Assembly: GCA_003252395.1 (NCBI GenBank)
Contig: QKEL01000009.1
Coordinates: 558,001-622,000 of the forward strand
Origin: Spirochaetales bacterium
Lineage (GTDB): Bacteria; Spirochaetota; Spirochaetia; Treponematales; Treponemataceae
Direction: 5' to 3'
DNA length: 64,000 bases
Shown one piece after another: positions 1 through 64,000 of this stretch. Position 1 is the first letter of the stretch. Every line of letters starts with the position of its first letter. Both the position numbers and the translations under genes were made by a program. The notes under the pieces were generated by a model. That model ran no database searches, was not told where the DNA came from, and was given only the letters and a program-made list of their open reading frames with translations.

Positions 1-2
1 TT

Positions 3-557
3 GAAGAACTCCGGAAGGAGCGGGAGTTCGGATCTGCAGCAGCACATTCGTTTGTAAAAGGCTCGAGCCTTGAGGCTAAGGCCATGATAAAGGCCGCTCA
101 AGAGTTCTATCCTCGGGAGTGGGTAAACGAATCTATAACGCGGTCGATTGATTCACCAATTAAGGCTAAAAAAACAACACGTGCTTATTTTAGAAACGGA
201 AAAATCCCTGAGATCTCGGTAAGCGCTTCTCCAACGAGTGCCTTACATGAAATGGGTCACCGTTTCGAATCACGAATACCCGATATTGTAAGGCTCGAAA
301 AGGAGTTTTTTGATCGACGAACAGGTGGTCAGAAATCAATCAAACTAAGGCAATTAACCGGAAACAGGGGATATAGGCCTGACGAGGTGACGAAACCAGA
401 CAAATTCCTGAATCCTTATATCGGCAAACACTACACTGGCGATAAATACTTTGAGATTCTGAGCATGGGTGTTGAAAGATTGGCCGGGGCGAAATATAAT
501 CAAGGTGTCGATGATGACTTTGATTCGTTCATAATTGGCCTATTGGCAGGGGTTTAA
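3..557 (+). CDS. Phage head-morphogenesis protein, C-terminal part with HExxH motif (partial)
   Basis: The frame is open to the left edge of the window, so this is the C-terminal part of a longer protein whose start is missing; about 184 residues are visible. They contain HEMGH at about 246-260 nt, a perfect HExxH zincin motif, followed by an acidic C-terminal tail. Its place directly before the scaffold and coat genes fits a minor head protein, a family that often carries extra C-terminal enzymatic or toxin-like domains. I infer a zinc-metallopeptidase-like C-terminal domain; the third zinc ligand is not obvious, though glutamates follow in EILSMGVER. It could be catalytically inert. The next gene begins immediately after its stop. 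Confidence 0.55.
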   Translation, partial: EELRKEREFGSAAAHSFVKGSSLEAKAMIKAAQEFYPREWVNESITRSIDSPIKAKKTTRAYFRNGKIPEISVSASPTSALHEMGHRFESRIPDIVRLEKEFFDRRTGGQKSIKLRQLTGNRGYRPDEVTKPDKFLNPYIGKHYTGDKYFEILSMGVERLAGAKYNQGVDDDFDSFIIGLLAGV

Positions 558-827
558 ATGTTTACGATCCGTGGAGAAATTGACAGGAAAGTATACTCGA
601 TCAAATACCTTGACGGTAAGCTCTCTGGTGATGAGCTTGCAGTTTCAAGAGCCCTAGCAGAATCGAACCGTGATCATGGAATTGTTGGGCTCGGTCCAGA
701 TGCCTTGATAGGCGACTATCTCTCGCAAGAGATTCCCGCTCATGAGCTTATTTCTAATTTCGTTTTTGACACCATAACCGCCGAAGAGAATGACTGGGAA
801 AAAATACCTGATGACGCGATATTTTAA
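558..827 (+). CDS. Small acidic hypothetical phage protein
   Basis: An 89-residue acidic protein starts directly after the stop of the HExxH-containing head protein (TAA then ATG, no gap), so translation is probably coupled. I do not recognise a family. It has no signal peptide or membrane segment. The tight pairing with a putative metallopeptidase domain allows the idea of a partner or inhibitor, but that is only inference. It is followed by a strong intrinsic terminator, so it closes the first visible transcription unit. Confidence 0.6.
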   Translation: MFTIRGEIDRKVYSIKYLDGKLSGDELAVSRALAESNRDHGIVGLGPDALIGDYLSQEIPAHELISNFVFDTITAEENDWEKIPDDAIF

Positions 828-851
828 GCAGCACTATTTTTAGCAGACAAG

Positions 852-880
852 GCGCTCAAAAAGAGCGCTTTTTTTATTTT
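852..880 (+). terminator. Intrinsic terminator after the head-morphogenesis genes
   Basis: A perfect 6-bp stem GCGCTC / GAGCGC (852-857 and 863-868) with an AAAAA loop is followed by a long run of T residues starting at 869. This separates the minor head genes from the scaffold-coat operon. Confidence 0.85.
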
Positions 881-939
881 TTTTTAATTTATCCAATTAT
901 AAAGCATTTAATCCAGTCCCCGCAATAAAACAAACTGTT

Positions 940-955
940 TATAACAGCGTATAAC
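940..955 (+). repeat. TATAAC-AGCG-TATAAC element, copy 1
   Basis: The 16-mer TATAACAGCGTATAAC holds two TATAAC hexamers with starts 10 bp apart. A copy with one mismatch lies at 22,185-22,200, beside the attachment site. The 293-bp gap between 828 and 1120 otherwise holds the terminator, the 13-mer described at 978-990 and the ribosome-binding region of the scaffold gene. It may be a binding site or part of a late promoter; function unknown. Confidence 0.4.
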
Positions 956-977
956 GAAGCACTTATACACTCCGTAC

Positions 978-990
978 AATTCCAAAACCC
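978..990 (+). repeat. 13-mer upstream of scaffold gene, also at 16,968-16,980
   Basis: AATTCCAAAACCC occurs here and again at 16,968-16,980, each time in one of the longer non-coding gaps of the late region and each time followed by a T-rich tract. The shared position upstream of a new gene block suggests a common regulatory or promoter element. Confidence 0.4.
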
Positions 991-1120
991 ACTCATTGAT
1001 AGTTTTTATGCAATCTGTTACATCGCAAGGTGAATACTTTGTCAGCGCAGGAGCGCAACGGCAGGAGCCGCAAAAAGACAAGCAATTGCGAATTAACCCC
1101 AGGAGGGGACGGGAGACTTT

Positions 1121-1831
1121 ATGCCTATCAATGCAGAGTTTTTGAAGACCGTACTGTCAGGAGACGGAGAAGCGGACGCCAAGATTGCGAAGATCATGAC
1201 CGAGTACGAGGTTGACCTCAACGGCTTGAAGACGAACCGGGACACCATCCTTCGGGAAAAGGAAACCCTGGGAGAAAAGCTTAAGGCCCTCGAAGCCGAG
1301 AAAAGCGGATTCGATGCGAAGGTTAAGGACCTCGAGGACAAGATCAAGAAGGCCGGCAGCGAGGACACGAAAGCGTTCTACGAGGCCGAGCTCAAGAAAG
1401 CGACCGAGGCTCACGCGGCGGAACTCACGAAACTGCAGGGAGAACGGGATTCGGCACTCGCGGAAGCATCGCGCTACATCGCGAACGACGAATTTTCCAA
1501 GGCAATCAAGGATCTCAACATAAGGCCCGAACTTCGCGACGATCTTCGCGACGTACTCTACGCGCGGAACAAGTTCGAACGGAAGACGATCGACGGCGAG
1601 GCGAAGTACCTCAACGGAGAGAGTCGGAACGTGAAAGACGTTCTCGGGGCCTATCTCCAGACGGACGCCGGCAAGGCGTACCTGGTAAACGGAAACTCGG
1701 GCGGCGGGGCCGGCGGAAGCAAGACCCCGAACGGAGCCGGAGGGAAAACCATCAAGCGCGCTGACTTCGATGCACTCGAGCCGGCCGCACAAGCCCAGAC
1801 GATAGCCGACAAGGTCGTCGTCGTAGACTAA
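1121..1831 (+). CDS. Capsid scaffolding protein
   Basis: This 236-residue protein is strongly charged and predicted to be a long alpha-helical coiled coil from about residue 35 to 130, with heptad-like runs rich in Lys and Glu, followed by a Gly/Ser-rich linker near 188-205 and a short C-terminal tail. That build and its place directly before the coat gene match phage minor structural/scaffold proteins of the GP20 kind, which guide procapsid assembly and are then released or cleaved. The start is supported by AGGAGG at 1101-1106 and a second GGGAG nearer the ATG. The coat gene follows after 13 bp. Confidence 0.8.
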   Translation: MPINAEFLKTVLSGDGEADAKIAKIMTEYEVDLNGLKTNRDTILREKETLGEKLKALEAEKSGFDAKVKDLEDKIKKAGSEDTKAFYEAELKKATEAHAAELTKLQGERDSALAEASRYIANDEFSKAIKDLNIRPELRDDLRDVLYARNKFERKTIDGEAKYLNGESRNVKDVLGAYLQTDAGKAYLVNGNSGGGAGGSKTPNGAGGKTIKRADFDALEPAAQAQTIADKVVVVD

Positions 1832-1844
1832 AAAGGAGCCAGTT

Positions 1845-2996
1845 ATGGCAAACACTTTGACCGGCCTTATTCCCACGCTATATGAGGCCATGAACACCGT
1901 TTCCCGCGAACTCGTCGGGGTTATTCCCGGTTGCCGCCGAGATTCGAACGCTGAGCGCGCCGCCGTTGACCAGGTGATCCGGGTCAACATCGGTGAAGCC
2001 GGGGCAATCGAGGATATTACCCCGGGCATCAACCCTGCCTCTACGGGTGATACTACCGTCGGTTATACCGACGTAAAGATCACCAAAAGCAAGGCGGTCC
2101 CGATTCGCTGGAACGGAGAAGAGCAGAAGGCTATCGGCACTTCCGGTCAGTATAACAAGGTCCTCGCGGATCAGTTCACTGACGCAATGCGTAAGCTTAC
2201 CAACGCTATCGAAGTAGACCTCGCCGCCGCTGGTTACAAAGGTGCTTCCCGCGCCTACGGCACCGCGGGCACCGCTCCCTTCGGAACCGCCGCCGATCTC
2301 TCCGACTTCGCCCAGATCGCCAAGATTCTCGACGATAACGGATGCCCCCGCACCGATCGCCAGCTTGCGCTTAACTCCGCGGCTATGGCGAACCTTCGCG
2401 GCAAACAGTCCGTGCTCTTCAAGGTGAACGAAGCAGGATCCGATCAGATGCTCCGCGAGGGCGTTGCCGGACGGATCCAGGGTTTCGCTATTCGCGACTC
2501 CGCCGGATTCCGCGCCCACACCAAGGGCACCGGCGCGAGCTACCAGACGAACCTCGGTGAAGCTCTCGCCGCAGGGGCCTTGAGCGTTGCGATCGATACC
2601 GGCTCCGGTACCGTACTCGCGGGCGACGTCGTTACTTTCAACGGCGACACCAACAAGTACATCGTGAATACCGGGGTTTCCGCCGCTGGATCAATCGTCA
2701 TCGCGAAGCCCGGCCTTCTCGTCGCCCTCGCTGACGGCGTTGCGATGACCGTCGGAAACAGCTTCACCCCCAACCTCGCGTTCGACCGGAACGCCCTGGT
2801 GCTCGTGGCCCGCGCTCCCGCGGTTCCCGATGGTGGCGACTCCGCCGATGACGCCATGACCCTCACGGACCCCATTTCCGGGCTTACCTTTGAGGTTCGC
2901 GTTTACCGGCAGTACCGCCAGGTCAAGTACGAGGTCGCCCTCGCCTGGGGCGTCGCGGCCGTCAAGCCCGAGCACATCGCGGTGCTCCTCGGCTAA
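1845..2996 (+). CDS. Major capsid protein, P22 coat family
   Basis: A 383-residue protein that forms the icosahedral shell. The central part (about 160-225), with a stretch reading LALNSAAMANLRG and then REGVAGRIQGF, resembles the P22 coat protein family (HK97 fold), also widespread in siphoviruses. The region about 230-310 is Ala/Gly/Thr-rich and beta-like, consistent with an inserted domain. AAGGAG lies 8 bp before the ATG. It follows the scaffold gene and is followed by a strong hairpin terminator, so the coat message can be made in excess over downstream connector genes. Confidence 0.88.
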   Translation: MANTLTGLIPTLYEAMNTVSRELVGVIPGCRRDSNAERAAVDQVIRVNIGEAGAIEDITPGINPASTGDTTVGYTDVKITKSKAVPIRWNGEEQKAIGTSGQYNKVLADQFTDAMRKLTNAIEVDLAAAGYKGASRAYGTAGTAPFGTAADLSDFAQIAKILDDNGCPRTDRQLALNSAAMANLRGKQSVLFKVNEAGSDQMLREGVAGRIQGFAIRDSAGFRAHTKGTGASYQTNLGEALAAGALSVAIDTGSGTVLAGDVVTFNGDTNKYIVNTGVSAAGSIVIAKPGLLVALADGVAMTVGNSFTPNLAFDRNALVLVARAPAVPDGGDSADDAMTLTDPISGLTFEVRVYRQYRQVKYEVALAWGVAAVKPEHIAVLLG

Positions 2997-3003
2997 TCAA
3001 TCG

Positions 3004-3033
3004 AGCCTCGGCCTTCAATGGCCGGGGCTTTTT
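3004..3033 (+). terminator. Intrinsic terminator directly after the coat gene
   Basis: AGCCTCGGCC and GGCCGGGGCT form a 10-bp stem with one G-U pair around a TTCAAT loop, then TTTTT at 3029-3033. It sits between coat and connector genes, so it is probably leaky or antiterminated and lowers expression of the later genes relative to coat. Confidence 0.8.
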
Positions 3034-3052
3034 GGTAAAGGAAAAACCAGAC

Positions 3053-3382
3053 ATGAAACTTGTGAAAATGGTTCGATCAGTACCCGAAGTAATCGGCGGC
3101 CCGGTCTCCTGCGATATCCAAATCCAGGACAAGCCGGCTCTCGAATCCCGCGGATGGGTACAGGATGGCGACGAATACGATCAGCCGGATGCTTCCGGAG
3201 CGAGCGATCCCGAGCCTGAGCACGAAGGACAGGGCACCACCGATCAGCCGGATGCTTCCGGAGCGAGCGACAAGGAAGAGCTGGTCCAGAAGGCTATCGA
3301 ACTCAAGCTTGGTTCTCCCTCGACGCTTTCCCGCATGAGTGTGGCGAAGCTCGAGGCCCTCATCAAGGGAAGCGAGGCATAA
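3053..3382 (+). CDS. Small head protein with duplicated acidic linker
   Basis: I choose the ATG at 3053 because AAAGGAAA lies about 10 bp upstream; a TTG start at 3032 would fall in the terminator tail. The 109-residue product has an N-terminal stretch with a conserved-looking RGWV turn, a linker that repeats DQPDASGASD twice, and a C-terminal helix of about 40 residues resembling an HeH/SAP-like or Rho-N-like fold (LGSPSTLSRMSVAKLEALI). Such small proteins between coat and connector genes are common and may be head-stabilising or connector proteins. The exact role is unknown. Confidence 0.6.
   Translation: MKLVKMVRSVPEVIGGPVSCDIQIQDKPALESRGWVQDGDEYDQPDASGASDPEPEHEGQGTTDQPDASGASDKEELVQKAIELKLGSPSTLSRMSVAKLEALIKGSEA
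3178..3270 (+). repeat. 30-bp perfect direct repeat within the small head gene
   Basis: The 30 bases at 3178-3207 recur exactly at 3241-3270, 63 bp apart, so recombination would remove 21 codons in frame. They encode the repeated acidic linker DQPDASGASD. Confidence 0.9.
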
Positions 3383-3385
3383 GCC

Positions 3386-3940
3386 ATGGCCATCACGCTC
3401 GTCGTCGAGGACGGAACCGGTCTTTCGACCGCAAACACCTACATATCCGCGGCCGATGCTGACGTTTACAACGCCAATCTCGGCCGCGCGGAGTGGGACG
3501 AGCTTGAAGCCGATGAAAAGGCCGCGGCGCTCGTGAAAGCCACCCAGTACATCGATACGACGTTCAACTGGCTAGGCCTCAAGGGCTCCCGGGCCCAGGC
3601 TCTGCAGTGGCCCCGGCATCTTGGGATCGGAACCGACGGAGAGCCGCTCCCAATCGTAGATCGCGACGGTTACGACATCGAAGGCGTGCCGATTGAAGTG
3701 ATCAAGGCAACCGCCGAGGCCGCTTTCCTTTCGCTTGAAAACGATCTTTTCCAGATTGCTGACCCGAACGGGAAAATCATTCGCGATAAAACGGACGTTC
3801 TTGAGACGCAGTATCAGGAAGAAACCGCGAGCTCGAAACCCGCAGAGGCAACGATATTCCAGGCGCTCAACCTTATGCTCCGCGGTCTCTATGCCCGGCC
3901 GACGTCCGGCGCAACCGTTGGAAAGGCGTTTCGAGGATGA
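3386..3940 (+). CDS. Head-tail connector, DnaT-like family
   Basis: A 184-residue protein starting with VVEDGTGLSTANTYISAADAD, typical of phage proteins annotated as putative DnaT-like ssDNA-binding or head-tail connector proteins (N-terminal TY(I/V)S motif, then a helical bundle with a WPR motif near residue 73). In gene order it stands where the first head-completion (adaptor) protein belongs. The name DnaT-like refers to sequence family only; a DNA replication role is not implied here. Its end overlaps the next ATG by 4 bp (ATGA). Confidence 0.7.
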   Translation: MAITLVVEDGTGLSTANTYISAADADVYNANLGRAEWDELEADEKAAALVKATQYIDTTFNWLGLKGSRAQALQWPRHLGIGTDGEPLPIVDRDGYDIEGVPIEVIKATAEAAFLSLENDLFQIADPNGKIIRDKTDVLETQYQEETASSKPAEATIFQALNLMLRGLYARPTSGATVGKAFRG

Positions 3941-4329
3941 GTACCACCTCGAAGGCCCGAGCTACCCTTAAGAAGCTCAAGAAAAAAGGCGCTCCGTGTA
4001 CGCTTTTGAAGCCAGACGGGGAAGCGATTTACGACGAATCAACCGACGAAACAATCCAGCCAACGATACCCCACGACGGGTATTGCCTGGTTTCCTCGTT
4101 TAATTCGGCGCTTCTTGATTCAGGGCTCGTACAGAACGAAAGCGTCCTGAGCACCGATGTAAAGCTCATTTGCTCGTTTACTGACGGCGCCGAGCCCGAA
4201 GATGGGAAGGACGTAATCGTCATCAACCCTGGAACCGAAGATGAGCAGCGCTTCAACGTCGTGAACGGCAAGAAACTCGCGCTCGACGGAAAGCGCGCAA
4301 TTCTCATTACGGTGAGGGGAAGGAAATAA
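3937..4329 (+). CDS. Putative head-closure protein
   Basis: A 130-residue basic-N-terminal, beta-rich protein lying between the connector and the gp10-like gene, the usual position of a head-closure (stopper) protein. I do not recognise specific motifs; the assignment rests on size and synteny. It begins within the stop of the previous gene (ATGA) and its stop codon overlaps the next start (TAATG), so the connector genes are translated as a chain. Confidence 0.6.
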   Translation: MSTTSKARATLKKLKKKGAPCTLLKPDGEAIYDESTDETIQPTIPHDGYCLVSSFNSALLDSGLVQNESVLSTDVKLICSFTDGAEPEDGKDVIVINPGTEDEQRFNVVNGKKLALDGKRAILITVRGRK

Positions 4330-4769
4330 TGTCTGGTTGGTCGCTCGATCTTAACGAATGGGCTTCAAGACAACAGGGCGACATCATCGACGTGAAGCGC
4401 ATGTTTGCTTTCATGGTTTTCACGAAGGTTGTGCAGCGAACCCCCGTTGATTCAGGAGCCCACCGACAGAACTGGCTCGTGAGTATCAATAGCGAGAACT
4501 ACGGCTACAACCCCGACGCCCGAAAGGGTGGGAGAGTGATAAGCGATGGGCTTGGCGTTATTGGCGGTTCAAAAGGGGCTGATCGTATCGTTATTCAGAA
4601 TAACGGGCCAGCGATTACGAAGCTTGAATATGGCGGGTATGGACCGAAAAGCAAGAGCGGAAAAACCGTAAACGGGTTTTCGAAACAAGCCCCCCGCGGA
4701 ATGGTTGGCGTTACGATGGCAGAAGCCGGCGCCATTCTTAACCAGGCAGTAGGAGAAGTCAAATCGTGA
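4329..4769 (+). CDS. HK97 gp10-like tail-completion protein
   Basis: A 146-residue protein with the signature RTPVDSG(A)HR.NW near residues 38-51, seen in the HK97 gp10/minor tail component family, followed by a C-terminal region mentioning YGGYGPKSK and APRGMV as in relatives of that family. These proteins act at the head-tail joint or in tail completion. It overlaps both neighbours by one or a few bases. Confidence in the family is good; the precise structural position is inferred from synteny. Confidence 0.75.
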   Translation: MSGWSLDLNEWASRQQGDIIDVKRMFAFMVFTKVVQRTPVDSGAHRQNWLVSINSENYGYNPDARKGGRVISDGLGVIGGSKGADRIVIQNNGPAITKLEYGGYGPKSKSGKTVNGFSKQAPRGMVGVTMAEAGAILNQAVGEVKS

Positions 4770-5170
4770 CGAATTCGATCATCGAAGGCATCCTCGAGAC
4801 GGCCCTTAAAACCCTCACGACGTTTATCCGCACGGACAACGTTGCCTGGCCGAATAAAACATTCATTAAGCCGGCCGCGAATGGATGGTACGAGATTGAT
4901 CACATCCCGGGCGAACCCTACCAGGCGGCGCTCGGGGAAGACGCACCGAACCGGTGGGTAGGTATCTACCAGGTAACGATCTGCGTACCGATCAACTCCG
5001 GCAAGGCCGCGGCAAACGCGAGATACGAAGCAATTGCTGGATTATTCTCCCGGGGATCCATTTTCTCCGGGGTAGAGATAGAGCGCGTGTACTCGGGACC
5101 CGAAGGCCCCGAAGAAGACCATTACAGGCTGCCGGTACGGATTGTGTACAGAGCAGATATCGAAAACTAA
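4766..5170 (+). CDS. Tail terminator protein (DUF4128-like)
   Basis: A 134-residue protein, GTG start overlapping the previous stop (GTGA) with AGGAGA upstream. The sequence, with a GEPYQAALG motif and a C-terminal strand ending in PVRIVY, resembles the DUF4128/tail terminator-like family. Such proteins cap the tail tube at the end that joins the head and set the interface with the connector. It stands directly before the tail tube gene, as in lambda (gpU then gpV). Confidence 0.75.
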   Translation: MTNSIIEGILETALKTLTTFIRTDNVAWPNKTFIKPAANGWYEIDHIPGEPYQAALGEDAPNRWVGIYQVTICVPINSGKAAANARYEAIAGLFSRGSIFSGVEIERVYSGPEGPEEDHYRLPVRIVYRADIEN

Positions 5171-5182
5171 AAGGAGTCGATC

Positions 5183-6376
5183 ATGGCAAAGTATAAAACC
5201 GGCGCAAACCGTAACATCTACAGCGGACAGACCACGGGAAAAAACGTTATTCCCGGATCCCCCGTGGCCTTCGCATTGCGAAATACCTCCGATTCGCTCG
5301 AAGGTAAAACCGAGCTTATCAAGTCCGGGGAACTCCTTCCCGGGCGATCAGCGAGCGAGCCCATGGCAGGACAGCCCTCGAACGGCGGCGGTGTTGCTAT
5401 GGAGTTTTCCGCGCTTTCATTCGATCGCCTCCTTTCCGGCGTGATGATGAACAACTGGGTTCAGGACGACGTCGACACCCATATCGCCACCCTTACCCCG
5501 GGAAACATTTCGAAGGCGTTCTGGATCCTGAAGCACTTCTCCGAGGCCGATCGCCCGCTTTTCCAGCTTTTCGAGGGCGCACAGCTCGATGCCCTCGAGC
5601 TTACCTTTGCGATTAACGCGATCGTGACCGGGAATTTCTCGTTCATGGGGATCAACGATCCGCTCATGGAAACCGCGAACCCGGTTGCGGGCCTCTCCTC
5701 GCTTCCCGCGTCCCTTGCCACGTCGCCGTTTACGAGCCGACGTGGTTTCCTCAAGCTCGGATCAGGCGCCACGGGCGTTCCTATCACGTACAGTAAGGAA
5801 GTCAAGCTCTCCATCAAGAACAACCTCGCGGCCGTCGGGGCCCTTTTCCAGGATACGGCATCGATCGTCGAAAAGATGTTCGACGTCGGCGGCTCTATCA
5901 CGACATACCTTACCGACGAGACGCTTTTCAACAGCGCGGTAGACAAGGACAACCTTGCCTTCGCGATCCAGGTGGAAGACGCGGCGGGGAATAGCTACCT
6001 TTTCGAGCTTTCGAACACGAAGCTCGATACGCACAGCGCCGCTGCTTCGGGGCGGGACGAACTCTCCCCGACATATCCTTTTACGGCGTTCGGAACGGAT
6101 ACCATCAAGATTACGCGCACTCTCGCTACCGCGCGGCCCGTATACACGCTCACCTACGACGGGAACACCGAAACCGGTGGAACCGAACCCGCCGCGGTGA
6201 CCAAGCTCGAAGCTGGATCCGTGATCTATGCGCCGGCGAACTCAGGCGCCCTCGTAAAAACAGGGTCGGTGTTCGCTGGCTGGAATACCACCGCCGATGG
6301 AACCGGAATCCACTTCGATGTCGGAGACCCGATCCTCGTGGAAGCCGCGACGACCATCTACGCGGAGTGGGAATAA
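5183..6376 (+). CDS. Major tail tube protein with C-terminal InlB-like repeat
   Basis: A 397-residue protein preceded by AAGGAG. Residues 1 to about 315 look like a tail tube subunit in the right syntenic place after the terminator protein. Residues about 320-397 form a separate module starting YTLTYDGN, passing through VFAGWNTTADGTG and ending TTIYAEWE, which is the Listeria-Bacteroides (InlB B-repeat) beta domain. Tube proteins often carry a surface-exposed immunoglobulin-like or similar domain at the C terminus; here the decoration is of InlB type, and a second copy of the module is in the fibre protein at 18,599. It would line the outside of the tail. Confidence 0.82.
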   Translation: MAKYKTGANRNIYSGQTTGKNVIPGSPVAFALRNTSDSLEGKTELIKSGELLPGRSASEPMAGQPSNGGGVAMEFSALSFDRLLSGVMMNNWVQDDVDTHIATLTPGNISKAFWILKHFSEADRPLFQLFEGAQLDALELTFAINAIVTGNFSFMGINDPLMETANPVAGLSSLPASLATSPFTSRRGFLKLGSGATGVPITYSKEVKLSIKNNLAAVGALFQDTASIVEKMFDVGGSITTYLTDETLFNSAVDKDNLAFAIQVEDAAGNSYLFELSNTKLDTHSAAASGRDELSPTYPFTAFGTDTIKITRTLATARPVYTLTYDGNTETGGTEPAAVTKLEAGSVIYAPANSGALVKTGSVFAGWNTTADGTGIHFDVGDPILVEAATTIYAEWE

Positions 6377-6379
6377 ACC

Positions 6380-6874
6380 ATGAGCGCCAAGCTTGAAGAC
6401 CTTAACCCGTCAACCAGGCTTAAGGCAGGGAAGGCCCTCGCTAGGCTCCTGAAAGATGGCGTTCCTTTCATAGTGACCTGTACCTTGCGCACCAAAGAAG
6501 AGCAGTACGCTCTTTGGTGCCAAGGCAGGAAACCGCTCCACGTCGTCAATGCGGCTAGAGCGAAGGTCGGGCTTTATTTGCTCGTGGAACGTGAAAATCG
6601 GTACTCCGTTACGAACTGCGACGGAACCAGGGTGAGTGAAGGCGGCACCGGAAGAAGCGCGCACCAGGGCGGTAATGCAATCGACTGCGTACCGTTCGAA
6701 AACGGACACGCCGTCTGGCCGGTTGAATCCGATCCGCGATGGAAGAAAATCGCTGCTGCCTTCATCGAACAGGGCTTTACCTGGGGTGGGGATTGGGACC
6801 GCGACGGGAAAACCAAGCTCGACGGTGATGACGACGAAGATATGGTCGATTATCCGCACTACCAGATTATGTGA
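6380..6874 (+). CDS. Endolysin, M15 peptidase (L-Ala-D-Glu / D-Ala-D-Ala type)
   Basis: A 164-residue zinc peptidase that should cut peptide bridges in peptidoglycan. Ligands are visible: SAHQGGNAID supplies His95 and Asp102, and the C-terminal PHYQ supplies His160. TWGGDW at 134-139 is also typical of the VanY/Ply500-like M15 family. No signal peptide is present, so a holin would be needed for export; no classic holin is recognised in the window. It is unusual that it lies between the tail tube and the tail chaperone genes rather than after the fibres. It could instead be a virion-associated enzyme acting at entry. Confidence 0.85.
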   Translation: MSAKLEDLNPSTRLKAGKALARLLKDGVPFIVTCTLRTKEEQYALWCQGRKPLHVVNAARAKVGLYLLVERENRYSVTNCDGTRVSEGGTGRSAHQGGNAIDCVPFENGHAVWPVESDPRWKKIAAAFIEQGFTWGGDWDRDGKTKLDGDDDEDMVDYPHYQIM

Positions 6875-6926
6875 ACCAAGGCGATCCCGCACGGGATCGC
6901 TTAACGAGAAAGAAACGAGGTATTTC

Positions 6927-7349
6927 ATGGCAAATCTTGATCGATTCGCGACTACAAAAAACGCGAACGAGGGTGTATGGGTCGAGCCGGTTCTTTTCGG
7001 GGAAAAGCTCGGCGTTGAATTCTGCGTAATCGGGTCCGATTCCGATGAAGCCAAACGATACACCCGGGAACAGGCGAAGGATATCGCCTCACTCAAGAAA
7101 GAAGAGCGCGAAAACATCGACTGGTCCGAGCGCTCGAAGATCGGCACCGCAAGCCGCATCAAAAACATGCGCGTCGTTGGAAGCGATACGGCCCCGGTGG
7201 AGCTTGGCGGAGAAGTAATCGAGAACACGAGCTCAGGGTATAAGAAGCTCTTTACCGAAATACCTGAACTTCAGGATTTTATCTGGAGCTTTTCGGAGGC
7301 CCGCGCAAATTTTTTGTCTCAGCTGAAGAAGGCCTCGAAAAAGCCGTAA
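6927..7349 (+). CDS. Tail assembly chaperone, upstream frame (gpG-like)
   Basis: I place the start at the ATG of 6927, with AACGAGG upstream; an upstream in-frame extension would run antiparallel through the endolysin gene and is not credible. The 140-residue product stands between tail tube and tape measure, the position of lambda gpG. Near its end the codons GCA AAT TTT give an A AAT TTT heptamer at 7307-7313, where ribosomes can shift to the -1 frame and continue into the 7412-7717 frame. The unshifted and fused products would act together to coat the tape measure during tail assembly and are absent from the virion. Confidence 0.85.
   Translation: MANLDRFATTKNANEGVWVEPVLFGEKLGVEFCVIGSDSDEAKRYTREQAKDIASLKKEERENIDWSERSKIGTASRIKNMRVVGSDTAPVELGGEVIENTSSGYKKLFTEIPELQDFIWSFSEARANFLSQLKKASKKP
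7307..7313 (+). other. Programmed -1 frameshift site A AAT TTT (gpG/gpGT-like)
   Basis: The heptamer fits X XXY YYZ in the zero frame of the 6927 gene. After a -1 slip the frame from 7313 is open without a stop through 7349 and into the downstream chaperone frame, ending at 7717. The fused product would be 263 residues (129 + 134). A less canonical G AAA AAG lies at 7337-7343 and also would lead into the same frame. Confidence 0.75.
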
Positions 7350-7717
7350 GGCGGTTCTTCTTCAGGAATCACCCCCATGCAGAAGGGAAGGGGGATAAAC
7401 GAAAGATCGTCGTGAATCGAGAGATTTACGACAACTTCGTGAAAGACTTTGGCGAGCCTGAAAAGGGCTCAAACGAATATGGGCGCTTCGAATTCCTTAT
7501 GCCTATCGAACCGCCTGAATGTTTCGCATGGCTTTTTGGAGAGTTCATCAAGCTCTATAACGCCAGCGATACCGAGATAACCCCGGAAGCGGTCGAGTCT
7601 TACCAAAGGCTTAATCAATTTCGGTTTTCACTCTACGAGGTCGAGCTTCTATTCCGCATGAAGGGATGGGGGTCTGACGAACGCGTAAAACTCGACCGGG
7701 GGGATGACGATGCCTGA
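7313..7717 (+). CDS. Tail assembly chaperone, downstream frame (gpT-like), reached by frameshift
   Basis: The frame is open from the slip site at 7313. A GTG at 7412 could start a 101-residue protein on its own, but no good Shine-Dalgarno stands before it, and the 33 codons upstream of it read as normal protein (EEGLEKAVRRFF and so on), which supports the fused product. Its last bases overlap the start of the tape measure gene. In lambda the T part of the gpGT fusion binds tail tube subunits while the G part binds the tape measure; the same division is inferred here from position and size. Confidence 0.75.
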   Translation, partial: FVSAEEGLEKAVRRFFFRNHPHAEGKGDKRKIVVNREIYDNFVKDFGEPEKGSNEYGRFEFLMPIEPPECFAWLFGEFIKLYNASDTEITPEAVESYQRLNQFRFSLYEVELLFRMKGWGSDERVKLDRGDDDA

Positions 7718-10112
7718 ACTGAGCCGACTTGTACTTGAAATCGACGATAAAGGCATTGTCACCGCCAACGGCAATCTCGACCTTTTTAAGAAGAAATCCG
7801 AAGAGGCCGCGAAGGCCGCGACCGGCATTGAAAAATCCAACAAAGCGAACGCGAAAAGCTTTGACCTCGTAAACCAGCTCACAAACCTCAATACCCTCGC
7901 CATGGGAGCCGCGAATCTCGCGGTGCTCAAGTTCGCTGGATCGATGGTCGAAGCCGCCGGCAAGATGGAGGCGATCAAAACGCAACTTCAGGTAGTTACC
8001 GGAAGCGCAAAGATTGCCGATTCAACTTTTCGGGACCTACAGCAGTTCGCCGCTCGGACCCCGTTCTCGATTGAGGGTATTACCGATACCGCAATCCAGC
8101 TCATGCAGGTAGGTGTTCAAGCAAAGGACCTTCAAAGCACACTAACCATGCTCGGAGATGTGTCCGGAGGCTCCCAGGACAAGCTCAACCGCATCATGAT
8201 GAACTACACGCAGATTCTTTCCGTCGGGAAGGCGTCTACGATGGATATTCGCCAGTTCGCTCAGGCGAACCTCCCGATTTACCAGGAACTCGCAAACGTT
8301 ACCGGAAAATCCGGTGAAGCCCTGCAGGACATGATTACGAATGGCGAGATCACGGGGGAAGTCGTAACCGAAGCGTTCCGTAGAATGACTGCTGAGGGCG
8401 GAAAGTTCTTCAATGGCATGGGGCTCGCAGCAGAGACCTACCAAGGGAAGCTCTCGACGATGAAGGATTCCGTATCGAACCTCGCGGCGAAATTCGGGGA
8501 GCTTTGGCTTTTGAATTTCCAAAAGACTGCGCTCGATGCGATTACGAAAGTATCTGATGCCGCCGCAAACGCGCTCGATAAGAACATGTTCGGTAAAAAG
8601 GCATTCGATACGTTCGAAAATGATTATCTTAACTCCTCGTTCGATCAGCGCGAATATGTTGCGAATGAGCAGATAAAATTCTGGTTAAATCGTTCGCAAA
8701 TGCTTAAAAGGGCAGGACTTGATTACCAAAGCGATCCTGAATACCAGGACGCAATCAAGCAACTCAACGAGTGGTACGACTACCTCGACAAGATAACGAA
8801 CCAGGAGGCCGTAGTTATTCGAGACCAGCGCGAGGCCGAAGCCGCCGCAGAGGCCGCCTCCGCCGCCGCGAAAGCCGCCGCAGAGGCCGCCCGGGGCTGG
8901 CAAGAAGCTCTTAAAAAAGCACTCGACCTCGAGGAGGTCTCAACCGGTAGTCAGGCCGTTACCGATTACATCGACAATATCGAAACATCGCTCAATGGAT
9001 CACTTGCGTATGCCCAGGCGTTCGGCGGTAAGGTAACCGATATTTACGACGACTACGCAACCAGGGTAAAAAAAGCGGTCAAAGAGCTCCTGCAATCTGG
9101 TTTCTGGACGCCCGACGAAGCGACGATTCAGCGCCTTATTTCGTTCGCGAACCGTCTTGAGACCGCGGGCGGCGGTACATCTTCCGCCGGGTTCTCGAAT
9201 CCTCAGTTCGGATACTCGCAGGACCCCGCGTTCATGAATCAAGGCGGAAGCCCGTTTGCCCTTTCTCCTTTTGGGTCAGAGACCGGATTCAACGTGCAGT
9301 TTTCGGAATCCGATGCACTTTGGCTCGACGAAGAGCGCGTAAGGAAAGAAGAAGAACAGGCCGCGCGCCTCGCAGCAATTTACCGCAATCTCGGGGATCA
9401 GCTTAAACAATTCGCCGCGGACGCCACTTTTGATGCTTTATGGACGATGGGTGAGGCCCTTTATGAGGGCGGAAACGCCGCGGAAGCTTTCGGGAAGTCC
9501 CTCGCGAAGTCCATCCTTCAGAACGTCCCGGCTATGCTATTTCAGACCGGATTCCAGATGGCGATTACCGGAAACGTGTACGGAGGCCTCGCGCTCATGG
9601 CTCTTTCAGGCCTTGGCGCCGTTGCCGGCGGATACCTCACAAAAGGCATGGATGGGGCAGATGACGGAGACGAGAAGGCTAAAAAGCTCGAAACACTCAC
9701 GAACCAGCTCGCAGACCTCATCACGCAATCGAAGGCTGATGCCGAATACTTCGCGACTGGGCTTCGCTCGAGGAATGCGCAATACCTCAATTCGACGGTA
9801 TCGGTAAACGATGCGATTATCACGAAACAGGGCCAGGTAATTCAGACACACCCGGACGACTATCTCATCGCTACGAAAACCCCGGGTTCTCTCGGTGGTG
9901 TGAGTGGTCGAGTCGTTATCAACGTCAATAACACGATTTCAAATGAGGCATCCGTAGATATTCAGGAAAAAGAAAATGCCGACGGAACAAAAGAGCTTTT
10001 CTTCACGGTACGGAAGCTCATAAAAAGCGACATGGCCCGCGGGGAATATGACGCTGTTCTTGCGTCAAGACAACCAGCGATCGCAGGGCGTGGAAAGAGG
10101 GTAAGTCAATGA
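7710..10112 (+). CDS. Tape measure protein
   Basis: An 800-residue protein that sets tail length and is ejected at infection. I prefer ATG 7710 over 7704 because the GGGGG box (about 7698-7703) needs the spacing. Residues about 90-200 hold the conserved tape measure N-terminal domain (ARTPFSIEGI, then SQDKLNRIMMNY and DIRQFAQANLPIY). A long Ala/Glu-rich helix lies near 370-400 (strings of EAAAEAA type), and hydrophobic segments near 605-650 (Gly/Ala/Leu-rich) could insert in a membrane. At usual proportions, 800 residues suggest a tail of about 120 nm, which is an estimate from length only. It overlaps both neighbours. Confidence 0.92.
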   Translation: MPELSRLVLEIDDKGIVTANGNLDLFKKKSEEAAKAATGIEKSNKANAKSFDLVNQLTNLNTLAMGAANLAVLKFAGSMVEAAGKMEAIKTQLQVVTGSAKIADSTFRDLQQFAARTPFSIEGITDTAIQLMQVGVQAKDLQSTLTMLGDVSGGSQDKLNRIMMNYTQILSVGKASTMDIRQFAQANLPIYQELANVTGKSGEALQDMITNGEITGEVVTEAFRRMTAEGGKFFNGMGLAAETYQGKLSTMKDSVSNLAAKFGELWLLNFQKTALDAITKVSDAAANALDKNMFGKKAFDTFENDYLNSSFDQREYVANEQIKFWLNRSQMLKRAGLDYQSDPEYQDAIKQLNEWYDYLDKITNQEAVVIRDQREAEAAAEAASAAAKAAAEAARGWQEALKKALDLEEVSTGSQAVTDYIDNIETSLNGSLAYAQAFGGKVTDIYDDYATRVKKAVKELLQSGFWTPDEATIQRLISFANRLETAGGGTSSAGFSNPQFGYSQDPAFMNQGGSPFALSPFGSETGFNVQFSESDALWLDEERVRKEEEQAARLAAIYRNLGDQLKQFAADATFDALWTMGEALYEGGNAAEAFGKSLAKSILQNVPAMLFQTGFQMAITGNVYGGLALMALSGLGAVAGGYLTKGMDGADDGDEKAKKLETLTNQLADLITQSKADAEYFATGLRSRNAQYLNSTVSVNDAIITKQGQVIQTHPDDYLIATKTPGSLGGVSGRVVINVNNTISNEASVDIQEKENADGTKELFFTVRKLIKSDMARGEYDAVLASRQPAIAGRGKRVSQ

Positions 10113-10453
10113 TCGGATGGCCTTCAGGAGTAAATCAGATAGTACTCAACCAAACAGCCGGGTCGCTCGGGGATGGAATAATTTCCGACACGATGCGGAG
10201 TGGTAAGAAGAAAACACGGCTCCGGAGCACCTCAGCGCCCGAGTCTTTTTCGGTAACCATGAAGATGACCCGCGAAGAGCTCGAGCTTTTCCGTACCTGG
10301 TACAAGGTCGATCTCCGCATGGGCGCTCTTTCATTCCAATTTCCGAAAATTGCCGGGACCGGTAATGCGGAATACAAAATACTCCCTTCCCCTTCATGGT
10401 CCCAGCTCGCGGCAAACCATGTAAGCGTTTCGATGCAATGGGAGGAAGCATGA
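10109..10453 (+). CDS. Minor tail protein, gpM-like position
   Basis: A 114-residue beta-rich protein starting within the stop of the tape measure gene (ATGA). The motif pattern, an N-terminal G.N.I.L..TAGSL-like strand and later F.TWY near residue 63, agrees with small tail-tip proteins that follow the tape measure in lambda-like phages (gpM). The assignment is by order and size. It links tape measure and tail tip. Its stop overlaps the next start (ATGA) and a GGAGG for that next gene lies inside its coding end. Confidence 0.65.
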   Translation: MIGWPSGVNQIVLNQTAGSLGDGIISDTMRSGKKKTRLRSTSAPESFSVTMKMTREELELFRTWYKVDLRMGALSFQFPKIAGTGNAEYKILPSPSWSQLAANHVSVSMQWEEA

Positions 10454-10929
10454 TTTCTCCAAAAGCGGCACAGCAAATGCTTCGCCTCAGCTCGAAAGCG
10501 TATTTTCCCATTCTTCTCGAGATAGCTTCACCGGTCTTTGTGGGTGGGGTGATGCGCCTCGTGAACAACGAAACCGATCTCGAATACAACGGATACACGT
10601 ACCGCGCGGCATCTTTCCGCTTCACGCCGCCGAAATACTCTGACAAAAAAATGGGAAACGCCACACTTTCTATCTCGACCATCAACCAGGAAGTGATTGT
10701 CGCAATCCGGGAAATGACGGAGCGCGCGAGCGCCCAAGTTGTCGCCGCGTTCTATTACGACGATTCCGGCGTTCTGACGTTTGAATCTATGGAGGAGTGG
10801 TCTTTCCAGCTCGCGAAGGTTTCCTGGGGGGACATCATCGCCACGTGGGAAATGATCTACGACGACGTTATGGAAAACGTCGCCATCGCTGACCGGCTCA
10901 CGCCCCAAAAGTGCCCGGCGCTCGCATGA
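10450..10929 (+). CDS. Minor tail protein, gpL-like (DUF1833)
   Basis: I choose ATG 10450, which overlaps the previous stop and has GGAGG at 10441-10445; a longer frame from 10396 would overlap the previous gene by 58 bp. The 159-residue product, with NNETDLEYNGYTYRAASF near residue 37-55, matches the DUF1833 family of phage tail proteins, equivalent to lambda gpL by order. Lambda gpL carries an iron-sulphur cluster domain at its C terminus; here only one Cys is seen near the end (QKCPALA), so that cluster is probably absent. Confidence 0.75.
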   Translation: MISPKAAQQMLRLSSKAYFPILLEIASPVFVGGVMRLVNNETDLEYNGYTYRAASFRFTPPKYSDKKMGNATLSISTINQEVIVAIREMTERASAQVVAAFYYDDSGVLTFESMEEWSFQLAKVSWGDIIATWEMIYDDVMENVAIADRLTPQKCPALA

Positions 10930-11306
10930 CCGCCGACCTCCGTGACCTCATTGGGAAGCCTTACGCGCCGCACGGCCGCGGTCCTGACGCCTACGACTGC
11001 TTCGGCCTCGCAATTGAAGTTTTACGCCGGTACGGGAAATCGCTTCCTGACGCGTACTACCTCGACGAGAACAGGAGCTTCAATTCGGTAGTAATCGAGG
11101 ATTTTGCAAGAGCTTACGTTGTGCCGCGCGTAGAGGCCCCGGAAGAGGGTGACCTGGTGCTTATGAAAGTTGGCGGGGTCCCGAGTCACCTTGGGGTGTA
11201 TATCGGGAACGGAAAGTGTATTCACGCATGGCGGCCGACCGTGAAGGTGTCCGACATGACCGAGATTAGAAACAAAATTGAAGGAATTTACCGATGGCCG
11301 CGATAA
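10926..11306 (+). CDS. NlpC/P60 tail-assembly peptidase, gpK-like
   Basis: ATG 10926 overlaps the previous stop in the same GCATGA arrangement as the gene before, so I prefer it to the GTG at 10911. The 126-residue protein has the NlpC/P60 signature: catalytic Cys in YDCFGLA (about residue 25), His in PSHLGVYIG (about residue 87), and a third polar residue in CIHAWRP. In lambda, gpK has this domain and is needed for tail-tip assembly; in some phages it degrades peptidoglycan at entry. The usual N-terminal JAB domain of lambda gpK is missing here. Confidence 0.85.
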   Translation: MTADLRDLIGKPYAPHGRGPDAYDCFGLAIEVLRRYGKSLPDAYYLDENRSFNSVVIEDFARAYVVPRVEAPEEGDLVLMKVGGVPSHLGVYIGNGKCIHAWRPTVKVSDMTEIRNKIEGIYRWPR

Positions 11307-14300
11307 CTATTTTTAGAAACCCTTTTTCCTCTGAGCGCGAGACCATTCAAGCAGAAGCAGGGAAGCGCATTTCCGAGGTAGTTTCGTTTAGCGAAGAGCG
11401 ATCGCATGTATTCGTAAACGGATCCAGGATCGCTGAGGATTGGATTCTAGGGGTCGATGACGTAGTTTTGATCCGGGAATACCCTGCCGACCCAGCGACG
11501 GCCTCAGCCATCATTTTTGCGGCTATTGTTACATACCTTTTTACTGAAGTAGTCGTCGAGGCTATGACCGGAAAGTATCTAGCAGATTATGTGGGTCTCG
11601 GTAAAAAACTCAACGGATATTTTGGTCTCGGCGATGACGATTCTTCAGCGCTTAATAGCCAGGAGAGTATCAAAAAAACTCCTCAGCTCCGCGGATCAAA
11701 GAACCAGCTTTGGAGCGGTAAAAACGTTCCGCTTCTGCTCGGCGAGCACCTCTTCACACCCGGCATTTGCGGGAAACCTTATTCCCAAATCGACCCAGTT
11801 ACGGATCCTGATGGTGAGAAACCGTACATTACTATTCTCTATATGCTCGGTTATTCACCACTCATCGCGACCGATTTACGACTCGGTGAAATGCTCCTCG
11901 CAACCAACACCGCTCTCACGCTTAACGGTAACATTGCTGTCGACGGAAGGTACTCAAGCGCAGATTATGGTACCGTTCTCGAAATAAGGGATTCTTCCGA
12001 GGTTTCTATCTATCCTCAGAAAGTTATCGAGGACCAGACTGGCGGAATAAAACTCCTCAACACAGAAATAACCGGGCCCGAGTACCCAATCCGTTTTTCA
12101 GCCTCCAACGTAATGAAGCTCGAGGTTGAAATCATGTTCGGAGGTCTTTTTCGGGTAAACGATGACGGAAGCCGCGGCGATGCTACCGTGACAGTTCGCG
12201 CTCAGTGGAGACCTTTAAACGGCAATGATTCACAATGGTCCGACTTCCCCGGGTTTACAAACGCAACATCTTTCGCGTCCGGGGTAAGCACCTTTACTCG
12301 AAACGCCTCCAAGGAAATGCGCTTTATCACCACAAAAAACTTTACGAAAACCGAAATGGACGCTATCCCTTCGGGTATCGTCGAGATTCGTGTTTTTAGA
12401 ACAAATGCCCAATCATTGGACACGAGAACAAATGATTCCGTTTACTGGACCGCCTCCCGTTCGTGGTGCTTCGATAAAGCTGCCTCATCTGCAGCCGGAT
12501 ATCTTGTCGCTCAGGCTCCAGTTATCCAAAAGGTGCGCGATAAAACCGTCCGTCTTGGGTTTAGAATTTACGCAAAAGACGACCTTAACGGAACGCTCGA
12601 CTCGCTCAACATGATTATGAAGTCAATCACGCGCACCTGGACCGGAAGTGCTTGGACGAGTAAGTCTACAGCGTATTCGAATAAATCAACCTCAAAGAAC
12701 CCTGCGGCTGTGGCCCTTTCGGTCCTCCAGGGCAATAACCTCGGGAAAAACGCATATCTTGATTCCAAGCTCGATATGGCTGAATTCGGCCGTTTTTACG
12801 AGTTTTGCGAGACCAAAGGCTTTACGTGTAATGGCGTCGTGACGAATGATGTGAAGCTCGAAAACCTCGTCAAGGATATACTTTTTACCGGCCGCGCGCA
12901 AAAGATCATGAAAGACGGGCTCCATTCGCTCTTTATTGATCAGCCGCAAGCGATACCGATAACAATCCTCAACAACCAGAACGTAATTTCCGCGAGCAAC
13001 ACGAAGGACTTCGATAAAGTTCCTGACGGCCTCAAAGTCTCTTTCGTGGATGAGTACGACAGGTATCAAACGAATGAGATTTACGTCATGGATGACGGGA
13101 AATCATCGAGCGATCCCGACATGGAATTTCTCGACGTGGAATTTACTTTTGTCACGAATAGAAACCACGTTTGGAAGCTCGGAAGGTATATTCTCGCGTG
13201 CTTAATCCTTCGGCCGGAAGTATGGACCAGAAAGGTATCGATCGACGGCGGAAGGCTGCCTGTCGGCTCTCTCGTTGAGGTTCAAGACGACACCATCGCT
13301 GTAGGAATCAACTCAGGGGGTGTGATAAAGTCGATTCTTACCTCGGGCGGATACATGACTGGGATCGTTTCGGATTCGTACTTCGATATGGAGGACGGGA
13401 AATCCTATGCGGTAAAAGTCCTTCAGGCAGACGGGGCGAACGAGCCTCGTATAAGGCTTATGCCGGTAGTCACGAACGCCGGGACCCACAACACGCTTAC
13501 TTTTGTTACGCCTCTCGCACTGACCGAAGACCAAAAGCCGAGCGAAGAAGATATTTTCTCATTCGGGCTCCTTGAAAAAGTCACCGCCGACGCGCTCGTT
13601 GTCGGATACAGCACCTCGGACGACGGAACGTATGAGCTATCGCTCGTGCCCTACAGCGACGACCTCTACGATTGCGATACTGGAGAAATTCCGGAATTTG
13701 ACTCGAAAATAACCCCACCACTCGATAATTCAGCGCTTGAGAAGTTTTCTCCGACACAGTCTCAGCTTGAAACCATTACTAGCGTTGTAAATCCAATCGT
13801 CGAGCAGATCGAACTTACTCCTGGACCGCCCGGTGTTGGTATTGATTCCGTGTCGATTTCTTACCAGGTAGGAACCAGCGCAACGACTCCGCCGACAGGA
13901 ACGTGGACGACAACGCCCGGAGCAACGTCGCCCGGACAATACCTTTGGACCCGGACAATAACTACCTATACCGACGCCTCTGGTGTTACGGCGTATTCTG
14001 TCGCGGCACATGGTGCGACTGGTCCGGCCGGCGCCACAGGTCCAACGGGCCCCACCGGCGCGACCGGGTCACAAGGACCCACCGGAGCCACTGGTCCGCA
14101 AGGGGCGACATCCCTTGGGCTTGGATTCATTCTTAACGCTTCGACATTCGCTGCAGAAGGTTCAAATACTGGAGAAATCTATATCCACGGCTATACATCA
14201 GCCGGAGCGGCCGCAGATACGAACGGGTTTATTTTCTTCAAGAACGCGCAAATAGCCATTACTCGTGGAATGGTTGACCCCGGCGTCGCTGTAGATGGAT

Positions 14301-16447
14301 TCTTACTTGCACCGAAAGCAGGGGGATCCGTCATTGCGGCGTTTTTCCGGATAAGTAATCAGACCTGGTATAGCGTGATCGGGGGCACTCTCACCGCACT
14401 TACCGAGGCGAATTACGTTGCAGTCGGAGAGATCATAAATACCGCCGCTGAAACAACCGAATCCGCGCGGCTTTATCCTACCGGAAGAGACCTCGTAGAT
14501 ATTCGCACGTCAATCGAGGCGAAGTATATCGGTATCGCTGGCTCGGTAACAAACGGGTCTGGCACGGTGTCGATTTACCAGGCAATAAGCGCCACGCAAT
14601 TCTCGGCTTCAGGTGTCTCTCGTCGTGTTCGTCCTGGGGCTTGCGTTTTCGTTCGAGGCGGTACGCTTAATCAATCCGGTTCCGCTGATTCGGTGAAGGC
14701 CCTGCGTGTTTTCGACGGGTATTACTGGGAAGCCCCAAGGACCGAGGATTACGAGAAATATCGCCAGCTTGCGGGTCTTTCGCTTCTTGGGGTCGCGCGC
14801 ATTTACAGCGCAAGCAGCACTGTACCGACAGATTGCGGAACGTACATTGACTTCCTTATTGCAAACGCGGCTGTCATAGCCGCCCTCTCATCCGAAGAAA
14901 TCCAGTTCCTTGAGTATGTCGCATCGATTGCCGATTCAACGCTCGTGGCTCGATCCGGCTCTACCCCAGGTACTCGACAAGTTTACATGGGAAAAAACCC
15001 GCGCTACCCTAATGATGCGACGCGAGAATATGAGTTTGCGCTGCAGGAATATCTTGGAATGAATGGTTCTACGGAGGTATGGATGAAGCATTTATGGACC
15101 AGACTTTTATCAAGCGGTGCTCTGGCTTTAACACTCTCGGGGTGCGTTCAAGCGAATAGTTCAGTCTTATCGAATCCTGGTGTGGTGTGGAAATCGCTAG
15201 TTTCCATTTTTGGGACATCTTCGGTGCTCTGTGTAGCCCATAACAACGGAAGATGGGTAGCGGGAGGATTCGATAGTAAGATCGCGTACTCAAACGATGG
15301 CATAACATTCACACTCGGGTCAAGCGGATTAACAGGGGGCATTCGCGGAGTCGCATATGGCAACGGGCTATGGGTAATTGTAGACAGTGATGGAGGCATA
15401 GCGACTTCTGAAAACGGAATCACTTTTACTAAACGGACAAGCCCATTCACTGCTCAGATAAGAAGCGTTTGCTATGGCGGTGGTAAATGGATTGCTGTTG
15501 GTTTTGATGGAAAAATTGCATCGTCACCGAATGGTGTAACATGGACCCTACTGAGCAACCCATTTCAGTTGTCAGTGTTAGGAGGTGTTGCATATAGCAA
15601 CGGGAGATGGGTAGTAGTAGGGGGTAATGGAAAGGTCGCATATTCAAATGACGGTGTGACATTTACACTCGGGTCAAGTGGATTCGGTACAACCAGTATC
15701 TATGCTGTTGCATATGGTAATGGAAGATGGGTAATAGCAGGAGATAGCGGAAAGGTCGCATATTCAAATGACGGTGTGACATTTACACTCGGGTCAAGTG
15801 GATTCGGTACAAATGCTATATATGGTGTTACTTATGGAAACGGGAAGTGGGTAATTGTCGGTACTGGAGGGAAGGTTGCATACTCAACTGACGGTATAAC
15901 ATTTCTCTCGGACAATTTACAACAACCATTTGGAACAGACGGGTATTTTACAGCAGTTGCAACGGATCAGTTGGGTATTTTCATAGCTGTTGGTAATTCA
16001 GGTAGTACTCAAAACGGGCTCCTTGCTCGTTCCGACCCACTCGAAGCTGGTGGCGGTGTTGTCGGTAAGGTATACGATACCGTTCATGGGGAGCTAAATA
16101 AACTTTGGGACGGACGGTTCTTCCAGAGCTACGCGAGTGTAGCTGATATTCCAACGGAGAAAACAAGGGTACTAGAGTTTTCAAGTGCGGCAACGAGGGG
16201 AACCGCATTTGCCGCAATCAGCGCATTGCTCAATCCCGTCGTTGGTTCTAAGATGTCCTGTCATGGCCAAAGAACATATAGTTATGGTGTCTCGTATAGC
16301 TGTGATGTTAGTAGTATATACCGATTAAGTGCATCGCAGATAAGGCTTGCGAGCTTGGACGGAAGCAACGCATTTGATCTTGATACCTCGGCAAATACTT
16401 TAGGCGTAGACATACAAATCGAACTCATTATTTATAGAGATGTCTAA
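11294..16447 (+). CDS. Tail tip protein: fused gpI-like and gpJ/TipJ-like with collagen and beta-propeller modules
   Basis: A 1,717-residue protein, AAGGA 8 bp upstream of its ATG, overlapping the NlpC gene by 13 bp. Residues 1-55 look like the beta-grasp domain of gpI, followed by a hydrophobic segment at about 58-85. From about 90 to 840 it matches the central tail hub (TipJ/gpJ), with a domain about LRGSKNQLWSGKNVPLLLGE. A collagen-like run of Gly-X-Y triplets lies at about 905-940, and seven short propeller-like repeats (W(V/I)..G..GK(V/I)AYS.DG(I/V)TF) at about 1285-1595. The C-terminal 120 residues may be a receptor-binding tip. An in-frame internal start with a lipoprotein signal lies at 15,083. 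Confidence 0.9.
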   Translation: MAAITIFRNPFSSERETIQAEAGKRISEVVSFSEERSHVFVNGSRIAEDWILGVDDVVLIREYPADPATASAIIFAAIVTYLFTEVVVEAMTGKYLADYVGLGKKLNGYFGLGDDDSSALNSQESIKKTPQLRGSKNQLWSGKNVPLLLGEHLFTPGICGKPYSQIDPVTDPDGEKPYITILYMLGYSPLIATDLRLGEMLLATNTALTLNGNIAVDGRYSSADYGTVLEIRDSSEVSIYPQKVIEDQTGGIKLLNTEITGPEYPIRFSASNVMKLEVEIMFGGLFRVNDDGSRGDATVTVRAQWRPLNGNDSQWSDFPGFTNATSFASGVSTFTRNASKEMRFITTKNFTKTEMDAIPSGIVEIRVFRTNAQSLDTRTNDSVYWTASRSWCFDKAASSAAGYLVAQAPVIQKVRDKTVRLGFRIYAKDDLNGTLDSLNMIMKSITRTWTGSAWTSKSTAYSNKSTSKNPAAVALSVLQGNNLGKNAYLDSKLDMAEFGRFYEFCETKGFTCNGVVTNDVKLENLVKDILFTGRAQKIMKDGLHSLFIDQPQAIPITILNNQNVISASNTKDFDKVPDGLKVSFVDEYDRYQTNEIYVMDDGKSSSDPDMEFLDVEFTFVTNRNHVWKLGRYILACLILRPEVWTRKVSIDGGRLPVGSLVEVQDDTIAVGINSGGVIKSILTSGGYMTGIVSDSYFDMEDGKSYAVKVLQADGANEPRIRLMPVVTNAGTHNTLTFVTPLALTEDQKPSEEDIFSFGLLEKVTADALVVGYSTSDDGTYELSLVPYSDDLYDCDTGEIPEFDSKITPPLDNSALEKFSPTQSQLETITSVVNPIVEQIELTPGPPGVGIDSVSISYQVGTSATTPPTGTWTTTPGATSPGQYLWTRTITTYTDASGVTAYSVAAHGATGPAGATGPTGPTGATGSQGPTGATGPQGATSLGLGFILNASTFAAEGSNTGEIYIHGYTSAGAAADTNGFIFFKNAQIAITRGMVDPGVAVDGFLLAPKAGGSVIAAFFRISNQTWYSVIGGTLTALTEANYVAVGEIINTAAETTESARLYPTGRDLVDIRTSIEAKYIGIAGSVTNGSGTVSIYQAISATQFSASGVSRRVRPGACVFVRGGTLNQSGSADSVKALRVFDGYYWEAPRTEDYEKYRQLAGLSLLGVARIYSASSTVPTDCGTYIDFLIANAAVIAALSSEEIQFLEYVASIADSTLVARSGSTPGTRQVYMGKNPRYPNDATREYEFALQEYLGMNGSTEVWMKHLWTRLLSSGALALTLSGCVQANSSVLSNPGVVWKSLVSIFGTSSVLCVAHNNGRWVAGGFDSKIAYSNDGITFTLGSSGLTGGIRGVAYGNGLWVIVDSDGGIATSENGITFTKRTSPFTAQIRSVCYGGGKWIAVGFDGKIASSPNGVTWTLLSNPFQLSVLGGVAYSNGRWVVVGGNGKVAYSNDGVTFTLGSSGFGTTSIYAVAYGNGRWVIAGDSGKVAYSNDGVTFTLGSSGFGTNAIYGVTYGNGKWVIVGTGGKVAYSTDGITFLSDNLQQPFGTDGYFTAVATDQLGIFIAVGNSGSTQNGLLARSDPLEAGGGVVGKVYDTVHGELNKLWDGRFFQSYASVADIPTEKTRVLEFSSAATRGTAFAAISALLNPVVGSKMSCHGQRTYSYGVSYSCDVSSIYRLSASQIRLASLDGSNAFDLDTSANTLGVDIQIELIIYRDV
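15083..16447 (+). CDS. Possible internally initiated lipoprotein form of the beta-propeller tip
   Basis: Inside the tail-tip gene and in the same frame, an ATG at 15,083 has GGAGG at 15,073-15,077, 5 bases upstream. The first 21 residues are a textbook lipoprotein signal: MKHLWTR, a hydrophobic core and the lipobox LSGC, with Cys21. The product would be 454 residues: lipidated, then the seven propeller repeats and C-terminal tip. A phage-made lipoprotein carrying the receptor-binding part could occupy the receptor on the lysogen or released cells and block superinfection. This is inference; the hydrophobic stretch could simply be a buried strand of the full-length protein. Confidence 0.35.
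   Translation: MKHLWTRLLSSGALALTLSGCVQANSSVLSNPGVVWKSLVSIFGTSSVLCVAHNNGRWVAGGFDSKIAYSNDGITFTLGSSGLTGGIRGVAYGNGLWVIVDSDGGIATSENGITFTKRTSPFTAQIRSVCYGGGKWIAVGFDGKIASSPNGVTWTLLSNPFQLSVLGGVAYSNGRWVVVGGNGKVAYSNDGVTFTLGSSGFGTTSIYAVAYGNGRWVIAGDSGKVAYSNDGVTFTLGSSGFGTNAIYGVTYGNGKWVIVGTGGKVAYSTDGITFLSDNLQQPFGTDGYFTAVATDQLGIFIAVGNSGSTQNGLLARSDPLEAGGGVVGKVYDTVHGELNKLWDGRFFQSYASVADIPTEKTRVLEFSSAATRGTAFAAISALLNPVVGSKMSCHGQRTYSYGVSYSCDVSSIYRLSASQIRLASLDGSNAFDLDTSANTLGVDIQIELIIYRDV
15629..15812 (+). repeat. 120-bp period repeat in propeller region
   Basis: A 64-bp segment at 15,629-15,692 recurs without change at 15,749-15,812, exactly 120 bp (40 codons, one blade) later. Related but diverged copies lie upstream from about 15,260. 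The identity at DNA level shows a recent duplication or gene conversion between blades. Confidence 0.9.
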
Positions 16448-16456
16448 GGAGGCGCT

Positions 16457-16753
16457 ATGTACGTACTGACATTAACCGGAGTAACTGGATTTGCTGTGGA
16501 CCACGTTGAACGAAAAGGGATAGAGCATTTATGCAATGTGCACCTTCCCGAGGGGACTAAGTGCTGGCCGTTTACCGAGGCAGAATACGAGGAAATGGGA
16601 CGGCCAGAGTTCGGCGCGATAGGGCCTAAAGAGGATCCGGCGTTTACCACCATCGGAAAACCGACATGGAAGGAATTACACCCGGAGCTTTTCGACGATT
16701 ACAGGCATCCAAAAGAGCCTGAAAAAGGGGAATCTGATGCTGGTCAAAGTTAA
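16457..16753 (+). CDS. Small hypothetical protein downstream of tail tip
   Basis: A 98-residue protein with AAGGAGG at 16,446-16,452. N-terminal residues read as short beta-strands (YVLTLTGVTGFAVD), and the C-terminal 30 residues are Pro- and acidic-rich. I do not recognise the family. Position after the tip gene suggests a tail-fibre accessory or assembly protein, perhaps paired with the small coiled-coil protein whose start overlaps its end by 17 bp. Confidence 0.6.
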   Translation: MYVLTLTGVTGFAVDHVERKGIEHLCNVHLPEGTKCWPFTEAEYEEMGRPEFGAIGPKEDPAFTTIGKPTWKELHPELFDDYRHPKEPEKGESDAGQS

Positions 16754-16952
16754 TAACGAGAAAAACAAAGCGATTAAGGCTGAAAAAGAAAAAGCCGAAA
16801 GAACGGCATCCGCGCTTTCCAGGCTTGCAGAAATAGACGCGCTTTCAATCCGGCCGCTTCGTGCGAAACTCTCTGGATTATCAAGCAAAGGCGACGACGA
16901 AAGACTGGAATCCCTCGAGGAAGAAGCGAAGAAGTTACGAAAAGAGCTTTAA
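16737..16952 (+). CDS. Small coiled-coil protein, tail-fibre accessory type
   Basis: A 71-residue, highly charged protein that starts inside the end of the previous gene, with GGGGAA a few bases upstream. The segment RLAEIDALSIRPLRA is typical of small phage proteins near tail fibres (a motif also found at the end of DUF4376-like fibre proteins). The rest is helical with heptad spacing. It may be a chaperone or trimerisation aid. A 97-bp gap with a copy of the 13-mer follows. Confidence 0.6.
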   Translation: MLVKVNNEKNKAIKAEKEKAERTASALSRLAEIDALSIRPLRAKLSGLSSKGDDERLESLEEEAKKLRKEL

Positions 16953-16967
16953 TACAAACCGAGACAT

Positions 16968-16980
16968 AATTCCAAAACCC
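16968..16980 (+). repeat. 13-mer copy 2, upstream of the membrane-protein gene
   Basis: AATTCCAAAACCC, identical to 978-990, again followed by a T-rich tract. It lies 70 bp before the ATG of the 17,050 gene. Confidence 0.4.
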
Positions 16981-17049
16981 CATCCTTGTTTTTTTATCCA
17001 TTTTTACGGAAAATGACCCTATATATGGTGTGATAAGCGGGGGTTAAAT

Positions 17050-17751
17050 ATGTTCGACGCGATAAGTAAAATGAGTACGCCCAATCTGATAATCTTATCC
17101 GTAACGGTTTTGATTATCGTTGCGATGGTTCTTTTCCTGGTTTGGAAACGCGGCTTCAAGGCATCGGCAGGGGGTAAAACCCTCGAATTTGCAGGATCCG
17201 ACGGAGAGGTGCAGCAAACCGACCAGCTCGGGCTCATGTATATCATGAACGACAACTGCCATCAGATCGAAGAAAGAAAAAAAGAGCGCATTGACTCGAT
17301 CATACCGGCGCTTTCCTACCGATTAAGCGACATCAGCAATCTTTCCTGTATCAGCCTCAAGGCGGAATCCATTCTTCAAAACCGGCGCCGGCAAAACGGA
17401 TTCGCAAAACTCAAGACCAAGAAAGCATTTTCCGAATACGTTGACGACGTTTCCGGGGAGCTTCTCGGGAAAGCAAGATCTGAGGCTAGCAGGGTAGTAT
17501 CCTGTTCGGTCCTTCCGGTTGGAACCATCGACGAGTCTGTCGTTCACTCGGTTTCTGAAGCATTTGCTTTGAAAGCGATTCAGGCAGTACGGGACGAATA
17601 CGCCGAAAAAGCCGAAATGTACCGCAGATTCAAACCTCAATTCGAAATTCTCAAGGACAAGCCGCGCGTTGACTTCTGCGAACAGAAAATTAGAAAGCAT
17701 GACGACCGCGCGAAAGTGTTCGGGGATCTTATCGAGGAGATAGGCGGATGA
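17050..17751 (+). CDS. Hypothetical phage protein with one N-terminal membrane segment
   Basis: A 233-residue protein with a single membrane helix at about residues 12-33 and a charged, mostly helical remainder. GGGGGT precedes the ATG. It overlaps the spanin gene by 4 bp (ATGA), so it is probably part of the lysis or late membrane module. It is longer than usual for a holin with one helix. I do not recognise a family. Alternative roles are a membrane-anchored lysis regulator or a superinfection-exclusion protein. Confidence 0.6.
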   Translation: MFDAISKMSTPNLIILSVTVLIIVAMVLFLVWKRGFKASAGGKTLEFAGSDGEVQQTDQLGLMYIMNDNCHQIEERKKERIDSIIPALSYRLSDISNLSCISLKAESILQNRRRQNGFAKLKTKKAFSEYVDDVSGELLGKARSEASRVVSCSVLPVGTIDESVVHSVSEAFALKAIQAVRDEYAEKAEMYRRFKPQFEILKDKPRVDFCEQKIRKHDDRAKVFGDLIEEIGG

Positions 17752-18194
17752 ACCGCTGGATACTTTGCTTCGCCGCGGCCCTCCTCATAGGTTCGTGCGC
17801 TCTCGGGTGTAAGACGGCTCCTACGCCTATTCCGGTGGATGAACTTGAGATCGCGACGGAAGCTGCGGAGGCCTTAGCCGGATTAGCGAGCACCGTTTCG
17901 AGCCAGGCGGAGAATCTCGCAGTTGCCCTGGAAGAGCTTCCGGTCCCGGCCGAGGTAAAGACCGCCGCCCGTATACACGCAGAAGATGCGAAAAAGGCCG
18001 CGACTGTCGCTCAAGGCGTCGTTATTAAAGTTGAAGAAATAAAACCGGCAGTCGAAATGATCGCTGGTGAGCGGAATGAATCAACAATCGAGATAGAAAG
18101 AGTAACGAAACAGCGAAATGACGCTTGGATCGGTTTAGTTATCATTTTGGTAATCGTCGGGGTCGTTATTTTACGGAAAGCAAGAATTATTTAA
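17748..18194 (+). CDS. Candidate unimolecular spanin (lipoprotein with C-terminal membrane helix)
   Basis: A 148-residue protein with an N-terminal lipoprotein signal (hydrophobic core, then IGSC and ALGC, with Cys17 or Cys21 as the lipidated residue), an Ala/Glu-rich helical middle, and a C-terminal membrane helix at about 125-143 followed by RKARII. A lipid anchor in the outer membrane at one end and an inner-membrane helix at the other is the plan of u-spanins such as phage T1 gp11, which fuse the two membranes at lysis. The location in the late region supports this. A host-interaction lipoprotein is the main alternative. Confidence 0.7.
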   Translation: MNRWILCFAAALLIGSCALGCKTAPTPIPVDELEIATEAAEALAGLASTVSSQAENLAVALEELPVPAEVKTAARIHAEDAKKAATVAQGVVIKVEEIKPAVEMIAGERNESTIEIERVTKQRNDAWIGLVIILVIVGVVILRKARII

Positions 18195-18212
18195 GGAACG
18201 GAGGGTAAAGCT

Positions 18213-18587
18213 ATGCCTGCAATATTCGGGAATCAAATGTACGATGAAGGGCTCCTGGGATTCCAGGCCCGCGGTCAAACAATTCATCTTTGTTCGGCTC
18301 AGCCGACCAATTACGCTGGCCTAGCGGCGGTTTCTCTCGGAAACGCAGCGGTGAGCATCGGGGATCCGGCGAACGGAACAACCGGACGGAGGGTTACCGT
18401 TGCCGCTGTAACGGCCGGAGAGAAGACGCTTCTGGCAGAAACCGTAGCCACTCATTACGCAATCGCCGATGATACGAACGATATTCTCCTCGTATCTCAA
18501 GAACTCGAAGCCCCGATTACTCTTACGCCTGGAGGTACCTGGGCTATGGCTTCGTTCGACGTTACCTTCCCAGCACCAACGACGTAA
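18213..18587 (+). CDS. Small beta-rich virion or fibre protein
   Basis: A 124-residue protein with GGAGGG upstream. It is rich in Thr, Ala and Gly with alternating hydrophobic residues (beta structure), begins MPAIFGNQMYDEGL and ends in a Pro-Thr tail. Similar short proteins stand among tail-fibre genes of many siphoviruses. I infer a fibre or decoration subunit; no enzyme motif is seen. The next gene starts 11 bp later. Confidence 0.6.
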   Translation: MPAIFGNQMYDEGLLGFQARGQTIHLCSAQPTNYAGLAAVSLGNAAVSIGDPANGTTGRRVTVAAVTAGEKTLLAETVATHYAIADDTNDILLVSQELEAPITLTPGGTWAMASFDVTFPAPTT

Positions 18588-18598
18588 GGGAGTAAAAT

Positions 18599-20524
18599 AT
18601 GTCCCTGAGATTTAACGCCGCCGAATATTTAAGCCTTGCAATTGCTTCTCGGGCTACATACCCCGTCACTCTCGCCGTGTGGCTTAAAAGCGAATGGGCT
18701 TATTCAAGCCAGACGTATTTATCTGCCGGAGACTCAGGGGCAGAATTATATTTCCATGCTGCAGAACTCGTAAACGATCGTACACGCGCGATATCCTTCA
18801 CCACCGGCGATGCCATAGAAAGTGCCGGAGCGATGCTTACCAGTGACGACGGATACCACTTAATGATTGTTCGCGTTACCGGTACTACGATTCAGCTAAT
18901 CCTTGATAATGTACCTAGCACGGCCGTTGCGAACGTTCCGTCGGCAGGGAATTTCAACCTCTTAACCATAGGTCGTACTGCAAATAGCGAAACATGGGAC
19001 CTTGCAAACGCATGGATCGAGCATGCGATGGTATGGGACGCCGTGCTCACCGATGCTGAATGCGCCCAGCTCTATAACCGCTCAGTGGCCCCTTCATCGA
19101 TACAGAGTGCGAGTTTTTCGCATTACGTCCCCCTCGTTGACTCTCTTTTAAGTGCGGTTGGACCGAACTTTACACCGACCGGGCTTTCCTCCCCTGTATA
19201 CGAATCGTCTGGAATAGTTTACCCAGGCGGAGGAGCCTCGACGTATTCTGTAACATATGCCGGAAACGGGGCTACTGGCGGTTCAGTCCCAGTTGATTCA
19301 GGAGAATATGCGGAAAACGACACGGCAACCGTTCTCGGAAATACCGGATCCCTCGTTCGACCTGGTTATTCATTCAACGGCTGGAACACCGCGGCTAATG
19401 GAAGTGGAACGGCCTATGCGCCAGGCGCAACGTTCTCAATGCCCGCGGAAAACGTCACATTATACGCCGTGTGGGTCCGGTCCTCTTATCTTGTAAACCA
19501 CGAGAATTTCGACGAATGCGACAACATGAGTGCCGCGACCATAACAGCCGCCTCCGCACTCAAGGTTGTTTTCGAGCATGCTTCAACCGGACAGGATATC
19601 GTTGGAGATTCCGATACTGATTGTTCAGCCGGGCAGAATTACGACAATACCGAGGATTGCGGTCTTAGGGAGTTGCACGCTATCAATTCACGGTATAATT
19701 GCGACAGGCTTTCATTAACCGAATATGAATCACTCGATCCCACTTGGTTCTCGACTCATTCAGGCCTGCAGTCCTGGCGCCGAAACAACCCCCCGCCTTC
19801 CACGAAGCTGTCGCAATTCCTCGGCATGGCTTCAAACGTTCTTTCGGCCATCGACGTGGCGATGTATAAATACTGTTGGATCGATGTCTGGCCCGAAACT
19901 ACCGGTTACGTATCTGATGGTGCCGCATACGCCGCCAGTGAAATATCCCAGCGGGAGACCTTCGAGGCGGAGAACCCAGACGTTATCATGCCGTACTGGA
20001 CCATGCCTCTTGAGTCTACCGAGTCGTTCCCTCAGCGCGACGCCTACAATGACGCAATCCGTACCTATTGTGCCGCAAATGATAAATGGCTCATTGATAT
20101 GGCGGACATCGAGAACTACACAACATCCGACGTAAAGGTAACGGACGTTGGAGGCTATGATACCGCTGACGCGAGCTATACCCAAGCTGATGGGGGTCAC
20201 CTTGTAACGGCCGGACGCCTCCGCATGGCCCGAGCTTATTGGACCCTTCTCGGGCTGATTGTCGGTCAGGTTACTTATCATTTGTCCGATGTAACCAGGG
20301 ACAATTCTGGTAACATTCTTGGAGGATGCCAGGTGTCGCTTTTCAAGCACGCTGGGTCCGGGGTTTATTCTTTCATAGCAACCCAGGTGAGCGACGCAAC
20401 GACGGGAGCCTATGATTTTACGGGAATCGCCGACAATGATCCTGATTACTTCATAACCTCGAGGAAGATCGGATCCCCTAACGTTTTCGACTGCACCGAT
20501 AGTAACTTACAACCGGAGGTCTAA
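18599..20524 (+). CDS. Tail fibre: LamG-like, InlB-like repeat, SGNH-hydrolase-like and carboxypeptidase-regulatory-like domains
   Basis: A 641-residue protein with four visible parts. Residues 1-200 are a concanavalin/LamG-like beta sandwich. About 217-295 is an InlB-type repeat (SVTYAGNGATGG to LYAVWV), the same module as in the tail tube. About 320-555 resembles an SGNH/GDSL-type hydrolase: HASTGQDI near 327 with a candidate Ser, and DGGH near 531 as a DxxH block. The last 80 residues resemble a carboxypeptidase-regulatory or transthyretin-like fold. The protein probably binds surface glycan and may remove acyl groups from it. Catalytic residues need confirmation because block II and III residues are not clear. 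Confidence 0.75.
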   Translation: MSLRFNAAEYLSLAIASRATYPVTLAVWLKSEWAYSSQTYLSAGDSGAELYFHAAELVNDRTRAISFTTGDAIESAGAMLTSDDGYHLMIVRVTGTTIQLILDNVPSTAVANVPSAGNFNLLTIGRTANSETWDLANAWIEHAMVWDAVLTDAECAQLYNRSVAPSSIQSASFSHYVPLVDSLLSAVGPNFTPTGLSSPVYESSGIVYPGGGASTYSVTYAGNGATGGSVPVDSGEYAENDTATVLGNTGSLVRPGYSFNGWNTAANGSGTAYAPGATFSMPAENVTLYAVWVRSSYLVNHENFDECDNMSAATITAASALKVVFEHASTGQDIVGDSDTDCSAGQNYDNTEDCGLRELHAINSRYNCDRLSLTEYESLDPTWFSTHSGLQSWRRNNPPPSTKLSQFLGMASNVLSAIDVAMYKYCWIDVWPETTGYVSDGAAYAASEISQRETFEAENPDVIMPYWTMPLESTESFPQRDAYNDAIRTYCAANDKWLIDMADIENYTTSDVKVTDVGGYDTADASYTQADGGHLVTAGRLRMARAYWTLLGLIVGQVTYHLSDVTRDNSGNILGGCQVSLFKHAGSGVYSFIATQVSDATTGAYDFTGIADNDPDYFITSRKIGSPNVFDCTDSNLQPEV

Positions 20525-21139
20525 ATGGCTTTATACCTTCGGAGTATCTTAGAAAAATCAGGAAACAACCTCTTATTAAGATCAGATGCGGACAAGATCA
20601 ATCAAGAAACAACCGGAATTCCATTAGACTCTTCTTTTGGGATACCAACTTCGAGCCGCCCTTCAGCCTCCCAAGAAAATATTTTATCGCCAATCAACTC
20701 GATATATGGATTTCCTGTCTCAAGTACCCCGGGCGCCGTTCAGAATCAATTGTTTATCCCGAATGATTCTGCACTTGGGCAGCCCGTATCAGAAAAACCC
20801 ACTGCGTCACAAAATCAAATATTTACTGCAAAAAACTCATCATATGGCATTCCGGTCTCAGAAAAAGCAGGGATATCTCCGGTGATTATAGGCAAGCCGA
20901 AAAGCTCAATATTCGGTATGCCCATTTCAGGTAAACCATCGTGCGCGCAGAATCAAATTCTTATCGCGAGGAGTTCCTCTTTCGGGATTCCTAGATCAGA
21001 TAAGGCTACCTACGGCGCAATTGCCTTAGAAAGAGAAATCCATATTGATATTGAATGTTCTCCGTTGTTCAATATCGACCTTAATATTTGCGAAAACGTC
21101 AGTATTGAACTCGCATGTTCCCGGGAGGTATCATTATGA
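20525..21139 (+). CDS. Repeat-containing phage protein (about six 23-residue repeats)
   Basis: A 204-residue protein starting directly after the previous stop. Residues about 36-165 are built of roughly six 23-residue units with the pattern S-S-(F/Y)-G-I-P-V-S-x-K-P, then Q-N-Q-I and a variable end. The C-terminal 40 residues (IDIECSPLFNIDLNI) are beta-like. I do not recognise a family. The periodic pattern suggests an extended fibrous or solenoid structure, fitting a fibre subunit or linker. DNA copies have diverged, so the repeat is old. Confidence 0.6.
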   Translation: MALYLRSILEKSGNNLLLRSDADKINQETTGIPLDSSFGIPTSSRPSASQENILSPINSIYGFPVSSTPGAVQNQLFIPNDSALGQPVSEKPTASQNQIFTAKNSSYGIPVSEKAGISPVIIGKPKSSIFGMPISGKPSCAQNQILIARSSSFGIPRSDKATYGAIALEREIHIDIECSPLFNIDLNICENVSIELACSREVSL

Positions 21140-21450
21140 AAATTGAATATGGTGTTATCGGTCAGTCGCTCAAGGTTTACGCGACGATAAAAGACAGGCA
21201 GGGTAAAAAGCAGGACCTCACAGGGGCTACGGAAGCGGTTTTAAGATATAAGCCTCCCGCCGGCGCCGAAGGCGAAATCGCTGCGGATATCGAAGCTGAC
21301 GGTAGGATTTCGGCAACTCTCAATGAGACCGTTTTATCCTCAGCCGGTGAATATCGCATTATGGCGAGTGCTATGCTTGGAACCGAAGAAGTAAAATCGT
21401 TTGGGTTTATTATTCGGATTCTTCCTGAATTTCAACCGCTTCCAACTTAA
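21136..21450 (+). CDS. Baseplate/fibre immunoglobulin-like protein (BppU N-terminal-like)
   Basis: ATG 21,136 overlaps the previous stop and has GGGAGG at 21,123-21,128; an upstream in-frame GTG-type extension from 21,115 would overlap more. The 104-residue protein, with G.SLKVYATIKD, DLTGATEAVLRY and SSAGEYRIMASAML, follows the pattern of Ig-like domains found at the N terminus of baseplate upper proteins and in small fibre-associated proteins. It is the last plus-strand prophage gene. Its stop directly abuts the stop of the convergent gene, with no terminator in between. Confidence 0.7.
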   Translation: MKIEYGVIGQSLKVYATIKDRQGKKQDLTGATEAVLRYKPPAGAEGEIAADIEADGRISATLNETVLSSAGEYRIMASAMLGTEEVKSFGFIIRILPEFQPLPT

Positions 21451-22095
21451 CTACGTTTTAGACCGGTAATACTCCGCGATTAGTTTCTCGATCTCCTTCC
21501 GGTCTCCCGCGGGTATTCCTTCAGCTATCACAACAGGCTCAACACCATTAACGAACACCTTCCCGCGCTTGAACTCAATAACCCGGTTCTTAGAACTTCC
21601 GGGTTTCTTATCCGGCCCTGGGATAAGTTTTTGCTTTAACCCCCCATACCATGCTTTAAACTCAATCCATTGATCATTCACGAGGTGATCGATTACAAGG
21701 GTAGGGTCCCCGCAAACAGATAAAGCAAGATTCGCCCGGGCCAGTTTTCGCATGGATCGTTCCGGCTTCCATCCTGCAGCGAAAAGCTCCTTTCCATACT
21801 CCGCAATGAACTTACCGGCCGAAAGGGCCTCTGAAAACTCTTGATGATCCATTCCGAACCGATCACGGGTTTGCTTCCGGTAGTCTTTCCAGCGAAGTCC
21901 CGATTCGGAATATAGCTCTCCATCATAAACCACGGAATATATCGCGAGAGAGGTTATAAACCACACCGCGGACACCTGTTCGTTTAACTTTTTTATGCTT
22001 TTTTCGAGCTCGGATAGGCTCGTGACTTCAAGAATGCTCGCGTTTTCCCGGTATTTTTTGGGGATTATCGAGGTAATTTGACTTCTTCCAGCCAT
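21451..22095 (-). CDS. Lone reverse-strand prophage gene of unknown function
   Basis: A 214-residue protein, the only minus-strand gene in the prophage part, next to the attachment site. It starts with a strong AAGGGGG box 5 bp before the ATG. Residues 25-60 may form a coiled coil; 60-130 read like a helical domain with KDYRKQTRDRFGMDHQEFSEAL, which recalls helix-turn-helix regions of plasmid partition or KorB/DUF3102-like proteins; the C-terminal 40 residues (KRGKVFVNGVEPV) are a small strand-turn. No membrane segment is seen. Position and orientation suit a gene expressed in the lysogen, but no function is assigned. Confidence 0.6.
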   Translation of the reverse strand: MAGRSQITSIIPKKYRENASILEVTSLSELEKSIKKLNEQVSAVWFITSLAIYSVVYDGELYSESGLRWKDYRKQTRDRFGMDHQEFSEALSAGKFIAEYGKELFAAGWKPERSMRKLARANLALSVCGDPTLVIDHLVNDQWIEFKAWYGGLKQKLIPGPDKKPGSSKNRVIEFKRGKVFVNGVEPVVIAEGIPAGDRKEIEKLIAEYYRSKT

Positions 22096-22114
22096 AAAAG
22101 CCCCCTTAATATGC

Positions 22115-22138
22115 TGTAGCCAAAAATGTAGCCAAAAA
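22115..22138 (+). repeat. Perfect tandem duplication of a 12-mer near the att site
   Basis: TGTAGCCAAAAA occurs twice without a gap (22,115-22,126 and 22,127-22,138). Direct repeats of about this size beside a prophage end are typical of integrase arm-binding sites. It also lies just upstream of the minus-strand gene, so an operator role is possible. Confidence 0.6.
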
Positions 22139-22184
22139 CAAATATAAAACGATTACACCTATGGACTGCAAGACGATTGTACTA

Positions 22185-22213
22185 TATAACAGTGTATAAC
22201 ACAAATCTATAAC
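22185..22213 (+). repeat. TATAAC repeats beside the att core
   Basis: TATAACAGTGTATAAC at 22,185-22,200 matches 940-955 with one mismatch, and a third TATAAC lies at 22,208-22,213. It stands between the tandem 12-mer and the tRNA-like core. Confidence 0.5.
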
Positions 22214-22228
22214 TTTGCGCTATGCGTT

Positions 22229-22251
22229 GGGTTCGACTCCCTTCATCCGCT
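22229..22251 (+). other. Prophage attachment site (attR-like): 3' end of a tRNA, glycine-like
   Basis: GGG TTCGACT CCCTT CATCCGC T reads as the last GGG of a T-stem, T-loop, 3' T-stem, 3' acceptor strand and discriminator T. The two bases before GGG do not pair with the stem and no anticodon arm lies upstream, so only the 3' part is present. A GCGGATG acceptor with U73 is typical of tRNA-Gly, though other tRNAs are not excluded. The intact tRNA should lie at the left end of the prophage on the plus strand. No CCA is encoded. Confidence 0.7.
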
Positions 22252-22285
22252 CTATCGGGGCTTTTTATTTTGGATTTTCGCTTCG

Positions 22286-22314
22286 TTGACAGCTCAAACC
22301 GGTGATGCTATTAT
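22286..22314 (+). promoter_or_regulatory. Sigma-70 type promoter of the hybrid histidine kinase
   Basis: TTGACA at 22,286-22,291, a 17-bp spacer and TATTAT at 22,309-22,314: near-perfect consensus. The ATG follows at 22,336 with GGTGG at 22,325-22,329, giving a short leader. It is the first host signal after the att site. Confidence 0.8.
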
Positions 22315-22335
22315 ATTCACAAATGGTGGTATTAC

Positions 22336-23844
22336 ATGCATGACCTTCTTTTAACCGATTCCGTCCTTGATCACTCCCCATCATATATTTGCATAGTCGA
22401 TTCCGAGTGCGCTATCCTGAGCATTTCGCAATCCTTCGCGGGTCTCCTCGGCTATCGCTCGCGCGACGTCCTTACCGGAAAGTCGGCAATCGACGCGATC
22501 AAGGACAGCGTCGAGTTGAAGTCCTTTTTCGAAAGCCTTCTCGCCGGCTTTAACGATACGGTAATCCCCGCGCAAATCGTCCAGCCGGTGCATAGAAACT
22601 CCGAGAAACCCCTCTGGATCAAATTCGACGTTACGAAGATACAGTCCGCGGAACAGGGGCTTTGTACCCTTATCGTCGGCACCGACATTTCCGCCGAGAT
22701 AATCGCCCGTCGGGAGGCCGAGGCCAAAGCCAGGGAACGCAGCAGTTTCCTCGTGAGGATGGGACACGAACTCCGCACGCCGCTTAATACCGTTTTGGGC
22801 TACGCCCAACTCCTGCACGGTATGAACGATCTTTCGCCGGTGGCCAGGGAATACGCCAACACGATAATTTCCAATGAGTACTCCCTTTTGCACCTCCTCA
22901 ACGACGTTTTCGAGCTTTCGAAGTACGAAGCCGGGCAAACGGCGACGATCATGACCGATACCAACATCAAGAAGCTCGTGAACGAGGTGACGCGCTCCTA
23001 TATAGACCAGTTCAACTCGCGCTACCTCTCGTTAACCGTGGAATACGCCGACGATATCCCGGAGATCATCTCCACGGATCCCCAAAAGGTTACGCAAATA
23101 CTGTCCAACGTAATCGGTAACGCGCTGAAATTTACCCGAAAGGGCGGCGTTACCGTGAAGGTATCTTACGATCGCAAGATTATCGTCGACGTGGAAGACA
23201 CCGGAACGGGAATTCCCCAAGACGAGCAGGACTCGATTTTCGAGATATTCTCCCAGGCGGGCACCTCCAAGGAGCACATGTCGGGCGCCGGTATCGGCTT
23301 GGCCGTTGCCAGGATATTCGCGCGGATGCTTGACGGCGACGTGGTCCTCGTTCGTTCGAAGGAGGGGAGCGGTTCGCTGTTCCGAATTACCTTCGAGTCG
23401 AAAACCGTCAACGGCCAGAAGTCGCAGACGCAGCAAATAACGGACTATACGGCCATCAAGGGCATTTCGAAGCCCTGCCGGGTCCTTCTCGTGGACGACG
23501 TGGACATTAACCTCGCGATGCTGGAAATATTTCTCGCGCCGGCGGGGTTTGAGGTATTCACGGCGGCAAACGGAAACGAGGCGGTATCGCAATTTCGGGA
23601 ACATAAGCCGGATATCGTGTTTATGGACCTTATCATGCCCGACAAGGACGGATTTGAGGCGACCCTGGAGATTAAGGAGATAAACCGCGCGGTGCCGGTC
23701 ATTGCCCTCACCGCCTCCATAGTGGATAGCGTGAAAAAGCTGGCGCTCGAATCGGGCGTCAACGATTTCATGAGTAAGCCCTTCGTGCCCGAACGGTTTT
23801 TCGAGATCATAGCGGAGCACACCGGGATTACCTATACGGTGTGA
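22336..23844 (+). CDS. Hybrid sensor histidine kinase (PAS, HisKA, HATPase, receiver)
   Basis: A 502-residue soluble sensor kinase. Residues about 10-125 form a PAS domain with a PAC-like end; HisKA has the phospho-acceptor His144 in GHELRTP; the ATPase domain shows the N box around NALKFT (262-267), DTGTGIP (288-294) and GAGIGLA (317-323). The receiver starts at about 381 with acidic Asp387/Asp388, phospho-acceptor Asp431 in FMDLIMPD and Lys481. There is no membrane segment, so it senses an internal signal or works with a partner. No output regulator is adjacent. It stands alone between the prophage and the convergent polysaccharide genes. Confidence 0.93.
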   Translation: MHDLLLTDSVLDHSPSYICIVDSECAILSISQSFAGLLGYRSRDVLTGKSAIDAIKDSVELKSFFESLLAGFNDTVIPAQIVQPVHRNSEKPLWIKFDVTKIQSAEQGLCTLIVGTDISAEIIARREAEAKARERSSFLVRMGHELRTPLNTVLGYAQLLHGMNDLSPVAREYANTIISNEYSLLHLLNDVFELSKYEAGQTATIMTDTNIKKLVNEVTRSYIDQFNSRYLSLTVEYADDIPEIISTDPQKVTQILSNVIGNALKFTRKGGVTVKVSYDRKIIVDVEDTGTGIPQDEQDSIFEIFSQAGTSKEHMSGAGIGLAVARIFARMLDGDVVLVRSKEGSGSLFRITFESKTVNGQKSQTQQITDYTAIKGISKPCRVLLVDDVDINLAMLEIFLAPAGFEVFTAANGNEAVSQFREHKPDIVFMDLIMPDKDGFEATLEIKEINRAVPVIALTASIVDSVKKLALESGVNDFMSKPFVPERFFEIIAEHTGITYTV

Positions 23845-23860
23845 TCCGTGGCGCCTAAAC

Positions 23861-23912
23861 GAGAAAAAAAAAGGTTCCGGGCCTTAAGCGGCCGGAACCT
23901 TTTTTTTTATTT
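23861..23912. terminator. Bidirectional terminator between kinase and outer-membrane protein genes
   Basis: AGGTTCCGG at about 23,872-23,880 pairs with CCGGAACCT at about 23,892-23,900; an A run lies before and a T run after, so it can end transcription from both convergent genes. Confidence 0.88.
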
Positions 23913-23938
23913 GCGCTAATCGCGCTTAAGAGTCGCCC

Positions 23939-25435
23939 TTAATAATGCAGGCCGATCCCGAAGAACATTTCGCGGACCGCCTCCCCGTCACGCTCGGCGT
24001 ATCCGGATAGGCTCCCCGTGGTTATCACGTGCTCCAGGTCGTACCCTACGCTAATGCGGCCGTAAATGCTCCGCATTTTCGCCGGATACACGATGAGTTC
24101 AAGGCCGCCCGAATACCAGCCGTCCGAGAAGGAGAAGTTCCGCCCGCTTACCGTATCGTGGGAAAGGGTCATGTCAAAAAAAGGCGATACCTGGAGCTCA
24201 AAGCCGATGTACTCGGTCCACGAGACGCCCGTCATCTCCTTGAAGTTTACCCGGAGAACGCTGAGCGGCAGGTCTAGGTTCAGCGTAAGCGCGGTATCGG
24301 TTTGGAGCCGGTCGTTCAGGATTCCCCGCATTTCCTCGCCGGCGCTATTCGACGTGCTCCCGTTGAAATTGTAAAACGCGCGCGCGCGGCCGGTTACCCC
24401 GAGACGATTGAATAAGGCCGTATAGCCGGACGCTGAGCCGCTGATAGACGTGCTCACGTCTTCGCCATGGTCCAGATTATAGGACCATGACGTTCCGGTG
24501 GAAGCCTTAAAGCCATAGCGATAGTTGCCTACCCAATCTATCCTTCCAAGGCCCAGCCCGTATCCCCAGGAAACCGTCGGGCCGAGTAAATCCTCGTTCT
24601 GGATGCCGTCGAACGCCCAATTGAAATCAACCGAAACCGACGGCGTTAGGGTAAGGTCCCCGATTCTTTCGAAATGGTACAGGGGGAACGGTACGTTGGC
24701 GTACAGCTCGTTTCTCAGGTAATATCCGTCCCCGCGGTAATATTCGTCCTCGGAATTCCTGTCGTTGATGACGATCGATTGGTCGAGACCGCAAACGATC
24801 GAAGTCCACCCGACGGGGAAGGCGATGTTGAAACCCGTGGTGAATTTCCATAGCGGCACCTGGTCCTGGGGCAGCTCAACCGAGGCCTCCGCCTTCCAAT
24901 TGGCGTCGTAATTCCACGCCCGAAAGGGAATCGAAAAATCGAGATTGGACGTTATTGCGGTTTTCCCGTCGTTGTCTACCTTGTAATTCACGTCTCCGGT
25001 TAAGACCTGCATAGAACCGAAGAAATTGTAATCCTTGAATTTAAGCTTTAGCTCGAAGCCCGAATTGGAATCGTACTTCGGGTAGGGCAGGGCGATGATA
25101 TTCCAGGTATCCACCGTATGGATAACCAGTGAGACGGGTATTATCCCGTTTTCGTCCGCCTCATCGTACGCGCTTTCTACCGTCGCCGATTCAAGCACGC
25201 GCTGGTTGTTCAGCCTGACGGCGAGGTCGTCCAAATAGGTTTTGAGTTGGGCTTCGGAGGCGAACAGCCTGCCTGAATCCACGGGAACCGCCATGCTCAG
25301 GGGGTATTCCCGGGTAGAGCCTTTTATATCGTACCGTACCGAGCCGATACGGTACACTTGGGCGAACGAGTTTGCCGCTGCAACGGCGGTAAACAGGAGA
25401 AGGGCGGCGATATAAAACGTTTTACGTGCGGTCAT
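23939..25435 (-). CDS. Outer-membrane beta-barrel protein with N-terminal POTRA-like domain
   Basis: The ATG at 25,435 has GGAG 7 bp upstream and gives a clean signal peptide (MTARKTF, hydrophobic core, NSFAQ), so I prefer it to the TTG at 25,447. The mature protein of about 470 residues has a POTRA-like first 90 residues and then alternating hydrophobic/aromatic strands of a 12-16 strand barrel, ending in GIGLHY with a terminal aromatic residue as expected for BAM-inserted proteins. Its place at the end of the sugar-transferase operon suggests a role in surface assembly or export of glycan, but an unrelated porin-like role is possible. Confidence 0.75.
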   Translation of the reverse strand: MTARKTFYIAALLLFTAVAAANSFAQVYRIGSVRYDIKGSTREYPLSMAVPVDSGRLFASEAQLKTYLDDLAVRLNNQRVLESATVESAYDEADENGIIPVSLVIHTVDTWNIIALPYPKYDSNSGFELKLKFKDYNFFGSMQVLTGDVNYKVDNDGKTAITSNLDFSIPFRAWNYDANWKAEASVELPQDQVPLWKFTTGFNIAFPVGWTSIVCGLDQSIVINDRNSEDEYYRGDGYYLRNELYANVPFPLYHFERIGDLTLTPSVSVDFNWAFDGIQNEDLLGPTVSWGYGLGLGRIDWVGNYRYGFKASTGTSWSYNLDHGEDVSTSISGSASGYTALFNRLGVTGRARAFYNFNGSTSNSAGEEMRGILNDRLQTDTALTLNLDLPLSVLRVNFKEMTGVSWTEYIGFELQVSPFFDMTLSHDTVSGRNFSFSDGWYSGGLELIVYPAKMRSIYGRISVGYDLEHVITTGSLSGYAERDGEAVREMFFGIGLHY

Positions 25436-25460
25436 GGGATACTCCAATGGCTAAGGTGCG

Positions 25461-26831
25461 TTAACGGCCCGTGCGCTTCAGCACGGTGGTGATCGTCTTG
25501 AAAAAAATCGAGATGTCCAGCAAGACCGATCTGTTTTTTATGTAGTACAGGTCAAGCTGGAGCTTCTTATACGTATCCTCTATCGAAGGAGAATGGTATT
25601 CGCCCGAAACCTGGTCCCACCCCGTTATTCCCGGCTTTACGATAAGCCGCTGACGGTAATAGGGAATGGCTTTCTCCAGGTCGACCGCGATCTCCGGACG
25701 CTCCGGTCTCGGTCCGATGAGGGACATATCCCCGCGAAACACGTTAATCACCTGCGGCACCTCGTCGATTCGCGTTTTCCGCATGAAGTTTCCCAGGGCG
25801 GTAATGCGGTTGTCGTTGGTTCCCGTCGGCCTAAAGGTGTTTCCCTCGACCCGCATGGTACGGAATTTCAGGATCGAGAAGGCCTTTCCCCCGCGCCCTT
25901 CGCGTTCTTGGCGAAAAAAAACGGGGCCGGGACTTTCAAGTTTTATCAGCAAGGCGATGACGGGCCAGAATAGCGCGGTAACGGCGAGAATGATCGACGA
26001 AATGATGATATCGAAAATACGCTTCAGGCCGTCGAACCCGAAACGGGGGGCCGCATCCAAATGGGAAAGCAGCCAGGTATCGTTGATCGTTCCAATGGGA
26101 ATGCGGCGGGTAACCATTTCATAGAAATCGGGTAAGCTGTAAAACACCACGCCCGAGCCGAGCAGCATGAAAAGTTCCTGTCGAATCTCCATGGGAAATT
26201 CCTTTTCCCGGGCAAGCACGCAATAACCGAGCCGCTTCGTCTCGAGAAATTCCGAAAAGGCCTTCGAATCCGAAAAGAAGGTGACGTTTCCGGCGTCGGA
26301 ATTGCCGGGATTGGGATCGTACACGACGAAGGGCGTAAAGCTAAAATAGGAAAAACGCTTCATTTCGGCGATCAGGGACCGCACCGTATCGTTATTTCCG
26401 ATAAACGCGATTTTGGGGCTCGTCCGCCTCACGCCGAAAAAGTAATTGTAGGCCGTGCGCCACAGCATCAAGAGGACGAAGGAAAGCAGGCAATAGATCA
26501 CCAAAACCGTTTTCGGCGTTATGATATCGCCGAGGAAAAGGTAAAATTCGGCGAATCCGAACAAAAGGGTTACGACCCCGATGGCGGACATTTTTACGAT
26601 TATGTGAAAGCCCCGGTACGGATTCTCCAGGGAATACAATCCGGAACCGTACATCAGCATGGCCCAAAAGGCGATTATGGGGATAAAGCTCACCAAGTGC
26701 TCAAAAACCCGCCCTACCTCGGGAAGCTGCAGCTTTCGCAGAAAGAGCGTTATGGGAATCGCCAGCAGCAATAGCGTTAAGTCTGCAAGGAATATGAAAA
26801 ACTGGGTGCGTTTTCGCGAAATATGGGTCAT
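25461..26831 (-). CDS. Polyprenyl-phosphate sugar-1-phosphate transferase (WbaP/EpsE-like)
   Basis: A 456-residue inner-membrane enzyme that starts glycan synthesis by moving a sugar-1-phosphate from a UDP-sugar to undecaprenyl phosphate. Five N-terminal hydrophobic segments (about 10-130 and one near 270-295), a CoA-binding-like nucleotide fold in the middle (IAFIGNND near 144), and the conserved bacterial sugar transferase domain at the C terminus: KRIFDI, then PGPVFFRQEREG, KFRTM, RKTRIDEVPQ, and GDMSLIGPRPE, KPGITGWDQVSG. It overlaps the GT4 gene upstream by 4 bp. It is the only initiating transferase seen in the window. Confidence 0.93.
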   Translation of the reverse strand: MTHISRKRTQFFIFLADLTLLLLAIPITLFLRKLQLPEVGRVFEHLVSFIPIIAFWAMLMYGSGLYSLENPYRGFHIIVKMSAIGVVTLLFGFAEFYLFLGDIITPKTVLVIYCLLSFVLLMLWRTAYNYFFGVRRTSPKIAFIGNNDTVRSLIAEMKRFSYFSFTPFVVYDPNPGNSDAGNVTFFSDSKAFSEFLETKRLGYCVLAREKEFPMEIRQELFMLLGSGVVFYSLPDFYEMVTRRIPIGTINDTWLLSHLDAAPRFGFDGLKRIFDIIISSIILAVTALFWPVIALLIKLESPGPVFFRQEREGRGGKAFSILKFRTMRVEGNTFRPTGTNDNRITALGNFMRKTRIDEVPQVINVFRGDMSLIGPRPERPEIAVDLEKAIPYYRQRLIVKPGITGWDQVSGEYHSPSIEDTYKKLQLDLYYIKNRSVLLDISIFFKTITTVLKRTGR

Positions 26832-27943
26832 GAAGTCCTCCCTCCCTGAAGGATATCGATATAGGCGTCGCTGACGAACGCGTCGGAAAACCTGTTAACG
26901 GCGATTCTCCGCGATTCGCGCCCCATTTCCTCGCGTCTTGCGGAAGGAAGGTCAAGAAACGCGAGCATTTTTTCCGCGAGCGACTCGGTAGAGCCGGGTT
27001 CGCAAAGATAGCCGTTTATTCCGTCCGAAACCGGTTCCCTCGTGCCCGCGGAATTAGCCGCGATGAGCGGCTTGCCCATGGCGGCGCCCTCAAGGAGAAT
27101 GCGGGGAACCCCCTCCCGGTAAAAGGAAGGCAATACCACGCAATCGGAACGCGCTATACGGGATTCAGTATCGCGTATATTGCCGCCATATTCCACAACC
27201 CCCGAGTCCAAGGCCCTTTGAAGCTCTTCCCGGGGGATGAAGCTCCTGAAATCCAAATGCTCGCCGATTATATCGAATTCCGCGTTTGGATGGCTTTTTC
27301 GGACGATTGTGGCCGCCCCTATAAATTCTCGGATACCCTTGGCGATTACTAAACGGCTCGCGAAGAGGAAACGTACGGATTTAGCGCCGGAAGGGGCGCT
27401 GGCGGGCACGAATCGCTCGATGTCCACGCCCGAACCCGGGAGACGCCCCGACCGTTCGGCCGTGACGATACGGGTCGTCAGGAACAGCTCGCGGTCTTCG
27501 TTGTTTTGAAAAAAAACGAAGGCTCGTTTTCCGCAGAAGGCGGCGCGATACAGAAGATTCACGATGGCCCTCACCGCGCCGCCCGGACCCACGTATACGG
27601 TACCTAAGCCGGTCACGTTGCTTACGGAGCGAATCCCCAATAGATTGGCGGCCACGGTGCCGTATATATCCGGTTTGCTGTTGAAATGGAGAACCGCGTC
27701 GGGTTTTTGCCGCGCGTATAGCCTGTAGAAGGAAAGAAGCGTCTTCAGATCGGCCCACAGTGCCGTTCCCTTGTTCTCCATGGGTATGGGAATAAAGCCC
27801 ACGCCCATGGCTTGAAGCTCTTCCACGCCGTGGTCGACGCAACCCGCGGCCGTTACGGTCCATCCCTGGCGTTGTAAGGCCAGGAGCAGGTTCTTTCGCG
27901 CTAAAATGTTCGAGGATAGATTGGCGGCTACGATGGCCTTCAT
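26828..27943 (-). CDS. GT4-family glycosyltransferase
   Basis: I choose ATG 27,943, which overlaps the previous stop (ATGA), rather than 27,976, which would intrude on the upstream gene. The 371-residue GT-B enzyme has LFASRLVIAKGIREFI in the middle and the E-x7-E motif (EGVPRILLE) in the C-terminal domain, as in retaining group 1 transferases. It probably adds the second sugar to the lipid-linked primer made by the next gene product, with which it is co-transcribed. Confidence 0.88.
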   Translation of the reverse strand: MKAIVAANLSSNILARKNLLLALQRQGWTVTAAGCVDHGVEELQAMGVGFIPIPMENKGTALWADLKTLLSFYRLYARQKPDAVLHFNSKPDIYGTVAANLLGIRSVSNVTGLGTVYVGPGGAVRAIVNLLYRAAFCGKRAFVFFQNNEDRELFLTTRIVTAERSGRLPGSGVDIERFVPASAPSGAKSVRFLFASRLVIAKGIREFIGAATIVRKSHPNAEFDIIGEHLDFRSFIPREELQRALDSGVVEYGGNIRDTESRIARSDCVVLPSFYREGVPRILLEGAAMGKPLIAANSAGTREPVSDGINGYLCEPGSTESLAEKMLAFLDLPSARREEMGRESRRIAVNRFSDAFVSDAYIDILQGGRTS

Positions 27944-28599
27944 TGGTTTTTTCCGGTAATGATTTGAAGGTTCCACTTTTTGGGCCGCGACAGCCCCTTG
28001 ACGTAAATGGCTCCCTTTCCGGGGGCGTACAACTCGAGCTTACTGAGGGGAGTCGTGATCAGAAAGCGGCTCACCTGAACGCCATAGCAGCCATCGAGCA
28101 AAAGGGGCGAGACCCGCTCAAAACCGAAGCGCCGGTCATAATGGGCTTTGCCTATCTCGATGAAGGACTCGTACTCGGAGTCGAGGTAGATATCCAAATC
28201 CCTTTGCCCGGGGGAAACCGGCGTACCGATCTCCAGCCGCAGGACTTTGTCGATGGGCAGTATCGAAAGGACCCGTTCGTCGCCCAGGGAAAAGCTGCCT
28301 TCCGTGGCTCGAAGGGAATCGCCGGTTATCAGGATGCGGGCATTCTCGCCTTTCGCGTAGCGGGCGGCGCAATCGATTAATTCAAAAACGTTAATGCCCT
28401 CGTTCGCCGAAAGAGCAATCAATGAGGCCGTTTCGCCGTCGTTCAGTTCCCTTGTCTTTCCCGCTTCGAGGGAAAGGCTCGATAAATGGCGTTCGATCGC
28501 GGGATAGGCGCTGTCCGCGCCGCGACGCTCAGCCGTGAAGGCTATGGATGTAATGGTAAAAACCGCAATAAATGCGATCATTCGCGTAAAACGGGTCAT
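27940..28599 (-). CDS. Exported protein of unknown function in sugar-transferase operon
   Basis: A 219-residue protein with an N-terminal signal peptide (about residues 1-23, ending AFTAE) and GGAGA upstream. No lipobox. The rest looks alpha/beta with a C-terminal strand-rich half (LYAPGKGAIYVKG). A phrase like FLITTPLSKLELYAPG suggests a small beta domain. I do not recognise it. Operon position before the glycosyltransferase, sugar transferase and barrel genes suggests a periplasmic part of the same machinery. Confidence 0.65.
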   Translation of the reverse strand: MTRFTRMIAFIAVFTITSIAFTAERRGADSAYPAIERHLSSLSLEAGKTRELNDGETASLIALSANEGINVFELIDCAARYAKGENARILITGDSLRATEGSFSLGDERVLSILPIDKVLRLEIGTPVSPGQRDLDIYLDSEYESFIEIGKAHYDRRFGFERVSPLLLDGCYGVQVSRFLITTPLSKLELYAPGKGAIYVKGLSRPKKWNLQIITGKNQ

Positions 28600-28669
28600 T
28601 TCTCCAATATACCATAAAAAAAAGTGGAATTGATAGTCATATTGTAAACGCGCGGGAGAAAGAATGGTT

Positions 28670-29422
28670 TCAATCGGGCTTCTTTATGGGCGCCGAAGCC
28701 CTCCGGAAAAGCCTGAAAGCGGTGACGCAGAATCCCCCGCCGTAAATGAAGAGATAGAAGAGCAATACCCAGGGAAGATACCCAAACGCGAGGGCAAGCC
28801 CATAGAAAACGGGCATATATCCCGTAATGCCGATTTCCTCGCTGAATCGCTTTTCTTTGCCCGCGGGACGCCGTATGCCCGCCAAAAGTTCCGCGTTCTT
28901 AAAGGCCTGATGATACAGGCGCATGAGCAAATTGGAAGAAACGGCGAGCGTCGCGACCAAAAACCAAACTCCCGGGAAGTCATTCCCGGCGACGAGCGTA
29001 ATTCCGGAAAAGGGGATTCTGAGGTCTTGTCCGCCGGGGAGGCGCGCGGAAAGGGCGATGGCCGTCATTTGGGCAAAGTAGGTAAAGTAGCCGCCGGCCG
29101 CGTCCACCCATCCCCCGAAGGGATTTTTCGCCCCGATTGTTCTCGCCATGTTTCCGTCGGCGCAGTCGAGCACGCCGAAAACGAAAAAGAAACCGACGGC
29201 GAGCGCGTGTAACGCGGGAACGGCCGTCATCGTGAGCGCCAGTCCCGCGGCGCTAAAGAGCGCGCTAAGCGCGGTTACGGCGTTCGGAGACGCTCCCAAA
29301 CGCAGGAAAAGCCATGCCGCCGGCCATGAAAGCGGCCTGAGGATCACGGTCGTTACGGTTCCGTCGGCCTTTCTCTTTTCAGCGGGCAAGGATCCAACGA
29401 TTTCATTCAGCGAGTATTTCAT
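28670..29422 (-). CDS. CDP-alcohol phosphatidyltransferase-family membrane protein with altered motif
   Basis: ATG 29,422 overlaps the previous stop and has GGAGG upstream; the longer frame from 29,575 would run through the previous gene. The 250-residue protein has several membrane helices and the CDP-alcohol motif D86-x2-D89-G-x2-A-R-x8-G-x3-D107-x3, but the last Asp of the DX3D pair is Gly111. That Asp is normally catalytic, so activity may be lost or changed. Family members transfer phosphatidyl or phospho-alcohol groups from CDP donors. A link to the CDP-amino-phosphonate/phosphate enzyme at 36,637 is possible but not shown. Confidence 0.75.
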   Translation of the reverse strand: MKYSLNEIVGSLPAEKRKADGTVTTVILRPLSWPAAWLFLRLGASPNAVTALSALFSAAGLALTMTAVPALHALAVGFFFVFGVLDCADGNMARTIGAKNPFGGWVDAAGGYFTYFAQMTAIALSARLPGGQDLRIPFSGITLVAGNDFPGVWFLVATLAVSSNLLMRLYHQAFKNAELLAGIRRPAGKEKRFSEEIGITGYMPVFYGLALAFGYLPWVLLFYLFIYGGGFCVTAFRLFRRASAPIKKPD

Positions 29423-30492
29423 CCGATTATTTCCTCCATAATGGACGAGAAGCGGGCATCCATGGCGTCCAGCGCGGCCCTGTAGGCGTACGCCGCGTTT
29501 TTCGCGATTTTTGCCCTGCGCGCGTGGTTCGCGAGCAACTCGCGGGCGCGTTCGGCCAAATCGTCCGCGTCCCACCCAAAGGGCTCATACGTTTCTCCCG
29601 GCAGGAAAATATCCGGCCAGGTTTCCAGATGCGACATATCGGGCTTTAAGAGGAGCGCACCGGACCGGACGGTCTCAAAATCGCGCAGGCAGAGCTCGCC
29701 CCACCCGAAGGGGCTTAACACGATTTTCGAGTGGGCCGTCTCGCGGTTGAACCGCGATTGGCTTACCGATCCGGTCAAGAAATCGGGATTGCCCTCGATT
29801 TTCCCCAAAATCAGTTTACGCTGAAAGGTAATGCTCGGGCGCGAAATGAGGCCCATTCTGGCATGAACCGGATAGAGTCCCCGATTCCGGGAAATGGCCC
29901 GATCGGGGTCGAAGCGGTCCTTGAGGGAAAAGGGCAGGGCGGCCCTTGGGCCCGCCAAACGGGCAAACGCGACGCCCGCCCGCTGTCTCGTCTGGTGCCG
30001 GGGATAGTCGCCTATCCCGATATTCCAGGAAAGGCGCAGCTTCGCCAACTGCGCCGGGTCGGTTTCCACCGCCCTCGGCCGATGATCGGGATCGTTCACG
30101 CCGAATTTCGCGTGATAATAGTCCGAGTACAGTTCCTTGCCGTAGAGCTCACGCCCGTAGAGGCTTCGGTCGCGGAGGAGGGCTTTGGAATAGAAGAGGT
30201 CAACGTGGGGAAGTATCTCAAGCCGGGGAATTCCGCCCCCCGCGTCGTCGTGAAAAAAAGCGATGCGGTCGTATTTCTGCCGCAATTTTTCAAGGAGACC
30301 GATATCGACCCGATCGGGTTTGATGAATTGCCGCATCATCACGAGAACCGAGTTCGTGTCCCTTTCAAGGCACCAATCGGCGTTGTCCGTGAAGGTGAAG
30401 GAGAATCGACGGTCTGAATTGTTAAAAAAGGGTTTAAGCGAGTAAAAACAGGAGATCCTGTCCACAAAGGTCAACACGGTGATATTGATCAT
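29419..30492 (-). CDS. GT1-like glycosyltransferase (Glyco_trans_1_2 type)
   Basis: A 357-residue protein. The C-terminal half has SPFGWGELCLRDFETVRSGALL followed by PDMSHLETWPD, characteristic of the glycosyl transferases group 1 / CgeB-like C-terminal domain. The N-terminal half is less conserved. GGGG lies 7 bases before the ATG, and a TATAAT box on the minus strand lies at 30,504-30,509. Adjacent to the CDP-alcohol gene (4-bp overlap), so they are co-translated. Acceptor and donor unknown. Confidence 0.75.
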   Translation of the reverse strand: MINITVLTFVDRISCFYSLKPFFNNSDRRFSFTFTDNADWCLERDTNSVLVMMRQFIKPDRVDIGLLEKLRQKYDRIAFFHDDAGGGIPRLEILPHVDLFYSKALLRDRSLYGRELYGKELYSDYYHAKFGVNDPDHRPRAVETDPAQLAKLRLSWNIGIGDYPRHQTRQRAGVAFARLAGPRAALPFSLKDRFDPDRAISRNRGLYPVHARMGLISRPSITFQRKLILGKIEGNPDFLTGSVSQSRFNRETAHSKIVLSPFGWGELCLRDFETVRSGALLLKPDMSHLETWPDIFLPGETYEPFGWDADDLAERARELLANHARRAKIAKNAAYAYRAALDAMDARFSSIMEEIIG

Positions 30493-30513
30493 AGATTTCC
30501 CCGATTATATACT
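30485..30513 (+). promoter_or_regulatory. Promoter of the plus-strand GT4 gene, overlapping a divergent promoter
   Basis: TTGATC at 30,485-30,490, 17 bp, TATACT at 30,508-30,513, then only 7 bases to the ATG at 30,521, which suggests a leaderless message. On the other strand TATAAT at 30,509-30,504 serves the divergent gene starting at 30,492, so the two -10 boxes overlap and the promoters should exclude one another. Confidence 0.55.
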
Positions 30514-30520
30514 AAGTACC

Positions 30521-31663
30521 ATGAATCGTACAGACGGCCCTCTCCGGATTGGAGTGACCACGAAACCGTTGGATAATTGGAAATCAGGCTCAGGCCACCA
30601 TCTCGACGAATTGATGAATCGCGTATTGGACCTTAACGAGCGCGAATTCGGTTTCGAGTTTACCTTTATCCATTACGAAAAAAGCCCGAATTCCCTTTAC
30701 GGACGGGTGAACGAGCTGATCGTGCCGCGAAATCCCCTCAGGTCGGGGCGAACCGTCGCCAAACAGCGCTTTGATATCGTTCACTATACGCCGCTTTCGG
30801 TATACGCGCCCCTTTTCGGCGTTAAGGCGCTGAAAACGGCCACCATTCACGGGATAGAAGAGCGATTGTTTCCCCGGGGATATCCCCTGTACCACCTCAT
30901 CCATGAATGGTACGTACAGCCGTTTTTCATGCGCGCCATGGACGGGATCGCGACCGTTTCCGAAACCGGTAAGAAGTGGTTCATCGAGCATTACGGCATT
31001 TCCCCGAACCGTATCGTCGTGACCCCAAACGCGGTTTCGTCCGAGTACCGGGTCCTTTCAGAAAGCGAATCCTCTCTGGACGGCGTTCCGGCGATAGACC
31101 GGCCCTTTATCCTCCACGTCAGCAAGTATTCACAAAGGAAAAATCCGGAAGGAGTCCTTGACGGTTTCGCGAAATGCCTGGAATTTACCGGAAAGGACCT
31201 GCAATTGGTCTGCGCCGGGAAGGATTGGGATTCGCCCGATGCGAGGGAACTCGCGATCCGCTACGGGGTATCGGACCGGCTCGTGACCCCCGGCTTTATC
31301 TCCACGGAAACCGCCGTGAGTCTCTTTAACCGGGCCGAAGCCTTCGTATTCCCGTCCTGGGCGGAGGGCTTCGGCATGCCGAACCTCGAGGCGATGGCCT
31401 CGGGCTGTCCCGTCGTCACCAGCGGCATATTCGCGATACCGGAAATCGTCGGCGAGGCGGCGACGGTCGTTGGGCGGCCCGACGACCACGAGGGAATCGG
31501 CAGGGCCCTCGCGCGGCTGTTGACCGACGATGGGCATAAAAAAACCCTCGTAGACCGAGGGTTTGAGCGGTGTCGGGCGTACGACTGGGAATCCAGCGCG
31601 CGCACCCTGCTTGATTTTTGGCGGCGGCTCGCCGCCGAGAAGGGGATAGTCAGTGGCCGCTAG
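30521..31663 (+). CDS. GT4-family glycosyltransferase
   Basis: I choose ATG 30,521: the upstream option at 30,479 would overlap the divergent gene and the promoter. The 380-residue GT-B protein has LHVSKYSQRKNPEGVL near residue 200 and the EGFGMPNLE motif (E-x7-E) near residue 287, typical of retaining mannosyl- or glucosyl-type transferases (WcaL/mannosyltransferase B-like). It starts a short plus-strand block with the beta-helix and GtrA genes. A hairpin within its 3' end acts as a terminator for the opposite strand. Confidence 0.88.
   Translation: MNRTDGPLRIGVTTKPLDNWKSGSGHHLDELMNRVLDLNEREFGFEFTFIHYEKSPNSLYGRVNELIVPRNPLRSGRTVAKQRFDIVHYTPLSVYAPLFGVKALKTATIHGIEERLFPRGYPLYHLIHEWYVQPFFMRAMDGIATVSETGKKWFIEHYGISPNRIVVTPNAVSSEYRVLSESESSLDGVPAIDRPFILHVSKYSQRKNPEGVLDGFAKCLEFTGKDLQLVCAGKDWDSPDARELAIRYGVSDRLVTPGFISTETAVSLFNRAEAFVFPSWAEGFGMPNLEAMASGCPVVTSGIFAIPEIVGEAATVVGRPDDHEGIGRALARLLTDDGHKKTLVDRGFERCRAYDWESSARTLLDFWRRLAAEKGIVSGR
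31538..31564 (-). terminator. Antisense intrinsic terminator inside the GT4 gene
   Basis: AAACCCTCG and CGAGGGTTT form a 9-bp stem with a 5-base loop. Read on the minus strand, the stem is followed by seven T residues (A run at 31,538-31,544 on the plus strand). It could stop transcripts of the large minus-strand operon that run through the plus-strand genes. Confidence 0.6.
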
Positions 31664-32618
31664 CCTAAACGCGGGCCTCACGCTCATCGTCGCCGCGACC
31701 GTAACCTACCTTCTCTCCTCGTGCGTTTCCCCCCGGGGGCCCGGAATGGCTCGGTTCGGCCCGTTAGAGGCGCACGAAGTCACGGACAGCACCGATTTTT
31801 TGCAATCCCTTCTCGATTCCGCGGAAGGCGAGATAACGATTCCAAAGGGCAACGCTCCGTGGTTTACTCGGCCGCTATTCCTGCGCGCCGAAGGCAAACG
31901 GATAATCTTCGAGGAAGGCTGCGAGATCGCCGCCTTGCCGGGCGCGTTTACGGGGAGGGGTGAATGCTTGATTACCCTGGACTCGTGCCGAAACGTGACC
32001 CTCTCGGGGTACGGCGCGCTTTTATCCATGCGCCGGGGCGATTACGCGCGCGCGCCGTACGAGAAGGGCGAGTGGCGCCACGGGATATCGCTAGAGTCGT
32101 GCGCCGGCGTAACCCTTGAGGGGCTGACGATAGCGGAGACCGGGGGCGACGGCGTGTATTTGGCCCATCACGGAGATTCGGTTAACTCGGATATTATCCT
32201 CAAGAACCTAAAGCTCACCGACAATTACCGTCAGGGGGTGAGCGTTATCGCGGCGGATCGGTTTCTCATGGAAGGCTGCGTCGTTTCCGGCACGAAGGGA
32301 ACCCTCCCGTCGGCGGGGGTCGATTTTGAGCCGAATACGGGAACCGGGGGCTTCAGGCAATGCGTGATACGCGATTGCCTGCTCGAACGGAACGCCGGCC
32401 CGGGCATTATCGTGTATCCCGTGAAATTGGCGGGTTCGGGCAAAGAAGTCGAGATACTGGTCGAGAACACGATCTCGCGGAAAAACGCCCTTTCCGTTTC
32501 CATTTACGGAATCCCCGGGGACGTGAAAGGCTATATCGAATTCCGCAATTGCGAGCTCTCGTTCCCGAAATGGATCGGCCGCAAGGGGAATCTAAGAATT
32601 ACGGTACGCAAGGATTAA
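31653..32618 (+). CDS. Right-handed beta-helix lipoprotein
   Basis: A 321-residue protein with a GTG start overlapping the previous gene by 11 bp. The N terminus has a hydrophobic stretch ending YLLSSC, a lipobox. The rest shows repeated strands and turns (SLESCAGVTLEGLTI, SDIILKNLKLTDN, DRFLMEGCVVSG, NAGPGIIVYP) as in right-handed parallel beta-helix (pectate lyase-fold) proteins. Such proteins are often lyases, epimerases or hydrolases acting on acidic glycans. No catalytic residues can be assigned by eye. It may process the polysaccharide made by this locus. Confidence 0.75.
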   Translation: MAASLNAGLTLIVAATVTYLLSSCVSPRGPGMARFGPLEAHEVTDSTDFLQSLLDSAEGEITIPKGNAPWFTRPLFLRAEGKRIIFEEGCEIAALPGAFTGRGECLITLDSCRNVTLSGYGALLSMRRGDYARAPYEKGEWRHGISLESCAGVTLEGLTIAETGGDGVYLAHHGDSVNSDIILKNLKLTDNYRQGVSVIAADRFLMEGCVVSGTKGTLPSAGVDFEPNTGTGGFRQCVIRDCLLERNAGPGIIVYPVKLAGSGKEVEILVENTISRKNALSVSIYGIPGDVKGYIEFRNCELSFPKWIGRKGNLRITVRKD

Positions 32619-32625
32619 CGGTATT

Positions 32626-33057
32626 ATGTCATCGCTCAAACGCTACTTAGACAAGCTCATGCTCGGGAAAACCGACAACGTTCTGGTTCAGTTATTCAGG
32701 TACTTCGTCGTATCGGGATTCTCTCTGGTCATGGATTTTTGCACGCTCTTTCTCCTCACTGAGGTCTTCAAAATCCATTACCTGGCCTCGAGCGTGCTCA
32801 GTTATTCGATCGGGCTCGTGATCAACTATTATATTTCCGTCAATTGGGTTTTCGGTACGAGAAAATACGCGGATCGCCGCAAGGAATTCACGATTTTCGT
32901 CGCTATCGGGCTTGCCGGGCTCGGAATAAATACGCTCGTCATGTGGGTGTGCACGGGCCTGCTTTCGCTGTATTACCTAGTCGCCCGGGTGATCTCCGCG
33001 GCGATAGGCTATACGTGGAAGTACGTCGCGAGGCGGCTCGTCCTTTTCAGGAAATGA
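32626..33057 (+). CDS. GtrA-family membrane protein (lipid-linked sugar flippase type)
   Basis: A 143-residue protein with four predicted membrane helices (about 18-40, 45-67, 80-102, 110-130), starting with a short cytoplasmic tail and containing RYFVVSGFS and NYYISVNWVFG, hallmarks of the GtrA/DPMS family. GtrA proteins are thought to move polyprenyl-phosphate sugars across the inner membrane for later transfer to glycan. Its partner GtrB-like gene lies next to it, in convergent orientation with no intergenic space. Confidence 0.88.
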   Translation: MSSLKRYLDKLMLGKTDNVLVQLFRYFVVSGFSLVMDFCTLFLLTEVFKIHYLASSVLSYSIGLVINYYISVNWVFGTRKYADRRKEFTIFVAIGLAGLGINTLVMWVCTGLLSLYYLVARVISAAIGYTWKYVARRLVLFRK

Positions 33058-33930
33058 TCACTCCTTGCGGGAAATGGCGTCGGCGATAAGCCCCATGCAA
33101 AAAAACTGAATGGCGCTCAATGACAGCATGATAAAGGTCCCGTCGTAGAACTTGCCGACTGCGGTAAGGCCCCATACCAGTATGCCGGCGCCGAGAAAGA
33201 GCAGAATGAGGCTGAGCGGGATAAATATGCGCAAGGGATTGAAGAGTACGCACATCCTGAGGATAAGCATAACGAAGTTCATCGTATCCTTGATCGGCCG
33301 AATCTTGGAAGAGCCTTCCCGCTTAAAATAGTCTATCTTGACGTATTTCACCGCGTAGCCGTTCGTGAGGGCGGCGAGGGTAATGGTGGACGTGAGCGAA
33401 AAGCCGTTCGGGTACAGGCGGTAATACCGGTCGAAAAGCTCCTTCGTAAACACCCGGAGGCCGGAATTAAGGTCGGGGATGCGCACTTCGGAGACGTACG
33501 ACGCCAGGCCGTTGATAAATGCCTTCGGAGCCCTCCGAAGCCAGGGAATGTGCACGTTTTTACCGATCCTGGCGCCCACCACCATATCGTGGCCCTTCAT
33601 GTCCGCGTAGAGATCGGGTATGCGCGCGTTGGGATAGGTGCCGTCGCTGTCGGTGATGCACAGCACGTCAAATTGGGCGTATTTCGAGCCTGTCTTTATG
33701 GACGCTCCGTATCCCCGATTCAGGTCATGGTGCACGAGGGTTACGCCCAAGCCCTCGCCGCCGCCGTTCGACTCGAGAATCTCCCGGGTCTTGTCCTTCG
33801 AACAATCGTTGACGATGATGATCTGGTAGGGAATTCCGCTCGCCTTCATGGTCTCGTGAAGCTCGCGAATGGTGTCGAGAATGGCCTTTTCCTCGTTATA
33901 GGTCGGGATAATTATGCTTATGCCGTTCAT
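33058..33930 (-). CDS. GtrB-like GT2 glycosyltransferase (polyprenyl-phosphate sugar synthase)
   Basis: A 290-residue protein: GT2 fold with IIPTYNEE at 7-14 and VNDCSKD, metal-binding DSDGTYP near 93-99, and two C-terminal membrane helices at about 236-258 and 263-283. This is the arrangement of dolichol-phosphate-mannose-synthase/GtrB enzymes that load a sugar onto polyprenyl phosphate for a GT-C enzyme outside the membrane. It overlaps the GT-C gene by 4 bp and converges on gtrA, completing a three-part modification module. Confidence 0.88.
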   Translation of the reverse strand: MNGISIIIPTYNEEKAILDTIRELHETMKASGIPYQIIIVNDCSKDKTREILESNGGGEGLGVTLVHHDLNRGYGASIKTGSKYAQFDVLCITDSDGTYPNARIPDLYADMKGHDMVVGARIGKNVHIPWLRRAPKAFINGLASYVSEVRIPDLNSGLRVFTKELFDRYYRLYPNGFSLTSTITLAALTNGYAVKYVKIDYFKREGSSKIRPIKDTMNFVMLILRMCVLFNPLRIFIPLSLILLFLGAGILVWGLTAVGKFYDGTFIMLSLSAIQFFCMGLIADAISRKE

Positions 33931-35435
33931 TGAATGCTCCTTTCTGCGTCAATTTCCGCTATTTTCGTAATCGGGACCGTCGTAATTCGGAAGGGGAATC
34001 GCACGGCCTGTATAAACGCGGACGAGGAAAAATCGCCCGTTCCCGAGACTATCGTTACCGCCGTGCCGTTAATGCTTTCCGTCCTCGGTTCGGTATTTGC
34101 CTTGAGAAAGTACTTGCATACGGTCTCCGCCGCGTCGTAGCCTGCCGCCCCGGCGGCGGAGAGAACGGGAACGCCGTTTTCCCAGGCCTCATTAAGCGTT
34201 CGGTAGTAACGATCCGTTACCGCGAAGGTGTGCTCAGCGGGCCGCAGGGGCGTGTGCGCGTATTGCCGTACCGAAGCGGGTATGACCGGCAAAGAAAAAA
34301 GGGCCGAAACCGCGAGACAAGCCGTCAAAGAGGCTACCGCGAAGGGAGCGGCCCCGGCCGAGTCCCACCGTTCGACGAGTCCCGGCCCCACCGTGCCGAT
34401 CGCGTCTTGGACGGCCCAAGAAATAACGAGAAACGCGAATGGCAACAGCGCGCAAAAATACCGATTGATAAAATCCTCGGCGACCATGATCGGGTCCAAT
34501 TTTGTCACGGTGAAGGTTATGAAGAAAATAAAACTAAACCCCGTCAAGATAAGCGTCGTTAACGCCTTTGATCGGCCTTTCACGAGATAGTACGCGCCGG
34601 CTCCCGCGAATAGGCCGAGCGGAATTTGCCAGTACGGCTGTAGGTATTCCGGACTGTACCTGAGGAATACCTGCCAATACGAAGAGAGCGGGTCCGCGTA
34701 ATCGCTTGAAAGGTGGTTTGCCGTTATTATCGATAGCTGGCCGAACCGAAACTCCGTAAACGCCGAATAGAGCGCCGTTTCGCCCAAAAAAAGAATCAAT
34801 AGGGGCAACCCAAAGGCGAAACAATCCCGAACCCCCGTTTTTCCCCCAAAAAGAAGGAGCGCAAGGAAAATGCCCGGAAGGAAAAAGAGGTTGGTGATTT
34901 TCGTCTCGTACGCGAGAAACAGAATCAAGGACGAACCGACGAGCAGGAAGAGGCGACGACGTCCTTTCTCGTCCATGGCGAGGACGAGTAGGTACGCGCA
35001 CAGAAGCATGTACGTAATGGAAAAAATTTCGGGCCGCACCTGGCTCGCCGCCCTGATTTGGTACGGGAAGAATATGAGCATGACGGCGGATAGAATGCCG
35101 ACGAATCGGCCCCGAATCCTTTTGCCGAAAAGGTATAAAAGGAGGGTTTGCGCCAAAGCGTTCAAAAGGGGCGCGACGTAGTACACGTTAGGATGCGTCC
35201 CGAGAAGCTTCTGGAGCAGGGCCACGGGAAGGATTATGGCCCAACGGACCGTACGATGTGAAAAGGCGGGGAAGGGCAATCCCTGCGAGAGCGCCTTGGC
35301 CGCGTACCAGTAGTCCCGCTCGTCAACCCCGGTGTGTATCATCATCTGCGTAGAAAGGCGAACCCACAACGTGAGAAATAAAAGTGAAAGAACGACTAGA
35401 GCGTCCGAAGGGAGCCGTTTAGCCGGTAATTTCAT
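33927..35435 (-). CDS. GT-C family membrane glycosyltransferase (ArnT/PMT-like)
   Basis: A 502-residue polytopic protein with about 11-13 hydrophobic helices. The first loop after helix 1 carries VDERDYWYAA, where the acidic residues match the catalytic loop of GT39/GT83 enzymes, which take sugar from a polyprenyl-phosphate donor outside the inner membrane. It overlaps the GtrB gene, which would supply the donor, and its N terminus overlaps the upstream GT4 gene end by 17 bp. It probably adds a side-branch sugar to the glycan or to lipid A. Confidence 0.82.
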   Translation of the reverse strand: MKLPAKRLPSDALVVLSLLFLTLWVRLSTQMMIHTGVDERDYWYAAKALSQGLPFPAFSHRTVRWAIILPVALLQKLLGTHPNVYYVAPLLNALAQTLLLYLFGKRIRGRFVGILSAVMLIFFPYQIRAASQVRPEIFSITYMLLCAYLLVLAMDEKGRRRLFLLVGSSLILFLAYETKITNLFFLPGIFLALLLFGGKTGVRDCFAFGLPLLILFLGETALYSAFTEFRFGQLSIITANHLSSDYADPLSSYWQVFLRYSPEYLQPYWQIPLGLFAGAGAYYLVKGRSKALTTLILTGFSFIFFITFTVTKLDPIMVAEDFINRYFCALLPFAFLVISWAVQDAIGTVGPGLVERWDSAGAAPFAVASLTACLAVSALFSLPVIPASVRQYAHTPLRPAEHTFAVTDRYYRTLNEAWENGVPVLSAAGAAGYDAAETVCKYFLKANTEPRTESINGTAVTIVSGTGDFSSSAFIQAVRFPFRITTVPITKIAEIDAERSIQ

Positions 35436-36633
35436 GGTAGAACCCCAATAAACGCGCGGTCAATCCCGCGATATCATACTTGGATAGGGCGAATTCGCGC
35501 CCGGCAGAACCCATCCTCGCGCCAAGGGCGGGGTCAGAAAGTATACTCGCGATGCGGTCGGCGAGTGACCTCGGATCCTTTTCGGGCACGAGAAATCCCG
35601 ATATCCCGTCGAGAACGCCGTCGGGAATACCGTTGTGCAGCGTACTCACCACGGGAATCCCGCATGCCTGCGCCTCTTGCAAAACAAGGCCTTGGCCTTC
35701 CATATCGCCGGAAGCGGCCGTGACGCTGGGAAGGCAAAAGACCGTGGCCCCGGAGTATAGCCCCATTACCGTGGAGGAGGAACAAACGCCGAGAAATTCG
35801 CAGCGTTCGGCGATCCCCAACTCGGCGGCGTACGCCTTCAGCCCGTTCGAAAGCGACCCCTCGCCGGCTATGCGATAGCGTATTCCGGGAAAGGCCTCTT
35901 TGAGAATCGCGACGGCCTCGAGCAAATACCGGTGCCCTTTTTTTTCCTCCAAACGGCCGACCGTAAGGATCGACGCGGGCTCGATATTGGACCGATCGAT
36001 CGCGGCGTATTCGGAGGCCACGAGGCCCACGGGCAGAACGCGGATTTTATCCCGGGGACAGCCGTTCGCGACGATTTTGCCCTTCGTGAATTCGGTGTTC
36101 GCGGTAACCAAGTCGGCCATTTTATACAGGGTCGCGTATACGTCCTCGCCGTGCCGTTTGGGGTAGGTATTGATGTCCGAACCGTGGAAGGTCGCCACGA
36201 GCCGGTCGCAAAAGCCGCATTCTTTCAGGTAAGACCCGATCAGTCCGTTTACGCCGAAATGGCAATGTACTATATCGAAACGTTCCTTGACGAAGGAAGC
36301 GCCAAAAAAGAGGAGCTTGGCGTTTTTCGCCACGGTCCTGTATTTACCGAGCCGAAGGGCCTCGAACGCGGCCTTGGGGCGGGCGAAAAGAAGGCCGAGA
36401 AAGAGGGCGGGGGCTCGGAGGAAACGCGCCCGCATGGACCGGGGAACGTTCACGTAGCGCGTTACGGCTTCCACGTTTCTCGATTCGAAAAGCCGGTGCC
36501 TCAGGTTTTCCCGGGGACGGTGCGCCGCGAAAACGGTAACGTCGGCCCCGGCGTCCATGAGGCCGATCACGGAATTAAGCAGGAATTTTTCCGATATCTC
36601 GGGAAACGAGTTAACGATGAGGGCTATCCTCAT
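35419..36633 (-). CDS. GT4-family glycosyltransferase (WcaL/AmsK-like)
   Basis: A 404-residue GT-B protein. Motifs include VHCHFG and ATFHGSDIN (N-terminal half), ILTVGRLEEKKGHRYL at about 220-235, and EGQGLVLQE (E-x7-E), with SGDMEGQG before it as in colanic-acid galactosyltransferase-like enzymes. It begins four bases after the stop of the upstream PntC-type gene, so it is in the same operon. Sugar specificity is not predictable. Confidence 0.88.
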   Translation of the reverse strand: MRIALIVNSFPEISEKFLLNSVIGLMDAGADVTVFAAHRPRENLRHRLFESRNVEAVTRYVNVPRSMRARFLRAPALFLGLLFARPKAAFEALRLGKYRTVAKNAKLLFFGASFVKERFDIVHCHFGVNGLIGSYLKECGFCDRLVATFHGSDINTYPKRHGEDVYATLYKMADLVTANTEFTKGKIVANGCPRDKIRVLPVGLVASEYAAIDRSNIEPASILTVGRLEEKKGHRYLLEAVAILKEAFPGIRYRIAGEGSLSNGLKAYAAELGIAERCEFLGVCSSSTVMGLYSGATVFCLPSVTAASGDMEGQGLVLQEAQACGIPVVSTLHNGIPDGVLDGISGFLVPEKDPRSLADRIASILSDPALGARMGSAGREFALSKYDIAGLTARLLGFYHEITG

Positions 36634-36636
36634 TCC

Positions 36637-38448
36637 TTATCGCTCCCGCCCGAACGCGCCCAACGTGGACACGAGCCTATCGTTATCCTCCCTGTTCCGT
36701 ACCGCGAGCCGAATCCACTTATCGTCGGGAATGCCCTTTTTGCCGGTAAGGTCCTTGATGTAGATATCGTGTTCTCCCAGAAGGTACTTGGTCAGGTCCC
36801 GTGCGGAATAGTCGCCCTTGATTTTGCAGAGGAAATAATTGGCCTGCGAGGGCATTATCTCGAACATGCCCAGCGAGGCGAGCCCTTCCCGGAACCGTTC
36901 GCGCTCCGCGATGATTTTCGCGCATGCCGCCGCGTAATCCTTTTTGTATTTTCCGATGATCTGCAGAAAGTTCTCGCCGAAGGAATTGATATTCCAGATG
37001 GAAAGCTCCTTCCGTATCCGCGCGAGTAGCGCGCGATCCGCGGTAGCCAATACGCCGAGCCTGATGCCGGGAACCCCGTAACTCTTGCTAATGCTTTTTA
37101 TAACGGTGAGGTTCGGGTACGATTCGAGCGTTCCCTGGTCAAGAAGGGTTTGGGAGAGACCCGAATCGGAAAAGTCGATGAAGGACTCGTCGAGGATAAG
37201 GCGCTTCCCGCCTTTTTTCATGGCGTCCAGGAGCGCGATTATGTCGGTTCGATCCAGGCAATTCCCCGAGGGATTGTCCGGGTTAATGACGAGGAGGGTA
37301 TCGCATTTCGACTGCCATTCGAGTAGCTCGGGAAGGCCGTACCGCATGTCTTTGGCGATAAAGGGAACGATTTCGTTTTGGGTAAGGCTTTCCGGGTATT
37401 CGTTGAAGGTCGGGTAAATCACGCCGACGCTGCCCTCTAGGGAGCGGGAAAGCGCCCTGATAAGCTCGGCGGCGCCGTTGCCGACCAAAATGCGGTCATC
37501 GTCCACGCCGAAGAGCTTTCCGGCAAGGAGGTTCTGAACGTTCAGCCCGGAAGGATACTCGGAAATGAGGTCCCGAAAGTACGCCTTCATCTCGTTGAGC
37601 ATGGCGTCGGTGGGAAAGTAGGGATTGACGAGGTAGCAGTAATCGAGGAGGTACGGAAAGCGCCAATAGCCGCCGTATCTTTTCTGTATGCGGCTCAGCT
37701 TCTCCTCGCTCGAATTGCCGAAAATATTCTCGGCGATATCCTTGTCCTGCACGTCGTCGATCTCGTACCAGCGGTGTCCCTCAAGGCAAAACGCCTTAAG
37801 CTCGTTCTTTTCGAGCGTCGCGATCACGCGGAGGACCTGCTCGTAGTATTCGTTATTTCCCATTGCCGCTGAATACGCCACGAGGAAGGGAACGTACGAT
37901 TCGGTAAGGAACTGACGCGAGAACTTATAGATATTGACGGTCTTGTAGTACGTATGCTTTTCTTCGTAATTGAAGAACTTTTTCGGGATAAAGTTGGTAA
38001 TAAGCTTGTCCTGCGATATCTGGACCACGGTCCCGTCCATCCAGGACTGGTACTTATCCACCACGGCCAGGGTAGGCTCGGGATCGGCGAGGAGATCATG
38101 GATGATTCTGCTTTCGAAGATTAGGTCGCTTTCGAGCAGTATCGTATCGTCTTCGAGTAGTTTGTCTTTCGCGAGGGCGAGAGAGTAGATATTGTTCGTC
38201 TTGTGGTACACGTCGTTCGCGACGTACTCAATCTCGATTCCCTTGTATTTTTTCCCCACGAACGACATGAGGTTTTCTTTTTGGTACCCCACCACGATGA
38301 CGCATTTTTTAATGCCATTATCGTCCAGGGCGTCCAAGGCGCGCTCGATCAGCGTTTTGCCGTTAATCTCGAGCATGCATTTCGTGTTGTCTTTCGTGTA
38401 TTTGCCGAGGCGGTTTCCCATTCCCGCGGCGAGGATAATTGCCTGCAT
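36637..38448 (-). CDS. Fused nucleotidyltransferase-aminotransferase (PntC-type; CTP: aminoethylphosphonate or phosphoethanolamine-like)
   Basis: A 603-residue two-domain enzyme. Residues 1-240 are a LicC/PntC-like cytidylyltransferase (LAAGMGNRLGKYT near 6-18, KCMLEINGKTL, metal-binding ESDLIF at 106-111, EIDDVQD at 229-235). Residues 260-603 are a fold-type I PLP enzyme (NPDNPSG at 389-395, D420ESFIDF, PLP lysine K455 in SISKSYG). This fusion is the one known in Treponema PntC, which makes CDP-2-aminoethylphosphonate and whose partner transaminase supplies the amino group. No PEP mutase is in the window, so phosphonate use is inferred; CDP-ethanolamine or CDP-choline are alternatives. Confidence 0.8.
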   Translation of the reverse strand: MQAIILAAGMGNRLGKYTKDNTKCMLEINGKTLIERALDALDDNGIKKCVIVVGYQKENLMSFVGKKYKGIEIEYVANDVYHKTNNIYSLALAKDKLLEDDTILLESDLIFESRIIHDLLADPEPTLAVVDKYQSWMDGTVVQISQDKLITNFIPKKFFNYEEKHTYYKTVNIYKFSRQFLTESYVPFLVAYSAAMGNNEYYEQVLRVIATLEKNELKAFCLEGHRWYEIDDVQDKDIAENIFGNSSEEKLSRIQKRYGGYWRFPYLLDYCYLVNPYFPTDAMLNEMKAYFRDLISEYPSGLNVQNLLAGKLFGVDDDRILVGNGAAELIRALSRSLEGSVGVIYPTFNEYPESLTQNEIVPFIAKDMRYGLPELLEWQSKCDTLLVINPDNPSGNCLDRTDIIALLDAMKKGGKRLILDESFIDFSDSGLSQTLLDQGTLESYPNLTVIKSISKSYGVPGIRLGVLATADRALLARIRKELSIWNINSFGENFLQIIGKYKKDYAAACAKIIAERERFREGLASLGMFEIMPSQANYFLCKIKGDYSARDLTKYLLGEHDIYIKDLTGKKGIPDDKWIRLAVRNREDNDRLVSTLGAFGRER

Positions 38449-38466
38449 GGTTTTTATGTACTCCCT

Positions 38467-39318
38467 TTATTTTCTCGAGATGAATGAGGTGATTGGGCCC
38501 TTGAGGAATTTCCAGTAAAGCTCCTTTTTCAGGGAAAATTTCCTCGTCCCTCGCCGTTTTAGGTCCTCAAGCCACGCGGGATCGATCTCGATCAGATCGT
38601 CCATCGCCGCGGAATAGCTCCTATGCCAATAGAACGGAATGCCGGCCTCGCGGCAGAGCCGGGCGGTAAGCCACGTCTGCTCGATAAGCGCGGAATTCTC
38701 TACGGGATCGGAGAAGGAGCGATAGCCCGGGCGCATGGCGTGGTGATCGCCTTCTACTTCCGCGAAGTGCTCAAGCCCGCCTTGGCTATAAAGGTTGTGG
38801 CCCGCCCCGATGAGGTGTATTTCGGAAGCGCCCATGAGTATCGCCATGTAGAGGCAGGTATGCAGGCAGGAACCGTGGCCGCCCCATACGGTGGCCCGAT
38901 TCGCGAGGGTTTGGGCGATCTTAAATCGGGTAAAGCCCTCGTCAATCCTGCCCCGAACCCCGAACGCCGGGTAAGAGACCATTTTGTGGAAATACACTTT
39001 TTCGTTTTTCGAAAGGAGCTCCAGGGTCTCTTTTTTGGTTTTTCCGTACATGGGATAGGCGGCGATGAGCGGCCGTTTCGCGTAGCCCCCGTCTTTCGCC
39101 AATAGGTATTCGGAGCGGTCGTACTCGCTCGAATAGCGAAAGGTAGCGTTCGGGAATTTCATGTGGGCAAGGTGAAGCGTTATCGCTACCTTATCGTCGA
39201 AAAAAGAATCGGGATAACCGGAAAGGGACGGGTCCGAACCCGCTATCCAAACCGGCTTTCCCGCCATGGCGCGATACAGTTCCCGGGCATCCCGGAAATT
39301 TTTGGAGTTGAATTTCAT
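38467..39318 (-). CDS. Rossmann-like protein of DUF115/GT29-like type
   Basis: A 283-residue protein: N-terminal GKPVWIAGSDPSL, then a block GASEIHLIGAGHNLY and a later ENSALIEQTWLTARLC. The pattern G-S-D-P-S-L with downstream H-x8-11-IHLIG recalls the DUF115 and bacterial sialyltransferase-like (GT29/GT42) folds that act on surface glycans. I cannot choose between transferase and binding protein. It lies between the LicD-type gene and the PntC-type gene, so a part in the same substituent pathway is plausible. Confidence 0.6.
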   Translation of the reverse strand: MKFNSKNFRDARELYRAMAGKPVWIAGSDPSLSGYPDSFFDDKVAITLHLAHMKFPNATFRYSSEYDRSEYLLAKDGGYAKRPLIAAYPMYGKTKKETLELLSKNEKVYFHKMVSYPAFGVRGRIDEGFTRFKIAQTLANRATVWGGHGSCLHTCLYMAILMGASEIHLIGAGHNLYSQGGLEHFAEVEGDHHAMRPGYRSFSDPVENSALIEQTWLTARLCREAGIPFYWHRSYSAAMDDLIEIDPAWLEDLKRRGTRKFSLKKELYWKFLKGPITSFISRK

Positions 39319-39324
39319 CGTTGC

Positions 39325-39942
39325 TTATTTTCCTTTTGCCTTAACCCGTTGCGTATTGAGATAACGGCGTGCGTAAAAGAGGATTTTCGTCGGCGCCCGC
39401 GCTAGCTTCGACAGTCGCCAGAGCCACCCCGTTCTCGAGGGAATATCCTTCATGGGGATACGCCACGTCTTTCCGTAAAGGTCCTTCATGAGCGCCTCCG
39501 GTTCGGAGGGAATTAAGAACGTTTCGCCGAGAAAATCGGCCTCGACCAGTCGATCGAGGTACCGGCCGGAAACCGTAACGCGCTCGTCAATGGCCCAGCG
39601 GTGCGCAAAGGGGACGGATACGCGGACGGCGACGAAAAGGTCGACTTGCTCGTCGCCCCGAAGGAATTGCAGGAGCCTTCCGTGCCTTTTGCTTTCGAAA
39701 GTGAATCCCGCTTCCGCCAATTCGGGAATCGCCGTGAGGATTTTATCGAAGTCCTCGTCGAATATGCCCAAATCCGCGTCGTCGTCGTGGGGAATGAACC
39801 CTTTTTCCCGTATGGCCCCAAGCAGGGTGCCGAAATGGAGAAAGCAACGCGCGCCGCGTCGGGCGAGTATGTCTCGCATCAACGCCATGTTCTCTAAAAG
39901 TTTATCGGGATTCCTAATGGCGAATTCGCGCGCCATATGCAT
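39325..39942 (-). CDS. LicD-family phosphotransferase
   Basis: A 205-residue protein with the LicD signature FGTLLGAIREKGFIPHDDDADLG at about 37-60 (written in part only), a nucleotidyltransferase-like metal site. LicD moves phosphocholine from CDP-choline to glycan in Haemophilus and pneumococcus; family members also take other CDP-linked substituents. Beside a PntC-type enzyme, it is the obvious candidate to place aminoethylphosphonate or phosphoethanolamine on the glycan. The end contains a basic amphipathic tail. It overlaps the next operon gene by one base. Confidence 0.82.
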   Translation of the reverse strand: MHMAREFAIRNPDKLLENMALMRDILARRGARCFLHFGTLLGAIREKGFIPHDDDADLGIFDEDFDKILTAIPELAEAGFTFESKRHGRLLQFLRGDEQVDLFVAVRVSVPFAHRWAIDERVTVSGRYLDRLVEADFLGETFLIPSEPEALMKDLYGKTWRIPMKDIPSRTGWLWRLSKLARAPTKILFYARRYLNTQRVKAKGK

Positions 39943-41105
39943 TACCTCGCTTTTCTCATTGACTCTTCAAAACGTTCCGGCCAGTCAAACCTGAAAACCT
40001 CCGCCCTTTCGGCGCAGAGCCCCTTTAGGTATAGGTAGTAGTCCGCGTCGAGGATGCATTTCTCGATCGTATCGGCAATGCCCGTAACGTTTGACGGCTC
40101 AAACGTCAATTCGCCATAGGAGAGAATATCGGGAATGCCCCCGACCGCGCTCGCGATTACGGGACAACCGGCGTGCAACGCCTCGAGGACGGTATCGGGA
40201 AACGCGTCGTATAGCGTGGGGTATATCATCAAGTCAGCCGCCGCGAAAAACGGGAAGGGCAGTTTGAACCCCTCAAAGACGACATTCGACCGTATGCCGA
40301 GGATATCCACCATTTCGTATACCCCGTCCCCCTCGTTAATTTTGCCCAGAACCGTCAGGGTAATATCGCGATGACCGCGCTTAACGAGCTCCGCGAGGGC
40401 TTCCAGCGCGTAGCGAAAGCCCTTGGAAACGGACAGCGTTCCGACGTAAACCAGCCGCCGAAGCCGGTCCGATGCATTGATATTCCTAAATTCTTCGGTA
40501 AACCGCGGCAGGCCAATGTTCCCCGGTATTATCACCGTGTTCTCCGGAGAATAACCCGTTCGCGCCACGAATTCGTCACGGTCATCCGCGTTTTGGAACG
40601 TGACGAGTTCGGCGAAGGATGCGACTTGCCGTTCGCGAACCCGATTCATCGCCTCGTACGCGAGCGAGAGCAGTCGGTCCTTCGCGCTCAGTTGCCCGCT
40701 CTCCCGGAGGATATGGGCCCGCTTAATGTCATTGCAGCGGTACGCGAAAAAAAGCCTCGCGCCGAGCCTTTTTCTGATGATGAGCGCGGCTTTCAGGTGT
40801 AAATCCCCGTGGATATGCACCCATACCGATTCCCGCGTTTCCCCTTCCCCGATATGCGCGGCTAATGCGGGCAATGCCTTACGAATCGCCCTCGCGAACA
40901 GGAACGACGCGGGGGGAAACCCCTTCCGTTTATAGCGAACGTCGAGTTCAATGCGCGTGAAAGAAGTGGGCGCGTAGGGTAGATTGGCGTTCATGAGAAC
41001 GAAAACGCGGTTTCCCCGGGAAGCCAAACCTTCCATGAGCTCGAGATACCGACGGTTTGCGCCGGTACGCATTTCATTGTTTAAAAAGAGCCCGATCACG
41101 GTCAT
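39942..41105 (-). CDS. GT4-family glycosyltransferase
   Basis: A 387-residue GT-B protein. VYVGTLSVSKGFRYALEAL (short part shown) in the centre and DAFPDTVLEALHAGCPVIAS in the C-terminal domain mark a group 1 transferase; the first Glu of E-x7-E is replaced by Asp (DAFPDTVLE), a known variation. ATGA overlap with the propeller-like gene shows coupling. Donor unknown. Confidence 0.85.
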   Translation of the reverse strand: MTVIGLFLNNEMRTGANRRYLELMEGLASRGNRVFVLMNANLPYAPTSFTRIELDVRYKRKGFPPASFLFARAIRKALPALAAHIGEGETRESVWVHIHGDLHLKAALIIRKRLGARLFFAYRCNDIKRAHILRESGQLSAKDRLLSLAYEAMNRVRERQVASFAELVTFQNADDRDEFVARTGYSPENTVIIPGNIGLPRFTEEFRNINASDRLRRLVYVGTLSVSKGFRYALEALAELVKRGHRDITLTVLGKINEGDGVYEMVDILGIRSNVVFEGFKLPFPFFAAADLMIYPTLYDAFPDTVLEALHAGCPVIASAVGGIPDILSYGELTFEPSNVTGIADTIEKCILDADYYLYLKGLCAERAEVFRFDWPERFEESMRKAR

Positions 41106-41995
41106 TTTATCAATCCCCGGAAGAGGGGTACGAGCCGATGGAACGGGGCAAACCGACGCGTTTTAATATCGCGAATAACATACCGCGACGCAGCATTGTA
41201 GGTGTGGGTGCATACGGCATGAAGCGCGCGTTCCGGCTTAATAGTTTGCGTTTTTTCCTCTTGGAACGCGTCCTGGGTCAAAGCGGTAATCCTATTGAGG
41301 CTGAGGCTCTCGCCGTATTCGCGAACGCAGGATTGCGCCGGGCGGATCAATTCACCGCGGCCGTTGCGGAAAACGCGTCCCGCCATCCTTGCGTTATCAA
41401 GGCCGGTAACCACGGGGTTTTGCCGGTGGGGGGTCCATTGGTCCGTATCGAAAACGGACGCGGAATACGCGTAAAGGGAGGAATTGAATCCCGTGTTTTC
41501 CGTCTTCTGCGAGGTGAACAGCCACCAAAGCCCTTGATGCTCGAAAAGGGTTGAATCGACGGCAATCGCGCCGGGCAGCAATTCCCTCACGAATTCCCAG
41601 CGGTCCGGAAACGAAACGGCCCTGTAAAGCCTGATTTGCCCGCAATCAGCGCTTTCGGGAACCATGTACCATTCGTCCGATCCGTGGCGGTTTGACCGAA
41701 AGACCTGTGGGTAGGAAAGATGCCAGGGCTCCTCCAGAACGGGGCAGAACGGGCCATGCGAAAGGTCGCCGAACAGTTCGATATATCCCAAGGTTCCCTT
41801 CGAGCCGTAAAATTGCTGCTCAATAAATATCAATATACGTCCATCGGACTCAACCGGAAAGGGGTCGGCCCATATACGGTCCGCGGGGGGAACGATCTGA
41901 CGAAGCGCCTCCCCGTCGGGACCGCAGACAAGCAGCGACCATTGCTCGCGGAAGAGGAGTTTCTGGATTTTTCTTTTTAGCTTTTTCAGGTTCAA
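41102..41995 (-). CDS. Beta-propeller protein like GIPC-transferase N-terminal domain
   Basis: A 297-residue protein resembling the five-bladed propeller found in the bacterial family named after glucosamine-inositolphosphorylceramide transferase 1 N-terminal domain: ADPFPVESDGRILIFIEQ, PHLSYPQVF-like (HLSYPQVF) and ADCGQIRLYRA, WWLFTS. These domains often stand beside or are fused to formyltransferases or glycosyltransferases in polysaccharide loci; no enzyme partner is adjacent except ordinary GTs. Function may be substrate recognition or sugar modification. It overlaps the neighbour by 4 bp. Confidence 0.65.
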   Translation of the reverse strand: MNLKKLKRKIQKLLFREQWSLLVCGPDGEALRQIVPPADRIWADPFPVESDGRILIFIEQQFYGSKGTLGYIELFGDLSHGPFCPVLEEPWHLSYPQVFRSNRHGSDEWYMVPESADCGQIRLYRAVSFPDRWEFVRELLPGAIAVDSTLFEHQGLWWLFTSQKTENTGFNSSLYAYSASVFDTDQWTPHRQNPVVTGLDNARMAGRVFRNGRGELIRPAQSCVREYGESLSLNRITALTQDAFQEEKTQTIKPERALHAVCTHTYNAASRYVIRDIKTRRFAPFHRLVPLFRGLIK

Positions 41996-41996
41996 C

Positions 41997-42953
41997 TTAA
42001 TTCCCTTTAGCGCGCCGTTTCCCTTTCAATAGCCGATAGAGCGGTGAACCGTATGGCACCAACGCATTCAATACTTTCTCGAGCCTCTTAATCTCGCCTT
42101 CTTTAAATTTCCAAGTCGGTTTTTTCGGGTTAAACCTCAGCTTCGGATATCGATCGGTAATCCGGCGCAGTAATTCTCCTGATGCGGCGTAATCGCCTTC
42201 GATAAGCGCTTCAGTGAGCGTCTTGGCCTGCCGGACCCCATTTGCGCCCTCGTTCCAGGTCGCCGCGAAGTGATGGCAAAGGCAGGTATCTTTACCGAAT
42301 GACGTGACCGTCATCGTCCCGTCGCGCGACGTAACCGGCGAAAAGTATTCCGGCGGCAAGATAAGCATTCTATCGGTCACGATTTTTTCCTTGAGGCCCC
42401 GAAACCTGCCTTCCACAGAATCGGTAAAGCCCTCACGGCGCTCCTTGTCCAAGAAATAAAGCGACATGAGGTATGGCATGTCGAATTTCCTAATCGCGTA
42501 GTGGAGCGGCCCGGAAAGGCTCGTCTCGTACAAATTCATCATAAACCGAAGGATGGGATGCGACTTTCCCGCTTTGACCCCCATAGAATGGGCGGTAAGC
42601 TGGCCGTTGGCAAAACTTTCTACCCCGATAAAAAGGTCGATCGCAGGCGAAATCTGGGTTTCATCATAAATGGAACGAAGCCCGTTCCCGTCCAGGATTT
42701 CAATATCCGCGTCGAGGTATATACCGCCGTATCTATCAAGGAGCCAACAGCGAAAATAGTCGCTTAGGAAGGCGTGATTCTTTTCTGCCGAGAGGGTCTT
42801 CGTGTATTCATTCAGATCGAGCGGCAAGTTGGTCTTGTCCCACAGCTTAATCTCGAAGTCCGGAAGCTCCCGTTTCCAGGTTTCAAGATAGGGGAGGAAA
42901 GGGTCGGGACCATCGTCGAAATTGAAGAAAATCCGGTGAAGGATTCTGCTCAT
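41997..42953 (-). CDS. GT32-like glycosyltransferase with DXD motif
   Basis: A 318-residue protein; the [11 protein letters not shown] stretch near 84-94 is the DXD motif of the Gly_transf_sug family (capsular and LPS transferases such as WcbI-type or alpha-1,6-mannosyltransferase-like). IPK-HRI(F)-like N terminus (ILHRIFFNF) and the [10 protein letters not shown] segment also fit. Its start overlaps the UDP-glucuronate decarboxylase gene. Such enzymes use UDP- or GDP-sugars; with UDP-xylose produced upstream, a xylosyl role is possible but not shown. Confidence 0.85.
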
Positions 42954-43912
42954 GCGAATTCCTTAAAATACTCTATGGTTCGCCGAAGCCCGTCCTCGAG
43001 CGTAACCTTCGGCTCCCAGGAAAGCTGCTTTCTGGCGAGGGTGATATCGGGCTGTCGCTGTTTCGGGTCGTCCGACGGCAGCGGCATATGCACGATTCTC
43101 GATTTTCCCCCGACGATCGAAATGACCTTCTCCGCGAGCTCGAGCATGGTGAACTCCCCCGGATTTCCGATGTTTACCGGGCCGGTGAACTCCGGGGGCG
43201 AGTCTATCATTTTCATGAAACCGTCGATCAGGTCGTCGACATAACAAAACGAGCGTGTTTGCTGACCGTCACCGTAAATCGTGATGTTCTCGCCCCTGAG
43301 CGCCTGCATGATAAAATTACTCACAACGCGACCGTCATTCGGGTGCATGCGCGGTCCGTAGGTATTGAAAATCCTCACGACCTTGATTTCAACTGCGTTC
43401 TGGCGGTGGTAATCGAAAAAGAGCGTTTCGGCGCATCGCTTACCCTCGTCGTAGCAGGACCGGATTCCTATGGGATTAACGTTCCCCCAGTACGATTCCA
43501 CCTGCGGGTGAACCGAAGGATCGCCGTATACCTCGCTCGTGGAGGCCTGGAGTATTCTGGCGTTCGTCCGCTTCGCCAGACCAAGCATATTGATGGCTCC
43601 GTGAACGCTCGTCTTGGTCGTTTGTACCGGGTCGTACTGATAATGGGGCGGGCTCGCGGGGCACGCGAGATTGAAAATGCGGTCTACCTCGACGTAGTAG
43701 GGGAAGGTCACGTCATGCCGAACGAGCTCGAAATAGGGGTTTCCCAAAAGATGCGCCACGTTTCTTTTCTGCCCGGTGAAGAAATTATCAAGGCAGATTA
43801 CGTCGTATTTCTCCTTGATCAGCCGATCGCACAAATGGCTCCCGAGAAAACCAGCCCCTCCGGTCACGAGGGCGCGCGTGTTAAGGGCATAGCATTGTTT
43901 GTTAGAATTCAT
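42950..43912 (-). CDS. UDP-glucuronate decarboxylase (UDP-xylose synthase)
   Basis: A 320-residue short-chain dehydrogenase-like enzyme that converts UDP-glucuronate to UDP-xylose with bound [13 protein letters not shown] (residues 18-27) binds [15 protein letters not shown] is diagnostic of UXS enzymes; Ser-Thr-Ser near STSEVYG and the Y-x3-K pair in CYDEGKR complete the catalytic set, and [12 protein letters not shown] binds UDP. AAGGA stands 6 bp before the ATG. It implies xylose (or a 4-keto-pentose product) in the glycan. Confidence 0.92.
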
Positions 43913-43915
43913 GCG

Positions 43916-44842
43916 TTATCCTTTCGATAATTTTACTGATTTATTTAAGCAGAGTGCGAACGCGGCCCGCGCGGCGTTGAGGTTTCTTGACATGACTCCC
44001 TTGCTATCCCGTTTTCGTAAAAGCGCGTAGAAAGCAATTTTCAGGAAGCAAAAAAGGGTGAAAACGAGGTGCGAAATCCACACGCCCCATTTACCGAAGT
44101 TTTTCCTAACGTAATAGTATTTACTTCGGTAGTAGTGGTCGCTCGAGTTCATGAGGTTTGCCAACGAGGCGCCCTTGAGGTGTGCTATCCGTGCCTCCGG
44201 AACGGAGACGATATCATAACCAGCCCTGGTTAAGCGGAGGCTCAGGTCAGTCTCTTCATAGTACATAAAAAAAACGGGATCAAAGCCGCCGACTTCGCGG
44301 AATACTGAAGAGCGTATCATCATGTCGGCGCCTGTAACGTAAGCGACCTTCATTGGCCTGCCGCTTTCGTTATATTCCCTGCGACGGGGTCGAATCGCGC
44401 CCGGCAAAAGCTCCGAAAAGCGGCGGAAATCGGTCAGCGGGTTCGGGAACGAGGTTTCAAAGCTGTGCATTGGGGTGCCTTCGAACGATACGAGGTTTCC
44501 GCCGCAGGCTACGCAGGCAGGGTTTTCATCCAGGTACTTCGCGAGGATGGAAATCGCGTCGTTCAACACTTCCGTGTCGCTATTAAGGAGAAAGAGGTAT
44601 TCGCCCGAGGCGATTTTCGCACCGGCGTTGTTTGCCCTTCCAAAGCCGACGTTTTCGCTCAGGGGAATGAATAGTGCTTCGGGGAAGCGTGCGGTCAACA
44701 CCTCTTCTGTCCCGTCGCCGGACGCGTTGTCTACGACGATGATTTCGTAATCACAACCGATAACAGTGCGCTTTACCGATTCGATCGCTCCTGCGAGTAG
44801 ATCCTTTGTCTTGTAGTTGACGATTATGATCGAAACTTTCAA
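43916..44842 (-). CDS. GT2 glycosyltransferase, rhamnosyltransferase (WbbL)-like
   Basis: I prefer the TTG at 44,842, giving VSIIIVNYKTKDLL next to the start; the TTG at 44,854 would overlap the upstream gene. The protein of 308 residues has the GT2 nucleotide-binding core (VNYKT, VDNASGDG, LLNSDTEV) and a C-terminal hydrophobic helix. WbbL-like enzymes usually transfer rhamnose from dTDP-rhamnose, but no rhamnose pathway is present here, so the donor is uncertain. Confidence 0.85.
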   Translation of the reverse strand: MKVSIIIVNYKTKDLLAGAIESVKRTVIGCDYEIIVVDNASGDGTEEVLTARFPEALFIPLSENVGFGRANNAGAKIASGEYLFLLNSDTEVLNDAISILAKYLDENPACVACGGNLVSFEGTPMHSFETSFPNPLTDFRRFSELLPGAIRPRRREYNESGRPMKVAYVTGADMMIRSSVFREVGGFDPVFFMYYEETDLSLRLTRAGYDIVSVPEARIAHLKGASLANLMNSSDHYYRSKYYYVRKNFGKWGVWISHLVFTLFCFLKIAFYALLRKRDSKGVMSRNLNAARAAFALCLNKSVKLSKG

Positions 44843-44844
44843 TG

Positions 44845-45615
44845 TTATTTCCAATCGATGACCGGTGCGAGCCAGCGTACTTCCGCATGGGTGGCTTTGG
44901 CGGGAACCGCTGATATGAGCGTATGAGTCCGTCTACGTGATAATAACTTTTTCACGAGGAGCAAGGATTCCCGTTTTCTCAAGCGAACAATAAACGAGAA
45001 TAGATCGGATAGTGTCGTGGGGGTGATTTCCATAAACGCGTGATAATCGTCGGGATTACGGTGAACACAATACCTTTTCCAGATGTTAAGGTCGGCTTCG
45101 AGGGTAGAGACCTTGCACGCGAAGGTCATGGTCGTGGAGTCGGTCTCGCGCCAATGAGACGATTCTGTTGCATACAGTCGGGTAAGACGTAGTGATCGAA
45201 AATTCATGGGGCTTCCGCCCTTATCTTCAGTGAAATATTTATCGGGATGATCGTAAAGCGTGACATAATCCGCGATGGCAAGTCCCTCGAGAATCGCCTT
45301 ACGACTGCCGGGCAAGTGAATATAATCGTCCTCTAAAAGGTATACCGGAATTTCAGAATCATGATCACTAATTATTTTGTTGACCATGTATATAAATGAA
45401 CCCGAATTGCCAAAGCTTGTTTCTTCGAATTTCAAGCCGTTACTGGCAATAAAGTCGAGGGTTTCTGAATTACAGTTGTCCGCAATAACGTTGATGTTAT
45501 CGGCTCCGAACTCTTTAATCGCATTATCTAAACAAGTGAACTTATCGGCGTTAGGAATCTTTTCCTTCGGGTTTCCCTTATCTGATATTCGATAGTATAC
45601 CTTTAACCCATCCAA
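44845..45615 (-). CDS. GT-A-like putative glycosyltransferase of the polysaccharide locus
   Basis: A 256-residue protein with a TTG start. The segment VYLLEDDYIHLPG near 90-102 has an acidic DXD-like cluster (EDDY) at the position expected of a GT-A metal site, and the N-terminal 60 residues (LKVYYRISDKGNPKEK, CLDNAIKEF) match putative transferases in O-antigen and capsule loci. C-terminal part is not conserved. I call it a putative transferase by this pattern and location. Confidence 0.6.
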   Translation of the reverse strand: MDGLKVYYRISDKGNPKEKIPNADKFTCLDNAIKEFGADNINVIADNCNSETLDFIASNGLKFEETSFGNSGSFIYMVNKIISDHDSEIPVYLLEDDYIHLPGSRKAILEGLAIADYVTLYDHPDKYFTEDKGGSPMNFRSLRLTRLYATESSHWRETDSTTMTFACKVSTLEADLNIWKRYCVHRNPDDYHAFMEITPTTLSDLFSFIVRLRKRESLLLVKKLLSRRRTHTLISAVPAKATHAEVRWLAPVIDWK

Positions 45616-45652
45616 TTAAATATCCCCCTTGATCGATACATTCTTTGGATCC

Positions 45653-46522
45653 TCATAATTGTTTGCATCTCCAATAAGTACGTATTCTTTTTACAATTCG
45701 AACTAGCTTGCGTTTTAGCAAAGCTGTTTTTTCAATTCGATTTCGCTTTTGGGTATTAGCGGTAATAAATTTTATGGGATAACGATCTTTCAGTACAGAG
45801 TAATCTGCATGGTATACCGTAATTGCTTGATATTTAATGAACGGCATTCCGTAATCAAAAACTAACTCTCTCCATAATTTAAATATCGAATGTGTATCTT
45901 CAAATTTAACTTCTTTCGGTACATAGGAGTCATACCTGAATCCACGATCAGCCAAAAAACTTGTTAAACCCAACTCATATTTGAGTATTACGTCGAATTT
46001 ATCCTTTTTCGGTCTGATTACTGACATGAAACGTTGAAATTCGTGAGAAGAAAACACGTTCCTTTTGAAAACCAAAAAATAACTCTGTAGATGCGGTATT
46101 ACGGCTTCAACTAATTCGGTTCCGTCTCGGACGAACCCGCGTTCACTAAAAGTCATTCCCCAAAAATCTGCAGGTCGTGAACCCATTTCGTCCAAGATAG
46201 GGCCTAATGCCGTAATTGGACCAAAAACGCTATCGTTAGCAAATATTAGTCTGTCAATATCTTCAAAGGTACTTTCGCTGACTAAATATGAAAAACCCCT
46301 TTTATAGGAGCCAAAATCGTACGCATTGTGCCTTCCGATAATCAACTTGCTCACGATTTTTTTTGCCCTACGTATATCTCCGTACTTAAGCGTTGGACAA
46401 TCCGATACAAATATGATCTTGTCCGTAATTTCCCGAAATTTCTCCAGAGAATAAAATACGTATTCGTCTATCTCGTTTTTCGCATCAAAATGCGAGAATA
46501 CTATAGCTGTTTTGTTACTCAT
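45653..46522 (-). CDS. Rhamnan-synthesis RgpF-like protein
   Basis: A 289-residue protein beginning with IVFSHFDAKNEIDEYVFYSLEKFR, followed by IGRHNAYDFGSYKRG, FANDSVFGPI and FWGMTFSERG, all hallmarks of the RgpF family. In streptococci RgpF helps form the rhamnose-glucose backbone; in Gram-negative loci it is a putative side-chain transferase. A second copy of the family is at 48,613. From here toward higher coordinates the base composition becomes clearly AT-richer. Confidence 0.85.
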   Translation of the reverse strand: MSNKTAIVFSHFDAKNEIDEYVFYSLEKFREITDKIIFVSDCPTLKYGDIRRAKKIVSKLIIGRHNAYDFGSYKRGFSYLVSESTFEDIDRLIFANDSVFGPITALGPILDEMGSRPADFWGMTFSERGFVRDGTELVEAVIPHLQSYFLVFKRNVFSSHEFQRFMSVIRPKKDKFDVILKYELGLTSFLADRGFRYDSYVPKEVKFEDTHSIFKLWRELVFDYGMPFIKYQAITVYHADYSVLKDRYPIKFITANTQKRNRIEKTALLKRKLVRIVKRIRTYWRCKQL

Positions 46523-46543
46523 TCAGTTAATCTACATACCGCT

Positions 46544-47626
46544 TCAGGAATGGTCTTCTTCCGACAGTACGTTTTTAATTGATTCCAAGTAACCAGTCCC
46601 GAATTTCATATCGGGTTCAAGGTAATTGCCCTCGGCCCATTCATTCCAGGATTTAACGAAAATAATCCGATCGCTCACCGGCTTTTGTAAAACAAGACGA
46701 ACTGCTTTTCTGAAGTATTCCGCGAATAATTGCGGCGTAGATCCATGCAGGACAAGACCCTTCTTCCCAGATCTTGCTGTATGATCCCAGTTCGGATATA
46801 CGCTTGGATAGCAATTCGGTGATGCTTCCTCAGGACCGAGAAAAAAGCGTACGGCCTTTGAATAGTATATTTTCTTCACTAAATGAAACTTACGGATAAA
46901 AGACCGTGTAATACGACTCAATCCACGGTTATACGCATTAAAGAGCCTATTAAGGTTAACGGAATCAAAACCTATGCCTACCAGACCTTTAATTTTATCC
47001 GGATCGTCTGTTTGCGCTACAAAATGTATACCTTTAAGGCCGTGTTCCACAGCCAGGCGTCGCCATAATCCAATGAATGCACCCGGATCCGGAAGATCAT
47101 ACGGTTGGAATACCAAGAATACCGGTTTACCGTCAATCATGAAATAACGTTTGTCTCTAAATGCGCGTAATACTTCGAGGAAATGCGCCGTATAATCTTC
47201 TTCGCCGGGATATACCTGCTCAATCAAAACATTCCGTTCGTTATTGCAGCCATAATCGAATCCGCGCCAGGAAGAGTTTGCCCAACCAAGGCAAAAAGGA
47301 AAGTCGGGGGTCCCGCTCTCGATAACCTCATTGATCGGTCTTTCCAACAGTCGCTTCCCGTGGCCAAACCAGTAATGCCAATAACAAAATGCCGATATTC
47401 CGTATTCTTTCGCCAAGTTGGCTTGTGCGATTCTCGACTCGGGCACACGAAGGTCGTAGAAACCTAAATCTGCGGGTATTTTTGGCTGATAATGTCCCCG
47501 ATAGAGGGGTTTGGCTTTCGCGACGTTCGTCCATTCCGTGAAACCCTTTCCCCACCATTGGTCGTTCTCTGGAATGGGATGAAATTGTGGTAGATAGAAG
47601 GCAATAACCTTAACGGTTGAATCCAT
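46544..47626 (-). CDS. Glycosyl hydrolase-99-like WbsX-family protein
   Basis: The ATG at 47,626 (GGGAG 8 bases upstream) abuts the previous stop; an upstream in-frame option would overlap. A 360-residue protein with YLPQFHPIPENDQWWGKGFTEWTNV (shown in part), HYWFGHG and a C-terminal KSWNEWAEGNYLEPD, diagnostic for the WbsX/glycosyltransferase WbsX family (GH99-like domain, PF14307 by name). Members occur in O-antigen and rhamnan loci beside RgpF genes; the two adjacent RgpF-like genes fit. Function may be a transferase or an endo-mannosidase-like hydrolase. Confidence 0.88.
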   Translation of the reverse strand: MDSTVKVIAFYLPQFHPIPENDQWWGKGFTEWTNVAKAKPLYRGHYQPKIPADLGFYDLRVPESRIAQANLAKEYGISAFCYWHYWFGHGKRLLERPINEVIESGTPDFPFCLGWANSSWRGFDYGCNNERNVLIEQVYPGEEDYTAHFLEVLRAFRDKRYFMIDGKPVFLVFQPYDLPDPGAFIGLWRRLAVEHGLKGIHFVAQTDDPDKIKGLVGIGFDSVNLNRLFNAYNRGLSRITRSFIRKFHLVKKIYYSKAVRFFLGPEEASPNCYPSVYPNWDHTARSGKKGLVLHGSTPQLFAEYFRKAVRLVLQKPVSDRIIFVKSWNEWAEGNYLEPDMKFGTGYLESIKNVLSEEDHS

Positions 47627-47627
47627 T

Positions 47628-48590
47628 TTATATACTCCCAATGGCTGTTATCGGACATTTAAGCTTTCTCCCATAAAGTGAACGGAAAAAACCATATATG
47701 CATCTTAAGGGATTATTGCTTGAATTCAATGTTTTGAAATTACATAAATAAAAAAATGCCGAAGAAAAACGGATTTTTTTCTGGAAGAACGATTCATAGT
47801 ATGCTTTTAAGGCTCTAATTTTACGTACATTCTCTTCGGAAAGACGTTGCTTTGCGTAACTTTCCAAGTAAGAAAAGCGATTCATCCTATCAAAGTATAT
47901 TTCTTCCCGTTTCCGTGCATTCTCTATGTTATCTTTACAGGAAACTAAAGCGCCTATAGAATTATTTCCGTGTTGACGATATGACACGAGAGGTTTATCC
48001 AGGTACTTAAGACCACCCTGATCTTTCGCAACAATTGCCAACCAATGATCATGCATAAACATTTCGGGAAAGGGTAAGGCTTTATCGAGAAGCGTTCTGC
48101 GAAAAAAAGCGGTGCATCCGGTTACTGAATTATTGACACATAATTCCAGAAACCCATTAGCGTGAACACGCTTTTTGGCGCTTTTCGTAAATGAATCGCA
48201 GATTTCTTTATCGTTCTGGTCTATTAATCGGGCGTCAGTATGTATCATATCCGCGTTCCCGATCGAACATACCAGCGTAGTTAATTTGTCAATATCCCAA
48301 AGGTCATCTTGATCGCACAGTGCGACATACGTTCCTTCGCATAGGGATACAGCTCTTTCGAAATTTCTTACGTATCCCAAGTTCGTTTCGTTAGAATAAA
48401 ACTTAATTTTCGTTGGAAATTTCTTTGAATAATGGCGAATGATTGAAACTGTTTTATCGGTGGATTTGTCGTCGCATATCACAATATCATAAGATTTGTA
48501 AGTTTGGGCGAGAAGCGACTCAAGTTGTTTCTCGAGAAACTTCTCACCATTATAGGTAGCCATAGCTATAGATACTGAAGGGTAATCCAT
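47628..48590 (-). CDS. GT2 glycosyltransferase
   Basis: A 320-residue GT-A protein: SIAMATYNGEKFL at 6-18, ICDDKSTDKTV, ALCDQDDLWD (metal-binding DQDD), and HDHWLA near 180, as in rhamnosyl- or galactosyltransferases of the WaaE/RfbG-type. It continues the cluster with RgpF and WbsX-type proteins. The donor is unknown. Confidence 0.88.
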   Translation of the reverse strand: MDYPSVSIAMATYNGEKFLEKQLESLLAQTYKSYDIVICDDKSTDKTVSIIRHYSKKFPTKIKFYSNETNLGYVRNFERAVSLCEGTYVALCDQDDLWDIDKLTTLVCSIGNADMIHTDARLIDQNDKEICDSFTKSAKKRVHANGFLELCVNNSVTGCTAFFRRTLLDKALPFPEMFMHDHWLAIVAKDQGGLKYLDKPLVSYRQHGNNSIGALVSCKDNIENARKREEIYFDRMNRFSYLESYAKQRLSEENVRKIRALKAYYESFFQKKIRFSSAFFYLCNFKTLNSSNNPLRCIYGFFRSLYGRKLKCPITAIGSI

Positions 48591-48612
48591 AATCGATTTA
48601 TTTTCTCAAAGA

Positions 48613-49527
48613 TCAATACTTTGATCTAGTCCTATCTAAATGTTTCCTGATATACCGTATTGGGTATTCAGATTTTAATTCAATTTCACCTAATATTACT
48701 TCGTAATCCTCAAGTTTAAATGGATTCTTCCGTAAAAGCTCAATTTTTACGAAGGGAAATCCTGTTTGAAGATTATGACGCCAATAATACTGTGAAGGAT
48801 TTATGGTTCCTTTTAATATTATTGTATTGAAAAAAGCTATAAAATTCCTTAAATAACGAATCAAGAATCTTATTAAGGCAATAGGAAGCTTAACGTTTGA
48901 GCCTCTAAACTTAACGTTATTCATTTTCATGCAGAAAAGCCTTACTTTCTCCTTGAGCGAGGGTAGGGTTGCCACCCAAGCGTATTTATAACCCTCACGG
49001 CAAAGATATTGGGTGAGTCCTATTTCATACTTTTGGATAATATCTTTTTTTGATTGCTCTATACACACTTGTGTAAAGAAGGCGACCAAATGACCTGATT
49101 GCAATACTGGTTTATTGAAATAAATAAAGTAACTTTGAAGGTGTGGCGGTCCTTCAAGCGAACGAGTCATGCCCCAGAAATCGCATGATAATTTGTTCAT
49201 CCTTTCGATGATTACCTGTAAATCAAATAGAGGTCCGTAAACGCTATCATTACATATCAGAACTGATTCATAGGTATTAATATTTATCCCCGATTCCAGA
49301 AGGCCAACTTTATAGCTCATGAAGTCATAACCGATGTTTTCTCGGACAATTATCTTGAGACAATTATTAACAATCTTTGATAATTCTTGATTATCAAGTT
49401 GTGAGGTTGTTACGAAAACAATTTCACATCCTAATGAGGATAACTTTTCAAGGTAAACTTGAACATAATCATCAATAAGGTTGTCAACGTCGTAATGTGA
49501 GAACACTGTTAGTATGTGATTAGTCAT
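48613..49527 (-). CDS. Rhamnan-synthesis RgpF-like protein, second copy
   Basis: A 304-residue paralogue of the gene at 45,653: TVFSHYDVDNLIDDYV, ENIGYDFMSYKVG, ICNDSVYGPL and FWGMTRS occur in the same order. The two proteins look about one-third alike by eye. Duplicated RgpF genes are usual in rhamnan-type loci, where each acts on a different linkage. Low GC suggests the cassette came from elsewhere. Confidence 0.82.
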   Translation of the reverse strand: MTNHILTVFSHYDVDNLIDDYVQVYLEKLSSLGCEIVFVTTSQLDNQELSKIVNNCLKIIVRENIGYDFMSYKVGLLESGININTYESVLICNDSVYGPLFDLQVIIERMNKLSCDFWGMTRSLEGPPHLQSYFIYFNKPVLQSGHLVAFFTQVCIEQSKKDIIQKYEIGLTQYLCREGYKYAWVATLPSLKEKVRLFCMKMNNVKFRGSNVKLPIALIRFLIRYLRNFIAFFNTIILKGTINPSQYYWRHNLQTGFPFVKIELLRKNPFKLEDYEVILGEIELKSEYPIRYIRKHLDRTRSKY

Positions 49528-49551
49528 AACATTGTGGGAAAAAGAGCAGTA

Positions 49552-50424
49552 TTAGTGATTGACCATGAAAGTCTTCTTTATTTTCCGTTCGATTTTATTC
49601 ATATATCGCTTTATCAAATATAACCTATAAAATTTAGGAATGCGAAAATAGTATTCTTTTATGAATTCAAGTTCATCTTTCAGGCTGATGTTTTTATTAC
49701 GTTCAGCCCTATACGCATCTAATAATTTTATATATTTCTCCTTTATATTTGAATCGTTATCATGAGTCCAATCTGAAACGTCGAATGAGATAGAATTTTG
49801 ATATTGAATTGTTTCTTCCGAGGGATTTAGAGAATCTTCATACCAAGGTAAATGCTTTGCTAAAAACGGACCTGAGACCCGAAGCGATTCCCACCACTTC
49901 TTTCTATTGGGATAGATACCAGGTCGATATAGTGCGAAAGTCGTATCAATCGGCGCATAGTAAATATCCTTCTCAATTTCATTGGCCCAATATTTCGATT
50001 CCCATTCTATTACTTTTTTCTTTTGATTGAAATGGTCGGGCAAATCATCTATTTTCAATGCAAATCCTACCTTTGTTATCTTTTTATTGCGGGTAAGTAA
50101 TTCCAAAAAATATGCAATAAAATTCTCAGGGAGATCATCAGAGGGCAATATATCACAATCTGAAACGACGTAAAATTGATTTGTTATAATATCGTCAAAT
50201 AAGCCGCATTCCCACACAGCTTTGTGACCTAAATTATTAGACAATCTATGTACTGTGCACGGAACGGTTGAAAGATATTCGAGCAATGGCTGATATGATG
50301 AATTATTGTCAATAATATGTATATTCGTATAATGCTTTTCAATTAAAAAATTTACAAGTCTCTCTAAATAACTAAGTCTATTAAAAGAAATAATAAATAT
50401 TGTTATGTCATGATAGTTTATCAA
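49552..50424 (-). CDS. GT2-like glycosyltransferase, AT-rich
   Basis: A 290-residue protein with IFIISFNRLSYLERLV, then HIIDNNSSY and a DCDILPSDDLPENF segment near 107-120 whose DCD is the likely metal site. The C-terminal half is specific to this family. The gene is very AT-rich. It is followed in transcription by the RgpF copy. A gap of 150 bp with a T/A-rich sequence and no clear gene or terminator separates it from the upstream gene. Confidence 0.75.
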   Translation of the reverse strand: MINYHDITIFIISFNRLSYLERLVNFLIEKHYTNIHIIDNNSSYQPLLEYLSTVPCTVHRLSNNLGHKAVWECGLFDDIITNQFYVVSDCDILPSDDLPENFIAYFLELLTRNKKITKVGFALKIDDLPDHFNQKKKVIEWESKYWANEIEKDIYYAPIDTTFALYRPGIYPNRKKWWESLRVSGPFLAKHLPWYEDSLNPSEETIQYQNSISFDVSDWTHDNDSNIKEKYIKLLDAYRAERNKNISLKDELEFIKEYYFRIPKFYRLYLIKRYMNKIERKIKKTFMVNH

Positions 50425-50574
50425 CAGGAACTCCTTAAAAAGTGGATTGTTTTATCCTTATCTACGTTTTAGAAATATATTGTACTACGATTATTGATTT
50501 TACCAGAATTATTTCTTATTGCTTTCGGTTCAAAGATTTTTGACTTCTCCAAAGAGGACCTATAGGGAATATTA

Positions 50575-51519
50575 TTAATCTTTTCCAGTTCGATTATTTA
50601 CAAAATATTTCACCGACCGTTTAATTACTCGCTTGAATGCATTCATTTTATTAAATATCATTTTGAGAAAGTAATATGGACGATTTAAAAAAAAGAATAG
50701 TAAATATGCATTCTTATTTGGGCTTTGATAGTTATTATTGAGCCATAAACGATTCAATTTTTTTAGTAAATTTGGAGTAATTGAAGGATGTTCAAATTGA
50801 GAGATTGTTTCAATAGTCAACCCATATTTATTTACAATAGATGGGAAGTCTCTTTCAAAAAAATAACGATCAGCGTCATACTCCGATAACAGATTCTCTG
50901 TGAAAAAGTTATCTTGAGCATCATCAATAAATGACTTAATTATTTCTCCTTTGAATATATACCAAGAATATAATGGATATATTCCGAAGAAATCATAACT
51001 ACTTCTTGTAGGTAAAATCTGATTAATTGTTTTGTTTACAAGACTTATACAACTCGAAGAATGACCTGTTATCTCGTGCTGGAAACGTAACCAATTCCCG
51101 ATTAAACCAATATTACTATCTAGATCAAACTTTCTTATTGTGTCATATGGTTTTTCTAGGAAATGATGGCACAACTCTTTTCTGAATTCATGTTGATTGC
51201 TTGTAGATCCTTTTGTATGAATAAACCATACATAATCATATTCAATTTGTTTTGACCGATCTTTGAGTAATTTTAAGGCTGTCTGATAAGCACTTGCATC
51301 ACTATCAATAACATTATCAGTTGGTGTTATGGCCCATTTTAAAGATATATTTTTAGAATATTTCTCCAATAAATAATACCATTCAGGTGTTGACGGATTA
51401 CATCCAACAAATAGATCATATGAGATAAAGTTCTTCGCTATGTGGTCAATTATCTCGGATCCGACTAACAGTTTATCAGGGGATGGGATATAAGATGCTA
51501 AAACAATTGCAATTTTCAA
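50575..51519 (-). CDS. Putative glycosyltransferase of RgpF-type loci
   Basis: I suggest the TTG at 51,519, giving a start KIAIVLASYIPSP like other cluster proteins, with GGTGG 6 bases upstream; the ATG at 51,573 would add 18 residues of odd composition. The 314-residue protein has WFIHTKGSTSNQHEFRKELC (shown in part), which recalls the HTKG segment of RgpF-like proteins, and DNVIDSDASAY. I call it a putative transferase; no firm family. Confidence 0.5.
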   Translation of the reverse strand: MKIAIVLASYIPSPDKLLVGSEIIDHIAKNFISYDLFVGCNPSTPEWYYLLEKYSKNISLKWAITPTDNVIDSDASAYQTALKLLKDRSKQIEYDYVWFIHTKGSTSNQHEFRKELCHHFLEKPYDTIRKFDLDSNIGLIGNWLRFQHEITGHSSSCISLVNKTINQILPTRSSYDFFGIYPLYSWYIFKGEIIKSFIDDAQDNFFTENLLSEYDADRYFFERDFPSIVNKYGLTIETISQFEHPSITPNLLKKLNRLWLNNNYQSPNKNAYLLFFFLNRPYYFLKMIFNKMNAFKRVIKRSVKYFVNNRTGKD

Positions 51520-51654
51520 ACAAAACCACCAAAATATAAATCGCTTATCGTTCATTGAAAGGATACTTTCCACTCAATTATATATTTGATTTATAAGTTC
51601 TATTATGTGAGTAGAATGTAAGTCATTTTCAATAATATTTAACGCAATTTCTAA

Positions 51655-52725
51655 TTATGATCTGAACCCACCGGACTTTAAATGTAATTCCTTTTGGGCA
51701 AGATTCATGTCGTTATCGACCATCATTTTAACCAATTCTGAAAGCTGTACCCGTGGTTCCCAACCCAACTTCATTTTGGCCTTGCTCGGGTCTCCAATAA
51801 GAAGTTCAACTTCAGCAGGGCGAAAATAACGAGGATCAATCTCGACAACAGTTTTACCGGATTTGATATCAATGCCTTTCTCGTTGATACCGCTACCTTC
51901 CCATTTTAGTGATATACCTGATTCATGAAAGGCCATTGATATAAAATCCCTAACCGTAGTCGTAATGCCCGTTGCCATCACGTAATCGTCTGGGTTATCC
52001 TGTTGAAGCATCAACCACATAAGCTCTACATAGTCACCTGCAAATCCCCAATCTCGTTTTGCGTCGATATTTCCCATGTAAAGCTTGTCTTGTAGACCAA
52101 GTTTGATCCGTGCTGCTGCCCTTGTCACTTTTCTAGTCACGAATGTTTCTCCGCGTCGGGGACTTTCATGATTAAAAAGGATTCCATTTGACGCATGTAA
52201 ACCGTATGACTCGCGATAGTTTACGACTATCCAATACGCGTACAATTTTGCTACGGCATAAGGGGATCTGGGATAAAAAGGCGTGGTTTCTTTTTGAGGA
52301 ATTTCCTGTACTTTACCAAAAAGCTCACTCGTTGATGCCTGATAAAAGCGAACTTTTTGTTCCATGCCTAAAATTCTGATTGCCTCCAGGAGGCGCAGCG
52401 TTCCTATTCCGTCGGCATCAGCTGTATATTCCGGGACCTCGAATGAAACTTGAACATGACTCTGTGCACCCAAATTATATATCTCGTCAGGCTTAACTTC
52501 CTGAAGGATTCGCACCAGATTTGAAGTGTCTGTAAGGTCTCCATAGTGTAAAAAGAAATGATTCTTCGTGGAGTGAGGATCCTGAAACAGATGGTCTATT
52601 CGTTCGGTATTGAAGCTTGATGATCTTCTCTTTATTCCATGGACTTCATATCCTTTTTGTAAGAGAAACTCAGAAAGATACGCTCCGTCCTGCCCTGTCA
52701 CACCCGTAATTAATGCTTTCTTCAT
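51655..52725 (-). CDS. gmd: GDP-mannose 4,6-dehydratase
   Basis: ATG 52,725 (GGAGA upstream) begins the conserved [17 protein letters not shown]. The 356-residue enzyme makes GDP-4-keto-6-deoxy-D-mannose. [39 protein letters not shown], and the Y-x3-K pair in [10 protein letters not shown], plus [17 protein letters not shown], are all present, so it is a full-length Gmd. The product is the shared precursor of fucose, colitose, perosamine and rhamnose-type GDP-sugars; the next enzymes in the locus indicate colitose. Confidence 0.96.
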
Positions 52726-52754
52726 GGTAATATCTCCGTCTATCATCCAATATT

Positions 52755-53780
52755 TCATTTGGTGAAAAAAAGCTGAGCGACTTTACCTATTGAATCGGCA
52801 AAGTATTCACAGCTAAACTTTTCTGCGGTCTCGGATCTCAGAAACGAATCAATGTTTTTTCTGTATTCCAGAAACTCGTACTCGGTTATTTCATTTAATC
52901 TATCAAAAAGTTGTTCATGAGTTCTAAAAGAGTTTCGGTCTATGTATGTATTCGCTGGTATATAATCCGAGATATTTGGTGGGCCCAGGTAAACCGGAAC
53001 AACACCGGAAATAAAACAGTCAAATATCTTTTCTGTTATGTACCCTGGAATATTTACTGCATTCTCATAACAGATTGTAAACCGATAACGGGATAATGTT
53101 TGGTACTTACTCTCAACCGAACCGTGATATGTTCCATTCGGGAAAAAAACACGCGGGGATAAGGCATTAATCCTTCTACCCAAAGACCTGCGTAGTCGCG
53201 TAGAACGCGGTTCTATCCCCATATCCCAGCCCTTCCCGTAGAGATCAAGATCATCGGGATGATATTTCTCGAACCATTTAATAGTTTTTATTCTTTCCGA
53301 GTAGGACTCATTCGGATGACGGGATGACTTATTGGAAGCAATTAAACATACCAATTTTTTCTGGGAGAAGGGTAACGGATTTTCATGGACTTTTAAATGT
53401 GGCTGTGCAAAAAACAATTTAAAATATTTTTTATTGTCTACGATGGTATCATTCCACGTGAATATATACCTGAATTTATCGTGATTTTTTATGTCCCAGT
53501 TATAGGGTTTTACTACTGCGGTTTCAAAAAGAAGCGCTATCGATGTATCGGGATTATGCCAAGGAGGGAACAATTCCGGTATATCGTTATAAATAGTAAA
53601 TAAGGCGTTTTTTGGAACGGATTTATCCTGAGTTGTTAACTCAATCCCATATTGGTTCAGTCTTAATCTAAGGGTGCGGTAAGCACGAAGACAATCATCG
53701 CGATTAAGCTCTGTATCGTCAGGATTGAAAATCCTGTTATCTTGATATGGCGGATCCACAAAAAGAGTTGCATACTTCAT
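52755..53780 (-). CDS. GT10-family fucosyl/colitosyl-type transferase
   Basis: A 341-residue protein with the hallmarks of GT10: CLIASNKSS in the centre, then [36 protein letters not shown] (shown in part; YENA, TEKI, GPPNI) which binds the GDP-sugar. GT10 enzymes use GDP-fucose; colitose is 3-deoxyfucose, so a GDP-colitose donor from the neighbouring ColD/ColC is likely. It starts overlapping the upstream gene by 4 bp and its end overlaps the longest possible form of Gmd. Confidence 0.88.
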
Positions 53781-54865
53781 TCCAGAGCCCCTAATATGGC
53801 TTCAAATCTGGCTTTATACAGATTGCGAGACGCGACTTGGTATCCCGAAAGTCTGATCTTTTCCCGTTCGATATCATTACATAGATAATACCTAATAAGT
53901 TTCTCAAGCTCATCAATCGTCGAAAACAGAACAATTTCCCTACCGTTTACGAAATAGTCTTCGATTTCAAGTGCAAACTGGCTGATTTGAAAACCAGTAG
54001 CTGCAGGTATTTCAAAGTTTCGAGCCTTAATCTGTTCAACATTCTTGCATGGAAAACTTGAGTGCAACTTGTCTGGACGTAAAGACTCTATAAATCTCCT
54101 CAACGCGGTTCTATAACCCTTTATACGATAGATCTTCAAGATGCGTAATAGTAATTCTTTTCTTCTTTTCCTTTCCCGTTCCTCGAGTCTCTTCCTATAA
54201 TCAAAGTCTCTTGGTATGGAATTTGAGAGATTCAATGATATTTTCGTGCTCTGAAAAATTTCGTTCATCCGTTCGGTGCTCACACGACCATTTTTCCATC
54301 CCGAACCGAAGCATTCTACGAATATTCCACGACGGTTAAGTTCATCGATATACCACTCTCTTACATCGTTTCGGCCACCGACAAATGATACCTCATAACG
54401 ATACGGCTTCTGTTCATATTTTAAGAGGTTCTCTGCAGCCCATTGCGTGAGTATTATTCTGGTATTTCCCAATTCCCGATATTTTGGAACTGAATACTTA
54501 TCGACTGTAATCACGGTATGAAGGTGCGGTGCTACATTTCTTGAGAAACCATCGAATCTCCATTGATCGTCGCAAAAAAAATTTACCGTTTTACTGATTT
54601 CGTTTAACCGATCTAGCGTTTCAATCCTGATTTCATTGTTCATTAAAACGAAGAAAACGTAATCAGGCTTTTCAAAAGTACAGTAAGCAATCAAATCCTC
54701 TTGCAATTGGTATTGATCCTCTGGGAATCCGTGTTCTTCAAGCCAAAAAGGAATTGATTCGGGAGACAACTCCTTTATCTGTTTATAAAAGACCGTCATC
54801 TCGGTTGATGGTCCACGATCCTTAATTCCATAATCATATTTCAGAAAAGCCGTGATAATTTTCAT
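53777..54865 (-). CDS. CgeB-like GT1 family glycosyltransferase
   Basis: A 362-residue protein. The C-terminal half shows SLNLSNS, EQIKARNFEIPAATGFQIS and a following FSTIDELEKLIRYYL, as in the CgeB/Spore maturation-type transferases and glycosyltransferase domain 1_2. An N-terminal EEHGFPEDQ region is unlike others. It is located between GT10 and ColD, so it probably acts on the same repeat unit. Confidence 0.75.
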   Translation of the reverse strand: MKIITAFLKYDYGIKDRGPSTEMTVFYKQIKELSPESIPFWLEEHGFPEDQYQLQEDLIAYCTFEKPDYVFFVLMNNEIRIETLDRLNEISKTVNFFCDDQWRFDGFSRNVAPHLHTVITVDKYSVPKYRELGNTRIILTQWAAENLLKYEQKPYRYEVSFVGGRNDVREWYIDELNRRGIFVECFGSGWKNGRVSTERMNEIFQSTKISLNLSNSIPRDFDYRKRLEERERKRRKELLLRILKIYRIKGYRTALRRFIESLRPDKLHSSFPCKNVEQIKARNFEIPAATGFQISQFALEIEDYFVNGREIVLFSTIDELEKLIRYYLCNDIEREKIRLSGYQVASRNLYKARFEAILGALE

Positions 54866-54868
54866 TTT

Positions 54869-56038
54869 TTAGAAACTTTTCCCCAGTACATCACGCAGAT
54901 AGCTTAGCTCATGAGTCAAATCGTATTGATGGTTTCCCACGAAGAGCCCGTATTTATCGATATGTTCGGCATTTTTTAGGGAGCCAGAGATTTCGTGCGG
55001 TATAAATGCCATCACCGGATTTTTGGAGAAATTACCGGCAACAATGGGCCGACACTCAATGTCAGCGGTAATGAGGGCAGAAGCCAGTTCTTTTCTCGTT
55101 ATGGATGCGGCTTCTTTGATGATAATGGAAAAACCAAACCAGCTACTTGAGCCAATCTCAGCTTGAATATCGAAAAAGGGATTCCCTTTAAAGTACTCCT
55201 GAAAAACAATCGCGTTTTTTCTGCGAAAGTCGATGAAACCCGAAAGTTTATCAAGCTGTTCAAGTCCGATCGCAGCTTCTATTTCCAAGGGTCTTACGTT
55301 ATACCCGGGAAGGACGAATTTAAATGACTCCTCGAAAGGATCGTCGCTCTTTACACCGCTTACCATGTTTTTCTTCGGGAGATTCCTCGTCCAACCATGG
55401 GCACGCAGGCAAAGTAAAATATGATAGAGTTCAATGTCATCGGTTACAATAACCCCACCTTCCATCGTTGACATATGATGGCTGAAGAATGTGGAGTATG
55501 TTCCCATAAGCCCAAAAGTTCCTGCTTGTTTTCCCTTATATACAGCTCCTAGGGACTCACAGTTGTCTTCTATTACAATAATATTTCGCTCTTTAGTAAT
55601 TTTTGCTATTTGATCGAAATCATTGGGGTTACCCAACAAGTTAACCGCCATGATAAGCTTCGTCTTGTTTGTAACCGCACGCTCAAGCGCCAAAAGATTA
55701 TAATTAAGCGTATGTCTGTCGATATCCACGAATTTCAATTTTAGCCCATATTGATAAAGCGGATAATAAGTTGTCGGCCAGGAAACTGCAGGAACTATAA
55801 CTTCATCGCCAGGGGATAGTTGATTTTGTTTCCGATAGAATAATGCCGCAACCATGAGCAAGTTTGCCGATGATCCTGAATTGACCATCACGGCGTGTTT
55901 AGAACCAACGAACGAGGCAAATTTTTCTTCGAACCGTACAACTTTCTCGCCCATTGTACACATTCCAGACTCAATTACCTCATGAGCCGCTTTTTTTTCT
56001 TTATCGTCCCATGTGGTTGTTGCAAGTGGATATTTCAT
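54869..56038 (-). CDS. colD: GDP-4-keto-6-deoxy-D-mannose 3-dehydratase (ColD)
   Basis: A 389-residue PLP enzyme of the DegT family. The Schiff-base lysine is replaced by His: the motif is FFSHHMSTMEGG with His187/188, exactly as in E. coli ColD (SHH, His188), and unlike sugar aminotransferases which have Lys. Other matching segments: VNSGSSANLLM, AVSWPTTYYPLYQYG, LLGNPNDFD, EDNCESLGA, LRAHGWTRNLPKKN, FVLPGYNVRPLE. It removes the 3-OH to give GDP-4-keto-3,6-dideoxy-D-mannose, using glutamate to keep PLP as PMP. It follows the ColC/Fcl gene with 3 bp between them. Confidence 0.92.
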   Translation of the reverse strand: MKYPLATTTWDDKEKKAAHEVIESGMCTMGEKVVRFEEKFASFVGSKHAVMVNSGSSANLLMVAALFYRKQNQLSPGDEVIVPAVSWPTTYYPLYQYGLKLKFVDIDRHTLNYNLLALERAVTNKTKLIMAVNLLGNPNDFDQIAKITKERNIIVIEDNCESLGAVYKGKQAGTFGLMGTYSTFFSHHMSTMEGGVIVTDDIELYHILLCLRAHGWTRNLPKKNMVSGVKSDDPFEESFKFVLPGYNVRPLEIEAAIGLEQLDKLSGFIDFRRKNAIVFQEYFKGNPFFDIQAEIGSSSWFGFSIIIKEAASITRKELASALITADIECRPIVAGNFSKNPVMAFIPHEISGSLKNAEHIDKYGLFVGNHQYDLTHELSYLRDVLGKSF

Positions 56039-56041
56039 GAC

Positions 56042-56962
56042 TTACCCCTTTATCGTCGTTAAATAGTATTTGTAAGTTTCCTCAATACCCTGTAACAGGG
56101 AGACATTTGACTTCCAGCCAAATGAATTAAGGAGTGTGGTGTCAACAAGTTTTTGTTTCATGCCTTCCGGCTTAGTTGTATCATGAACGAATTCGCCCTT
56201 ATATCCGATCACATCAGCGACTGTTCTATAGTAGTCGTTAATCGAAAAATCCCTGCCTATTCCCGCATTTAATACTTCGGGCATTGACTTAAAATTTCTG
56301 ATACAATGAGAAACACAATCAGAAAGATCGCCTACGTACATAAATTCGCGCTTAACTTTTCCTGTTCCCCAAACCGTAACGATCGATCTATCCATTTTAG
56401 CTGCATGTACCTTGTTGATCGCTGCTGGTATCATATGGGCATGAGCAAGGTCAAATTTATCGTACTTACCGTATAAATTGCAGGGCATTAAGGTTTTATA
56501 TGAATAGTCTTTGTTTTCCTTCATGATATAGGAACATAACCGCTGAGCGGTAATTTTCGCGAGAGCGTAACCCTCGTTAGTTGGCTCCAGCTCACCTTGT
56601 AAAATGTACTCTTCTTTTAATGGGTTATCTGCGTTTCTCGGATACATACAAGAACTACCGAAATTTAACAGTTTTCCGATTCCTGCCTCGAACGCTGCCA
56701 TTATTACATTTCGACCCATATCGATATTATCAATGAGAAATCGAACGGGTTCTCGTATATTTGCTTGAATCCCACCGACCTTTCCTGCGCAATGTATTAC
56801 CATCTCGGGATTTTTTGATGTCATGTATCTGAAAACGTCATCATAAGACAACAAATTCAGTTCAGCATGAGAAGGGGCAAGAACTTCATGGCCTTCGTCT
56901 CTGAGCCTTTCACTTATGTTTCGACCTACCAGGCCCGAGCCGCCAGTAATCATGATTATCAT
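56042..56962 (-). CDS. GDP-colitose synthase / GDP-fucose synthase-like epimerase-reductase
   Basis: A 306-residue SDR enzyme: GGSGLVGRN at 7-15, AGKVGGIQANI, NFGSSCMYP (Ser-Ser-Cys) and Y-x3-K in YALAKITAQ, PCNLYGKYDKFD, and REFMYVGDLSD. This is the GDP-L-fucose synthase/ColC fold, where Cys and Ser drive C5 epimerisation and reduction at C4. With ColD beside it, the product is most likely GDP-L-colitose; with Gmd alone it could be GDP-L-fucose, so a dual role is possible. Confidence 0.88.
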   Translation of the reverse strand: MIIMITGGSGLVGRNISERLRDEGHEVLAPSHAELNLLSYDDVFRYMTSKNPEMVIHCAGKVGGIQANIREPVRFLIDNIDMGRNVIMAAFEAGIGKLLNFGSSCMYPRNADNPLKEEYILQGELEPTNEGYALAKITAQRLCSYIMKENKDYSYKTLMPCNLYGKYDKFDLAHAHMIPAAINKVHAAKMDRSIVTVWGTGKVKREFMYVGDLSDCVSHCIRNFKSMPEVLNAGIGRDFSINDYYRTVADVIGYKGEFVHDTTKPEGMKQKLVDTTLLNSFGWKSNVSLLQGIEETYKYYLTTIKG

Positions 56963-57957
56963 ATTTTAATTCCTATGTGTTTGAGTATATATCTACAACA
57001 TCTATACACTTTTTTTTTACCGTGCTCGAAAACAATCAATAATCGCGGAAAATATTTATAGCAATTAAACCAGATTTGGAAAACAAAATCAGTGGCCCGA
57101 TTCAACACAACGTTTTTTTCCAATCTCAGTAAATCGGCCTTGCCCGGCTTAAACCTCAATATTTCATGCTTGATTTGATTATTAGCATAACTAATCCATT
57201 GCTTCCCAAGATGGGATGTATAATGCTTATCTAGAATACTATCTAAAACCGGCTTCTTGAGCATTGGAATCATCCATAATGAATTTCGACTATCTTGTGC
57301 ATCATGTAACCTATAAAAAAACAATTTTTCTTGTAAATATTTCATATTACGTTTTTTATTTAGCTCAAACCAAAAAAAGGTATCTGCAGATTTACCCACA
57401 TCCGTACGGTATCTAATTTGATCTTCGTTCACCGATTTCACCCGAAGCATTACAGTAGGACAACATATGTAATTTTTACCGTGAATGTAGCCTTTTAAGT
57501 ATTCACCTTTCCGAATTAATTTATTCTGATTTCCAATAATCCTGTCATAAGCCCTTCCAATAACGGGATTGCCGTTTACATCAATAAAGTCAGCGTTCAC
57601 GCATACAAGATCTACATCAAGATTAACGGTTAATTCCTCAATTTCTTTTTTAACCATATCTGGATGCATTATGTCGTCATCGTGAGTTAATAAAAGGAAA
57701 TCAGATTTACAATTTTCAATTGCTATATTGAAATTTCGCAATGCTCCGATGTTTATACTATTCTTGATATACTTAAATCTCGTATCATTCAGATACTTCT
57801 GTACGACATAATCGGTTTCATCAGTAGAGCCATTATCGTATACCTTAACTACAAAATCTCTGTAAGTTTGATTTTGAATAGATTCAAGCATAAGATCAAG
57901 GAATCTAGACCTGTTATAGGTCATTACCGCGATTGTTACCTTGTATTTACACATCAT
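56959..57957 (-). CDS. GT2 glycosyltransferase
   Basis: A 332-residue protein. VTIAVMTYNRSRFLD and VYDNGSTDET, then LTHDDDIMHPD (metal site), and FYRLHDAQDSR; it belongs to GT2. The start ATG overlaps the upstream stop (ATGATG), and its end overlaps the ColC-type gene. Lower GC than the neighbours to the left. Sugar donor unknown; the epimerase product GDP-colitose is possible. Confidence 0.82.
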   Translation of the reverse strand: MMCKYKVTIAVMTYNRSRFLDLMLESIQNQTYRDFVVKVYDNGSTDETDYVVQKYLNDTRFKYIKNSINIGALRNFNIAIENCKSDFLLLTHDDDIMHPDMVKKEIEELTVNLDVDLVCVNADFIDVNGNPVIGRAYDRIIGNQNKLIRKGEYLKGYIHGKNYICCPTVMLRVKSVNEDQIRYRTDVGKSADTFFWFELNKKRNMKYLQEKLFFYRLHDAQDSRNSLWMIPMLKKPVLDSILDKHYTSHLGKQWISYANNQIKHEILRFKPGKADLLRLEKNVVLNRATDFVFQIWFNCYKYFPRLLIVFEHGKKKVYRCCRYILKHIGIKI

Positions 57958-58985
57958 TTAATAGCTTTATTGAACGGAGGATTTTGATTATTCTTTTTTA
58001 GGTGTTCTCTGATTCTCTTAAATAATCTTTTATATCTCCTATATGTTTTACCTATACTAACAAATGTTTTATTATCTAAAAAGACATTAAAAAAGAATAA
58101 AATCATTCCTTTATAAGTAAAACAATATAGTTTTGAAATATGTAATAATTCGACAAGGCTTACACGTCGTCCGTACTGTTTAGCATTGTGCATTAGTAGT
58201 GAAATTTCAGATGACTTATTAGACAAATGATTTGTTACAATTTCTGGATATCGTTTTTGATAATAAAATCTAAATATTTTAGCAAGTTCTAGGGAATTAT
58301 CAAGTAGTAATTTAGATTCCCACCAGCCATGGGACTCCCTGTATAATACAAAAGCTTTTTTTGCTGTCTGTACAGTAATTGTTTTTGGATTAGTAGTTAA
58401 CATATTATGCAATATTTCTAGGTGCGCCCAGTTTTTAAAATATAATTTTGTATTAATTTTATCAGTTTGAAATATATTAGTTGATAAAGCTGTACCAATA
58501 CCTATTCCATTTTTTAAATAAACTTCATTAGGCTCAAAGTAGATATTATCTTCTGTTAGTTTATAACTTTCCGAATCGCTAAAGGAATTATTTTTTTCGT
58601 TATAAATTAAAAAATTTAGAAAAATATTATGCGGCGAATATTGGGTAATTATTTCAAGAATTGAGGATAAGCTTCCGTCTAACAAATAATCTTGACATCC
58701 AAGCAGCCATACATATTCTGTTGTTACAGTATTTACGAGAAAAATGATATTACCATCATAACCAAGGTTTTGTGCTTGTCTGTGGTAATTAATCTTCCCT
58801 TCAAAACGTTTTACATAACTCAGGCAAATAGATTGAGTAGTGTCTGTTGAGGAATTATCAGAGATAAGTATAACAACCTTATTTGATTGGAATTCACTTT
58901 GCTTGATAATACTCTCAAGCGTATTCCCAATATAATCACCGCCATTGTATACCGGAATCGCTATTGTTAAAATCGAATCAATCAA
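57954..58985 (-). CDS. GT2 glycosyltransferase, very AT-rich
   Basis: A 343-residue protein with ILTIAIPVYNGGDYI at 4-18, ISDNSSTDTT and LLGCQDYLLDGS (metal site as GCQD). It is one of the most AT-rich genes of the window. It overlaps the SDR gene by 8 bp and is part of the same operon as the split transketolase genes, so it may transfer the sugar they make. Confidence 0.82.
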   Translation of the reverse strand: MIDSILTIAIPVYNGGDYIGNTLESIIKQSEFQSNKVVILISDNSSTDTTQSICLSYVKRFEGKINYHRQAQNLGYDGNIIFLVNTVTTEYVWLLGCQDYLLDGSLSSILEIITQYSPHNIFLNFLIYNEKNNSFSDSESYKLTEDNIYFEPNEVYLKNGIGIGTALSTNIFQTDKINTKLYFKNWAHLEILHNMLTTNPKTITVQTAKKAFVLYRESHGWWESKLLLDNSLELAKIFRFYYQKRYPEIVTNHLSNKSSEISLLMHNAKQYGRRVSLVELLHISKLYCFTYKGMILFFFNVFLDNKTFVSIGKTYRRYKRLFKRIREHLKKNNQNPPFNKAIK

Positions 58986-59919
58986 GTTTAAAACCCTTAT
59001 TACCTAAAATAAACGCAGTCTCTGAATCAAGGCAATTCCTAGACGTATTCTTAACAATTTTATCAATATCTGATGATTCATTCTGGGAATAGTATATTTT
59101 CTTTAACCCTGTAACAGATACCGTATCAGAATTTGTAATTTCAAATTTTAACCCATACTTATGTTCGAATAATGAAATAATCTCAAATTTTGTTATTGGA
59201 TGTTTACTGTAAATATCGATCGCATTGTTAATTCTAACAGTTTGTTCAAGATAAAACATTATTATTTCAAATAGGTCATCCGGATGTATATAGTCACGAA
59301 CGATATCAATTTCATTCGTCTTGAAGACTTCATCTTTCTTTATACAGTTAATTATTTCCGTGAGCAGAAAATTTGTATGAAGATCAATATATCTACTAAA
59401 AAAACTGAAAATACGAAAATCTATAATTGATAGTCCTTGAAGCGAACGGTGCTTTGCCTCTGAATTCAACTTAGCGACCCGGTAAAAATCACCAGCAGTA
59501 AGTTCATTTACTTTATATTCTGCGATTGTTTCTCTATTTACAGGCTCTGAAAAAGAAGTCCCGTAAACTGCTCCACTTGAAAAATTAATATATTTTGTTT
59601 CCGGGTGTTCCATTATATACTTCAAAGCCATATTGTCATAAATTTCAGTCGCTTGAAAAACTTGAATACCTGCAGTTTTTTGCTTTAAAGGATCTGCAAT
59701 ACCTACGCAATTAAATATTGCATCATAAAAGCCAGCTGTAAATTTCGAATAATCTGATATTTCGTAACCTGGGATAGTAATTTTGTTCTCATTGAAAAAA
59801 TTGCTTACTGATATAGGATTTCGTGCAAACAAAGAAAGACTGATCTCATTTTGAGAAATAAAACGAATTAATAAGTTCTTGGCTATATGACTATTCGCTC
59901 CTAGTATTGCAATATTCAT
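58978..59919 (-). CDS. NAD-dependent epimerase/dehydratase-type reductase (SDR)
   Basis: A 313-residue extended SDR: nucleotide-binding GANSHIAKN near residues 8-16, Ser-Ser-Gly in FSSGAVYG, and Y-x3-K in YRVAKLN near 167-171. The N-terminal loop has an A-N instead of the usual T-G signature, which is a variation. It sits directly after a split transketolase and before a GT2 gene, with 4-bp overlap to the transketolase C gene. The best guess is reduction or epimerisation of the 4-keto or side-chain keto sugar made by its neighbours. Confidence 0.75.
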   Translation of the reverse strand: MNIAILGANSHIAKNLLIRFISQNEISLSLFARNPISVSNFFNENKITIPGYEISDYSKFTAGFYDAIFNCVGIADPLKQKTAGIQVFQATEIYDNMALKYIMEHPETKYINFSSGAVYGTSFSEPVNRETIAEYKVNELTAGDFYRVAKLNSEAKHRSLQGLSIIDFRIFSFFSRYIDLHTNFLLTEIINCIKKDEVFKTNEIDIVRDYIHPDDLFEIIMFYLEQTVRINNAIDIYSKHPITKFEIISLFEHKYGLKFEITNSDTVSVTGLKKIYYSQNESSDIDKIVKNTSRNCLDSETAFILGNKGFKLD

Positions 59920-60821
59920 ATCAGTTCATCCAATTTGGGTTTCTTTGACAACCCAAATTTATTACGTAAGTATTCCTGTGAACCAATATAATGACTATAG
60001 GTATCTTGTATTGCAATATTTTTAACGGGAATACCATATCCTTTATTTCCAGCAAATGCAGCTATAGCTTCACCTATACCACCAATAACGTTATGTTCTT
60101 CAACAGTTATGATTGGTATCCTTAATTCCATTATATGATTAAGGAAATCGACATCTAATGGTTTAACAGTGTGTAAACTTGCAAAAAGAGGATCATGCCC
60201 CTCGATTTCCCATTCAGAAACCCATTTGTTTACGGTTTCCAACATATTACCCATCGATAAAATCGCAAACTCTTTTCCATCACGAAGAATTGAGGCTTTC
60301 CCAAATTCAATAATACTTTGTTGTTTATGGATTAATGGTTCGTTATTCTTTCCTAATCGAATATACATAGGTCCCTCTTGAATAAAGCTGTACTTGATTA
60401 AATTCCTTGCTTCTAAAGGGTCTCCTGGACAACACACAGTCATATTAGGGAGTGCACGCATAATTGCAACGTCTTCTATTGCATGATGTGTAGCCCCTGC
60501 CGGTCCATATGAAAACCCTCCCCCGACACCCACCAATTTAACATTTGTATTCATGTATGCAACATCAACACGAATTTGTTCAAAGCAACGCATAGTCACA
60601 AAAGGCACTATAGAATACAAATAGGGTTTGTATCCGGATAAAGATAACCCCGCTGCGATCGAAACAGCATTCTGTTCAGCGATTCCAACATTTAAGAATC
60701 TATTAGGAAAAGAATCTATAAATTTTTCAAAAACTGAAAAACCGAGATCAGGAGTTAACAAGAAAATAGAGTCATCTACTCGTGCTTGTTCAATCAACGT
60801 TTCAATAAAAGTCGTTCTCAT
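59916..60821 (-). CDS. Transketolase-like subunit, C-terminal (pyrimidine-binding) part
   Basis: A 301-residue protein: catalytic Glu49 in NVGIAEQN (activates the thiamine pyrophosphate aminopyrimidine), HHAIEDVAIMR, ITVEEHNVIGG and a full C-terminal domain. It corresponds to the C-terminal half of transketolase or the DXS/E1-beta type. Together with the N-terminal subunit at 60,818 it forms one TPP active site. Position next to RfbH and an SDR implies action on a nucleotide-sugar 4-ketone rather than in the pentose phosphate pathway. It overlaps both neighbours by 4 bp. Confidence 0.9.
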   Translation of the reverse strand: MRTTFIETLIEQARVDDSIFLLTPDLGFSVFEKFIDSFPNRFLNVGIAEQNAVSIAAGLSLSGYKPYLYSIVPFVTMRCFEQIRVDVAYMNTNVKLVGVGGGFSYGPAGATHHAIEDVAIMRALPNMTVCCPGDPLEARNLIKYSFIQEGPMYIRLGKNNEPLIHKQQSIIEFGKASILRDGKEFAILSMGNMLETVNKWVSEWEIEGHDPLFASLHTVKPLDVDFLNHIMELRIPIITVEEHNVIGGIGEAIAAFAGNKGYGIPVKNIAIQDTYSHYIGSQEYLRNKFGLSKKPKLDELI

Positions 60822-61600
60822 ATAGACTCTCCCAACTCATCAAGCGCCATATTAAGCTGTGTTGGATCAGGAGACTTATAATGCCATATAAATTCACCTT
60901 CCATGAAGGATACGCCTTTCCCTTTTATCGTATTAGCTACAATCGCGGCTGGACCAGAACAATTAATTAATGCATCCTTTATAGCTTTTTCGTCATGACC
61001 ATCAATTTCAACGACGTTCAATCCAAAGGTTTTCAACCTTTCTGCTAAATTATTTTGATTTATTATATCCCCTCCCATTCCTTGCAGTCTATTATTGTCG
61101 ATGATCAGAGTATAATTATGAACCTTTAAAGTACCAGCGAGCATTATGGATTCCCATACAGAACCTTCATTACATTCACCATCCCCAACGAGAACGTAAA
61201 CATGTCCCCCCAGACCTTTCTTTAGCTTACCAATGGCAATACCTAACCCAAGACCGGGTCCATGTCCCAGAGAACCTGCAGAGACCTCAATTCCCTTGGC
61301 AACAGTCATGTCTAGGTGTCCAGGTAGAATGCCTCCATCAATGTAATAAGAATTCAACAATTCTTTTTCGATTATACCCGCTTGAGCTAATACAGAATAT
61401 AACGCGGCGCTTGCATGTCCTTTACTTAGAATAAAAACATCTCGGTCTTGTGCATGGTCTTTAATCTTTTGAATATTCATAAGATCGAAATACAAGACTT
61501 TTAAGATGTCCACAATTGAAAGAGCGCTTCCAATATGTGAAGATTTTGAGTATGACATCATTTTGCAGATATCTGCTCTGATTCTATTCGCGATTTTCAT
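60818..61600 (-). CDS. Transketolase-like subunit, N-terminal (TPP-diphosphate-binding) part
   Basis: A 260-residue protein with His22 (SSHIG), SKGHASAALY, HGPGLGLGIAIG, and the TPP motif GDGECNEG at 139-146 ending with IDNN at 167-170. That is the complete N-terminal half of a transketolase. It is encoded separately from the C-terminal half, as in many sugar-branching or archaeal-type systems. It overlaps RfbH by 4 bp. A C2 donor (fructose-6-phosphate, xylulose-5-phosphate or hydroxypyruvate) is expected. Confidence 0.9.
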   Translation of the reverse strand: MKIANRIRADICKMMSYSKSSHIGSALSIVDILKVLYFDLMNIQKIKDHAQDRDVFILSKGHASAALYSVLAQAGIIEKELLNSYYIDGGILPGHLDMTVAKGIEVSAGSLGHGPGLGLGIAIGKLKKGLGGHVYVLVGDGECNEGSVWESIMLAGTLKVHNYTLIIDNNRLQGMGGDIINQNNLAERLKTFGLNVVEIDGHDEKAIKDALINCSGPAAIVANTIKGKGVSFMEGEFIWHYKSPDPTQLNMALDELGESI

Positions 61601-62934
61601 CTTAAGATATAATCCTTAATTACCCGCACCATGCGGTCAATCATATCTTCCGTCATACCGGGATACACGCCGATCCAGAAAGAATCTCGCATTATTCTGT
61701 CGGTATTCGTTAGGTTCCCGACAATTCGATATCCTTCACCCGAATTGCGCATTTCGTCGAAACAAGGGTGGCGGGTAAGGTTTCCGGCAAATAATGCCCT
61801 GGTCTGAATATTCGAATTTTCGATATGTCTAACGAGAGCATTCCTGTCGACGCCTTCAGCGCACGTCATAAGAAAACCGAACCAACTCGGATTTGAGTTT
61901 TCTACTGGTACCGGTAGGATAATCTTATGGGCGACTGGCTTTAAGCCAGAAAGTAACCGATTATAATTCATTCTGCGCCTTTCTACAAAAGACGGGAATT
62001 TTTCAAGCTGCGCAACACCGATTGCGGCTTGCATATCGGTTGCCTTAAGATTATACCCAAAGTGGCTATATACGTACTTGTGATCGTAACCCGGGGGGAG
62101 TTCGCCATATTGCTTGTCGAAGCGATGACCGCACACGTTGTCCCTCCCCGAGGGGCATACGCAATCCCGACCCCAGTCACGCATGGAGCGGATTATTTTG
62201 TTTAATAAAGGATTATCAGTGTAGACCGCACCGCCTTCGCCCATGGTCATGTGGTGCGGAGGATAAAAACTGGACGTTCCGATATCCCCAATCGCCCCGG
62301 TTTTCTTTTCTATTCCGTTAAGCGTATAGGTAGATCCAAGCGCATCGCAATTATCCTCTATCAACCAGAGCCGGTGTTTATCGCAAAAAGCCTTTACCGT
62401 GGCGAGATCAAAGGGGTTTCCGAGCGTGTGCGCGATCATTACGGCTTTGGTCTTGGGTGAAAATGCAAGCTCCAACTGGGTAACGTCAATATTGTATTGA
62501 GGTATAGTAACGTCTACAAATACCGGGATAGCGCCGAACTGGATAATAGGCGCAACAGTCGTCGGGAAACCGCAAGCAACCGTAATTACCTCGTCTCCTC
62601 TACGTATAGCTCGTTCTTTTAAAAGAGGCGAGGTGAGCGCCATAAAGGCAAGAAGATTGGCAGATGATCCGGAATTGACGAGCGAACAAAACCTGACGCT
62701 AAGGTATTCCGCCAGTTTAGCCTCAAATTCATCGGTGTAGCGTCCGGAGGTTAGCCAAAATTCAAGGGAACTATCAACAAGGTTGATCATTTCCTTTTCA
62801 TCAAAAACGCGAGCGGCATACGATATTCTATCGCCATCGACGTATTCTTTTTTCCTCATGAATGCCTTATGGTATTCTGCTACGCTCTTTAATATATTCT
62901 TAGCCGCTTCGTCTTGTGTCATCGTTTCAAACAT
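61597..62934 (-). CDS. rfbH: CDP-4-keto-6-deoxyglucose 3-dehydrase (RfbH/E1)
   Basis: A 445-residue PMP/[2Fe-2S] enzyme. The Schiff-base lysine is replaced by His: FYPPHHMTMGEGG with His227/228. The cluster ligands are Cys196 (DNCDALG), then Cys258-x-Cys260-x7-Cys268, the C-x-C-x7-C part fitting exactly, with Cys196 to Cys258 61 residues apart (57 in the Yersinia enzyme), so one small insertion. It dehydrates CDP-4-keto-6-deoxyglucose; a reductase (E3) is needed and is not seen, so it should lie outside the window or be supplied from elsewhere. Confidence 0.95.
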   Translation of the reverse strand: MFETMTQDEAAKNILKSVAEYHKAFMRKKEYVDGDRISYAARVFDEKEMINLVDSSLEFWLTSGRYTDEFEAKLAEYLSVRFCSLVNSGSSANLLAFMALTSPLLKERAIRRGDEVITVACGFPTTVAPIIQFGAIPVFVDVTIPQYNIDVTQLELAFSPKTKAVMIAHTLGNPFDLATVKAFCDKHRLWLIEDNCDALGSTYTLNGIEKKTGAIGDIGTSSFYPPHHMTMGEGGAVYTDNPLLNKIIRSMRDWGRDCVCPSGRDNVCGHRFDKQYGELPPGYDHKYVYSHFGYNLKATDMQAAIGVAQLEKFPSFVERRRMNYNRLLSGLKPVAHKIILPVPVENSNPSWFGFLMTCAEGVDRNALVRHIENSNIQTRALFAGNLTRHPCFDEMRNSGEGYRIVGNLTNTDRIMRDSFWIGVYPGMTEDMIDRMVRVIKDYILR

Positions 62935-62946
62935 CTATTTTCTCCG

Positions 62947-63999
62947 TTAAAGTGAAAAGTATTCGCGAATCTGCCCTTCCATACACGATCGCCTGTCCGG
63001 ATCCGTGGGGCATTTAGCGAATTCAACTGTTTTTTGTACGGCAGTTCTTATATCCCAAACCGGTTTCCAACCAAGCTTCGTTTTTGCCTGTGAGCAATCG
63101 AGCTTGAGAAAATTGGCCTCATGCGGTCCGCCGTCCCCCTGCGCTGACCAGCGGGCGCCATTACCCCAAATACCGCAAAACAGTTCTACGAGATCCCCGG
63201 TCGTAACGCAACTATCGTCATCGGGTCCGAAGTTGTATGACCCGGAGAGACCCCGTTCTTCATATTGCTTTCGTGCCAAAAGTAAATAACCCGAAAGGCA
63301 TTCCAATACATGTTGATAGGGGCGTGTTGAGTGAGGGTTTCTGATCTGTATAGTCGAGCCTTTCTCGGCAGCTCGAATGCAATCGGGAATAATCCTATCG
63401 GTAGAGTAATCTCCGCCACCGATCACATTTCCCGACCTTGCGGTGGAAATAGCCGTTGCTTCTGGCGATGAGAAGAATGAATTGCGATAGCTGAAGGTGA
63501 CCAACTCACTACAGGACTTGCTGTTCGAATAGGGATCAAAACCGCACAGGTTCTCGTTTTCACGATACCCCCAGGCCCATTCCTTATTTTCATATACCTT
63601 GTCAGTCGTGACATTTACGAACGAACGGACTGCCGGGAAATTCCTAAGGGACTCGAGAATGTTAACCGTTCCCATCACGTTCGTCTCGTATGTGTTTACC
63701 GGTTCCCGATATGATAGCCGAACGAGTGGTTGGGCCGCTAAATGGAAGACAATATCAGGTTTGGCATTCTCCATGGCTTGGGAAAGGGTGGGGAGGTCCC
63801 TCACATCGCCAAACACGCACTCTGATTCTTTATGATTACCGGAGATGGTTAACAGCGAGGGAGTCTCGGAAGGGGGTAGCGCATATCCTGTTACTTTCGC
63901 GCCTGCTATAGAGAGAATCTTAGTAAGCCAGCTCCCCTTAAACCCGGTATTTCCGGTAATAAAAACGCTTTTACCGCGATAAAAGGAAAGATCAATCAT
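62947..63999 (-). CDS. rfbG: CDP-glucose 4,6-dehydratase (RfbG)
   Basis: A 350-residue SDR enzyme that begins at the right edge of the window (ATG at 63,999). MIDLSFYRGKSVFITGN-type N terminus, then GNTGFKGSWL, HLAAQPLVRLSY, VTTDKVYENKEW and the Y-x3-K pair in YSNSKSCSE. It oxidises and dehydrates CDP-glucose to CDP-4-keto-6-deoxyglucose, the substrate of RfbH. The gene for CDP-glucose synthesis (rfbF) is expected upstream, beyond the window. Confidence 0.95.
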   Translation of the reverse strand: MIDLSFYRGKSVFITGNTGFKGSWLTKILSIAGAKVTGYALPPSETPSLLTISGNHKESECVFGDVRDLPTLSQAMENAKPDIVFHLAAQPLVRLSYREPVNTYETNVMGTVNILESLRNFPAVRSFVNVTTDKVYENKEWAWGYRENENLCGFDPYSNSKSCSELVTFSYRNSFFSSPEATAISTARSGNVIGGGDYSTDRIIPDCIRAAEKGSTIQIRNPHSTRPYQHVLECLSGYLLLARKQYEERGLSGSYNFGPDDDSCVTTGDLVELFCGIWGNGARWSAQGDGGPHEANFLKLDCSQAKTKLGWKPVWDIRTAVQKTVEFAKCPTDPDRRSCMEGQIREYFSL

Positions 64000-64000
64000 T

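Follow-up and report, generated by a model that had tools for sequence, protein, structure and literature searches.

C-branched sugars of surface glycans have been assigned to YerE-like decarboxylases (PMC12247030). In this chemistry, exemplified by yersiniose A, ErwE, MMAR_2332 and MygE, a ThDP enzyme acts on CDP-4-keto-3,6-dideoxyglucose, and sugar-branching ThDP enzymes are also included in the alpha-keto acid dehydrogenase 2 superfamily (PMC12247030). For miharamycin and amipurimycin, split-gene transketolases (TKs) have been proposed to add a hydroxyacetyl group to a keto sugar, with no activity shown (PMC12247030). The 13 putative ketone-accepting split-TK sequences of Krug et al. 2024 are, per a 2025 review, all from Streptomycetes, and the passages of that review on these enzymes give none as characterized in vitro and none with a structure (PMC12247030). 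A sequence-only reading of the locus analyzed here had known of no described case of the inferred product, a 3,6-dideoxyhexose branched by a TK pair. In light of the miharamycin and amipurimycin proposals, this statement calls for qualification, although those proposals came without shown activity and, in the review's account, are described only in Streptomyces (PMC12247030). Laboratory evolution of E. coli TK has yielded a variant, S385Y/D469T/R520Q, that takes aromatic aldehydes as acceptors (PMC5073344).

Gene content and order of the cluster

The window, a 64,000-nucleotide stretch of a Spirochaetales bacterium genome, contains a set of five open frames on the minus strand (58978-63999) that lies downstream of rfbF in the order rfbG, rfbH, TKN, TKC and SDR. 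All five genes named in the sequence-only reading were thus recovered. The first gene of the set, rfbF (glucose-1-phosphate cytidylyltransferase; contig C1:621992-622771, minus strand; TIGR02623, 403 bits, cut-off 300), overlaps rfbG by 8 bp and contributes its 3' end (63992-64000) to the window, its start being located beyond the window end. The rfbG gene (62947-63999, minus strand) encodes a CDP-glucose 4,6-dehydratase (TIGR02622, 443 bits, cut-off 278) and is followed by rfbH (61597-62934, minus strand), which encodes an E1-type CDP-4-keto-6-deoxyglucose 3-dehydrase (NF011936, 709 bits, cut-off 423). The coordinates place these two genes 12 bp apart, one fewer than the 13 bp given previously, and the previously described 4-bp overlaps (ATGA) are present at the RfbH/TKN, TKN/TKC and TKC/SDR joints. 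In agreement with the E1-type assignment made earlier, RfbH has a His (SSFYPPHHMTMGEGG) at the position where aminotransferases have Lys and a C-x-C-x7-C motif at residues 258-268. In the Yersinia E1 enzyme, the fourth cluster Cys shows a spacing of 57. RfbH gave no match to the full C-x57-C-x-C-x7-C pattern; the closest upstream Cys, Cys196, is positioned 61 residues ahead of C-x-C-x7-C and is a likely candidate for the fourth cluster ligand. The RfbF, RfbG and RfbH families constitute the established route to CDP-4-keto-3,6-dideoxyglucose.

Downstream of the set, a family 2 glycosyltransferase gene (57954-58985, minus strand; PF00535) overlaps the end of the SDR gene. Beyond it are the minus-strand genes of a second, GDP-linked pathway: an Fcl/ColC-like SDR (56042-56962; its top-scoring NCBIfam model, GDP-L-fucose synthase, reaches 314 bits against a cut-off of 500), a ColD-like 3-dehydrase (54869-56038; DegT family with His for Lys, FFSHHMSTMEGG, and no curated model above cut-off) and gmd, which encodes GDP-mannose 4,6-dehydratase (51655-52758; TIGR01472, 618 bits, cut-off 415). 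The names ColC and ColD are presumptive.

The split transketolase and its active site

TKN (60818-61600, minus strand) corresponds to the N-terminal, ThDP-binding half of a TK (PF00456, E 3e-30; GDG...NN motif), and TKC (59916-60821, minus strand) to the C-terminal half, which comprises the pyrimidine-binding and C domains (PF02779, PF02780). Both halves score best with TK models. The nearest PDB sequences are 6yak, the N-terminal component of a split-chain TK, for TKN and 6yaj for TKC; 6yaj also heads the fold list of TKC (Z 36.2, rmsd 2.0, 292 aligned), where it is tied with DXS chains. In E. coli TK numbering, TKN keeps the ThDP motif and the equivalents of His26, His66, His100 and His261, and TKC keeps those of the catalytic Glu411 and of His473, which bears out the earlier description of half-TKs with intact TPP motifs. 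In TKC, Ser385, His461, Asp469 and Arg520 are replaced by Phe, Gly, Ala and Lys, respectively. The first three form the signature of the canonical sugar-phosphate TK, in which we take them to serve the acceptor and phosphate sites, and this signature is lost from the window protein. As aligned, these substitutions partly coincide with the E. coli TK sites engineered for new acceptors. The same pattern is observed across 28 core members of the clade described below: the ThDP and ketol residues are retained, and those of the acceptor and phosphate sites have changed. Position 385 is aromatic and position 461 is Gly in all 28, and none has Asp at 469. Loss of Asp469 is not exclusive to the clade, as it is also seen in 15 of 20 other split TKs, and His100 is absent in four early-branching clade members.

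Relatives, neighborhoods and the position of YerE

Searched with TKC, 84,980 species genomes gave 25 relatives. The sequence-only reading had proposed a search for split TK pairs next to rfbH in other genomes. For 20 of these 25 relatives, a dehydratase that forms a 4-keto nucleotide sugar is encoded no more than 10 kb away; the sugar is CDP-linked (RfbG) in 17 cases and GDP-linked (Gmd with a ColD-like protein) in three. Among 104 genomes from the family of Paenibacillus psychroresistens, RfbG is found within 4.1 kb for six of the eight matches of at least 45% identity versus none of the 62 other split TKs listed (Fisher p 2e-7). In 199 genomes from the order of Arcobacter caeni, all three matches of at least 51% identity are within 3.5 kb of RfbG, versus 2 of 17 matches of at most 40% identity within 4 kb. 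In a tree of 61 split pairs, the 33 linked pairs all fall inside one clade of 42 (99/99), and an inner clade of 27 includes 25 linked pairs (100/96). As placed by this tree, the window pair is a member of a supported clade of split TKs. The linkage trait needs seven changes on the tree and is therefore not clean; none of 500 label shuffles gave a number as low. RfbG, RfbH or a close ColD was not found near five clade members on contigs of at least 9.9 kb (L124, L129, L148, L156 and L157).

The composition of the TK-pair clusters, which are of glycan type and, judged by record title, span at least six phyla, is variable. The SDR beside the pair changes subfamily from cluster to cluster, and an SDR-like ORF is present in 28 of 38 loci by a motif search that does not tell reductases from dehydratases and that missed one BLAST-positive locus among the remaining 10. 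TKN is fused to an SDR (635 aa) in the rfbF-rfbG cluster of P. cellulosilyticus and to a C-methyltransferase (644 aa) in L116. In the stretches of five clusters that carry a C-methyltransferase (L101, L106, L107, L122 and L151), RfbH was not found, and thus the acceptor would not always be a 3-deoxy sugar.

Other kinds of split TK are common, and the window pair could in principle be a housekeeping or catabolic enzyme that resides in a polysaccharide cluster by chance. A housekeeping role had been foreseen for the case that the pair was the genome's only TK. Besides the window pair, the same genome encodes a full-length TK (TIGR00232, 766 bits, cut-off 682) as well as a DXS (TIGR00204, 686 bits, cut-off 466), and for this reason the pair is not considered housekeeping; a further TK or TK half likewise occurs in 9 of 10 cluster genomes tested. 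With the tie to 4-keto-sugar genes absent from the other split TKs compared, and with the equivalents of Ser385, His461 and Asp469 replaced, a chance location is highly improbable.

The acceptor could instead be GDP-4-keto-3,6-dideoxymannose, the product of Gmd and the ColD-like enzyme, in which case RfbFGH and the SDR would give a plain dideoxyhexose. The Gmd, ColD-like and ColC-like genes are located ~3-8 kb downstream of the window pair, the clade loci L111, L113 and L117 have the arrangement Gmd-ColC-TKN-TKC plus a ColD-like gene with no RfbG within 10 kb, and L155 combines both pathways with a TK pair. However, the window pair sits between RfbH and the SDR and is joined to them by the 4-bp overlaps, the L155 pair is placed between RfbG and an SDR that adjoins RfbH, and in the genome scan RfbG occurs at 17 of 25 loci and the GDP set alone at three. 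A GDP-linked acceptor in the window is therefore regarded as unlikely.

The SDR (58978-59919, minus strand; PF01370), the proposed branch-ketone reductase, is YerF-like by synteny only. Its YxxxK motif (Y145/K149) is invariant among five relatives. All four full-length relatives among 52 RfbH genomes, which are ~40-49% identical to it, accompany RfbH and a YerE-like gene of the AHAS type on the 5' side (L044, L073, L082 and L090); the RfbH, YerE and SDR genes are adjacent in L044, L073 and L090, and other ORFs intervene in L082. The fifth relative (G037) is partial and is found on a different contig from the RfbH of its genome. From the company of the four full-length relatives, it follows that the window TK pair occupies the place of YerE. 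This kinship also bears on a simpler outcome, in which the SDR directly reduces C4 of the RfbH product to give a plain 3,6-dideoxyhexose, with the TK pair either decayed or carried along as a passenger. Paratose- or abequose-type sugars do need only RfbFGH and one reductase, but both TK halves are intact and overlap their neighbors by 4 bp, and the relatives of the SDR in RfbH genomes go with YerE-like genes, so this outcome has little probability.

YerE-like genes are also observed near TK pairs in L040, L063, L108, L110, L114, L119, L153 and L154, and thus the presence of one enzyme does not always mean the absence of the other. In L040, L110, L114, L153 and L154, the two belong to one cluster, and L063 adds two HMGL-like ORFs, presumably aldolases. 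These loci would fit a pair that leaves the nucleotide sugar untouched and instead produces or elongates a precursor, for example a lengthened keto or hydroxyketo donor to be used by a YerE-like enzyme or in a later side chain. Against this role, a search of the genome (E 1e-10) gave no YerE-like match in the window that such a precursor could feed, the three YerE/AHAS-like places of the genome all being elsewhere, and the replacement of acceptor- and phosphate-site residues across the 28 core members would be odd for an enzyme of small sugar phosphates. Precursor synthesis is accordingly given a small, though not negligible, probability.

The proposed branching reaction and its precedents

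The neighborhoods in several phyla, the SDR-TK fusion, the SDR kinship and the altered active site all point towards the addition of a C2 branch to a 4-keto nucleotide sugar. The same four lines partly support the earlier proposal of TK-dependent branching at C4 followed by SDR reduction, of which the donor, the acceptor nucleotide, the stereochemistry and the final sugar are predicted. In the window, the TK pair and the SDR probably convert CDP-4-keto-3,6-dideoxyglucose into a 4-C-(1,2-dihydroxyethyl) dideoxyhexose. RfbF, RfbG and RfbH would supply the CDP-4-keto-3,6-dideoxyglucose, and TKN and TKC would assemble as one heteromeric TK. With a ketose or hydroxypyruvate as the donor, this TK would load a two-carbon ketol (hydroxyacetyl) unit onto its ThDP. 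On chemical grounds, the 3-deoxy-4-keto sugar itself should be unable to act as the ketol donor. Addition of the ketol at the C4 carbonyl of the CDP-linked sugar would create a tertiary alcohol bearing a 4-C-hydroxyacetyl branch, and reduction of the branch ketone by the SDR would yield CDP-3,6-dideoxy-4-C-(1,2-dihydroxyethyl)hexose, which is yersiniose plus one hydroxyl. The adjacent glycosyltransferases may then add the branched sugar to a surface glycan. For the TK pair, we infer all of the reaction, donor, position, stereochemistry and product.

The recurrence of such pairs in sugar clusters of many unrelated bacteria suggests an undescribed route to branched surface sugars. It is somewhat more probable than otherwise that these pairs form a class of ketone-accepting split TKs that is widespread and has not been described. 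Its members, spread over at least six phyla, would branch nucleotide-activated 4-keto-6-deoxy sugars of surface glycans, both CDP- and GDP-linked and whether or not these are 3-deoxygenated or C-methylated, and in some clusters would replace YerE, an enzyme of unrelated type. If true, surface sugars would be branched by a second chemistry, in which a TK passes an oxygenated C2 unit on to a ketone; new octose-type sugars would be predicted in many bacteria, and a natural, widespread set of ketone-accepting TKs would be at hand.

One close comparison is with the yersiniose A pathway (RfbFGH/Ddh, YerE and YerF, where the name Ddh and the role of YerF as the yersiniose reductase are our assumptions), which shares with the window the proposed acceptor and a ThDP-dependent branching enzyme. 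By synteny, the ThDP gene holds the equivalent position in the YerE-type clusters L044, L073 and L090, where an SDR gene follows it. In contrast to YerE, an acetolactate-synthase-type decarboxylase, the ThDP enzyme of the window is a two-gene TK, and the transferred unit, derived from a ketose or from hydroxypyruvate, would have one hydroxyl more. By description, the miharamycin and amipurimycin split TKs are set apart from the pairs considered here, which come from clusters of glycan type in at least six phyla and for which the likely acceptor is a nucleotide-linked 4-keto sugar. AviB1/AviB2, which we take to be two-chain members of the alpha-keto acid dehydrogenase 2 type, are pyruvate-dehydrogenase-like, whereas the window halves are TK-like by their best-scoring models. 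The split-chain TK of Carboxydothermus hydrogenoformans (6yaj, 6yak) has the same two-chain architecture as the window pair and reads VGEDGASH where, in a phmmer alignment, the window protein reads YGPAGATH. Finally, the E. coli variant S385Y/D469T/R520Q (5hht) resembles the window TKC in its aromatic residue 385 and replaced Asp469; that variant is laboratory-evolved for aldehyde acceptors, whereas Phe385, Gly461, Ala469 and Lys520 of the window protein are natural.

The cluster and its place in the genome

On the minus strand, the genes of the cluster run in the order rfbF (nearly all of it beyond the window end), rfbG, rfbH, TKN and TKC (the N- and C-terminal halves of a split transketolase, TK), SDR and glycosyltransferases. 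The first three products score above the cut-offs of their curated models (RfbF, 403 bits vs 300; RfbG, 443 vs 278; RfbH, 709 vs 423), and RfbH carries the CxCx7C motif with His in place of Lys. TKN matches PF00456, TKC matches PF02779 and PF02780, and the SDR matches PF01370. A 4-bp ATGA overlap is present at each of the RfbH/TKN, TKN/TKC and TKC/SDR joints, which suggests that these four genes may be translationally coupled. The same cluster contains a second 3-deoxysugar set, of the GDP type, at 51655-56962: gmd, a ColD-like 3-dehydrase (His for Lys) and an Fcl/ColC-like SDR. A CDP set, a GDP set and a TK pair are also found together at L155, a locus from the order of Arcobacter caeni, where ColD and ColC are 63% and 56% identical to those of the window. 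The G+C content is 0.47-0.60 before 44 kb of the window vs 0.30-0.46 at 44-62 kb, the glycan cluster. Low-G+C stretches are common in horizontally acquired surface-glycan clusters, and the drop over 44000-62000 suggests that this cluster may have been gained in the same manner. RfbH was absent at E 1e-100 from the one other genome listed for the window's genus.

The sequence-only reading had raised the concern that the TK pair might be the only transketolase of the genome. Searching the whole genome for Transket_pyr returned three places, namely the window pair, a frame on contig C6 that is a transketolase (TIGR00232, 766 bits vs 682) and a frame at C1:240456 that is DXS (TIGR00204, 686 bits vs 466). 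A housekeeping role for the pair is rejected in view of this separate TK and DXS. Ten other genomes with a cluster TK pair were queried with E. coli TktA: nine have an additional TK or TK half, and in the tenth, a 1.5-Mb MAG, the cluster copy was the sole one found with this query.

Association of split transketolases with deoxysugar genes

At E 1e-100, RfbH was found in 52 of 392 genomes of the window's phylum, at 57 places. Many of these loci are cut by contig ends; a YerE-like gene lies within 8 kb in 26 of them, a TK half or pair in seven and both in two (identity thresholds of 30% for YerE, 33% for TKN and 24% for TKC). One locus, L085, ends inside its cluster, with TKN alone visible. The possibility that the tie between TK and rfb genes is an artefact of searching with RfbH first was addressed by searches with TKC alone, in which neighbors were read afterwards. 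Loci found via RfbH (L004, L040, L063, L067, L074, L075 and L085) stand outside the 20/25, 6/8 and 3/3 counts of these searches.

When 84,980 species genomes were scanned with TKC as the only query, 25 loci were obtained; the scan uses short peptide patterns and is non-exhaustive, and the 25 are relatives found rather than the 25 nearest (relatives of 53-60% identity in genomes G437, G483, G415 and G627, found later, lie outside them). RfbG is within 10 kb, on either strand, in 17 of the 25, and Gmd with a ColD-like dehydrase is within the same distance in three. Another locus, L119, has RfbH and a YerE-like gene within 10 kb; the remainder are on short contigs (L096, L108) or are distant TKs (L118, L120). 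The linked loci, in which a TK pair is near RfbG, RfbH or Gmd plus a ColD-like gene, are labeled Paenibacillus, Bacteroidetes, Gastranaerophilales/Melainabacteria, Elusimicrobia, Arcobacter/Sulfurospirillum and an alphaproteobacterial MAG (MAG labels unverified). At L116 a C-methyltransferase-TKN fusion of 644 aa is encoded (8070-10004). The record is labeled 'Klebsiella pneumoniae', but an identity of just 66% between its TK and E. coli TktA makes this name doubtful. No DNA relative of the L116 TK genes was found in E. coli genomes.

TKC matches were also present in 433 plasmid records, of which six were read. A Paenibacillus cellulosilyticus plasmid has the order rfbF-rfbG-methyltransferase-[SDR-TKN fusion]-TKC, the 635-aa fusion (L122, 6097-8004) lying between the methyltransferase gene and TKC, and a Methylovirgula plasmid has rfbF-rfbG-oxidoreductase-rfbH-TKN-TKC. 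No rfb genes were found within 8 kb of an Azospirillum plasmid relative (45%), and the more distant control split TKs on Rhizobium, Enterococcus and Variovorax plasmids sit amid transport, dihydroxyacetone-kinase or amidase genes. In the phage collection, TKC matched 25 records, all below 60% identity.

The family of P. psychroresistens (104 genomes) has eight TKC matches with at least 45% identity; six lie at a distance of 1.7-4.1 kb from RfbG, a seventh is on a contig of 8 kb and the eighth is in a genome without RfbG. By comparison, RfbG is within 10 kb of 0/62 other split TKs (29-41%) among the matches listed (Fisher p = 2e-7, an optimistic value, as the test treats matches as independent and the close relatives are one clade). 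These counts cover 70 listed matches with open frames below 500 aa, full-length TK/DXS-like ones being left out. In the order of Arcobacter caeni (199 genomes), RfbG is within 3.5 kb of 3/3 TKC matches at 51-54% and within 4 kb of 2/17 at 33-40% (matches taken to E 1e-40, with RfbG places entered from genomes with a TK match only). The latter two (G563, G535) each belong to an RfbG-RfbH cluster in which a YerE-like gene is present too; they blur the identity-based split, not the TK-RfbG link. The counts overlap, since some places seem to carry two names: L096, L097, L098 and L100 correspond to G486, G392, G393 and G414 in the Paenibacillus family, whose Arcobacter-order counterparts are L112 and L114, corresponding to G400 and G398.

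A maximum-likelihood tree was built from 61 split pairs plus two full TKs. One clade of 42 (99/99) contains all 33 linked pairs, and an inner clade of 27 to which the window pair belongs (100/96) is made up of 25 linked pairs plus two from short contigs. The 'linked' label changes 7 times on the tree vs 21 in shuffles, with 0/500 shuffles as low, a contrast inflated by near relatives. A quicker 55-row tree has a clade of 34 that includes 28/28 linked pairs. This quicker tree was built without L098 and L120 (broken or truncated) and the 61-pair tree also without L063 (long branch), with the context labels of nine added rows in the latter set by hand from neighborhood readings. Neither tree includes L154, whose TKN lies in two frames, or L152, taken as a duplicate of L100 because both contigs are 4,453 bases long; the RfbH-found loci entered a tree, all but L085. 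Two clade pairs, L156 and L157, are accompanied by radical-SAM-looking and SDR-looking ORFs (named by eye) without RfbG, and perhaps perform related chemistry on another sugar.

The GDP-linked pairs L111, L113 and L117 are nested among CDP-linked pairs, so the TK seems to have been retained through a change of nucleotide. The element common to both cluster types is the 4-keto-6-deoxy sugar, which points to its C4 ketone as the acceptor. Five clusters with a C-methyltransferase, in which RfbH was not found in the stretch (L101, L106, L107, L122, L151), also fit this acceptor. RfbH-type 3-deoxygenation as a strict requirement is rejected on the strength of these clusters. In four of them (L101, L106, L107, L151) the order is rfbF-rfbG-C-methyltransferase-SDR-TKN-TKC, and the product is perhaps a doubly branched sugar (3-C-methyl, 4-C-two-carbon).

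Active site and fold of the transketolase pair

Among 28 core members (E. coli TktA numbering), Asp155, Glu160, Asn185, Asp381, Glu411, His100, His261 and His473 are kept in all 28, and His26 and His66 in the 27 with data. Ser385 is replaced by an aromatic residue in all 28 (19 Phe, 9 Tyr), as are Phe434 by Ile and His461 by Gly, and Asp469 becomes Ala (24), Leu (2) or Gln (2). Gly461 is found in 35/35 clade members vs 0/20 other split TKs; loss of Asp469 alone is not diagnostic, since only 5 of these 20 keep it. In four early-branching clade members, His100 is Leu. Ser385, His461 and Arg520 are the phosphate-site residues of TK, Asp469 is that for the acceptor hydroxyl, and His100 and His473 are those for the ketol. 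The window protein has Phe385, Ala469 and Lys520. The same three sites, Ser385, Asp469 and Arg520, were changed in an E. coli TK evolved toward aromatic aldehydes (PMC5073344); its entry, 5hht, is also among the fold matches of TKC.

An AlphaFold model of TKC (pLDDT 89.9) has 6yaj as its best fold match (Z 36.2, rmsd 2.0, 292 aligned). TK and DXS are not separable by fold alone, because DXS chains tie with 6yaj (Z 35.6); for TKN, they were told apart by sequence models. Given the two-chain structure 6yak and the adjoining halves in the pairs examined, TKN and TKC probably constitute one enzyme.

Proposed reaction and relation to known branching enzymes

The likeliest first step would be ketol transfer by the TK pair to C4 of the 4-keto sugar. 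On chemical grounds, the 4-keto-3,6-dideoxy sugar would serve only as acceptor, since it has no ketol to donate. The SDR may then reduce the branch ketone. The sequence-only reading had arrived at a similar reaction; gene context supports it well, but ketol transfer to a sugar by the window pair stays a proposal. Of 38 loci, 28 have an SDR-like ORF (NAD-binding and YxxxK motifs, which cannot separate reductases from dehydratases) on the same strand at a distance of up to 4 kb, and all five scanned SDRs adjoining TK pairs match PF01370. The window SDR has no PDB relative at E 0.01 and none among plasmids at E 1e-10, and its single-sequence AlphaFold model (pLDDT 33) is unusable.

Four full-length relatives of this SDR (~40-49% identity) occur in the 52 RfbH genomes, and all four accompany RfbH and a YerE-like gene, both 5' of the SDR. 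The order RfbH-YerE-SDR is gapless in L044, L073 and L090, and other ORFs intervene in L082; a fifth relative (G037) is partial and on a different contig from that of its genome's RfbH. Because the SDR relatives keep this company, the TK pair of the window occupies the place of YerE in these loci. The L044 YerE-like protein has the three TPP-enzyme domains of the YerE superfamily and its best PDB match is 5ahk, presumably PpYerE. As a general rule, strict replacement of YerE by TK is ruled out, as the two co-occur in several loci. In Gastranaerophilales MAGs (L108, L110), two or three YerE/AHAS-like ORFs flank the TK pair on the opposite strand. At L063 (1663-7429), the surroundings of RfbH include a YerE-like gene, two HMGL-like ORFs and a divergent TK pair (TKC 25-29%, TKN 35% identity), which together may form a pathway to a long-branched sugar.

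The earlier statement that no such case had been described appears to hold for CDP- and GDP-dideoxysugar clusters, as no account of a split TK pair in one was found in the titles and abstract openings of openly licensed literature, but it does not hold for split-gene TKs at large. In a 2025 review (PMC12247030), YerE-like enzymes are the described branching enzymes for surface glycans, and 13 putative ketone-accepting split-gene TKs, all from Streptomycetes and none assayed, are given after Krug et al. 2024. The proposed TK transfer and SDR reduction parallel the action of YerE and YerF in the yersiniose pathway. With both enzyme types so known from that review, and no description found of the pairs in dideoxysugar clusters, the finding is best filed as branched-sugar biosynthesis, known in kind, using another ThDP enzyme class.
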